Below, one piece after another: positions 1 to 30,176 of a stretch of 30,176 bases of DNA; position 1 is the stretch's first letter; every line of letters starts with the position of its first letter. The stretch is from a virus. The stretch spans positions 1 through 30,176 of IMG/VR virus record IMGVR_UViG_3300028384_000507; one strand, written 5' to 3'. A program made the translations under genes and the position numbers. The notes beneath the pieces were generated by a model, which was not told where the DNA came from, searched no databases, and saw only the letters and a list, made by a program, of their open reading frames with translations.

Positions 1-162
1 GGAGAAGTTGTTGGATCAAAAGTGAGGCAGAAAGACACGCTAGAACCTGAGTTTTGGTCTGGACTTTTGAGTGATCGGCGCTTCCTCGATTTTATTCAAA
101 ACCAATATTCGATCGATCGCCGGTCTGAGATTGAGTTAGACTTCGAGGAGGAACTGGCGTGA
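1..162 (+). CDS. uvsX: UvsX-like recombinase, C-terminal end (partial)
   Basis: The frame is open from the first base to TGA at 160-162 and gives 53 residues, so the 5' part lies outside the window. The segment RQKDTLEPEFWSGLL, followed by an acidic tail, resembles the end of T4 UvsX (remembered as RAKDTNCTTFWGPLF, also followed by an acidic tail). UvsX is the RecA-family strand-exchange protein that coats single-stranded DNA in T4 recombination-dependent replication. The position directly upstream of a small gene and a gp41-type helicase matches the T4 order uvsX-40-41 and supports the call. The ATPase core is not visible, so the identification rests on the tail and the gene order. Confidence 0.72.
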   Translation, partial: GEVVGSKVRQKDTLEPEFWSGLLSDRRFLDFIQNQYSIDRRSEIELDFEEELA

Positions 163-473
163 GCATACAAGCAGTAAGCGAAGATGTTGATTACGAACTG
201 ATCCCATGCGATGATGTCGCTAACGAACAGGCGTGGGACGTTCGTATCCTGCGCGGCAACTTTATTGAATCGGTGATTCGTTTCGGTAATTTAAAAGTGA
301 ATGAAGAAGAGGGTTGCCTTAACTTTAATTTTTTAGTAGTATCAAGTCCTGATGCTGATGTTACTGAAGACAATGTTGAACTTCAGGAATATGCAGGCGT
401 AGTTTTGGAATCGGTACTTGAGAACGCCATCGCGAACAAGGCGCTACTCACTAAGGAACATGATGAAGACTGA
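159..473 (+). CDS. Small acidic protein at the gp40 position
   Basis: 104 residues from a GTG start that overlaps the upstream TGA (GTGA), so it is probably translated by coupling to uvsX. The preceding GAGGAGG-like run (GAGGAGGAAC, 145-154) is a strong ribosome site. The protein is acidic and probably a compact alpha/beta fold without membrane segments or known motifs. In T4 the gene between uvsX and 41 is gene 40, a head-vertex assembly chaperone of similar size. Position and length fit, but I cannot confirm homology from sequence alone. It ends inside the start region of the helicase gene, so the three genes form one translational unit. Confidence 0.7.
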   Translation: MSIQAVSEDVDYELIPCDDVANEQAWDVRILRGNFIESVIRFGNLKVNEEEGCLNFNFLVVSSPDADVTEDNVELQEYAGVVLESVLENAIANKALLTKEHDED

Positions 474-1848
474 TCTTGAACAGGTCATATTGAGAAACAT
501 CCTAACGAATGAAACGTACATGCGGAAGGTTATTCCGTTCGTCAAGAAAGAATACTTTGAAGGCACGTACAGACTTTTGTTCAACGAGGTAGTTCGGTTC
601 GTAGGAAACTACAACCGACTGCCCACTCAGGAGACGCTCACTGTAGAGATACAAGAGAGCGATCGCTTCAATGAGAATACCTATACTGAAGCACTTGATA
701 TTCTCCCACGCATATTTGAGGGCGGTGAGGAGAACCAGCAGTGGTTGTATGACACAACCGAGAAGTGGTGCCAGGATCGTGCTGTTTACCTTGCGATCAT
801 GGAGTCCATCACGATCATTGACGGTAAGCACCAATCGCTTTCTAAAAATGCCCTGCCGGATATTCTACAGAAAGCGTTATCGGTTTCTTTTGATACCAAT
901 ATCGGTCACGATTATATTGAGAATGTCGATCAACGATATGATTTCTACCACCTACAGGAAGAACGTATCCCGTTCGATCTGGATTACTTTAATCGCATCA
1001 CCAAGGGTGGTCTACCAAACAAGACGCTGAACATCGCCCTAGCAGGTACAGGCGTGGGCAAGTCGCTATTCATGTGTCACTGCGCCGCCAATGTACTATC
1101 GCAAGGGAAGAACGTCTTGTACATCACTATGGAGATGGCAGAGGAGCGTATCGCTGAGCGTATCGACGCCAACCTGTTGAATGTGCCTATCGATCAGATA
1201 CAGAATATGTCCAAGAATATGTTCCGCGATCGCGTCATGGATATTGGCAAGAAGACTGCGGGTAAGTTGATCATCAAGGAATATCCCACGGGTCAGGCGC
1301 ACAGCGGTCATTTCCGTGCACTACTCGAAGAGTTGAAACTCAAGAAGAAGTTTAAACCTGAGATAGTATTCATAGATTACCTAAATATATGTGCGTCTTC
1401 AAGAATGAAAGGAATGGGAGGGTCAATAAACTCATACACTTACATCAAAGCAATTGCCGAGGAACTTCGTGGTCTCGCAGTTGAGTTTGATCTTCCTATC
1501 GTATCTGCTACACAAACGACGCGTTCTGGATATTCAAACTCTGATCCTGGTCTCGAAGATACCTCTGAATCCTTTGGTCTACCGGCAACTGCCGACCTGA
1601 TGTTTGCGCTAGTCTCCAACGAAGAACTGGAGAAACTTGGACAGATCATGGTGAAGCAGTTAAAGAATCGATACAATGATCCGAATATGCATAAACGATT
1701 CGTGGTTGGTATTGATCGAGCAAGGATGACATTGTTTGATGTGGATGAACAACAACAAAATCTCACCGTCGAAGATAAGGATGATGATGTACCAATGTTC
1801 GACAAGACGCCTTCGGGAGAGAAACTTAAAAACATAAAGATGTTCTGA
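463..1848 (+). CDS. 41: gp41-like replicative DNA helicase (DnaB/RecA-type ATPase)
   Basis: 461 residues, close to the roughly 475 of T4 gp41. The ring helicase unwinds DNA at the fork and works with primase. The N-terminal helical domain (about 1-160) is followed by a RecA-type motor. Visible motifs are Walker A GTGVGKS (195-201), the H1a segment TMEM with catalytic Glu224, Walker B IVFIDYLN (301-308) and a SATQTTR sensor-like segment further on. AAGGA at 453-457 is too close to the ATG at 460 and well spaced for the ATG at 463, so 463 is chosen. The start overlaps the end of the preceding gene by 11 bases. The downstream gene follows after 11 bases with its own GAGGGG site. Confidence 0.93.
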   Translation: MKTDLEQVILRNILTNETYMRKVIPFVKKEYFEGTYRLLFNEVVRFVGNYNRLPTQETLTVEIQESDRFNENTYTEALDILPRIFEGGEENQQWLYDTTEKWCQDRAVYLAIMESITIIDGKHQSLSKNALPDILQKALSVSFDTNIGHDYIENVDQRYDFYHLQEERIPFDLDYFNRITKGGLPNKTLNIALAGTGVGKSLFMCHCAANVLSQGKNVLYITMEMAEERIAERIDANLLNVPIDQIQNMSKNMFRDRVMDIGKKTAGKLIIKEYPTGQAHSGHFRALLEELKLKKKFKPEIVFIDYLNICASSRMKGMGGSINSYTYIKAIAEELRGLAVEFDLPIVSATQTTRSGYSNSDPGLEDTSESFGLPATADLMFALVSNEELEKLGQIMVKQLKNRYNDPNMHKRFVVGIDRARMTLFDVDEQQQNLTVEDKDDDVPMFDKTPSGEKLKNIKMF

Positions 1849-1859
1849 GGGGATGAGAC

Positions 1860-2063
1860 ATGGACGGAATTACACACACTATCATTGCAACAGGATTGAT
1901 GTTTGCTTCTTATTATGCCGGAAACTTTTTCGGACGTCGCAAAGGCGAGATGTACGTATGGGATATTATCGGCAATATTTTTAATGCTGCTAAGATTGAG
2001 ATCACTGAGAACGGTGAACTAATTATTACTGATATGAATGGGAATGAAAAGAAGGTTAAATGA
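1860..2063 (+). CDS. Small membrane-anchored protein, unknown
   Basis: 67 residues behind a strong GAGGGGATGAG ribosome site. Residues about 5-25 are hydrophobic (ATGLMFASYYAGNFFG) and can form one membrane helix. The rest is a short polar domain ending in lysines. No function is recognised. It sits between the helicase and a DUF3310-like gene and its TGA overlaps the next start, so it is part of the replication operon. Confidence 0.72.
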   Translation: MDGITHTIIATGLMFASYYAGNFFGRRKGEMYVWDIIGNIFNAAKIEITENGELIITDMNGNEKKVK

Positions 2064-2566
2064 TGAAATACAAATTTGATGAAGATCGCTTGATTGATGA
2101 GTTCAAGAACTATGTTGACTCTACCTATGGTCAGCACTATGCGACTGACAAGTATCAAGCGACTGATATCATTATCGACTCTGGTCATGGAACTGGTTTC
2201 TGCCTTGGCAATGTGATTAAGTATTCCAAACGTTATGGCAAGAAAGGAAGCGCAGATGACCACCGTCGTGATATCATGAAGGTTCTACACTATGCTTTGA
2301 TTCAGTTATACATTCACGATCAGGCGCAACCCGTCGAGACGCAAGTTGCACAGCGAGAGTTAAACCTCGATCTGCCAAATCCAGATGTTCGCGACGGAGT
2401 TGACTGGAACCATGCGCCAACCCGTGAACCTCAGTTGTTAACAGAGGTTGACACTGCTCCTGAAAATATGCATAATAAGAGTATTGATGATGTAAGTCCT
2501 GAGGAATGGAATAATGTCGCGAAAAAATATTGGTCAGGAAAACCGACCTACCCAAACGAACTCTAA
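2063..2566 (+). CDS. DUF3310-like (SaV-like) protein
   Basis: 167 residues. The middle part has the DUF3310 pattern: an ID pair, then F-x-x-GN-x-IKY-x-x-R-x-GKKG and a following D-x-x-K-x-x-HYA helix (about residues 37-80). The family is widespread in phages. It is often loosely labelled nucleotide kinase, but no kinase P-loop is present here, so I leave the biochemical role open. The second half is low-complexity, Pro/Asp-rich, and probably a linker or tail. GAAGG at 2051-2055 is best spaced for the ATG at 2063, and the in-frame ATG at 2060 is an alternative. Its 3' end overlaps the next gene by 53 bases. Confidence 0.78.
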   Translation: MKYKFDEDRLIDEFKNYVDSTYGQHYATDKYQATDIIIDSGHGTGFCLGNVIKYSKRYGKKGSADDHRRDIMKVLHYALIQLYIHDQAQPVETQVAQRELNLDLPNPDVRDGVDWNHAPTREPQLLTEVDTAPENMHNKSIDDVSPEEWNNVAKKYWSGKPTYPNEL

Positions 2567-2708
2567 CGTAGTTTCGATTGACGAGTTTCGTGAGCGAAAA
2601 AACTTTCAAGGCGGGATCCTAGAATATCCCTGTGTTGATATCATATCATATGAACTTGGCGACTATGACGGCGAGAAGTTTACAACGATAAGGTTTGATG
2701 ATGAGTGA
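2514..2708 (+). CDS. Small hypothetical protein
   Basis: 64 residues starting inside the end of the DUF3310-like gene, with GAGG at 2500-2503 upstream. The N-terminal third is Asn/Gln/Arg-rich and probably disordered. The second half is acidic and ends in DDE. No domain is recognised. The long overlap with the upstream gene lowers certainty. The tight junction with the following gene (the next ATG lies within its last codons) and the lack of any other frame covering 2567-2700 support it. Confidence 0.62.
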   Translation: MSRKNIGQENRPTQTNSNVVSIDEFRERKNFQGGILEYPCVDIISYELGDYDGEKFTTIRFDDE

Positions 2709-2958
2709 TGATATTTTTGATTTCGGGTTCACTGCGGTAACTGAGGAAGAACTAGAATCAGTTCAGACTCTACAGCAAACAGTCGTCGAGGCAGAAGGTT
2801 TTGAAGACCGCTTGAATAATTTGTACAATGCGATCCAACCGCTGTTAAACAATCTGAGAAAAGACCCTGAGAAGGAATACATCCTCTGGCCAAATCGTCT
2901 AGAGCGAGTTGAAGAATTCTCAGACTTTCTCGATAAAATTTACAAAGGCGAGAAGTAA
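2701..2958 (+). CDS. Conserved T4-like small acidic protein
   Basis: 85 residues. AAGG at 2690-2693 is best spaced for the ATG at 2701, though the ATG at 2698 is also possible. The N-terminus has a DFGFTAVTEEEL segment, followed by a helical region and a C-terminal stretch containing YILWPNRLERVEEF. From memory this pattern recurs in small proteins of marine T4-like phages near replication genes, but no function is known to me. The gene ends two bases before the TTG start of the methylase, suggesting translational coupling. Confidence 0.78.
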   Translation: MSDDIFDFGFTAVTEEELESVQTLQQTVVEAEGFEDRLNNLYNAIQPLLNNLRKDPEKEYILWPNRLERVEEFSDFLDKIYKGEK

Positions 2959-2960
2959 TT

Positions 2961-3908
2961 TTGTTAAAGTCATTAAAAACGCCACTACGGTATCCTGGTG
3001 GCAAGTCACGCGCGACTCGTTATCTTCACAGGCACATACCTGAGAGGATGACAGAGTTTGTTGAACCTTTCCTTGGTGGCGGTTCAATGGCAATCCATAT
3101 GACAAAGTTAAACCCAAACCTCCCTATCTGGGTCAACGACAAGTATTACAACCTTTATTGTTTCTGGAAAGTGTTACAGAACGATACTGATCAGTTGTTC
3201 GAAAAACTCATCGAAAAGAAAGATATCGCGATGTGCTTTGTCGACCAAGAAACTTCGCACCGAGAACTGTTCATACAGTGTAAAGAAGAACTCAAGGATC
3301 AATCATTAGAAGAAGATCCGTTCGAGATCGCTTGGCGATTCTATGTGTTGAACAAGTGTTCTTTCTCAGGTCTTGGCGAGTCTTCTGGGTTTTCCAAGTC
3401 TGCATCGCAGCAGAATTTCTCATATTCTAACATTCGTAAACTCCCAGCGTTCGGTGGTATGATTCAGCACTGGGATATTACGAATCTAGATTACACGCAC
3501 GTGCTGGGCGCGTGTAAGAAGGAATCGTTCGTGTTCCTTGATCCACCTTATGATATCGAATCATTCTTGTATGGTCGGAAAGGAAACATGCATAGTACGT
3601 TCGACCATCAAGACTTTCGCGATCAGGTATCTGTATGCGAAGCACAAATGATGATCACGTATAATTCCAATGACAAGCTCAAGGAAATGTTTTCTTCTTG
3701 GAATCAACAAGAATGGGACTTGACTTATACGATGCATTCAAGTAGAGTATATAGAAGTCATGAGGCGAATCGAAAAGAATTACTCTTGACGAACTACACA
3801 AACAACGCAAACACATTAGAGGATTTTTATGAGAAGGACGCATCAGCAAAGAATTCAGATGTCACGAAGGTCGGAGATCTGGAACATGACAAAGGGAACG
3901 CTGAATGA
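2961..3908 (+). CDS. dam: DNA adenine methyltransferase (Dam/D12 class)
   Basis: 315 residues. It transfers a methyl group from S-adenosylmethionine to adenine N6, typically in GATC. The essential N-terminal motif RYPGGK (10-15) lies only ten residues after a TTG, and the next ATG would remove it, so TTG at 2961 is the start. FVEPFLGGGS (33-42) is the SAM-binding motif and DPPY (194-197) the catalytic motif. After the catalytic domain there is an extra tail containing NTLEDFYE (284-291) and a charged end. That segment closely matches the C-terminal SLEDFFV of the dioxygenase and glycosyltransferase encoded at 13900-16052 and may be a sliding-clamp docking site. Target specificity cannot be read from sequence. 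Confidence 0.93.
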   Translation: MLKSLKTPLRYPGGKSRATRYLHRHIPERMTEFVEPFLGGGSMAIHMTKLNPNLPIWVNDKYYNLYCFWKVLQNDTDQLFEKLIEKKDIAMCFVDQETSHRELFIQCKEELKDQSLEEDPFEIAWRFYVLNKCSFSGLGESSGFSKSASQQNFSYSNIRKLPAFGGMIQHWDITNLDYTHVLGACKKESFVFLDPPYDIESFLYGRKGNMHSTFDHQDFRDQVSVCEAQMMITYNSNDKLKEMFSSWNQQEWDLTYTMHSSRVYRSHEANRKELLLTNYTNNANTLEDFYEKDASAKNSDVTKVGDLEHDKGNAE

Positions 3909-4123
3909 GAATAGATCGAGCATCGTTGAAAGAGTCGATCAGCGACACAATCATCGCAACACCCCTAAACCTACTAATTAACTATGTTGTTCTGGCAATA
4001 CTATTAGAATTTGGCTTGGGGGCAATTTCGATATCTATTATTATGACTACAATATTTTTCATGATTGCGATAGTGCGAAAGTATTACGTGAGAACTTGGT
4101 TCAAGCGTAGACAGAAACCGTGA
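3905..4123 (+). CDS. Two-helix membrane protein (DUF7220-like)
   Basis: 72 residues with an ATGA overlap to the methylase stop. The N-terminal segment RIDRASLKESISDTIIATP precedes two hydrophobic helices (about 22-40 and 42-60) and a basic C-terminus (RTWFKRRQ), consistent with a small inner-membrane protein whose C-terminus is cytoplasmic. Small phage proteins of this layout are grouped as DUF7220; I make that link by resemblance only. No activity is known. Confidence 0.75.
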   Translation: MRIDRASLKESISDTIIATPLNLLINYVVLAILLEFGLGAISISIIMTTIFFMIAIVRKYYVRTWFKRRQKP

Positions 4124-4290
4124 GAGCGTATTACACGATTGTTGGGCATGCGAATGCTGTATTATGTGCAACTAATATTTTGTTGTTTTTGCAATACACT
4201 ATGTGGCAATTTATTGCCTTCGCTGCAATTACTGCAATGTGTACGTATTTTTGTCACCTAATGCTGGATGACGTCTCGAGACGACGCTAA
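4120..4290 (+). CDS. Small hydrophobic membrane protein, unknown
   Basis: 56 residues from a GTG that overlaps the upstream TGA as GTGA, the same junction seen between uvsX and its follower. The sequence has one or two hydrophobic segments (about 7-25 and 28-46, with TNILLFLQYTMWQF) and three cysteines, and it ends in an Arg-rich tail (DDVSRRR). It would form a pair of coupled membrane genes with the preceding one. It is short and has no recognisable family. Support comes from the coupling geometry and the clean open frame up to TAA at 4288-4290. Confidence 0.55.
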   Translation: MRAYYTIVGHANAVLCATNILLFLQYTMWQFIAFAAITAMCTYFCHLMLDDVSRRR

Positions 4291-4431
4291 ACTCGCTCTG
4301 GTCCGCCTCGGTGACATCCGAGGGCGGTGTCCCGAGATGACATGAAACTCGCTCTGGTCGTTACGTTACCCGTCTCCTGAGCATGAGGAAAACTGCTCAC
4401 TTTACACACAAACACACAAAAGGAGACAATT
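4291..4431 (+). other. Structured, repeat-bearing intergenic region
   Basis: 141 bases without a convincing gene. A 15-base direct repeat, AAACTCGCTCTGGTC, occurs at 4289-4303 and 4345-4359 and extends upstream as an imperfect repeat of about 30 bases. Between the copies lies a GC-rich hairpin (CCGCCTCGG at 4303-4311 pairing with 4318-4327, one bulged G). The 12-base palindrome CGTCTCGAGACG (4272-4283) overlaps the end of the previous gene. A weaker hairpin, TGAGCA/TGCTCA, lies at 4378-4399. There is no T-run after the strong hairpin, so it is not a standard terminator. A good AGGAGA ribosome site for the next gene closes the region. Confidence 0.55.
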
Positions 4432-4644
4432 ATGTCTAATGCAAATCCATACGAACTTCGGTTCCAAATTTTTGAAACAGCAAGAAACACCCTAGTAGAC
4501 GAATACTGGGCTCAAGTAAATCGCCGAGAAGTTTTGATTGAAACCGGCGGAGTTGATACTATTCCCGCTTTCCCTACATACCCTAGTATGTCAGAGGTCA
4601 TGGAAAGGGTTCAAGTAATCAACGATTTTGTTTCTAATAACTAA
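4432..4644 (+). CDS. Conserved small phage protein, unknown
   Basis: 70 residues behind a strong AGGAGA site (AAAAGGAGACAATT). The N-terminus NANPYELRFQIFETARN and a Pro-rich hinge (AFPTYPSMSEVMERV) followed by a helix resemble small proteins common in marine T4-like phages, for which I know no function. It is soluble, with no membrane segment or catalytic motif. It is the gene directly upstream of the tRNA and may share its transcript. Confidence 0.75.
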   Translation: MSNANPYELRFQIFETARNTLVDEYWAQVNRREVLIETGGVDTIPAFPTYPSMSEVMERVQVINDFVSNN

Positions 4645-4711
4645 ACGGAGATTGGCGCAATGTGCACAGCAAGTACAAAGATCAAGTTCAACCTTACATA
4701 GATGATTTTAT

Positions 4712-4786
4712 CAGGGAGTAGTTCAGCGGTAGAATGTCTGCTTTGGGAGCAGATGGTCGCAGGTTCGATCCCTGCCTCCCTGACCA
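4712..4786 (+). tRNA. tRNA-Pro (anticodon UGG), CCA encoded
   Basis: A complete cloverleaf can be drawn. The acceptor CAGGGAG (4712-4718) pairs with CTCCCTG (4776-4782). The D arm is GTTC/GAAT around AGCGGTA. The anticodon stem TCTGC/GCAGA encloses loop TTTGGGA, with anticodon TGG at 4744-4746. The T arm GCAGG/CCTGC encloses TTCGATC. A discriminator A and an encoded CCA complete it. UGG can read most or all proline codons by wobble. A T-rich tract (4791-4795 and 13 Ts at 4797-4809) follows directly and could end or slow transcription, yet the ribosome site of the peroxiredoxin gene begins right after it. Confidence 0.96.
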
Positions 4787-4821
4787 ACTATTTTTATTTT
4801 TTTTTTTTTGAGGATTTTATA

Positions 4822-5400
4822 ATGTTGTATAGAGATGACACCATGCGTGTAATCAGAAAGGGTCAAGAACTTCCTGACGTGACGTTCAAGACTCGAGTCC
4901 GCGACGAATCAATCGATGGACCAAACCCGTATCGCTGGGAAGAAAAAACCACCGCAGATTACTTTGCTGGTCGTCGTGTGATTTTGTTCTCGCTTCCTGG
5001 TGCATTTACTCCAACCTGTTCTACATATCAACTTCCTGGGTTCGAGCGTATGGCGCCTGAGTTCGCTGATATGGGCATCAACAATATTTACTGCATGTCA
5101 GTGAACGATGCCTTTGTTATGAACGCATGGGCGAAGGATCAGAATCTGCAGAACGTTGAGGTGATTCCTGACGGTTCGGGTACGTTTACCGAAGCAGTTG
5201 GACTGTTGGTGTCGAAAGACAACCTTGGGTTCGGTCGACGCTCTTGGCGTTACGCTATGGTTGTCGATGACGGCGTGGTCGAGGCACTCTTTCGAGAAGC
5301 AGGTATGTCGGATAATGCCGAGGACGATCCATATGAGTTCACCTCACCGGAGGCAATCATGAGCTATCTGAAGAGCGGTGACGCGAAGCAGGTTGCTTGA
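4822..5400 (+). CDS. Peroxiredoxin, Prx5-type (AhpC/TSA superfamily)
   Basis: 192 residues. It reduces hydrogen peroxide or organic peroxides through a peroxidatic cysteine. The core motif PGAFTPTCS places the cysteine at residue 66, with Pro59 and Thr63 in the expected places. RSWRYAMVVDDGVVE carries the conserved arginine and the Prx5-type beta segment. No second glutaredoxin domain is fused, so a separate reductant (host or phage glutaredoxin/thioredoxin) is expected. The frame is open back through the tRNA, but GAGGA at 4810-4814 sets the start at ATG 4822. Length is normal for the family. It probably protects the infected cell from oxidative stress. Confidence 0.93.
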   Translation: MLYRDDTMRVIRKGQELPDVTFKTRVRDESIDGPNPYRWEEKTTADYFAGRRVILFSLPGAFTPTCSTYQLPGFERMAPEFADMGINNIYCMSVNDAFVMNAWAKDQNLQNVEVIPDGSGTFTEAVGLLVSKDNLGFGRRSWRYAMVVDDGVVEALFREAGMSDNAEDDPYEFTSPEAIMSYLKSGDAKQVA

Positions 5401-5651
5401 TGTCATATGTTCTCCCGAACAAGAAAGATCTGAACGATTTAATTCAGCGCTCGTTGTCAACCTATATCGAGAATCATGTTCTTAACTATTACGCAGTTAA
5501 TTATGTTGAAGAACTGTCCCTCGATCAGATACGGGAGGTTCTTGCAGTATACTTCAACGAGAAGAGTCTGCACCTTGAATCTCCTATCGTCACTTCGCTC
5601 TACCATATCCTCACGATCTGGCAATCAGAGAACGGTCAAAATATTTTTTAA
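5400..5651 (+). CDS. Hypothetical protein coupled to peroxiredoxin
   Basis: 83 residues with a TGATG junction to the peroxiredoxin stop. The sequence is mostly helical, with Leu-rich segments (DLIQRSLSTYIENHVLNYY and LDQIREVLAVYF) and no cysteines. It has no recognisable domain. The direct coupling suggests a partner of the peroxiredoxin or simply shared expression. The gene stops just before a promoter and operator region, so it ends its operon. Confidence 0.7.
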   Translation: MSYVLPNKKDLNDLIQRSLSTYIENHVLNYYAVNYVEELSLDQIREVLAVYFNEKSLHLESPIVTSLYHILTIWQSENGQNIF

Positions 5652-5660
5652 AAAAGTAAA

Positions 5661-5769
5661 TATTACCGAAACTTTTTTTCCTTTAAAATCAATGACTTAC
5701 AGCGGCAAAAAAACTCCTTTAAAATCAAGGAGTTGCCGCTTTACTTTTTCCCCCTTCTCATAGTATAAT
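5661..5769 (+). promoter_or_regulatory. Early promoter P1 with tandem 36-bp operator and hairpin
   Basis: The -35 box TTTACT (5740-5745) and -10 box TATAAT (5764-5769) are separated by 18 bases. Upstream, the core AAATCAA occurs twice with a 36-base period (about 5686-5692 and 5722-5728), and the second copy ends 11 bases before the -35. The segment 5701-5740 folds as AGCGGCA/TGCCGCT plus ACTCCTT/AAGGAGT with a bulge of As and is followed by a T-rich tail, so it could also terminate upstream transcription. TATTACCGA at 5661-5669 starts the module. The layout is shared with the regions upstream of 8720 and 16194. Confidence 0.8.
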
Positions 5770-5804
5770 TCCTTTATTGAAATTGATAAGGAAAGGAAAT
5801 AGTT

Positions 5805-6080
5805 ATGGCACGAATTATCTACCAAACTGAATGTGAACTTGAAGAGATGCGTGATTCTGGTATCGACTTCAACCAAGCACTTCGAATCATCAAGGGTTTC
5901 ATGGGTACTGAAGATACTCTTGACGCTCTCCAAGGTTTCGAGAAGCGTTACGCGAAAGCAGAGGTTGATGCTCTCGAGACTGACGACTACGGTTTCGATC
6001 GTGAGTGGCGTTACGAGGTTTATTCTTACAACCTTCTGGTTGAAGGTTTCTCCCAGTTGTTTGCTCCCAAGGAGGCATAA
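5805..6080 (+). CDS. Early hypothetical protein, acidic helical
   Basis: 91 residues, the first gene behind promoter P1, with GGAAAGG upstream of the ATG. It is acidic and rich in Glu, Asp and aromatic residues, with a likely helix-turn-helix-rich fold, but no DNA-binding motif is evident. No family is recognised. Its first position in an early operon fits a host-takeover or regulatory protein, which is inference only. Confidence 0.75.
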   Translation: MARIIYQTECELEEMRDSGIDFNQALRIIKGFMGTEDTLDALQGFEKRYAKAEVDALETDDYGFDREWRYEVYSYNLLVEGFSQLFAPKEA

Positions 6081-6082
6081 TC

Positions 6083-6277
6083 ATGATTCTAATTGAAAAC
6101 ATTAATGAGTTTGTAGGTCGAGTTCCTGCTGGTCACGAACTGGTTGTGATGGAGAAAGGTGACCCCAGCACTGCTATGACGCTGTTCGGGTTTGATGAGA
6201 TCGGCATGTTCGATCATGAGTTCGAAACCCCTCAGTATGGTTTCATTAATTTTATTAATCCTCTGGAGGTTGTGTAA
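6083..6277 (+). CDS. Early hypothetical protein
   Basis: 64 residues starting two bases after the previous stop, with AAGGAGG (6069-6075) as ribosome site. The sequence has a short beta-rich pattern (HELVVMEKGD, AMTLFGFDEIG) and no membrane segment or known motif. It overlaps the next start by one base (TAATG). Nothing points to a function. Confidence 0.68.
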   Translation: MILIENINEFVGRVPAGHELVVMEKGDPSTAMTLFGFDEIGMFDHEFETPQYGFINFINPLEVV

Positions 6278-6429
6278 TGGAAGATCGTATGGTGGAAAAT
6301 TACTACGCCGAGCGAATCGATATGGCGGCGGAGATCGAAAAGATGTTATCTGATCGGATAACAGAAACTGAAGCGAAAATTCGAGAGATCGACTTCCAAA
6401 TTGAAAAGTTGCGGAAAGGAGGTTACTAA
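6277..6429 (+). CDS. Small coiled-coil protein
   Basis: 50 residues, joined to both neighbours by TAATG overlaps, with CTGGAGG upstream. It is highly charged and appears as one continuous helix (EIEKMLSDRITETEAKI and following heptads), probably a short coiled coil. It is too small for a domain search by eye. The two coupling junctions and the ribosome site make it a likely real gene. Confidence 0.62.
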   Translation: MEDRMVENYYAERIDMAAEIEKMLSDRITETEAKIREIDFQIEKLRKGGY

Positions 6430-6764
6430 TGTATATCACATCTTTTGGAAAGATAGCAGAGCAAGAACGTCTAGACGAATTCGCGATCGCGGTTCATAAT
6501 GTTCTGTTCGCTGAGATTGACCACGAGTTTGATATCAACATTCACTACATTAGCGATATCGAAGACAATGCGTGTGGGTACTGCTTTCACGACACCGACG
6601 ACAGCATAAACATCGAAATCAACAACACGCTGGACACTCGCGAAGCAGCGGTCACGCTCGCGCATGAGATGGTTCACGCGCGCCAGTTGATACAGGGATT
6701 TGATTTTTGTGAGATAGAAGCGTATGGTTTAGAGAACAGCCTTACTATGCAGAACTTCCATTGA
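6429..6764 (+). CDS. Zincin-type metallopeptidase-like protein
   Basis: 111 residues, started by a TAATG overlap with AAAGGAGG upstream. The helix TLAHEMVHARQL contains the zinc motif HEMVH (79-83). A downstream EIEAYGLE segment (about 95-102) can supply the third, glutamate, ligand as in gluzincin-type folds. The domain is minimal and has no signal peptide, so it would act in the cytoplasm. Possible roles are cleavage of a host protein or a metal-binding regulator. A second zincin is encoded at 10366-11019. Confidence 0.75.
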   Translation: MYITSFGKIAEQERLDEFAIAVHNVLFAEIDHEFDINIHYISDIEDNACGYCFHDTDDSINIEINNTLDTREAAVTLAHEMVHARQLIQGFDFCEIEAYGLENSLTMQNFH

Positions 6765-6775
6765 TAGGAGATAAC

Positions 6776-7006
6776 ATGTCAGGGCAACTACTTCTAATGC
6801 AACTTTCTAACGACTTTGGTTATACAACCATAGAAGAGAACATTCCGCCTGAGGAGGTGGAATATGCTGTGACTCAGCACGCTGAGCGAATGTTCCCTCG
6901 CGCCGAACACCTGTACTACTATGATGCTTCCGGTAACTTTACTGTCGATATCATCAACAACAACATGTTCCGCGATCGAATGGTTTACATCCATGGTGTC
7001 GCTTGA
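6776..7006 (+). CDS. Early hypothetical protein
   Basis: 76 residues. TAGGAGAT upstream fixes the start at ATG 6776. Acidic and aromatic-rich (EHLYYYDASGNFTVDII), with no known domain. It lies 11 bases after the metallopeptidase gene and its stop codon overlaps the -35 box of the next promoter, so it is the last gene of the P1 operon. Confidence 0.7.
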   Translation: MSGQLLLMQLSNDFGYTTIEENIPPEEVEYAVTQHAERMFPRAEHLYYYDASGNFTVDIINNNMFRDRMVYIHGVA

Positions 7007-7031
7007 CTTTTATGTTAAAAAATTGTATCCT
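7003..7031 (+). promoter_or_regulatory. sigma70-type promoter
   Basis: TTGACT (7003-7008), a 17-base AT-rich spacer, and TATCCT (7026-7031). The -35 overlaps the stop codon of the preceding gene. The start of the next gene lies 28 bases downstream with TTGGAG as ribosome site. It lacks the AG before the -10 seen in most other early promoters here. Confidence 0.6.
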
Positions 7032-7058
7032 AATTATTGATCAGTTGGAGAAGTCGTA

Positions 7059-7352
7059 ATGATTCACGGTTCTATGAAACACACCCCATCCGGTAGGAAA
7101 AAGACATATGATGCATGGTCTAGTAAGAAAAGCAAACCTATGGTGTTTAAACCACTTAGGAATTCATTTAGTTATCGCGGTGATGACGTTCACTATCCTT
7201 CTGCTGACAGCGGCGGATGTGCGACTACCAAGTCTGATTCGCCTTCTTACACCGGCACCCTAGTCAAAGGCATCGGAACTATGCACAAGTCAAACGCAGT
7301 TCCGGTAATTGACCAACAGCAGATGAAAGACCTTGCGTCTATGAGGAGATGA
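7059..7352 (+). CDS. Conserved T4-like hypothetical protein
   Basis: 97 residues, basic and Ser/Gly-rich, with a distinctive C-terminal half: YPSADSGGCATTK, then SYTG and a GIGTMHKSNAVPV segment ending in MRR. From memory the same C-terminal signature (HKSNAVPV followed by a basic end) recurs in T4-like phages of marine bacteria. No enzymatic motif is visible and the function is unknown to me. It is the first gene behind the promoter at 7003. Confidence 0.8.
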   Translation: MIHGSMKHTPSGRKKTYDAWSSKKSKPMVFKPLRNSFSYRGDDVHYPSADSGGCATTKSDSPSYTGTLVKGIGTMHKSNAVPVIDQQQMKDLASMRR

Positions 7353-7354
7353 GC

Positions 7355-7567
7355 ATGAGTCAAACAATGATCTTTGGCAGTTTAATTTTAACTGGATTGA
7401 CTGGAATAGTCCTGTCAATTTACATCGACGGGTTAAAACACAAAATAAGTTCTGCGGAAATCGACGCTAGTTACTGGAAGAAAATCGCAGAAATCAACCA
7501 GAAGTATCTGGATGAAAATTTTGAGCGCAATATGGAGAGGGTTCGAAATGACGCGAAGAGAGTTTAA
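7355..7567 (+). CDS. Single-pass membrane protein with coiled-coil tail
   Basis: 70 residues. GAGGAG at 7343-7348 is best spaced for the ATG at 7355, while an ATG at 7349 would touch it. A hydrophobic helix (about 4-24, MIFGSLILTGLTGIVLSIYI) is followed by a charged helical tail. The topology is typical of small phage membrane effectors or spanin-like subunits, but nothing specific is recognised. It overlaps the next gene by 20 bases. Confidence 0.7.
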   Translation: MSQTMIFGSLILTGLTGIVLSIYIDGLKHKISSAEIDASYWKKIAEINQKYLDENFERNMERVRNDAKRV

Positions 7568-7739
7568 TGTTGAGTTGAGTGTAGAGCAAGCAGAACAGGT
7601 GGCGCGAGAGTATCTCATCGACCTGCTTGATGATGTCAATATTCCGTTCGGGGATCCCAGTATGACAGATTGCGTACACCGCTTGATTGCATACATGTCG
7701 ACTCCAGGAACATGGGAGGATGGTAAGTATGATGATTGA
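7548..7739 (+). CDS. Early hypothetical protein
   Basis: 63 residues. GGAGAGG at 7533-7539 sets the start at ATG 7548. Acidic, with a helical N-terminal half (VEQAEQVAREYLIDLLDD) and a short Pro-containing segment. No family is recognised. Both ends overlap neighbouring genes, as is usual in this cluster. Confidence 0.65.
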   Translation: MTRREFNVELSVEQAEQVAREYLIDLLDDVNIPFGDPSMTDCVHRLIAYMSTPGTWEDGKYDD

Positions 7740-7824
7740 TATTGGTTTGTTTTCGTTCGGTCTTATTCTGGGGTTCAACCTTGGAATTATTTTAATGATT
7801 CAACTGAGTACACGTAATGATTGA
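7729..7824 (+). CDS. 31-residue membrane microprotein
   Basis: 31 residues beginning at ATG 7729 (an ATG at 7732 is also possible), with GGGAGGA at 7714-7720. Almost the whole peptide is one hydrophobic helix (GLFSFGLILGFNLGIILMI) followed by a polar end. It overlaps the preceding and following genes. A strong ribosome site and uninterrupted hydrophobicity favour a real microprotein, but its size keeps confidence modest. Confidence 0.5.
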   Translation: MMIDIGLFSFGLILGFNLGIILMIQLSTRND

Positions 7825-8113
7825 TCCTTATAAGTATTTGTGGAGAGAGGAAACTACCGCAGACTATCACATGCACACGTACATAACCAAGGGCACAGAT
7901 TTGTATGGGTATGTGCGAAACGGGACTACCGAGATACAGTGGTTCTCGAGACCGTTTAGGTCATGGTCACCGTCGCGTCGGAAGTTTCGCAAACTGAATA
8001 AGAAAGAGATTGATGCTATCGTTCTGAGCAGCAACGGTATTCATTCTCCTTTCGTCACGCTAAAAAAAAGCGAGCAACCTGTCAACGTTCTTGATTTCGC
8101 TATGGTTGCATAA
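7817..8113 (+). CDS. Conserved phage hypothetical protein
   Basis: 98 residues, starting within the last codons of the microprotein gene. It begins MIDPYKYLWREETTADYHMHTY and has a basic central part (SWSPSRRKFRKLNKKE). It is probably a small beta-rich domain, without catalytic motifs I recognise. The gene precedes the thermonuclease by nine bases and is probably co-transcribed with it. Confidence 0.72.
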   Translation: MIDPYKYLWREETTADYHMHTYITKGTDLYGYVRNGTTEIQWFSRPFRSWSPSRRKFRKLNKKEIDAIVLSSNGIHSPFVTLKKSEQPVNVLDFAMVA

Positions 8114-8122
8114 GAGGAGACA

Positions 8123-8554
8123 ATGTACGAATATAAATGCAACATCGTAAGAGTCGTTGACGGCGATACCGTTGACGTCGACATAGATCTTGGGTTCGGG
8201 ATTTGGGTTCGCAATGAGAGAGTACGCTTGAGCGGAATTGATACTCCCGAATCCCGAACCCGAGACTTACAAGAAAAGTTTTATGGCAAGTATGCCACAC
8301 AATATGTCATCGACAAGCTTGGCGAGTCGTGCGTCCTTCGCACCAAAAAAGATCGTGCCGGTAAGTTTGGTCGAGTGCTGGGTGAGTTCATCGTGTATGA
8401 CGAGTACAGCGACAGTTGGAAGAGCGTAAACGAGATGATGGTACGTGACTTCATCGCAGTGCCATATCACGGGCAATCCAAAGATGAGATCGCTGAGATG
8501 CATCTCGCGAACTATGCTGCGTTAACGCAAATTGGTATCGCTTATTCCGAATAG
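8123..8554 (+). CDS. Thermonuclease (staphylococcal nuclease family)
   Basis: 143 residues covering one SNase domain, a calcium-dependent fold that cuts DNA and RNA phosphodiester bonds. VDGDT (12-16) supplies the Ca2+-binding aspartates. VRLSGIDTPES contains Arg35, Asp40, Thr41 and Glu43, equivalent to the catalytic set of the staphylococcal enzyme, and GKFGRVLG contributes the second arginine (Arg84). The catalytic set appears complete. There is no signal peptide, so it acts inside the cell and may help degrade host nucleic acid. GAGGAGA precedes the ATG. It is the last gene before the P2 control region. Confidence 0.92.
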   Translation: MYEYKCNIVRVVDGDTVDVDIDLGFGIWVRNERVRLSGIDTPESRTRDLQEKFYGKYATQYVIDKLGESCVLRTKKDRAGKFGRVLGEFIVYDEYSDSWKSVNEMMVRDFIAVPYHGQSKDEIAEMHLANYAALTQIGIAYSE

Positions 8555-8592
8555 CTATTAGCATATTCCAAAAAAATCTAAAAAAAGTTTTA

Positions 8593-8690
8593 AAAAAACT
8601 CTAATAAAATCAAGGACTTACAGTCCTGAAAAAACTCTAATAAAATCAAGGACTTACCGCTTTACTTTTTATAACATTTCATAGTATAAT
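8593..8690 (+). promoter_or_regulatory. Early promoter P2 with perfect tandem operator repeat
   Basis: TTTACT (8661-8666), an 18-base spacer and TATAAT (8685-8690). Two identical 29-base units lie at 8593-8621 and 8629-8657, period 36, each starting with As and containing AAATCAAGGACTTAC. The AAATCAA core of the second unit ends 11 bases before the -35, exactly as in P1 and P7. The units are separated by an AGGACT/AGTCCT hairpin. This is the cleanest copy of the shared operator. Confidence 0.82.
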
Positions 8691-8719
8691 TGCTTTATTG
8701 AAATTGAGGAGTGTTTGTT

Positions 8720-8962
8720 ATGGAAAATTTGAAAGGTCGTTCGGTTGAAATCAATTCTGGTGCGAGACTTCCGACTCGTCTTGGCGAGATCATCGCTGAT
8801 CTTGGTGAACAAGTTATAGTTCGTACTTATAGTGGTGATGAGATTCATCACTTCGCCAAGTTTCGAGTGATCAGCAATGAGTATCTCTTTGATGAGATTC
8901 CCGATGCGGTTGGAGTCTATCTGATTCGTCAACCCAATCAACAACAAATGGAGTTAGTGTAA
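8720..8962 (+). CDS. Early hypothetical protein, small beta domain
   Basis: 80 residues, first gene of the P2 operon with GAGGAGTG upstream of ATG 8720. The pattern of short strands (RSVEINSGARLP, GEQVIVRTYSGDEI, FRVISNEYLF) suggests a small beta-barrel such as an SH3- or OB-like fold, which is inference. No known motif. It joins the next gene by a TAATG overlap. Confidence 0.7.
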   Translation: MENLKGRSVEINSGARLPTRLGEIIADLGEQVIVRTYSGDEIHHFAKFRVISNEYLFDEIPDAVGVYLIRQPNQQQMELV

Positions 8963-9120
8963 TGAAACTCAAGGGTGCTATTTCAGTTCTTAAAAAAGAA
9001 GCAGAGTTTCTTGGCATGTCATTCGACGAGGTTCTTGTTTTTATCGAACAGAAACCGTGGGCAGCATCACAGAAAGCATGCGTTGCCTACGAAATTTGCA
9101 AAAAGGAGTTTTTGGGATGA
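8962..9120 (+). CDS. Small helical protein
   Basis: 52 residues, TAATG-coupled to its upstream neighbour and ATGA-coupled to the next gene. Basic N-terminus, then amphipathic helices (AISVLKKEAEFLG and FDEVLVFIEQKPW) and two cysteines. No family is recognised. Clean coupling at both ends supports expression. Confidence 0.6.
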   Translation: MKLKGAISVLKKEAEFLGMSFDEVLVFIEQKPWAASQKACVAYEICKKEFLG

Positions 9121-9269
9121 GTTCAATGAGAGATTTTTCTAAGAAGGAATACCTTCGCCCCAAGAAGCAGATCGGTTCATCTGAATTTGTTGCTTGGATG
9201 GTTCTGATTAGCATGGGTATGGCGTTGGGTTTTATGTTTGGTTATGGTTTATTGTATACTGGAGTTTGA
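9117..9269 (+). CDS. Small single-pass membrane protein
   Basis: 50 residues with an AAAAGGAG site upstream and an ATGA overlap to the previous gene. A basic N-terminal part (RDFSKKEYLRPKKQ) is followed by one membrane helix (about 25-47, VAWMVLISMGMALGFMFGYG). The charge pattern predicts a cytoplasmic N-terminus. Function unknown. Confidence 0.62.
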   Translation: MSSMRDFSKKEYLRPKKQIGSSEFVAWMVLISMGMALGFMFGYGLLYTGV

Positions 9270-9271
9270 AT

Positions 9272-9424
9272 ATGAATGGTGTAATTGTTGACACTCGTAC
9301 TGGCGAGTTCGTTATTTCTGGCGATTATGGAAATCTTGCCGAAGAACTTCTCGTTCTTCATGAGATGGGTCAAACCTATCTCAAGTTGTTCGCTGAAGAC
9401 AAAGCGTTCGCCCTTTATGGGTGA
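9272..9424 (+). CDS. Small hypothetical protein
   Basis: 50 residues beginning two bases after the preceding stop, with TGGAG (9260-9264) upstream. Acidic, with a strand-turn-strand start (GVIVDTRTGEFVISGDYG) and a following helix. The last codons form the left arm of a terminator hairpin, so it is the last gene of the P2 operon. No family is recognised. Confidence 0.62.
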   Translation: MNGVIVDTRTGEFVISGDYGNLAEELLVLHEMGQTYLKLFAEDKAFALYG

Positions 9425-9433
9425 TCGCTTTTT
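9402..9433 (+). terminator. Intrinsic terminator
   Basis: AAGCG (9402-9406) pairs with CGCTT (9426-9430). An inner GCCC/GGGT pairing around TTTAT closes the loop, and a T-run (9429-9433) follows. It overlaps the stop codon at 9422-9424 and lies about 45 bases before the next promoter, as expected at an operon boundary. Confidence 0.65.
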
Positions 9434-9479
9434 CCAATCATTCTGCGAAAGTTTTATAATAAAAGCTATGAAAAAAAAC

Positions 9480-9508
9480 TTTACTTTCATAACAATTGGT
9501 AGTACAAT
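9480..9508 (+). promoter_or_regulatory. Early promoter P3
   Basis: TTTACT (9480-9485), 17-base spacer ending in TAG, TACAAT (9503-9508). It lacks the AAATCAA operator, but from the -10 to the start codon it is nearly identical to P2 (9501-9540 against 8683-8722, 38 of 40 bases), so both mRNAs begin with the same leader and ribosome site. Confidence 0.78.
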
Positions 9509-9537
9509 TGCTTTATTGAAATTGAGGAGTGTTTGAT

Positions 9538-9834
9538 ATGAAATTGACTAAGATCCAACAAAAGTTCATGCGGTGGGTTGAGGAAGCCGACAAGTATGGT
9601 GAAGTTGCTTACTTTGAGTTTGGTATGCTCAAACCCTTTTACCGTCGAACTTGTAGCTCAGAGGTTACGCCACATTGGGCAGTATGTTATGCGTATGCTT
9701 CAGAGCATAATCTACTAAGTTTGTTGTTTAGTAGCAGAACAAAAGACTTAGATTTGTCTGAAGTTTTCCCGCTGGTCTGCGGAAAGTACAGTGTATCCTG
9801 CGGTGATTATGTTGCCGATAAGCGTAATAATTAG
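9538..9834 (+). CDS. Early hypothetical protein
   Basis: 98 residues, first gene behind P3, with GAGGAG and ATG 9538. Contains several aromatic residues and five cysteines (RRTCSSEV, WAVCYAY, LVCGK, SVSCGD), which might bind metal, though the spacing matches no finger I know. Function unknown. It overlaps the next gene by 26 bases. Confidence 0.7.
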   Translation: MKLTKIQQKFMRWVEEADKYGEVAYFEFGMLKPFYRRTCSSEVTPHWAVCYAYASEHNLLSLLFSSRTKDLDLSEVFPLVCGKYSVSCGDYVADKRNN

Positions 9835-9970
9835 TTTTGAGGAAGTTTGCCAAGGTCTGATCAAACGGTTTAGTTACCGTCCATCATTGGACTTTGACGG
9901 TGACAGTGTCGATCGTGAGTATGTCCGTGAGATGGTTTTTGAGATTCGTGAACGAAAGGAGTGTGCGTAA
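9809..9970 (+). CDS. Small hypothetical protein
   Basis: 53 residues with the first ATG at 9809 inside the previous gene. No good ribosome site precedes it, so translation may depend on the upstream gene, or the true start may be an alternative codon further in. The body is acidic (SLDFDGDSVDREYVREMVFEIRE). It ends in a TAATG overlap with the next gene, the same junction seen repeatedly in this cluster. Confidence 0.55.
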   Translation: MLPISVIISFEEVCQGLIKRFSYRPSLDFDGDSVDREYVREMVFEIRERKECA

Positions 9971-10122
9971 TGCATGATGCAGTAATCGGTAACCTTTATA
10001 ACGAGATGATGTGCCTCGCGGAAATCCGCGGAGAGTTGTCTCCCGAAGACAACGCTCGTGTGGAGGAGCGCATCATTCAACTTCAAAATGAGATAAGTGA
10101 ACTTGAGAGAGGGTTTGCATAA
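9970..10122 (+). CDS. Small coiled-coil-like protein
   Basis: 50 residues with AAAGGAGTG upstream and TAATG overlaps at both ends. Acidic and helical throughout (NARVEERIIQLQNEISELE looks like heptads). No family is recognised. It resembles the small coiled-coil protein at 6277-6429 in size and composition, but I see no sequence identity worth claiming. Confidence 0.62.
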   Translation: MHDAVIGNLYNEMMCLAEIRGELSPEDNARVEERIIQLQNEISELERGFA

Positions 10123-10364
10123 TGCCAGCAAGAAAATTTGAGAAAGACGTTTACGTTGTATCATGTCAAACCATCATGCTAGAGGATTGGACACAGGAAG
10201 TTAAGGTCGAATCCGAGGTACAATATGTGTTTGATGATCGAGAAAAGGCAAACGCATTTGTGGCATACGCAGAAAAAGAGTTTGCCCGAGAGGATGCGAT
10301 AACAAAATATTTCGTCAGGGAAGTTTCGTTAAACCCAAACTTTGAACAGGAATATAAGGTTTAA
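10122..10364 (+). CDS. Early hypothetical protein
   Basis: 80 residues coupled by TAATG, with GAGAGAGGG upstream. Alternating strands and a helix (VYVVSCQTIMLEDW, VQYVFDDREKANAFVAYAE) suggest a small alpha/beta domain. No catalytic motif is visible. It is followed at once by the metallopeptidase gene. Confidence 0.7.
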   Translation: MPARKFEKDVYVVSCQTIMLEDWTQEVKVESEVQYVFDDREKANAFVAYAEKEFAREDAITKYFVREVSLNPNFEQEYKV

Positions 10365-10365
10365 T

Positions 10366-11019
10366 TTGAATATGTATAACGAGTTGTTGTTCAAGTCCCC
10401 TTACTTTGGCACTCCGGAGCACTATTATAATGAGTATCTCCGCGAGCACCAAGTAAAGCAGAACAAGGGTGCGCGTGGTCGCGATACTGAGCGCACCAAA
10501 ACCTATCGCGCCGAGTGGGCGTTCTACGATACGAATGGTTATGGTCGCGAGTTCGATTCCATTGCGGAAGTCCAGAAGTATATCAACAAGATCACCAAGT
10601 CCAAAACCTACCGCAAGTTGTGGCAGGAAGCATACGAGTCTCGTAAAGAAAAGGACTTCGGTGCGATCTTCCGTGGTACTCAGGTTTCGGTTGCCGCCAA
10701 GCAACGTAACGGTGCCGGCAATGCGGGAATCGCCTATGTTGAGCAGAACCATATCGTCCTCGACACTAAGACTGGCATGAATGAATATACTGTGCTTCAC
10801 GAACTGGCGCACTGCGTTGGTCATCCCCACCACGGTCGCTCGTTCCGGCGAACGCTCGTGAAGTTGACGTCAAGGTTCATGGGTTCTGAGGCAGCGAATG
10901 TCCTGAAGGTTGAATTTAAACAGCGCAAGCTACCTTATGGTGAAGCACGCAAACCCAAGACGTTTGAACAGTGGATGGCAGCAAAGGCGAGAATGGAGAA
11001 TATTAGAAATGGATCTTAA
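10366..11019 (+). CDS. Putative metallohydrolase (TIGR04338-like zincin)
   Basis: 217 residues. HELAH (145-149), followed by a short loop with HPHHGRSF (153-160), is a zinc site of the HExxH-plus-downstream-His type. The sequence after it (LTSRFMGSEAANVLKVEF) resembles the TIGR04338 family of putative phage/actinobacterial metallohydrolases. The N-terminal half (1-130) is basic and unfamiliar. AAGG at 10356-10359 is best spaced for the TTG at 10366. ATG 10372 is the alternative and would shorten the protein by two residues. No signal peptide. The substrate is unknown. This is the second zincin in the early region. Confidence 0.75.
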   Translation: MNMYNELLFKSPYFGTPEHYYNEYLREHQVKQNKGARGRDTERTKTYRAEWAFYDTNGYGREFDSIAEVQKYINKITKSKTYRKLWQEAYESRKEKDFGAIFRGTQVSVAAKQRNGAGNAGIAYVEQNHIVLDTKTGMNEYTVLHELAHCVGHPHHGRSFRRTLVKLTSRFMGSEAANVLKVEFKQRKLPYGEARKPKTFEQWMAAKARMENIRNGS

Positions 11020-11155
11020 AGAAGCGATTAATGTTGTGTTTGAAGCACTGCAGTGTTATAACGAAGATTGTATTTCAGAAGACCATCGTGCTCAAAAAGA
11101 GTTACAGGAAGCATGGTATAAAATTGAAGATATGTTAGAGGGAAGCGAGCGATGA
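11009..11155 (+). CDS. Small acidic helical protein
   Basis: 48 residues, with GGAG at 10995-10998 and an 11-base overlap with the metallohydrolase gene. One long helix-rich sequence with two cysteines (LQCYNEDCISED). It ends in an ATGA overlap with the next gene. No family is recognised. Confidence 0.62.
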   Translation: MDLKEAINVVFEALQCYNEDCISEDHRAQKELQEAWYKIEDMLEGSER

Positions 11156-11439
11156 AAGTTAATTTGGAAATAGAGTGTTCTCCTTGGTTTCATGAAGATG
11201 GGACCTTAACAGTTGGGATCTGGTTTGGTAAAGATTGCGAACCTTCTTTGGAAGAGAGTTTCTTGTTAAAAGAGATGATAGATACTACCTTAGATTCGGT
11301 GGTCGTCGGAGGTAAGATTTTAGAACAACACTATAGTGATGTTGAAGATTTATTGAATACACTTAATGAGTTGCAAGAGTATACCAAGACTAGAGTAAAA
11401 CAATTGGGGTATGATCCTCACGGAGAAGTAAATGATTAA
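11152..11439 (+). CDS. Early hypothetical protein
   Basis: 95 residues, ATGA-coupled to its upstream neighbour with GAGGGAAG upstream. An N-terminal strand region (VNLEIECSPWFHEDGTLTVGIWF) is followed by acidic helices. No known motif. It overlaps the next gene by eight bases. Confidence 0.7.
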   Translation: MKVNLEIECSPWFHEDGTLTVGIWFGKDCEPSLEESFLLKEMIDTTLDSVVVGGKILEQHYSDVEDLLNTLNELQEYTKTRVKQLGYDPHGEVND

Positions 11440-11728
11440 AGGCAAAGGTGACCCAATGGTTCGTGCGCAGGGTCGTACTAAACCTGATCGTGATTGGTAT
11501 CCGGAAAACTTCGATTGGTATCTAAAGTGGGCAGCATCGATTCTGATTATCTGCTCGCTCGCGATGCGCTCTGCTGGAATTGATTACCGAATGTATGACC
11601 TAGTGCTTGGCACTATCGGTTGTGCGCTATGGATGTGGGTCTCGGTAATCTGGAGAGACCGAGCGTTGATCATTCTCAATGCGGTCTCGCTGTTCATGTT
11701 GACTTCGACTGTCCTGCGAGAATGGTAG
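11432..11728 (+). CDS. Membrane protein, DUF6552-like
   Basis: 98 residues with GGAGA upstream. After a basic N-terminus it has three hydrophobic helices (about 31-48, 56-73 and 79-94). The segments LKWAASILIICSLAMRS, GTIGCALWMWVSVIWRDRALI and NAVSLFML resemble DUF6552-type small membrane proteins, which in turn look like fragments of PnuC-like transporters. I would not claim transport. It is the last gene before promoter P4. Confidence 0.72.
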   Translation: MIKGKGDPMVRAQGRTKPDRDWYPENFDWYLKWAASILIICSLAMRSAGIDYRMYDLVLGTIGCALWMWVSVIWRDRALIILNAVSLFMLTSTVLREW

Positions 11729-11740
11729 ACGCTTATTCCA

Positions 11741-11809
11741 AAAAGTTCTGAGCATATAGCAAAATGTTCTAAAAAAGTTCTTTACTTTGTTTTAAAATTA
11801 TAGTACAAT
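11741..11809 (+). promoter_or_regulatory. Early promoter P4 with repeated GTTCT boxes
   Basis: TTTACT (11781-11786), 17-base spacer ending in TAG, TACAAT (11804-11809). Three copies of A-rich GTTCT lie at 11745-11749, 11766-11770 and 11777-11781, spaced 21 and 11 bases apart, close to two and one helical turns. The last copy overlaps the -35. P5 has one copy in the same position. This is a different operator type from the AAATCAA repeats. Confidence 0.72.
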
Positions 11810-11844
11810 GGTTGTATTAAATTGATTAATAGAGGAAAAACATT

Positions 11845-12798
11845 ATGGCACACTTAGTAGAAACAATGGCGTACGCAGGACGAGTCCCTTGGCACGGTTT
11901 GGGCGAGCGCGTTCCCGCTGACCTTTCCCCCCGACAGATGATGCGTAAAGCAGGTGTTGATTGGGAAGTCGAGAAGGTTCCCACCTATGCCGCGAAAGAC
12001 GGCGTCGACCTGATTGAAACAGGCACTTCGGCGTTGATTCGTTCAACTGACAACAAGGTTCTCTCGCCCATGGTTGGTGATAACTGGGAACCTGTACAGA
12101 ACGTCGAGGCATTCGACTTCTTCACTGAGTACTGCGCGGCAGGTGACATGGAAATGCACACTGCGGGCTCACTAAATGACGGCAAAGTAGTCTGGGCACT
12201 CGCCAAGATTAATGAGTCGTTCGACGTTCTCGGCGAAGATCAGGTTGACTCATACCTCCTGTTCTCTAACCCACACCAGTATGGTAAGTCGCTGAACGTT
12301 CGCTTCACTCCAGTTCGTGTGGTATGTAACAACACGCTGACTCTCTCACTGAGCGAGAAGTCCAAGAACGAAGTAACATTGAACCACCGCCGTGCGTTCG
12401 ATCCTTCTATGGTGAAGGAGCAGTTGGGTATCGCCCATGAGAAGTTCGAGATGTACAAAGATGCTTCGCGTTTCCTTGCTGGCAAGCGTGCGAACACTAG
12501 CGACGTGGTACAGTTCATGAACAGCGTCTTCCCCATCGCTGATAAGCAGAAGGAAGTGAAGAGTTATGAAGATCTGTCGCGTACTGCCAAGCGTGCGGTC
12601 GATGTTCTCGAAACTCAACCAGGAGCAGACTTCGCCATGGGTACATGGTGGAATGCGATCAACGCGGTCACTTACTTGACTGACCATGAGTTAGGTCGTA
12701 ATGCTGATACTCGTATGCAGTCTGCGTGGTTCGGTTACAACCAAGGTCGCAAGGTCAAGGCAATGAACCTAGCAATTGAAATGGCAGAGGTGGCGTGA
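11845..12798 (+). CDS. DUF932 / phage-plasmid-like protein (TIGR03299 family)
   Basis: 317 residues behind GAGGAAAAAC. The N-terminus contains PWHGLGERV, followed by VGDNWEPVQNVEAFDFF and, in the middle, FTPVRVVCNNTL, all hallmarks of the DUF932 domain that fills most of the protein. The family is common on phages and plasmids and its biochemical role is not established to my knowledge. The protein is soluble. It is monocistronic between P4 and P5, and its codon use looks richer in C-ending codons than the small neighbours, which suggests strong expression. Confidence 0.88.
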   Translation: MAHLVETMAYAGRVPWHGLGERVPADLSPRQMMRKAGVDWEVEKVPTYAAKDGVDLIETGTSALIRSTDNKVLSPMVGDNWEPVQNVEAFDFFTEYCAAGDMEMHTAGSLNDGKVVWALAKINESFDVLGEDQVDSYLLFSNPHQYGKSLNVRFTPVRVVCNNTLTLSLSEKSKNEVTLNHRRAFDPSMVKEQLGIAHEKFEMYKDASRFLAGKRANTSDVVQFMNSVFPIADKQKEVKSYEDLSRTAKRAVDVLETQPGADFAMGTWWNAINAVTYLTDHELGRNADTRMQSAWFGYNQGRKVKAMNLAIEMAEVA

Positions 12799-12805
12799 GT
12801 CACCT

Positions 12806-12858
12806 CGGTACTATTACCGAACAAAGTTCTTTACAGATACCAATGAGCGTAGTACAAT
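12806..12858 (+). promoter_or_regulatory. Early promoter P5 with upstream hairpin
   Basis: TTTACA (12830-12835), 17-base spacer ending in TAG, TACAAT (12853-12858). A CGGTA-CTAT-TACCG hairpin (12806-12819) follows the DUF932 stop, and a GTTCT box (12826-12830) touches the -35 as in P4. The hairpin has no T-run, so its role as terminator is doubtful. Confidence 0.7.
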
Positions 12859-12890
12859 TGCGCTCCTTTTGACTATTGAGATTTTATATT

Positions 12891-13319
12891 ATGTTTAAGA
12901 ATTACGACGACATCCCCGCTCATTACCGCCGAATTATCCTAGTAGAAACTGGATACAAGCGCATAAAAAGAGTACCTCTGGAATTGTGTATTGAAATTAT
13001 CGAGGACCACCTTGCGTACGAAAAAGAGTGCGCCGAACTAATGAACTTTGAATTACGGTTTAAGAAGCCTGGATCAGAAGAAGTCACCGAAGTCTATAAG
13101 ACCGCGAAGGAAGCGTTTGCTCGACTCGACTACGAAATGGACTACGATATCAAAACCCCGATTATCGCCTATGTAAAACAGGCAGACCGAGTCGTCCGTG
13201 CGATTCTGGGCGGTAAAGTTTACGAAGGTAAACCACGCGGCAAAGTCGAAATAAAACCCATGCCGAAAGATCGGTATGACACTTATACGCTTTTCAACGG
13301 TGGAGCACGATGTGACTGA
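12891..13319 (+). CDS. Early hypothetical protein
   Basis: 142 residues from ATG 12891, 33 bases downstream of the P5 -10 box. The ribosome site is weak (TTGAGATTTT). It is rich in charged residues, with an N-terminal helix region (PLELCIEIIEDHLAYEKECAE reduced to two helices) and a basic, Pro-containing C-terminus. No domain is recognised. The last eight bases overlap the start of the (p)ppGpp hydrolase-like gene, so the two are probably translated together. Confidence 0.72.
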   Translation: MFKNYDDIPAHYRRIILVETGYKRIKRVPLELCIEIIEDHLAYEKECAELMNFELRFKKPGSEEVTEVYKTAKEAFARLDYEMDYDIKTPIIAYVKQADRVVRAILGGKVYEGKPRGKVEIKPMPKDRYDTYTLFNGGARCD

Positions 13320-13854
13320 GTTGATTGAAAAGGCAAGAAAGTTTGGGTCTAAGGTACACTCTGGTCAGGTTCGCAAATATACTGGCGAACCTTACTTTAC
13401 CCACTGCGAGGCAGTGGCAGAGATGGTCTTACATTTTATTCGAGACGACGAAGTAATTGTTGCGGCACTGCTTCACGATACCGTCGAGGATTGTGGCATT
13501 TCGATTGAAGAGATCGCCGAAGAGTTTGGCGACACGGTTGCTGAGTATGTTTGGTATCTAACTAAACCCCCATCGTTCGTCGGAGACCGCGCACAGCGTA
13601 AAGCACTTGACCGTAATCGCTTGCGACTAGCACCTGAGGTTGTTCGACTCATCAAGATCCACGATCTGATGCATAACTCTCTGTCGATTCAAGAGCATAA
13701 TCCTGGACTCTGGGAGACTTGGAAAGTCGAAGCGATCGAACTGCTCAAGGCAATGCATTCTTATGATATCATCAGCGAGTGGACAACTCATGATTACCTC
13801 GTCGATGTTTACTACCCTTGGATCGCGAGGTTGCAAGAAACAGTTGACAATTGA
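13312..13854 (+). CDS. SpoT/MESH1-like (p)ppGpp hydrolase (HD domain)
   Basis: 180 residues, the size of stand-alone small alarmone hydrolases. The family removes pyrophosphate from (p)ppGpp using Mn2+. The full signature is visible: GEPYFTH (His31), ALLHDTVED (His55, Asp56, Glu59, Asp60) and KIHDLMHN (Asp118, Asn122), matching the metal and catalytic residues of SpoT and MESH1. No synthetase or regulatory domain is attached. TGGAG (13301-13305) fixes the start at GTG 13312. An ATG at 13276 in the same frame lacks a ribosome site. Likely effect: lowering alarmone in the host so that transcription and nucleotide synthesis stay high. Another HD phosphohydrolase activity remains possible. Confidence 0.85.
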   Translation: MTELIEKARKFGSKVHSGQVRKYTGEPYFTHCEAVAEMVLHFIRDDEVIVAALLHDTVEDCGISIEEIAEEFGDTVAEYVWYLTKPPSFVGDRAQRKALDRNRLRLAPEVVRLIKIHDLMHNSLSIQEHNPGLWETWKVEAIELLKAMHSYDIISEWTTHDYLVDVYYPWIARLQETVDN

Positions 13855-13872
13855 TATGAAATTTAGCATAAT
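13844..13872 (+). promoter_or_regulatory. Promoter P6 for the DNA-modification operon
   Basis: TTGACA (13844-13849), a consensus -35, 17-base spacer ending in TTTAG, CATAAT (13867-13872). The -35 overlaps the end of the hydrolase gene. The dioxygenase ATG lies 28 bases downstream of the -10. Confidence 0.75.
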
Positions 13873-13899
13873 ATATACATCTTTGTGCGAGAACATTAT

Positions 13900-15252
13900 A
13901 TGAATCATTCTTTTGAAATGCTGGACGGTGTTCGTATTGTCCAGTCTAATATTAAACTAAACTGCGAGGACAAGATCGGTTCGTTCATGACTGATCAGGA
14001 CTACGATCTCCTCGTGGATGCTGACACTGACTTTTATGCTCCTGCCTCGTTCGGCGATGTTCAGAACGAGGATAACATCATTTTTAAGTTTCGTAAGAAT
14101 GTGTTTACCGAGGAGCAACAGCGTGGTGCGTACGATGGTCTGGTAGGTGCGGCGACTCCGACTCAAAACCGTGGCAAGGCAGCAGGTCCCAAAGAGGGTC
14201 GACTGAACAATCGTGACTGGGTCACTGACTGCCAGTCTGATATCTTACAATACTTCATAGACTCAACTACCAGTCTGCTGGACGATGATCCGATAGAAAC
14301 GATTCGCCGCAAATATGCCGGCAGTAATCCTGGGGCACGTGGTTTGGTCTGGTTACGCAGTCAGATCGCCGACGCTGGTTACAATTACGATACCTTCTTC
14401 GCTGATAAGGTTGAGGAACTCAGTGCTATGTCTCCGGAAGAGGCATCGAAGCATGCGTCATTCCTCAAGAAGTCATTTATCTCTGACACTACTTATGCGA
14501 ATCAGGTACTATCCGGCATCGCTGGTTTCTTTGACCGATATCCGCGTATCCCATACGGTCGCGCCACCTCTTATACTGAGAAGAATTACTCAACGTATGA
14601 GAAGTGCTATCCGTTCATGGTGCAACTCGCTGATACGTTTAAAGAGTTGCTGCCCCGTCGTCATGGTGTACAGGAACGCGAGGCAAATAAACTGGACTCG
14701 CGCTTTCGCGTGGCAGGTAAAGAAACGCCATTCACTACGATTACGGTGAATAAGAACTTCCGCACTGCTGCTCACCGTGATGCTGGTGACCTTCACGAAG
14801 GTTTCTCCAACCTAACCGTGGTCGCCAACGATAAGGAGTGGCAGGGTGGATACCTTGTGTTGCCTGAGTATCGCGTCGCGATTAACATTCGTCCTGGTGA
14901 TCTGCTTCTGATTAACAACCACGAAGGTATTCATGGTAACACCGAGATGCTTCCGCCCGAGGGCAAAACGGTTGAAGAGATGGAGCGTATCTCGCTCGTT
15001 TGCTATTTCCGTGAAAAAATGCTAGAATTGGGTTCTTGGGAATACGAGAAGGCACGATATGATTACGTCGAATCGCGTCGTAAGGATTCGAGTCACCCGC
15101 TCTGGCATAAACTATGGAACGGTGTCTCGCCGTCAATGTGGGATAATCAAGAGTGGTACGACTACCTTGAGTCTGAACTTGGCGAAACCGTGCTTCAGAA
15201 GTATCATCCCGAGGCGATGAGCAATAATTCACTTGAGGATTTTTTTGTATGA
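13900..15252 (+). CDS. TET/JBP-type 2-oxoglutarate/Fe(II) DNA base dioxygenase
   Basis: 450 residues. Enzymes of this class hydroxylate the methyl group of 5-methylcytosine or thymine in DNA. The C-terminal double-stranded beta-helix core has the iron triad: HRD (His292, Asp294) in NKNFRTAAHRDAGD and the distal His345 in HEGIHGNT. Between them GGYLVLPEYRVAINIRPGD (317-334) matches the JBP/TET strand pattern. The N-terminal 250 residues include a conserved-looking AAGPKEGRLNNRDW segment. The protein ends in NNSLEDFFV, shared with the next protein. ATG 13900 is used, and GTG 13885 in frame is possible. The stop overlaps the glycosyltransferase start (ATGA). Which base is oxidised cannot be told from sequence. 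Confidence 0.87.
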   Translation: MNHSFEMLDGVRIVQSNIKLNCEDKIGSFMTDQDYDLLVDADTDFYAPASFGDVQNEDNIIFKFRKNVFTEEQQRGAYDGLVGAATPTQNRGKAAGPKEGRLNNRDWVTDCQSDILQYFIDSTTSLLDDDPIETIRRKYAGSNPGARGLVWLRSQIADAGYNYDTFFADKVEELSAMSPEEASKHASFLKKSFISDTTYANQVLSGIAGFFDRYPRIPYGRATSYTEKNYSTYEKCYPFMVQLADTFKELLPRRHGVQEREANKLDSRFRVAGKETPFTTITVNKNFRTAAHRDAGDLHEGFSNLTVVANDKEWQGGYLVLPEYRVAINIRPGDLLLINNHEGIHGNTEMLPPEGKTVEEMERISLVCYFREKMLELGSWEYEKARYDYVESRRKDSSHPLWHKLWNGVSPSMWDNQEWYDYLESELGETVLQKYHPEAMSNNSLEDFFV

Positions 15253-16052
15253 TTGATTATAAAATTGCGATACCTTCGTATAAACGTGCCGAGACTGTAC
15301 AGCAGAAAACGCTGAAGGTCTTGGAAAGTCATAACATCCCGCCCGAGCGCGTGACCGTGTTCGTTGCGAATGACGAGGAGTATGAGATTTACTCCGAAGC
15401 GTTGAAGGATAATATTTACAATAACATCGTAGTGGGTGTTCCTACGATCGGTGCTCAGCGTAACTTCATGGAGAAGTATTACCCCGAGGGTACACGACTC
15501 ATGATGTTTGATGATGACATCGATGAGGTTCAGCGTCGGCAAGATGAGAAGACTCTCGTTCCGATTGACGACCTGTATACTGAGATCATTGAGCGTGGGT
15601 TCACTGAGTGTGAGAACGTTGGCGCCAAGACCTTCGGCATTTATGCGGCATCGAATGCATTCTTTATGAAGGATCGAGTGTATGACAAACTCTGCTACAT
15701 TATTGCTTCGATGTTTGGTGTGATCTGTGACCACGACCCTGAACTGAATAGAGTGACGAATCACGGCGAGGACTACGAGTACAGTCTTCGTCAGTATGTC
15801 AAGCATGGCGTTCTCTGCCGCCTCGACAACTACACGGTGAAGAGCAACTACTATAAGGAAGCAGGTGGACTTCAGACTATACGCACCAAAGAATACGTCC
15901 ACAACTCGATCACTCAGATCGCTGAGATGTTCCCTGACCTTTGTACTATGTACACGCGCAAAAGTACAGGGAATGCTGAACTCCGTCTGCGCGATGCCTC
16001 AGGCGGTCGGTACGATAAGAACAGCAACTCCCTCGAAGATTTTTTCGTATAA
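15249..16052 (+). CDS. TET-associated glycosyltransferase (TAGT, GT-A-like)
   Basis: 267 residues. The GT-A type N-terminus AIPSYKRAETV, the strand VTVFVANDEEYEIY and the metal/nucleotide-sugar motif MMFDDDID (Asp88-Asp92) define the fold. The segment VGVPTIGAQRNFM precedes it. This class is known from phage operons with TET/JBP dioxygenases and is thought to add a sugar to the hydroxylated base. The ATGA coupling to the dioxygenase gene fits that pairing. The C-terminus NSNSLEDFFV repeats that of the dioxygenase. It is unlike T4 alpha/beta-glucosyltransferases, which are GT-B enzymes. The sugar donor is unknown. Confidence 0.87.
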   Translation: MIDYKIAIPSYKRAETVQQKTLKVLESHNIPPERVTVFVANDEEYEIYSEALKDNIYNNIVVGVPTIGAQRNFMEKYYPEGTRLMMFDDDIDEVQRRQDEKTLVPIDDLYTEIIERGFTECENVGAKTFGIYAASNAFFMKDRVYDKLCYIIASMFGVICDHDPELNRVTNHGEDYEYSLRQYVKHGVLCRLDNYTVKSNYYKEAGGLQTIRTKEYVHNSITQIAEMFPDLCTMYTRKSTGNAELRLRDASGGRYDKNSNSLEDFFV

Positions 16053-16166
16053 CGGTATTATTACCGATTCATTTTTTCCTTACAAATCAACGACTTACAA
16101 CGCTGCAAAAACTCCTTGGAAATCAAGGAGTTGCATCTTTACATTTTTCTTCTCCCCGAGTATAAT
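16053..16166 (+). promoter_or_regulatory. Early promoter P7 with tandem operator, paralogous to P1
   Basis: TTTACA (16138-16143), 17-base spacer, TATAAT (16161-16166). AAATCAA cores at 16084-16090 and 16120-16126 repeat with period 36, the second ending 11 bases before the -35. TATTACCGA (16059-16067) lies 71 bases before the -35, exactly as in P1. GCA plus ACTCCTT (from 16104) pairs with AAGGAGTTGC (16124-16133) with an A bulge. A CGGTA-TTAT-TACCG hairpin (16053-16066) and a T-run just after the glycosyltransferase stop may end that operon. Confidence 0.8.
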
Positions 16167-16193
16167 TCTTTATATTGAATAGGAGATAGTCTA

Positions 16194-16355
16194 ATGGATA
16201 AGCAAATTTTAATCAATCAAATCGAAGCACTCAAACCCGAAGCAATTTCATTAGGTTTCGATTACCCATCAGAAGACCCAAGCGGAGTAGATTTCGAAAC
16301 CCTAGTCGAGTTCAAGTCCGAGTTAGAGCAGTTCATCAGTCAAGTTTCTGAATAA
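16194..16355 (+). CDS. Small acidic protein behind P7
   Basis: 53 residues, sole gene between P7 and P8, with AGGAGA upstream of ATG 16194. Very acidic, with two helices (QILINQIEALKPEAISLG and VEFKSELEQFISQVSE). No family is recognised. A dedicated strong promoter and operator for one tiny acidic protein suggests an early effector or inhibitor, which is inference. Confidence 0.65.
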   Translation: MDKQILINQIEALKPEAISLGFDYPSEDPSGVDFETLVEFKSELEQFISQVSE

Positions 16356-16358
16356 AGC

Positions 16359-16387
16359 TTTACATTGTGTTATTTTTTTAGCATAAT
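16359..16387 (+). promoter_or_regulatory. Early promoter P8
   Basis: TTTACA (16359-16364), 17-base T-rich spacer ending in TTTAG, CATAAT (16382-16387). It starts four bases after the stop codon of the small acidic gene. It drives the DUF262/HNH-like gene through a 68-base structured leader. Confidence 0.75.
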
Positions 16388-16393
16388 TGAATT

Positions 16394-16433
16394 GTAGGTT
16401 GTTAATTAAACGCAACCTGCCGGCAATATTGCC
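16394..16433 (+). promoter_or_regulatory. Structured leader with 12-bp palindrome
   Basis: GTAGGTTG (16394-16401) can pair with CAACCTGC (16413-16420), with one G-T pair. The perfect palindrome GGCAATATTGCC follows at 16422-16433. Both lie between promoter P8 and the ribosome site GAGGA (16445-16449). This could be a repressor operator or an RNA structure controlling translation. Confidence 0.45.
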
Positions 16434-16455
16434 AAAACCAAAATGAGGATCAATC

Positions 16456-17781
16456 ATGAAATCTGAAATAAAGATAATGTCTCTTCAAGAGATAGTTAAC
16501 TTAGCAATCACAGGTAAGTTAGACCCCAATCCTATCGGTCAGCGACCTGCTGTAACTTCCGGCATTAAAAAATCTGTACGTATCGTTCGAAGCATGTTGA
16601 GCGGATATGGTTGTGGTATGCTAACCATCCGCGACATCCGCGACGACGAAGAAGCGAAGAAGATCTATAAGGCAGACTTTCTGATTATCGACGGAGGTCA
16701 CCGAGTTCGTGCTGTAGTCAAGTTCTATGAGGGCAAGATCTCATTGGACGGAAAGACTTATGTCGACATGGACGATGTAAACCTGTCTTCTATCATGGTA
16801 CCTGTTGATATCCGCGTTTGTACTTCGCGTGAAGCAACTGAGTTGTTCCGTAACATCAATGAAACAACTCCTGTTAATTTCATGGAGATGGTTATGTCAG
16901 ACGAGCAATCTCCTGTATGCGAGTTTATTCGAAGTCAAACGATGTACGTTAAAGAGTATGAAAACGAAGTCCACTCATTATTCAATTACCACCTAAATGC
17001 GAAAGGCGATTGGGTCGTCAAGAACTTTGACGGAAACCCCAACCCTCGCCGCAAGTGGGATGAGTATGTTGCGATCGCTTTGATTCGTGCTATCGAAGGC
17101 GGAATAGTTGACTCCGGTCAGACTGAGATCGAAGAGATCTGCGCGAACGGCAATCCTCCTATGACGAAGGCAGCGATGAAGGTTGTTAACAACTTTTTAA
17201 ACGATGCCCTCGGTCTCCGTAAGTTCCGCGGCAAGAAGTTCAACCAAGATGTATTTTCCGCTTTCTTGGTGTACTGGTTCGGTCTGTACGGTGAGAATAA
17301 AGTTTTCACTGTAAATGATAGATCTGGATTTTACCGAGATTTTATGAAAGCATATACCATCTTGACTGGTACCGCTGACACGAGTCTAGAAGATGAGACA
17401 ATATTCTTCGCTGGTCAAACTGATTTTGTAAAGAGTTTCGTTCGCAAGAACATTAAGAACTTTTCTAATTCAGTTTCGCAACAAGAAGTGTATCGTATCT
17501 TTCGCGAGTATACTGAAGGAACTGGAATTGTGTTCCGTACTGAGAAGCGATCTGAGTCTTCGGCAGTTCGCGAACAGCAACTGATCCTTCAAGACTATAA
17601 GTGTGCGATTGATGGTTTGCCGTTGTCACTTGAAGACGCTGTATTTGGTCACGATACTCCTTGGTCCGAAGGAGGGTGCGACGGTAAGATGATTCGAAAT
17701 AAGCATAATGTCGATATGGGCAGGTGTACATTAGACCAGTATCGTATGATTCTTCAGATGGAGGCTCGGAATTATGCCTAA
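16456..17781 (+). CDS. DUF262/ParB-like protein with C-terminal HNH-like motif
   Basis: 441 residues. The N-terminal part shows the DUF262/ParB-type signature: PNPIGQRP (25-31) and the nucleotide-handling IDGGHRVRAV (78-87). The middle is helical. The last 65 residues contain CAIDGLPLS, GHDTPWSEGG (His399, Asp400) and NKHNVDMG (His417, Asn418), an HNH-type nuclease pattern with only one of the usual zinc-binding cysteines. GmrSD-type enzymes, which cut glucosylated hydroxymethylcytosine DNA, combine DUF262 with an HNH-like nuclease, and ParB-like proteins accompany phage base-modification operons. A nuclease that recognises modification, or unmodified host DNA, is plausible but unproven. The ATG follows GAGGATCAATC. 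Confidence 0.72.
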   Translation: MKSEIKIMSLQEIVNLAITGKLDPNPIGQRPAVTSGIKKSVRIVRSMLSGYGCGMLTIRDIRDDEEAKKIYKADFLIIDGGHRVRAVVKFYEGKISLDGKTYVDMDDVNLSSIMVPVDIRVCTSREATELFRNINETTPVNFMEMVMSDEQSPVCEFIRSQTMYVKEYENEVHSLFNYHLNAKGDWVVKNFDGNPNPRRKWDEYVAIALIRAIEGGIVDSGQTEIEEICANGNPPMTKAAMKVVNNFLNDALGLRKFRGKKFNQDVFSAFLVYWFGLYGENKVFTVNDRSGFYRDFMKAYTILTGTADTSLEDETIFFAGQTDFVKSFVRKNIKNFSNSVSQQEVYRIFREYTEGTGIVFRTEKRSESSAVREQQLILQDYKCAIDGLPLSLEDAVFGHDTPWSEGGCDGKMIRNKHNVDMGRCTLDQYRMILQMEARNYA

Positions 17782-17950
17782 GCACTTCACCGAAAAGAAC
17801 TGGGGGTCGCTGTCTCAGTTGAACAGTTTCTTTAATAATCAAAAGGGGAGGGGACGAGAGAAAGTCCTCTCCTTCATTGGGCATACGCTTGAGACAAACA
17901 AAGCGATTTACAAGCTTGGTCCGGATGGGTTGATTATTGAAAAGAAATAA
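17774..17950 (+). CDS. 58-residue basic protein at the early/late border
   Basis: 58 residues, overlapping the end of the DUF262-like gene by eight bases. The upstream TGGAGG at 17758-17763 is a good ribosome site. The N-terminal part contains SLSQLNSFFNNQ, a hydrophobic L-x-x-F-F motif like sliding-clamp peptides, followed by basic residues (KGRGREK) and a small domain. Its TAA lies inside a late-promoter box. No family is recognised. Small T4 co-activators such as gp33 bind the clamp through similar motifs, but I see no other resemblance. Confidence 0.6.
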   Translation: MPKHFTEKNWGSLSQLNSFFNNQKGRGREKVLSFIGHTLETNKAIYKLGPDGLIIEKK

Positions 17951-17953
17951 ATA
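17946..17953 (+). promoter_or_regulatory. Late promoter box (AATAAATA)
   Basis: AATAAATA differs in one base from the T4 late consensus TATAAATA that is read by the gp55 sigma-like factor. It lies 27 bases before the ATG of the first late-type gene and repeats upstream of 19427. Confidence 0.55.
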
Positions 17954-17979
17954 GTAGGATAACTGTTTAGGGAACTACT

Positions 17980-19395
17980 ATGCCAGCATTAAAGTCAACA
18001 GACATGGGAACGAAGATCGCCAGTTCTGGTCCATATGCTGGCGAAACTCGCGATAAGATTTTTGAACTGAAGATTAAAAATAATAAGCAGTTCACACTTG
18101 GTTCTACTGAACATGGCGCGAAAGTAACTGGTGTGTCATATGACAACAAGACGCGCAAATTTTCATTCTATAGATCGACCAACAAGAATGTTATTGAAAC
18201 AGTAAGTTACACTGGCGTGTTCAAAGACCCTGAGTTCGGTGGCGGTAAAGGATCGGGCGGCGGTGCTGATGACACTAAGTACACTGAATCGTTACAGTGC
18301 TATTATTGCTCTTATGTTTTCAATATAGCAAAGAAGAAGATTACTTCGGCGAAACCAGAACAATTGAAGCAAGGAACGAGATTCGTTCAAGCGTCCGAGT
18401 CTTTAGAAAACTGTCTTGCCAATGGTCCAGGAAACTGGGTCGAGACAGATGTATACATTAAAACCGCGAACCGATTGTATGATGAGTATGGTAGTACAAT
18501 GAGATCGCCTGTTTATTTTCATCGCGGTTCAACATTTATGGATAATGTATATGCTGCGAAATCTAAGTGCCATAAAATTGACAAGGCGACCGGAGATCCG
18601 CAAGCACCAGGATCGTTCTCCCACGATAAGTGGAACCCAGGAGATATCTGGGCATCTACTTTTCCTACGAGCGATTCACCGCTTGCTGACTACACGTCGA
18701 ACTGGGGAGAACTCAACGAGCGAGTATATAACCTCGCGAAGAGTGGTAAGTTGCTTGGCATTTCTTTGAAGAAAATAGAGGCAAACGCTCTACGCGCAAA
18801 CTATCAGCAGTTCAATGCACCTACACTTGCTCCTCCTGCATCTTACAAATTTGGCAGTTGGTCATACGGTAAGACTGGCGACTTTTTTAAATCGCAGGAC
18901 ATTTATATTCGAATTAACGGGAAGGAAGTTCAGTTTCGAACGTTTGGAGGTACGACTTCTTGGCAGGGTGAGATCAAAGGTGTTGCTGCTGCAGGTGGAC
19001 GAATCGGTGGCGGTAACGTTCATTTTTATTGCAAGGAAGTATTCGGCAAGGGAATTTTTGGCAATTACGAAACTGAGGCAGAATACCTTGAGTGGTTCAA
19101 ACGTAACGAGAGCAATGGCGTTTCGCAACAAAGAATGTATGACTTGTACAAAAAATACAACAGTCAATCTTCACCTTCGCTGCCGCTGATGGATCAGGCA
19201 GAATTCATGAAGAATCTTGCCGCGATACCAAAGTTAAAAGAATATAATTTCAAAAACAGTAAAATGATCTGTTTGGAATTTTTGGATGTGATCATGTCAG
19301 GTACAACTGCTCAGCGCGATCAACTCGCAACTAAGATGTTTCGCTATGCTGAGTCGGCGACTGATCAGTCCAGTTACTTTATAAAATTATACTAA
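17980..19395 (+). CDS. Late protein, probable virion component
   Basis: 471 residues. The N-terminal 85 residues look like a small beta domain, followed by a glycine-rich linker (GGGKGSGGG, 87-95). A larger domain follows with CYYC (107-110), YFHRGSTFMDNVYAA and HDKWNPGDIWAS. The KWNPGDIW motif is conspicuous and I have a vague memory of it in uncharacterised phage proteins, but I cannot assign a function. A separate glycine-rich segment (AAAGGRIGGGNVHF) lies near 340. It follows a late-promoter box and precedes a structural-type gene, so a virion role is inferred from context. No ribosome site of quality is seen (TTTAGGGAAC, 17967-17976). Confidence 0.7.
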   Translation: MPALKSTDMGTKIASSGPYAGETRDKIFELKIKNNKQFTLGSTEHGAKVTGVSYDNKTRKFSFYRSTNKNVIETVSYTGVFKDPEFGGGKGSGGGADDTKYTESLQCYYCSYVFNIAKKKITSAKPEQLKQGTRFVQASESLENCLANGPGNWVETDVYIKTANRLYDEYGSTMRSPVYFHRGSTFMDNVYAAKSKCHKIDKATGDPQAPGSFSHDKWNPGDIWASTFPTSDSPLADYTSNWGELNERVYNLAKSGKLLGISLKKIEANALRANYQQFNAPTLAPPASYKFGSWSYGKTGDFFKSQDIYIRINGKEVQFRTFGGTTSWQGEIKGVAAAGGRIGGGNVHFYCKEVFGKGIFGNYETEAEYLEWFKRNESNGVSQQRMYDLYKKYNSQSSPSLPLMDQAEFMKNLAAIPKLKEYNFKNSKMICLEFLDVIMSGTTAQRDQLATKMFRYAESATDQSSYFIKLY

Positions 19396-19401
19396 TAAAT
19401 A
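19393..19401 (+). promoter_or_regulatory. Late promoter box (TAATAAATA)
   Basis: AATAAATA at 19394-19401, one base from the T4 late consensus. It overlaps the stop codon of the upstream gene and lies 26 bases before the ATG at 19427, the same geometry as the box at 17946. Confidence 0.55.
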
Positions 19402-19426
19402 GAAGTAAGAATAATGGGGAAATAAA

Positions 19427-20128
19427 ATGGCAATTTCAAAATATCTAAATCATCAAGGCATTGACATTGCTCGTGGATTGATCGTTGACACAAGTCATAT
19501 CAACAAGTTCGGGTTTACTGGTGCGAACGCTAATGGCACTGCTACAGTTTGGGACGGCAACGGAACAACAGCGGTTTACCCATACCCCATAGCAGGACTC
19601 GTTTCCGTGTCGTCATCGAGCGGAACGGACGACGGCGAAACCATTGAGGTACAAGGACTGGACGATCAGTTCAACGCGGTGACAGAAACGCTGACCATTG
19701 GTTCCGGTACATCAACTGCTTCTTTCTCACGCGTCTTCCGCGCAAGAATGATCACTGCTGGAAACGTCGGAACAATCTCAATCGATCAGGGTGTGAACCT
19801 TGCGGCGCAAATTTTACCAAGCAACGGTCAAACGCTGATGGCGGTGTACACTATACCGGCAGGATACACAGGATATGTCGCCAAGTTTCAAGGAAGTATG
19901 GACAAAGCAAACGTTGATGTGAAGTTTAAGTTGTATTGCCGCGAACCAAATGACAATGGTGTATTTCGTCTGATCGGGCAGTGGGGTTCGCAAGGCGGAA
20001 ACCCAGTTGGATACGAGTATCCTGTCCCATTACGCGCTCCGGAAAAATCTGACCTGCGCGTAGATGTGACGACGGGCGCGGCATGCGCGTGTGGAGCAAT
20101 CTTTGACGTGGTATTAATTAAGAACTGA
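19427..20128 (+). CDS. Virion structural protein (beta-rich)
   Basis: 233 residues, with GGGGAAATAAA upstream. Low in charge, rich in Gly, Thr, Ser and short strands, without cysteine except near the end (CACG). Segments such as VWDGNGTTAVYPYP, DDGETIEVQGLDDQFN and ETLTIGSGTST are typical of marine phage head decoration, fibre or neck proteins. I cannot place it more exactly. It is driven by a late box and overlaps the next gene by one base. Confidence 0.75.
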   Translation: MAISKYLNHQGIDIARGLIVDTSHINKFGFTGANANGTATVWDGNGTTAVYPYPIAGLVSVSSSSGTDDGETIEVQGLDDQFNAVTETLTIGSGTSTASFSRVFRARMITAGNVGTISIDQGVNLAAQILPSNGQTLMAVYTIPAGYTGYVAKFQGSMDKANVDVKFKLYCREPNDNGVFRLIGQWGSQGGNPVGYEYPVPLRAPEKSDLRVDVTTGAACACGAIFDVVLIKN

Positions 20129-21351
20129 TGAACGATTTTCAAGAATACATTACTGAGCAGCAAAATACGCACATGACTCATATCGAGGACAAAGTCCTCT
20201 ATGGTGGCGTCGACGGCACACGTCAGGCGATTAACGCACTCCGCGAGTTGCGTAACATGCTTGGAGGTAAACGTGGCAGTAGAGTTTCGGTCAAGTGGGA
20301 CGGTGCACCTGCTATCTTCGCCGGAACAGATCCTCGCGACGGGGAGTTCTTCGTAGCGAAGAAAGGTATTTTCAATAAGAATCCAAAGGTCTACAAGACT
20401 GCCGCTGAGGTTGACGCAGATACTTCGGGCGACCTAGCAGAAAAACTGAAGGATGCACTCAAATATCTTCCCGCACTAGGTATTAAGGGTGTCATTCAAG
20501 GCGACTTCCTCTTTGGGCGCGGCGACGTAACAACCAAAGAAATCGACGGCGAAAGTTACAGCACGTTTCATCCCAATACGATTGTCTATGCGATTCCGTA
20601 CAAGCAAGCGGCAGCAGTAAGAAAGGCGAAGATCGGAATTGTGTGGCACACCTCCTATACTGGCAACTCGTTTGAAACCATGCGCGCATCCTATGGTGTC
20701 AACGTTGCTTCTCTGAGCAACTCAAAAAATGTTTGGTCTCAAGACGCGATGTTGAATGATATGCGAGGAGCAACTCTAACGAAACGAGAAACTGAAAGTG
20801 TCAACGAAATACTGTCCAGTATCGGTAGATTGTTCAACGGGATCTCTGGCACAACACTCCGAGAGTTGGAAGGAAATCAAACGCTCGCTCAGCACATCGA
20901 ACAGTTTAATAACACATATGTACGCGAAGGCGAAACGATCGGTGACACGCGAGCACACGCTGCTAAACTCATTCGTTGGATAAAGGCAAAGTATCGAAAA
21001 GAAATTGCTGCAAGAAAAACGACGCGGGGCAAAACGGCACAACAAAGAAAACTTGATGCGCTTCTTTTGTTCTTTTCTACGGAAAATCGAGCGAATCTGA
21101 TTAAAATGTTCGAATTACAAAAATTAATTGTGCTAGCAAAATTAAAGCTTATAAATAAACTTAATTCGATCGGTAATTATAAAACTTTCGTTAAATCAGC
21201 GAAAGGTTATAAAACTACTGGTCAAGAAGGATATGTAGCGATAGACACACTTGGTGGTGACGCGGTGAAACTGGTTGATCGTATGGAGTTTTCCTACAAC
21301 AACTTTTCACCTAATATTTTGAAGGGATGGCAGAAACCTAGTAGGAGATGA
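20128..21351 (+). CDS. DUF6267-like candidate covalent nucleotidyltransferase (ligase-like), capsid-targeted
   Basis: 407 residues. Motifs of the covalent nucleotidyltransferase superfamily (DNA/RNA ligases, capping enzymes) appear in order: motif I VKWDGAPA with the candidate lysine Lys56, a motif III-like GDFLFG (125-130), motif IIIa-like NTIVYAIPYK (150-159), motif IV EGYV (367-370) and motif V VKLVDR (380-385). The gap between IIIa and IV is long and holds a helical, basic, locally AT-rich insertion. The protein would activate a nucleic-acid end through a lysyl-NMP. The start MNDFQEYITE is close to the T4 internal-protein signal MKTYQEFIAE, so it may be packaged and cut after Glu10. Phage homologues are, I believe, catalogued as DUF6267. 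Confidence 0.72.
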   Translation: MNDFQEYITEQQNTHMTHIEDKVLYGGVDGTRQAINALRELRNMLGGKRGSRVSVKWDGAPAIFAGTDPRDGEFFVAKKGIFNKNPKVYKTAAEVDADTSGDLAEKLKDALKYLPALGIKGVIQGDFLFGRGDVTTKEIDGESYSTFHPNTIVYAIPYKQAAAVRKAKIGIVWHTSYTGNSFETMRASYGVNVASLSNSKNVWSQDAMLNDMRGATLTKRETESVNEILSSIGRLFNGISGTTLRELEGNQTLAQHIEQFNNTYVREGETIGDTRAHAAKLIRWIKAKYRKEIAARKTTRGKTAQQRKLDALLLFFSTENRANLIKMFELQKLIVLAKLKLINKLNSIGNYKTFVKSAKGYKTTGQEGYVAIDTLGGDAVKLVDRMEFSYNNFSPNILKGWQKPSRR

Positions 21352-21354
21352 TCA

Positions 21355-21891
21355 GTGGCAAAACCACTTGGATTTAAAGACTTCATCACAGTTGATTATA
21401 GGCCAGGAGAAGATGATCAACTGAAGTATAAGGCGCAGAAGAGAAAGAAAGATCTGGATCGCGGTCTAAACGACGATTGCTGGTCTGGATACAAGCGCGT
21501 CGGAATGAAGAAGAAAGGTGGTAAGATGGTACCAAACTGCGTACCTGAAAACCAGCAATTGACTCAAGAAAAACTCAGTCTCGCCTCCCGTCGCGCACTC
21601 GCGCGAGCGATGAAAAGAAATAAAGCAAAAATAAAGATGGGTCGCCGACGTGCGATGCAGCGCGTTGCTACACCTGATGTATTGATGAAGCGCGCAAAGA
21701 AACACGCTCGTAACATTATGTTCAAGAAGATCGCTAAGAAGCATCGCGGTGAAGTCACACCAGCACGCAAAGCGGCGATTGAAGATCGTCTAAATAAGAT
21801 GAAGGGGCGTATTGATAAAATGGCGCGAAAGATGATACCGCAGATTCGCAAGATAGAAAAAGAGAGAAGGTCTGGCGGTTCAGACAAGTAG
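21355..21891 (+). CDS. Very basic late protein, putative internal head protein
   Basis: 178 residues from GTG 21355 behind TAGGAGATG. Extremely rich in Lys and Arg (LARAMKRNKAKIKMGRRRAM and following). An N-terminal part contains GFKDFITVD, similar to the capsid-targeting segments of its neighbours, and CWSGYKRVGMKKKGG with NCVPE, a two-cysteine module I associate with marine phage proteins. The helical C-terminal part would bind DNA. Composition and signal fit a DNA-associated internal protein. Exact role unknown. Confidence 0.72.
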   Translation: MAKPLGFKDFITVDYRPGEDDQLKYKAQKRKKDLDRGLNDDCWSGYKRVGMKKKGGKMVPNCVPENQQLTQEKLSLASRRALARAMKRNKAKIKMGRRRAMQRVATPDVLMKRAKKHARNIMFKKIAKKHRGEVTPARKAAIEDRLNKMKGRIDKMARKMIPQIRKIEKERRSGGSDK

Positions 21892-21902
21892 GGATTTACA
21901 TA

Positions 21903-23435
21903 ATGACATCTATACCATCTTTTAAACAGTATCTGGTTGAGGAAGAAAGGGAAGCGTTCTTCACATTCGGTCGAATGAACCCTCCGACAATCGGTCACGG
22001 CAAATTGATGAATGTTCTGTCAGCGAAGGCAGGGCGTAACCCATATAAGATATATCTCTCACATACTCAGGACGGAAGAAAGAATCCGCTAGAGTATCGT
22101 CAAAAAGTTAAGCACGTCCGCAAAATGTTTCCAAAGCATTCACGTAATGTTATACTGGACACAAAAGCAAAAACTGTTTTCGACGTGGCAACAAAATTAT
22201 ATGAACAAGGTTTCAACAAGGTCACCATGGTTGTTGGTTCTGACCGCACGACTGAATTCAAAACACTCTTAGAGAAATACAACGGTGTCAAGGGTCGTCA
22301 CGGTTTTTACAACTTCGAGAAGATCAACATCGTTTCTGCTGGAGAGCGTGATCCGGATGCTGCTGGCGTTGAGGGTATGTCTGCCTCTAAACAACGCGAT
22401 AATGCAAAGAATAATGATTTCACTGCATTCTCTCAAGGCGTCCCGTCAACTATGTCGAACAACGAAGCAAAGCGTTTGTTCAATGATATTCGTAGCGGTC
22501 TGGGTCTGAAAGAATCGTCGCACTTTAAGAACCATGTCGAACTGGAGCGTGTATCTGAAACGCGCGAGCAGTATGTCGAAGGGAATCTGTTTGAAGAAGG
22601 CGATCGCGTTCGTATCAAATCAAACGAGAAAGTGGGATATGTTCATCGTCTCGGTGCTAACTATGTCATCGTTGCGCTCGACGAAGGTCGCGTATCCCGT
22701 CAATGGTTAGACGGAATCGAGAAATTAGAAGAGAAAGGTTTCGCAGGTTCTGGCACCCTCCGTGATCTGATGCCAGACGTTGACTCATTCCTTGATCGGT
22801 TCACTCACGGCAAGAAGTACAAGCATGCAGTTCGTTTGTTCCTTGACCTCAGAAAGAAGAATCCAAACAACGCATATAAAAATCTTCGCCGTGCTGCTCA
22901 AATTGCAGATGTCGATCTCCGATCTCTCGATAAAGTGTTCCGCGATATGGTCAAGAAGGGCAAGATGCCTAAGCACTTGATCAACTACCCAACTCTACAA
23001 AGAGAAAACTATCTTCCTGACGAGGGGACTGACGCGGCAGTCAAGCACGCTAAGAAGATGACACCGAAAGCAGAAGAAGCGGCGACTCGCCAAGATCCAG
23101 ATATCAAAGATCGCAAGGGCACTCAACCTGCTTCTTATCATTCAGGTCTTTCCAAGGCGCAAAAGGTTGCTCGCGACCGTCAGTTTAAGAAGCAAGCGAA
23201 GATGCGCGATAATGATCCAAAGGCATATAAACCTGCTCCTGGAGATAAGACTGCAAAGACTAAGCAGTCAAAGTACACTGCGGCATACAAGCGTATGTTC
23301 GGCGAGAGCGAAGTTGCTGCAGTAAAGAAAACAATTAGTCGTGAGAAGGAACAGGATGCTGTTCGTCACGATAGAATGCTTGATCGCGCTAGATTACAAC
23401 GCGCGCAAAGAAAGGCGAGGGAAACACGTCCATGA
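21903..23435 (+). CDS. Cytidylyltransferase-like nucleotidyltransferase with basic tail, capsid-targeted
   Basis: 510 residues. Residues 17-190 form a nucleotidyltransferase domain of the HxGH type: FTFGRMNPPTIGHGKL (His32, with Thr in place of the first His), VVGSDR (111-115) and MSASKQR (159-165), the counterpart of the ISSTxxR signature. NMN/phosphopantetheine/CTP transferases share this fold and the substrate cannot be read here. Residues about 205-270 include a beta domain (EEGDRVRIKSNEKVGYVHRL), then a helical part and a long Lys-rich tail with DNDPKAYKPAPGDK. The N-terminus SFKQYLVEE resembles the T4 capsid-targeting sequence, so the enzyme may be carried in the virion. Confidence 0.8.
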   Translation: MTSIPSFKQYLVEEEREAFFTFGRMNPPTIGHGKLMNVLSAKAGRNPYKIYLSHTQDGRKNPLEYRQKVKHVRKMFPKHSRNVILDTKAKTVFDVATKLYEQGFNKVTMVVGSDRTTEFKTLLEKYNGVKGRHGFYNFEKINIVSAGERDPDAAGVEGMSASKQRDNAKNNDFTAFSQGVPSTMSNNEAKRLFNDIRSGLGLKESSHFKNHVELERVSETREQYVEGNLFEEGDRVRIKSNEKVGYVHRLGANYVIVALDEGRVSRQWLDGIEKLEEKGFAGSGTLRDLMPDVDSFLDRFTHGKKYKHAVRLFLDLRKKNPNNAYKNLRRAAQIADVDLRSLDKVFRDMVKKGKMPKHLINYPTLQRENYLPDEGTDAAVKHAKKMTPKAEEAATRQDPDIKDRKGTQPASYHSGLSKAQKVARDRQFKKQAKMRDNDPKAYKPAPGDKTAKTKQSKYTAAYKRMFGESEVAAVKKTISREKEQDAVRHDRMLDRARLQRAQRKARETRP

Positions 23436-23659
23436 AATTTAAAGATTTTATTGTTAACGAAGATGCGCTGGCAGATAAAGCAGCAAAGTCTGGTATCTCC
23501 AAGGGTACGTTGAAGAAGGTATATGATCGTGGAGTCGCGGCATGGAAAACGGGGCATCGCCCAGGAACAACCCCGCAGCAATGGGGTCATGCCCGTGTCA
23601 ACGCTTTCATCGTTAAGAAAAAGAAAGGTGGATTGAATCACGATAAGGATCTAGCATGA
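23432..23659 (+). CDS. DUF5824-like small protein, capsid-targeting N-terminus
   Basis: 75 residues, ATGA-coupled. After MKFKDFIVNEDA comes a compact domain with KSGISKGTLKKVYDRGVAAW, HRPGTTPQQWGHARVNAFI and a basic end, which I recognise as the DUF5824 pattern found in marine phages. The fold probably binds nucleic acid, but no function is established. The N-terminal segment ends at a Glu-Asp site suitable for prohead protease cleavage. Confidence 0.78.
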   Translation: MKFKDFIVNEDALADKAAKSGISKGTLKKVYDRGVAAWKTGHRPGTTPQQWGHARVNAFIVKKKKGGLNHDKDLA

Positions 23660-23838
23660 GTAAAACTAAGAAACCGCGCAACAAAAAAATGTCACAAGCA
23701 AAGAAAGACAGACTGGCGGCGAACAATTTACAAAATAATAAATATAATACAACGGGTTCGGGTTCCCAAAACCTGAAAATGAATAACACAAATAGGACAC
23801 AATCAAAAGTGTTCCGTGGCGCATCGAGAGGAAGTTAA
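23656..23838 (+). CDS. Small basic disordered protein
   Basis: 60 residues, ATGA-coupled to the DUF5824-like gene. Very rich in Lys, Asn, Gln and Ser with no hydrophobic core, hence probably disordered and DNA-binding. It lacks the F-x-x-F signal of its neighbours. It is followed after one base by the next gene. Real by coupling and position rather than by homology. Confidence 0.6.
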   Translation: MSKTKKPRNKKMSQAKKDRLAANNLQNNKYNTTGSGSQNLKMNNTNRTQSKVFRGASRGS

Positions 23839-23839
23839 A

Positions 23840-25639
23840 ATGTCAGCACAAGATAAGTTGGATCGCAGCGCAGCAAAGCACGGTCTGGGTTCTGATGAGC
23901 GTAAGCGCAAGATTCAGAAGGCGAAGGATTTCTTCAGTAAACCTGTGCCAACATACAGTAAGGACGAGTTGCGTAAGATGGGTCATCCAGTAGAGCAGAA
24001 CGAAAGCAGATTCGATATCGCAATTCCTGCGCCAAAGGGTTCAAACAAGAATACTGATAAGCAACGTGCCGCGAAAGCAGCACGACGTGCTAGCAATCGA
24101 GCGAAAACCGACACGACTAAGATCGACAAGGCAGTAGCAAAAGATAAAGCACGTTCGGCGTCTGGTAGTCTCACAAGAACTGATGATCACAGGCGCAAGA
24201 ACTATCAGACTGGCAAATCAGGCGCACATTTTTCCAAGTACGAATCATCAGCAGAATATGGTAAGTCAATGGATCGTATTCGCGACAAAGAAAAGAATGC
24301 TGCTATCAAACCAAAGGACCGCGAAACTTTGGGTAAACTTGCTGACCTTATGAAAAAACAAAAGCGAAACGAAGCATACCGCAAACCTACACAGGCAGAG
24401 ATTGATGCCGATAAGAGAAAAGACGGTAAGAGCAAAGACTCTTCAACAAGGTATAAGAACATGAAGAAAAAGATGTACGGTAATGCCATGAGCGGTCTTA
24501 AAAACGAAGAGAAAATGTATTCTGTCAAATACACTCATCCAACTGATAAGAAGTCGGGTAAGACGACTGGTCCTCTCTCAAAAGCAGCGGCAGATAAGAA
24601 AGCAGCAATGGGTAACCGAGTTGATCGCGTTGGCGGTAAGTACACTGTCATCCCTCACGTTGAGACTGCAGGTCAAGAATACACTGCGGTACCAACTAAG
24701 ACGGGCGACGTGAGTCAAGCGGATCGCCTGACAATTGCTAAGATGGATGCTATCATGAAGAAGCGTTCAAAGGATAAGCGTCAGAAAGAAGATTGGAAAG
24801 CAGACTCGGCGCGACGCATGAGGAACCAGCGAATTGCTAATGAACCATATCGTGGTCCATCAGAGCCAGATACGCGCACAGATGCTGAGCGTATGGCGGA
24901 CAGAGCAAAGTTAGCAAAACGTTTCGCAGCAGACAAAGCAAAGCAAGACAAAGCAATGGCGAGTAAGAAAGAGTCAGTCAACCTCGAAGAAAATAAAATA
25001 TTCTTTGTAAAGGTGGGCGATGGGCGGGACCATATGACTGTCAAAGTCAAGGCACCGAACAGTCGCGAAGCGTTGAAAAAGATGCGTGCTCAACATCCGA
25101 AAGATAAAGTCGCATTAGACCAAAATCAGAAACAAGGTAGGTCTGCTGGCGCATTGGAATCAGTAGAAACGAACGAGTCGTCGTTACCGCCGCATCTACA
25201 AAAGATCATCGGTAAAGACGGGCAAATCGACAAGAAGAAAGTTGATCAGCATGTCCACGGCAAAAAGACTAAGGTGACTGATGTGACTCCAAAGGGTTAT
25301 GGTCCTAAAGAAGAAGATGTTGATGAAGCAACAATGGCAGACCGTACAGTTCTGAGAGCAGTCCGAATCGCAAAAGACATGGCAGGAAACCATACTGGTG
25401 CTTCGAAGCGTATCGAGAAGATGAAGAAAGGTTTATCTGATCACCCTAAAGTAAAAGATGCATTGCGATTGGCGAACGAGTCAGTAGCAACTGCAGATAA
25501 GAAACCTCAGAACTTCCGTGATCCAGCAACAGGAAAAATGAAGGTTCGTATGGTGCCAGTTGACCGTGATGTTGTTCGCAGCGATGATGCAGCAAGGGTT
25601 GTTCGTAAAAAGCGTTTCAAGCACTTGAGGTCAAAATGA
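23840..25639 (+). CDS. Large modular basic late protein, unknown
   Basis: 599 residues, GAGGAAGTTAAA upstream of ATG 23840. Long Lys/Arg/Ala-rich helical stretches alternate with short folded-looking modules: EKMYSVKYTHPTDKKSG, ENKIFFVKVGDGRDHMTVKVK and SSLPPHLQKIIGKDGQ. The modules are preceded by acidic Asn-Glu-Ser/Glu-type junctions (QNES, KNEE, LEEN, TNES, ANES). This looks like a mosaic assembled from small proteins, perhaps cut by the prohead protease at the acidic junctions. No enzyme motif is visible. It overlaps the next gene by ATGA. Head-internal scaffold or packaged polyprotein is inference. Confidence 0.72.
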   Translation: MSAQDKLDRSAAKHGLGSDERKRKIQKAKDFFSKPVPTYSKDELRKMGHPVEQNESRFDIAIPAPKGSNKNTDKQRAAKAARRASNRAKTDTTKIDKAVAKDKARSASGSLTRTDDHRRKNYQTGKSGAHFSKYESSAEYGKSMDRIRDKEKNAAIKPKDRETLGKLADLMKKQKRNEAYRKPTQAEIDADKRKDGKSKDSSTRYKNMKKKMYGNAMSGLKNEEKMYSVKYTHPTDKKSGKTTGPLSKAAADKKAAMGNRVDRVGGKYTVIPHVETAGQEYTAVPTKTGDVSQADRLTIAKMDAIMKKRSKDKRQKEDWKADSARRMRNQRIANEPYRGPSEPDTRTDAERMADRAKLAKRFAADKAKQDKAMASKKESVNLEENKIFFVKVGDGRDHMTVKVKAPNSREALKKMRAQHPKDKVALDQNQKQGRSAGALESVETNESSLPPHLQKIIGKDGQIDKKKVDQHVHGKKTKVTDVTPKGYGPKEEDVDEATMADRTVLRAVRIAKDMAGNHTGASKRIEKMKKGLSDHPKVKDALRLANESVATADKKPQNFRDPATGKMKVRMVPVDRDVVRSDDAARVVRKKRFKHLRSK

Positions 25640-25977
25640 AAAAGTTTAGTCAATTCGTTGAAGAAAAGGTAGACGCCTGTTGCGAAGCATGTAACGAAGA
25701 ACTCGTCCATGAGGCGGCAGAGTATCAGGGCAAGAAAGTTACTCTGAACAACCCTGTACGGGGCGGTACAAAGAAGTTTTATGTATTCGTCAAGAACGAG
25801 AAAGGCAATGTCGTCAAGGTTTCTTTTGGTGACCCAAACATGGAGATCAAGCGAGACGATCCGGCACGACGAAAGAGTTTCCGCGCTCGCCACAACTGCG
25901 ACAACCCAGGACCAAAGTGGAAAGCGCGATACTGGTCTTGCTATCAGTGGCGATCAGGTTCCAAAGTTGACAGTTAA
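25636..25977 (+). CDS. Conserved phage protein with Cys-rich C-terminal motif, capsid-targeting N-terminus
   Basis: 113 residues. MKKFSQFVEEKVD resembles the T4 internal-protein signal. CCEACNEE then gives a cysteine cluster. The C-terminal domain has KKFYVFVKNEKGNVVKVSFG, DDPARRKSFRARHNCDNPGP and ARYWSCYQW, a pattern I have seen in many phage and marine proteins of unknown function. The conserved Arg, His, Cys and Trp residues suggest a catalytic or metal site. Processing after the N-terminal Glu would leave the domain intact. Confidence 0.75.
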   Translation: MKKFSQFVEEKVDACCEACNEELVHEAAEYQGKKVTLNNPVRGGTKKFYVFVKNEKGNVVKVSFGDPNMEIKRDDPARRKSFRARHNCDNPGPKWKARYWSCYQWRSGSKVDS

Positions 25978-26273
25978 TGATTCGGTTCAGTCAGTACATC
26001 TCAGAAGAAGTAAAAAGAGAACAAGAACTTAATGGTAAAAAGTTTTCTGTCTCTTACCATGTAGAACCGACTCCTTCTCAGAAGAGACATATCAAAAATA
26101 TATTCGTGCCTTATGCTATAATGTATACAAAGGATGGGTATGACGTGATTATTCGTTCTTCTCGGCATATGGGTCGCGAATCAAGATTTGTTTTGTTTAG
26201 GTCTAAGGGTGGAAAAAGTCAACCGATGATTGACAAACTTATTAGTACGCACGGAAAAATAAAAGACGCCTAA
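25977..26273 (+). CDS. Late hypothetical protein, capsid-targeting N-terminus
   Basis: 98 residues, TAATG-coupled. It begins MIRFSQYISEEVK, like the preceding protein and T4 internal proteins. The remainder is basic with strands (KFSVSYHVEPTP, DGYDVIIRSSRHMG) and no recognised domain. It is the last gene of the continuous late operon that begins at 19427. Confidence 0.68.
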   Translation: MIRFSQYISEEVKREQELNGKKFSVSYHVEPTPSQKRHIKNIFVPYAIMYTKDGYDVIIRSSRHMGRESRFVLFRSKGGKSQPMIDKLISTHGKIKDA

Positions 26274-26420
26274 GAAATAAAACCGTATAAATAACTGGAG
26301 TGGTTGAACAATACGAAAGCGTTAATCGCCTTCGTTGAACTATGGTTTCGTCGAAACAAAATATAATTAACATATATGTGTTAATTGACGATAGATTCAA
26401 TGGATCAATTGGAGGATAGT
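26274..26420 (+). promoter_or_regulatory. Late promoter and structured leader
   Basis: TATAAATA (26286-26293) is a perfect T4-type late promoter. The leader to the next gene is about 130 bases and can form three hairpins: CGAA-GCG/CGC-TTCG with a one-base internal mismatch (about 26315-26334), GTTTC/GAAAC (about 26344-26356) and AATTAACA/TGTTAATT around TATATG (about 26366-26387). GTTGAAC occurs on both sides of the first hairpin. GGAGG (26411-26415) is the ribosome site. No gene is seen in the leader. Confidence 0.6.
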
Positions 26421-26702
26421 ATGTCTATAGAGACAGACCGGTTAGACCGTATTGAAGAGAAAATAGATAAACTCTCAGATGCTATAGTATCATTGGCGAG
26501 AGTGGAAGAAAAAATTGCTGACTTGGAAGTTCGAAGAGAAGAGCAGCATGATAGATTGAACAGCTTGTCGAAAAAGATTGACAGCATAGATACGCATGTT
26601 ACGTCCCTTGTTGAAAAGGTGTCGGTGATGCAAAAAGTCGGATGGATCATTGTAAGCGTGTTCATTATGGGCGTGTCTTCAAGATTCTTTGACATAATAT
26701 AA
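26421..26702 (+). CDS. Coiled-coil protein with C-terminal membrane helix
   Basis: 93 residues. GGAGG spacing fixes ATG 26421, and an in-frame ATG at 26400 overlaps the site. Residues about 5-70 are heptad-like and highly charged (RLDRIEEKIDKLSDAIVSL), then a hydrophobic helix (VGWIIVSVFIMGVSSRFF) near the end anchors it. This layout is shared by XhlA-type lysis accessory proteins and other phage membrane proteins. It has its own late promoter, and a holin gene lies further downstream. Confidence 0.72.
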   Translation: MSIETDRLDRIEEKIDKLSDAIVSLARVEEKIADLEVRREEQHDRLNSLSKKIDSIDTHVTSLVEKVSVMQKVGWIIVSVFIMGVSSRFFDII

Positions 26703-26713
26703 CGGAGATTGGG

Positions 26714-27601
26714 ATGAACGCTAACTACATTGAGATGATCAAAGGCATCTTGGGTGAAATGGATAAGAAAAAAATGGATCCGGTCGGTAAGGCAGATGCT
26801 GATATCGACAACGACGGTGATGTTGATTCTTCTGACAAGTATTTGCACAAGCGTCGCAAGGCGATTTCTAAGTCTATGAAAAAAGAAGACGACGCCAAAG
26901 TAACCAAGTGCCCTTCTTGCGAAGGTTCTATGGATAACCACGAACCTGAGTGCCCAAAGGCAAAATCAGAAGGTTGCGGCGACTACGATAAGAAGTCTAA
27001 GAAGGAAGAAGTCGAGCAGGTTGCTGAAGTGTCTGCTAACCATAGCGTGTACGGTCATAAGGCAGATGGAACTAAGAAGGTCATTGGGCGTTCTCACGGC
27101 AGCGACGAAAAGGAAGCAATCAGCAACTTCCACAGTTCTCCTAACAACGGTCAGTTCAAAAGCGTATACAAAGGATTCAGCGCCAAGCGTGATCACGTTG
27201 AGTACAATAATCAACCTGTTGTATCTGAGCAGTGGGGTTTCGGCGAAGTCATCGAAACAACTGACGAAGGTCTGAACGTCTACTTCGATCATGGCGTTGA
27301 GTTTAACGTTCCGGCAGAATCTCTGACATTCCTTGAAGATAAGAAGCACACAAAGGGCGCAACTGCCCCTGAAGGTCTCTTAGATAAAGAATCACCAAGG
27401 TCTAAGAAGTTCGTCAAGGATCACCAGAAGTCCGACAAGAGCGTTGAAGACCTAGAAACGAAAGGTCACGTAGACGCTACTAAAGCAGGGCGCGCCACTA
27501 CTAAGCAAGCACCTGCTCGTCCTGGCGAAAAGCGTGTCGGCGATATTAAAATCGTAAACCCAGTACAAGGAGCGGTAACGCAAACCACTGGCAAGGAATA
27601 A
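26714..27601 (+). CDS. EF-hand/dockerin-like and zinc-knuckle late protein
   Basis: 295 residues, ACGGAGATTGGG upstream. DADIDNDGDVDSSD (28-41) is a complete calcium-binding loop with Asp at 30, 32, 34, 36, 38 and 41, followed by the basic helix KYLHKRRKAISKSMKK. CPSC with a later His and two Cys (ECPKAKSEGC) could bind zinc. A beta-domain follows (GFGEVIETTDEGLNVYFDHG), then a Lys-rich end. The N-terminal calcium loop plus KYLHKRRK is, from memory, frequent in marine T4-like phages. Function unknown; probably a virion or head protein. Confidence 0.75.
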   Translation: MNANYIEMIKGILGEMDKKKMDPVGKADADIDNDGDVDSSDKYLHKRRKAISKSMKKEDDAKVTKCPSCEGSMDNHEPECPKAKSEGCGDYDKKSKKEEVEQVAEVSANHSVYGHKADGTKKVIGRSHGSDEKEAISNFHSSPNNGQFKSVYKGFSAKRDHVEYNNQPVVSEQWGFGEVIETTDEGLNVYFDHGVEFNVPAESLTFLEDKKHTKGATAPEGLLDKESPRSKKFVKDHQKSDKSVEDLETKGHVDATKAGRATTKQAPARPGEKRVGDIKIVNPVQGAVTQTTGKE

Positions 27602-27604
27602 TCT

Positions 27605-27907
27605 ATGGCTAAAGTTCGAGATAAGAACTTTGACTTAGATAATGATGGGGTTATTACAGATCAAGAGTTAGAAAGATCTGAACGACTCATGAACTTAGAG
27701 AATGAAGACAAGAAGCAAGACGCGCAGCGACAGATGGCGTGGTTGGCAGCAATCTCAATGCCAATGTATGCCGTCTTGCCCCTCCTCCCATTTGTCCCAG
27801 TAGAAAGACTAAATACTCTGGCATCGATGAGTGACATGCTGTTCTTGTCACAAGCATCGGTAATAGGGTTGTTCTTCGGAGCACAGGCATATATGTCTAA
27901 AAAATAA
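27605..27907 (+). CDS. EF-hand protein with two membrane helices
   Basis: 100 residues. DLDNDGVITDQE (10-21) is a canonical EF-hand loop with ligands at positions 1, 3, 5, 7, 9 and 12. A charged helix follows, then two hydrophobic segments (AWLAAISMPMYAVLPLLPFV and LSQASVIGLFFGAQAYM). It is a calcium-binding membrane protein. Its location near a holin gene suggests a part in lysis or membrane interaction, which I infer only. It begins three bases after the preceding gene. Confidence 0.75.
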   Translation: MAKVRDKNFDLDNDGVITDQELERSERLMNLENEDKKQDAQRQMAWLAAISMPMYAVLPLLPFVPVERLNTLASMSDMLFLSQASVIGLFFGAQAYMSKK

Positions 27908-27925
27908 CAAACGGGATATTATAAT

Positions 27926-28297
27926 ATGAGATTGTTTGAAGAGTTGGATGACAAAAACTTTGAGATGTTTGCTGTACGTCATTACTACAACCCTGTTTGC
28001 GCCGATCCGGACGAATTCTATGAGGATTTAAATCGCTTCAAGTATCTGAAGCGACTCATCACACGCTACAAAGAGACAGGCAAACCCTCGGTCAATCTCA
28101 TCTTAAATCACCTAGTTGTGATTTTTAATGTTTTTGGTATTGACTCCGGTCTGAAAATGTTGCATTATAAGATCAAGAGAGATAGTGATTGGGAAATCAT
28201 TAAACCATTTTTGCTCTACTTAAAGGCGATCGATAACACTAAATACCTTGGAGTAGAAATGGATAAATTAATAATTGAAGAATTGAGGAAACTATAG
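27926..28297 (+). CDS. DUF7207-like conserved T4-like protein
   Basis: 123 residues. FAVRHYYNPVCADPDEFYEDLNRFKYLKRLITRY (read in parts), LILNHLVVIFNVFG and a C-terminal IKPFLLYLKAI segment are typical of a small all-helical protein conserved in T4-like phages, which I associate with DUF7207. The biochemical role is unknown. The ribosome site is weak (ACGGGATATT). Its stop overlaps the GTG of the next gene (TAGTG). Confidence 0.8.
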   Translation: MRLFEELDDKNFEMFAVRHYYNPVCADPDEFYEDLNRFKYLKRLITRYKETGKPSVNLILNHLVVIFNVFGIDSGLKMLHYKIKRDSDWEIIKPFLLYLKAIDNTKYLGVEMDKLIIEELRKL

Positions 28298-28884
28298 TGT
28301 CATTAGCATCTAGAGCAGGTGATCTGTACTATTCGTTTCGGTTCGTTAAGTTACTGACAACACCGTTCGAAGATACAGAAGCATACAAGCTTGGGATCAT
28401 TGACGAGAAAGGCAATAGAATTAAAACAAAGAAGATATCAAGCAGCGAAGAAAAGTCTGCTTTCACTACCTTTCACCGTCTTGTTTTCAATGTAAAGAAA
28501 TTACTGGAGAAACTTCCTGGAGGTCAGTCGCGACTAGCATCATATGCTGCAGCACTTTTCTTATTGAAAGAGAAATATGATCTGTCTGACTCCACAGTCG
28601 ATAATCTCATTGAGAAGTCCGGACTTGAGGTCATGGATTTTCTTGCTGAAAAGTCTGAATGGTATTTACTACCAGATAAACAACTCTCTCCTGGCGTCTA
28701 TCGCCTTCGCGAATCGAAACTCGACAATATCAATTGTCAGGAAATCGCCAAGCCGAAAGATAAGATTCGCATACATCCAGAGTCATACCCCATTGGAGAT
28801 ATCTTCGGATTAGACGTCTACGAAGCGACACACCTAAATACTAATCAAAAGATATATGTTGTTCTCGGAGAGATATACAAATGA
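28297..28884 (+). CDS. Conserved T4-like late protein
   Basis: 195 residues from GTG 28297, with TTGAGGAA upstream. SLASRAGDLYYSFRFVKLLTTPF, DEKGNRIKTKKI and AFTTFHRLVFNVKKLLEKL are, from memory, well conserved in T4-like phages of marine bacteria and always near the preceding type of gene. The second half is beta-rich (GVYRLRESKL, IFGLDVYEATHL). Probably virion-related, exact function unknown. Joined to the next gene by ATGA. Confidence 0.78.
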   Translation: MSLASRAGDLYYSFRFVKLLTTPFEDTEAYKLGIIDEKGNRIKTKKISSSEEKSAFTTFHRLVFNVKKLLEKLPGGQSRLASYAAALFLLKEKYDLSDSTVDNLIEKSGLEVMDFLAEKSEWYLLPDKQLSPGVYRLRESKLDNINCQEIAKPKDKIRIHPESYPIGDIFGLDVYEATHLNTNQKIYVVLGEIYK

Positions 28885-29042
28885 AATCGTTTAAGCAATA
28901 TGATGAGGAAGTTACAACTGCTGCATCTGCCGGCATTCCTCATGACACTAAAGACATGGGTCCTAAAAAGAAAAAGAAATATAAAATATTGACCAGAGGT
29001 TTCATTGAAGTTGCTGGGAAAAGAAAACGTATCGCAAAGTGA
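28881..29042 (+). CDS. 53-residue late protein with capsid-targeting-like N-terminus
   Basis: 53 residues, ATGA-coupled to the preceding gene. It starts MKSFKQYDEEV, like the other capsid-targeting candidates, then has an Ala/Thr-rich linker, a lysine run (PKKKKKYK) and a short conserved-looking end, RGFIEVAGKRKRIAK. It is the seventh protein with this signal in the late block and the smallest. After cleavage it would be a short basic peptide, comparable with small T4 internal peptides. Confidence 0.68.
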   Translation: MKSFKQYDEEVTTAASAGIPHDTKDMGPKKKKKYKILTRGFIEVAGKRKRIAK

Positions 29043-29057
29043 TAATTGGAGAAAATT

Positions 29058-29531
29058 ATGTTAAGTGGAATTGTAGGATCATTGTTGGGTTTTGGTGGTA
29101 GCGTAGTCCCAGCGGTGACAGAATATTTTGGTAAGAAGCAAGACAATAAGTTTGCACTTGAAAAAATGGAAAAGAAAGCAGAACTCATCAAGTCAGGTTA
29201 TACGCATGAGATGCAGATGTTTGAGCAGCAAGCGAGCGATAAAGAGCACAAACGCTTGATCGACCACGATATCTCAATCAATCAGGGAACTGGAATTATC
29301 TCTGGATTACAGCGCTCGGTTCGCCCAGTTATCACTTACAGTTTTTTTATACTGTTCGCAACCGTCGAAATCACATTGCTTCAAAAGGCAATGTCAATGG
29401 ATATCCCCTTCAACGAAGCACTTGCTATCATATGGGATGATGACACTCAGGCAATCTGGGCAGCAGTCGTCTCATTTTGGTTTGGATCGCGCGCTATTGA
29501 AAAGTCACGAGATAGACTTATTAAGAATTGA
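29058..29531 (+). CDS. Holin of the GTA 3TM type
   Basis: 157 residues, TTGGAG upstream of ATG 29058. An N-terminal hydrophobic segment (GIVGSLLGFGGSVVPAV), a charged helical middle (YFGKKQDNKFALEKMEKK), then two membrane helices (VRPVITYSFFILFATVEI and QAIWAAVVSFWFGSRAIEK) give the layout of the 'holin of 3TMs, for gene-transfer release' family. The RSVRPVITY and FWFGSRAIEKS segments are the most typical. Such holins make the lesion that lets endolysin reach the cell wall. No endolysin gene is seen in this window. Confidence 0.85.
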   Translation: MLSGIVGSLLGFGGSVVPAVTEYFGKKQDNKFALEKMEKKAELIKSGYTHEMQMFEQQASDKEHKRLIDHDISINQGTGIISGLQRSVRPVITYSFFILFATVEITLLQKAMSMDIPFNEALAIIWDDDTQAIWAAVVSFWFGSRAIEKSRDRLIKN

Positions 29532-29556
29532 CACATAGATGCATATTAAGTATCAT
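29528..29556 (+). promoter_or_regulatory. sigma70-type promoter for nrdA
   Basis: TTGACA (29528-29533), 17-base spacer, TATCAT (29551-29556). The -35 is a perfect consensus and overlaps the holin stop codon. The nrdA ATG lies 44 bases beyond the -10. This marks a return to early or middle genes after the late block. Confidence 0.7.
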
Positions 29557-29600
29557 TAATAAACAATTGAAAATCAACACTTGATGAGTATCTAAAAAAA

Positions 29601-30176
29601 ATGTCGATCAAAATTAAAACAGAACGCGACGACCTTCTGCAGGATTACGCGGTAGGAATGTTGAAAGACTTCTACATGCTGTCTTCTGAGTCCTCGCCGC
29701 AAGAAGCATACGCACGTGCAGCAACAGCGTGGTCTACTTTTCATGGAGAGATCGACAAAGACCTCGCTTCCCGCCTTTACGAATATGTTTCGAAAAAATG
29801 GTTCATGTTCGCATCTCCCGTCCTTTCTAATGCACCGGATAAGAACGGTGACGGTAAGGGACTACCAATCTCATGCTTCCTCACATACGTCCCAGACACG
29901 CTTGACGGGTTGATTAATCATTCGTCAGAGTTACGCTGGTTGTCTGTCATGGGCGGTGGGGTAGGAGGTCACTGGAGTGATGTAAGAACTGTTTCAGATA
30001 TCGCCCCAGGACCCATCCCATTCCTTCACACCGTGGATGCTGATATGATTGCCTATCGTCAGGGCAGGACTCGTAAGGGTTCATATGCCGCATACCTTGA
30101 CGTATCGCACCCTGACATCATAGAATTCCTAAATATTCGTATACCCACTGGCGATGTCCAGCGGAAAGCACTGAAC
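29601..30176 (+). CDS. nrdA: Ribonucleotide reductase, large (alpha) subunit, N-terminal part (partial)
   Basis: 192 residues are visible and the gene continues past the right edge. Ribonucleotide reductase makes deoxynucleotides for phage DNA. FASPVLSNAP (70-79), PISCFLTYVPDTLDGL with the redox-active Cys92, and MGGGVGGHWSDVR are typical of class I alpha subunits (compare E. coli SCVLIECGDSLDSI around Cys225). RKGSYAAYLDVSHPDIIEFL follows as expected. Cys92 lies far closer to the N-terminus than in E. coli NrdA, so the ATP-cone allosteric domain is missing and dATP inhibition through it would be absent. ATG 29601 is the only start in the open frame. Confidence 0.92.
   Translation, partial: MSIKIKTERDDLLQDYAVGMLKDFYMLSSESSPQEAYARAATAWSTFHGEIDKDLASRLYEYVSKKWFMFASPVLSNAPDKNGDGKGLPISCFLTYVPDTLDGLINHSSELRWLSVMGGGVGGHWSDVRTVSDIAPGPIPFLHTVDADMIAYRQGRTRKGSYAAYLDVSHPDIIEFLNIRIPTGDVQRKALN

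Follow-up and report, generated by a model that had tools for sequence, protein, structure and literature searches.

Besides its small internal proteins, phage T4 packages Alt, which bears a capsid-targeting N-terminus (CTS). Alt has enzyme activity. IPI, IPII, IPIII and Alt are processed by the protease gp21; apart from a shared signal of about 10 residues at the N-terminus, these proteins are unrelated. Genetic analysis of the T4 CTS assigned positions 4 and 7 to capsid targeting and positions 8 and 10 to gp21 processing, and mutants with Asp at position 10 were packaged with the leader kept (PMC9026906). It has been reported that the ejection proteins of phiKZ and SPN3US are head proteins cut after Glu by a gp21-like protease, and their propeptides are thought to be CTS-like. 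Most of these propeptides are far longer than the leaders described here, and the two systems have no short F-x-x-F-I-x-E leader in common. Cyanophage proteomics keeps finding enzymes in purified virions, which could be either packaged proteins or contaminants.

In this study, we analyzed a 30,176-nucleotide stretch of viral DNA (the window), which, judged from its sequence, comes from a Kyanoviridae-type T4-like marine myovirus and covers a 30-kb fragment of its genome. Its cluster is syntenic with that of C48C1, the closest complete relative (68% for the DUF6267 gene, 62-68% for segments of the nucleotidyltransferase gene), and its gene order and proteins match classified Kyanoviridae-type members. 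The gp21 gene lies outside the 30-kb fragment. C48C1 has the same protease/scaffold/capsid module as T4, with an annotated gp21-type protease and gp22-type core (14633-15292 and 15302-16387) and a gp23-type protein. The original prediction held that seven proteins of the window carry a leader like that of T4 internal proteins, and we found all seven open reading frames and N-termini where it had placed them.

Tagged genes of the cluster

The gene at 20128-21351 (plus strand, as are all genes below) encodes a DUF6267 protein of 407 aa with the leader MNDFQEYITE (20128-20157). The Pfam DUF6267 match begins only at residue 13 (E=2.5e-102), and residues 1-17 have pLDDT<50 in the AF2 model, which is weak overall (pTM 0.52). 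Among 45 relatives, F4 was found in 39/45, F/Y7 in 34/45, I/L8 in 44/45 and E10 in 44/45. The DUF6267 versions of S-SM1, designated T4-GC71, and S-CRM01 have no leader, so it is not obligatory for this family. The KWDG, EG and K motifs are invariant across the DUF6267 alignment and by eye resemble those of an RNA/DNA ligase-like enzyme; searches of Pfam, PDB sequences and PDB folds (Foldseek) did not confirm this candidate. Beyond motif I (KxDG), no profile or fold match to the covalent nucleotidyltransferase/ligase superfamily was found. T4-GC15, the second non-T4 protein detected by Sullivan et al., was ruled out as a DUF6267 protein, as it sits in the baseplate region.

The next large product is an NMNAT/cytidylyltransferase-like enzyme of 510 aa (21903-23435), whose N-terminus MTSIPSFKQYLVEE contains the leader FKQYLVE at residues 7-13 (21921-21941). 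It matched the PHROG cytidyltransferase (E=3e-74) and, in Foldseek, the NadD/NMNAT/PPAT fold with probability 1.00 (E=1.6e-4); Pfam CTP_transf_like fell slightly below its cut-off. PPTIGH in this protein corresponds to the (T/H)xGH motif of the Rossmann-like nucleotidyltransferase fold. These sequence and structure-model comparisons confirm its prediction as a nucleotidyltransferase of the NMNAT fold. Of the two nucleotidyltransferase-type enzymes originally proposed, this one is confirmed and the DUF6267 protein, with no nucleotidyltransferase match in Pfam, PDB sequences or PDB folds, is not. In each of the four leader positions (F, Y/F, L and E), conservation was 44/46 among relatives.

A DUF5824 C-terminal piece of 75 aa follows at 23432-23659 (Pfam DUF5824 61-125, E=8e-19) with its own leader, MKFKDFIVNE (23432-23461), and most stand-alone DUF5824 relatives also have their own. 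In two related loci, L036 and L079, the tagged nucleotidyltransferase carries the piece as a C-terminal fusion. One leader is enough for such fusions, which need only one, and the stand-alone piece has its own. The split piece bearing a separate leader counts for the capsid-cargo explanation and is indirect support for a leader that may by itself target a foreign protein.

The remaining tagged products are smaller. A basic protein of 178 aa (21355-21891; N-terminus MAKPLGFKDFITVD) has the variant GFKDFITVD at residues 6-14 (21370-21396). In its 39 relatives F..[FL] is present, and V occupies the Glu position in 31/39. Since its targeting aromatics are retained and Glu is missing, this protein is probably targeted but uncut. 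It shares the segment CWxGYxxxGMKxKxGKxVPNCVP with the S-CREM2 virion protein ORF160 (E=3e-4). A 113-aa protein (25636-25977) starts with MKKFSQFVEE (25636-25665), and its C48C1 orthologue (78% identity) with MKKFKQYIDE. The 98-aa protein at 25977-26273 starts with MIRFSQYISE (25977-26006), and its closest relative with MLRFAQYIVE. The last is a basic protein of 53 aa (28881-29042) with MKSFKQYDEE (28881-28910); its relatives start MKDFKTYVED and MKSFKQYVQE, and the C48C1 gene in the same place begins MKTFQEFMK.

The start codons chosen are supported by overlap of 1-4 nt with the preceding stop for the genes at 20128, 23432, 25636, 25977 and 28881. F-x-x-F/Y is present in all seven leaders, with the register shifted at 21355, 21903 and 23432. 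In an unbiased scan, the T4 signal KTYQEFIAE was scored against all 53 genes of the window. The top four were 20128 (24), 25636 (22), 21903 (16) and 28881 (16), and 25977 (14) was joint sixth. The scores of 21355 (10) and 23432 (5) were low because Glu is absent or one residue is extra.

The window set and the T4 internal proteins share the key positions, with aromatics at 4 and 7, I/L at 8 and Glu at 10. In both the DUF6267 and the nucleotidyltransferase families, positions 4, 7, 8 and 10 are conserved and 2, 3, 5 and 6 are free, in agreement with the T4 mutational data (PMC9026906), and in the AF2 models the leader is not part of the folded domain. It had been claimed that gp21 cuts these proteins after Glu. 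A putative L/I-X-E cut site was found in 20128, 21903 and 25977; sites were marginal in 23432 (V-N-E) and 25636 (V-E-E) and doubtful in 28881 (D-E-E), and the claim fails for 21355, which has no Glu.

The leader in related phages and in virions

We examined 1,643 non-redundant genes from 150 related loci, using internal windows of equal size as a control. The motif [FY]xx[FY][ILV]xE occurred at the N-terminus in 6.7% of genes vs 0.046% internally. After removal of the three main families, 1.9% of genes still had the N-terminal motif, a 42-fold enrichment. Tagged genes made up 27-38% of genes in the first 4 kb after the DUF6267 start and at most 3% beyond +6 or -6 kb from it. In C48C1, a looser motif was found in 5/24 genes of the matching cluster vs 1/182 elsewhere (p=8e-5). 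The survey of related phages that had been proposed as a check found the leader both enriched and clustered, in the 150 loci and in C48C1. A UvsW-like C48C1 protein (19419, MKDYSHFMVE) also scored high, probably as a chance match.

In S-CREM2, an S-adenosylmethionine (SAM) lyase, a kinase and a cytidylyltransferase were detected by mass spectrometry (MS) as 'non-structural' virion proteins, with 21 peptides for the kinase and 19 for the SAM lyase (PMC10665884). We found the leader on all three. Tagged homologues of the window nucleotidyltransferase were detected by MS in purified virions of S-SM1, S-CREM2 and S-SCSM1. In S-CREM2, 3/3 proteins with the strict motif of the original prediction were MS-detected vs 49/215 others (p=0.013; p=0.002 among non-structural genes alone), and an independent T4-CTS score gave 5/7 vs 47/211 (p=0.009). 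When all S-CREM2 proteins were compared by a Mann-Whitney test, the result was not significant, as leaderless structural proteins of tail and head make up most of the virion proteins. Across the S-SCSM1 genome, tag and virion detection showed no overall correlation (1/48 vs 1/216, not significant), and its ORF30 (MKTFKQFMSE) is tagged and not labelled virion. A leader is also missing from many cargo-like proteins that were detected by MS. The S-CBWM1 NMNAT, reported in virions, was rejected as a tagged case; it has no leader and belongs to another phage group.

These published proteomes, read through the tags of the encoded proteins, support packaging of tagged proteins. There is strong support for the proposal that unrelated proteins carry a T4-like capsid-targeting N-terminus, as the conserved positions are those of T4 CTS genetics and tagged homologues were MS-detected in virions. 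The available text of the S-CREM2, S-SCSM1 and S-SM1 papers proposes virion carriage and names no signal; the leader would add a targeting mechanism. We found no report of such a leader in the literature on Kyanoviridae-type phages.

Probable capsid cargo and alternative explanations

We observed one leader pattern, conserved, clustered and present on virion proteins of relatives. The window is very probably part of a capsid-cargo island in which unrelated proteins bear a detachable T4-type CTS of some 7-10 residues (F/Y-x-x-F/Y-I/L-x-E). In the window phage, we infer, the two aromatics (T4 positions 4 and 7) would dock the protein on the assembling prohead scaffold core, and a gp21-type prohead protease would then cut after Glu wherever I/L-x-E is present. 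The mature cargo would remain alongside the DNA inside the head until infection, when it would enter the host. Where a leader lacks a good site, as at 21355, the protein would be packaged with the leader retained, as in the T4 Asp-10 mutants. The leader points to a means of loading enzymes into the particle, and these enzymes are probably delivered with the DNA.

Compared with T4, the cargo set is larger and chemically different (NMNAT-like enzyme, DUF6267, SAM lyase, kinase), lies mostly in one or two islands adjoining the cytidylyltransferase gene, and its bodies have no detectable homology to those of T4 cargo; the cleavage Glu is also missing from some leaders. The set was originally described as far beyond the small T4 internal proteins, which holds for its size and chemistry, whereas enzyme cargo as such has a precedent in Alt.

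An unlikely alternative is that the tagged proteins are prohead core or assembly components, like T4 gp67 and gp68, and that instead of being injected they are degraded or stay behind. The T4 core proteins depend on this core and protease too, and the products at 23656, 23816 and 28881 are small and highly charged, resembling core or DNA-condensing proteins more than enzymes. However, the leader also sits on full enzymes with conserved active-site motifs, and the S-CREM2 peptide counts indicate large intact enzymes in virions. Virion MS cannot tell head from tail, and the genes around the S-SCSM1 island mostly code for virion proteins, so the leader might instead dock to the tail, baseplate or another late assembly partner. 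This is highly improbable, as the leader matches the T4 head-core signal at each position and none of the S-CREM2 genes annotated as tail or baseplate carries it.

The authors of the S-CREM2 and S-SCSM1 studies raised the possibility of contaminants. It is very unlikely that the detected enzymes are abundant contaminants persisting after CsCl purification, with leaders serving another role; contamination does not predict a single leader shared by the detected non-structural enzymes, or the same enzyme in three independent virion proteomes. The motif is short, and the nucleotidyltransferase and DUF6267 families supply many related sequences, which inflates its very small p-values. Chance similarity or ordinary conservation of an N-terminal domain is nevertheless scarcely credible and is already contradicted by the clustering and by the enrichment left without the main families. 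The leader sits outside the fold and is variable where its positions are unconstrained, and the distantly related nucleotidyltransferase of jumbo phage G17 has none.

If the leader is a capsid-targeting signal, the T4 internal-protein system reaches into another phage family, where the cargo differs. A leader that marks virion enzymes, combined with the T4 targeting rules, provides a testable rule and allows the proteins that very abundant ocean viruses inject to be predicted from sequence; injected enzymes may serve as tools of counter-defence or metabolism. A broader idea, to which we give even chances, is that marine T4-like phages use a general, transferable capsid-loading code. Gaining a leader of 7-10 residues would make any gene head cargo, different phages would deliver ready-made sets of counter-defence or take-over enzymes at the first moments of infection, and virion cargo could be predicted from sequence alone. 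Cargo of such a code would include the SAM lyase against restriction, the NMNAT-like enzyme against NAD depletion, the kinase, a Cas9-like nuclease and a zeta-toxin-like kinase.

Neighbouring genes and sites

The putative label 'late' for the cluster derives from homology and T4-type logic. A T4-type late promoter-like site, TATAAATA, lies inside the cluster at 26286-26293 (plus strand) and another at 21150-21157; two exact matches in the window vs 0.94 expected by chance are not significant alone, and the site was set aside as late-promoter evidence. Upstream, a leaderless 471-aa protein (17980-19395) is homologous to S-SCSM1 ORF90, which is labelled as a virion protein; the two are 25% identical over 388 columns (E=5e-23). 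An associated 295-aa protein (26714-27601) begins differently, with a start conserved among its relatives as MNxEYIxxIxxLWQEVxE, which is possibly a second leader type, and a segment of the protein is also found in the S-SCSM1 virion protein ORF92 (E=5e-10).

N-terminal leaders in the fragment and in phage C48C1

The virus record is linear, with 30,176 bases and no further contigs, and the relationships of its proteins indicate a phage among the T4-like marine myoviruses of Kyanoviridae type. The seven leader-like N-termini of the original prediction were all confirmed as written. The T4 signal KTYQEFIAE (MKTYQEFIAE in IPII and IPIII) was used in an unbiased scan against the first residues of every window gene. 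The genes at 20128 (a DUF6267 protein) and 25636 scored above 99.8% of internal stretches, followed by 21903 (an NMNAT/cytidylyltransferase-like enzyme) and 28881 (both p ~0.01) and 25977 (p = 0.025). The scan did not pick out 21355 (a basic protein; 0.09) or 23432 (a DUF5824 C-terminal piece; 0.32), because the Glu is absent or the register is shifted by one residue.

Phage C48C1 (OQ984149, 156 kb) was the closest complete genome found, with a copy of the syntenic region at ~60-72 kb. Its annotation includes the genes for prohead protease, scaffold and major capsid protein, which lie outside the 30-kb fragment. The scan of its 206 genes ranked MKTFQEFMK (71659) first; of the eight highest-scoring genes, five belong to the syntenic cluster. 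The annotated start of its nucleotidyltransferase (63514; 13514 in locus L003) is too late and cuts off the leader, which an upstream GTG restores (MIKNFSQYLLEEEREVYFTFGR). Comparable wrong starts may hide leaders in other records.

Conservation of the leader in related loci

A survey of relatives covered 150 IMG/VR loci gathered by DUF6267 and nucleotidyltransferase homology, with genes taken from a simple ORF caller. In it, the motif [FY]xx[FY][ILV]xE was N-terminal in 110 of 1,643 non-redundant genes (6.7%) and present in 17 of 36,968 internal windows (0.046%). Binomial p-values overstate the significance of this enrichment because the genes share descent; its size is independent of these p-values. 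Without the DUF6267, nucleotidyltransferase and DUF5824 families, 29 of 1,506 genes (1.9%) had the N-terminal motif. Tagged genes were clustered: at distances of 0-4 kb from the start of DUF6267 they made up 27-38% of genes, and farther than 6 kb away at most 3%.

In T4 IPIII, ten residues are enough; targeting depends on residues 4 and 7 and processing on residues 8 and 10. Asp at position 10 keeps targeting and blocks processing, and gp21 cleaves after L/I-X-E (summarised in PMC9026906). The same four positions were conserved in the DUF6267 leaders (n=45; F4 39/45, F/Y7 34/45, I/L8 44/45, E10 44/45), with free variation at positions 2, 3, 5 and 6. The nucleotidyltransferases (n=46) had identical spacing, with F, Y/F, L and E each in 44/46. 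The 21355 family (n=39) keeps both aromatic positions (F 39/39 and F 36/39) and has Val in place of Glu in 31/39, which predicts that the 21355 protein is packaged with its leader uncleaved.

In the window, the DUF5824 piece stands alone as a 75-aa gene (23432) that carries a leader. It comes immediately after the nucleotidyltransferase gene, and the C-terminal part of that gene corresponds to the beginning of DUF5824. Leaders were likewise present in most stand-alone relatives (75-95 aa). Two loci (L036 and L079) have a fusion of this piece to the C-terminus of the nucleotidyltransferase, under a single N-terminal leader. One leader per polypeptide is the arrangement expected of a targeting signal.

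Leaders in published virion proteomes

In S-CREM2, 52 proteins were detected by MS, and a few of them puzzled the authors as being non-structural (PMC10665884, Table 3). We found that the detected SAM lyase (MKDFDSFLEE), APH/kinase (MKRFDAFLTE) and cytidylyltransferase (MKNFSSFLTE) start with the leader. ORF136 is also leader-bearing (MQTFSMFFSE), ORF13 has a weaker form (MKDLHSFLTE), and the Cas9-like ORF12 has FASFMAE at residues 19-25, behind 18 additional residues, an arrangement resembled by S-CRM01 g128. With the strict motif, 3/3 tagged S-CREM2 proteins were MS-detected (p=0.013, or 0.002 when only non-structural genes are compared), and with a T4-derived score >=16, 5/7 (p=0.009). A looser regex gave 5/6; it was picked after S-CREM2 had been inspected and is not relied upon. 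The cytidylyltransferase T4-GC190, detected in S-SM1 virions (Sullivan et al. 2010, PMC3037559), begins MKKFSAFLNE, and the S-SCSM1 NMNAT, which was found in virions and is annotated accordingly in its GenBank record, begins MKSFLQFLKE. However, tag and virion detection were uncorrelated in S-SCSM1 as a whole, and the leader is absent from DUF6267 of S-SM1 and S-CRM01; both results count against a packaging rule.

Taken with these exceptions, we consider it very probable that this phage group loads proteins, enzymes included, into heads by a T4-type capsid-targeting sequence. A gp21-type protease would likely cleave the leader where I/L-x-E is present. T4 IP proteins enter the host by injection and block restriction by GmrSD (PMC12373910); by analogy, the cargo here would likely enter the host as well. 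For a capsid-targeting signal in cyanophages, a literature search, with subscription journals thinly covered, found work on T4, P1 and giant phages only.

S-CREM2 (L160 3837-13331) and S-CRM01 (L163 7249-11827) carry two related cargo islands. Both contain a kinase, small tagged proteins and g128 or the N-terminus of the Cas9-like protein, in which the tag lies at least 15 residues in; a tagged nucleotidyltransferase also occurs in the S-CRM01 island and a tagged SAM lyase in that of S-CREM2. The 69-aa S-SCSM1 virion protein ORF93 (L168 5627-5836) has its leader-like sequence, TFKEFLEYIE, at the C-terminal instead of the N-terminal end.

Proposed cargo and other features of the fragment

Two nucleotidyltransferase-type enzymes had been proposed among the cargo. 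This held for 21903, which has the NMNAT/NadD fold. In DUF6267 (20128), K56xDG, E367G and K381 are invariant in the alignment, a pattern reminiscent of covalent nucleotidyltransferases. Neither profile nor fold searches confirmed this assignment. Tagged genes in other loci included a zeta-toxin-like P-loop protein (L013) and several families without a Pfam match. Two leaderless neighbours are related to S-SCSM1 virion proteins, 17980 by homology (E=5e-23) and 26714 through a segment (E=5e-10). Relatives of 26714-27601 have a different common start, MNxEYIxxIxxLWQEVxE, possibly a second type of head-targeting leader, followed by an EF-hand-like DxDNDGDVDSSDKYLHKRRKAI segment also found in an S-SCSM1 virion protein.

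Among the genes at 13885-15252, 15249-16052 and 2961-3908 are a Tet/JBP-type oxygenase (PF12851, 5e-24) and a TET-associated glycosyltransferase (PF20691, 6e-18), both ending NSLEDFFV, and a D12 methyltransferase with NTLEDFY near its end. In C48C1, the DNA polymerase has the C-terminus TLEDFFG and the D12 methyltransferase TLDAFFG. These similar ends suggest that the DNA-modifying enzymes share a putative sliding-clamp-binding tail with the polymerase. The phage itself also encodes a 441-aa protein (16456-17781) that weakly resembles GmrSD_N/DUF262 (E=0.008) and is HNH-like at its C-terminal end.
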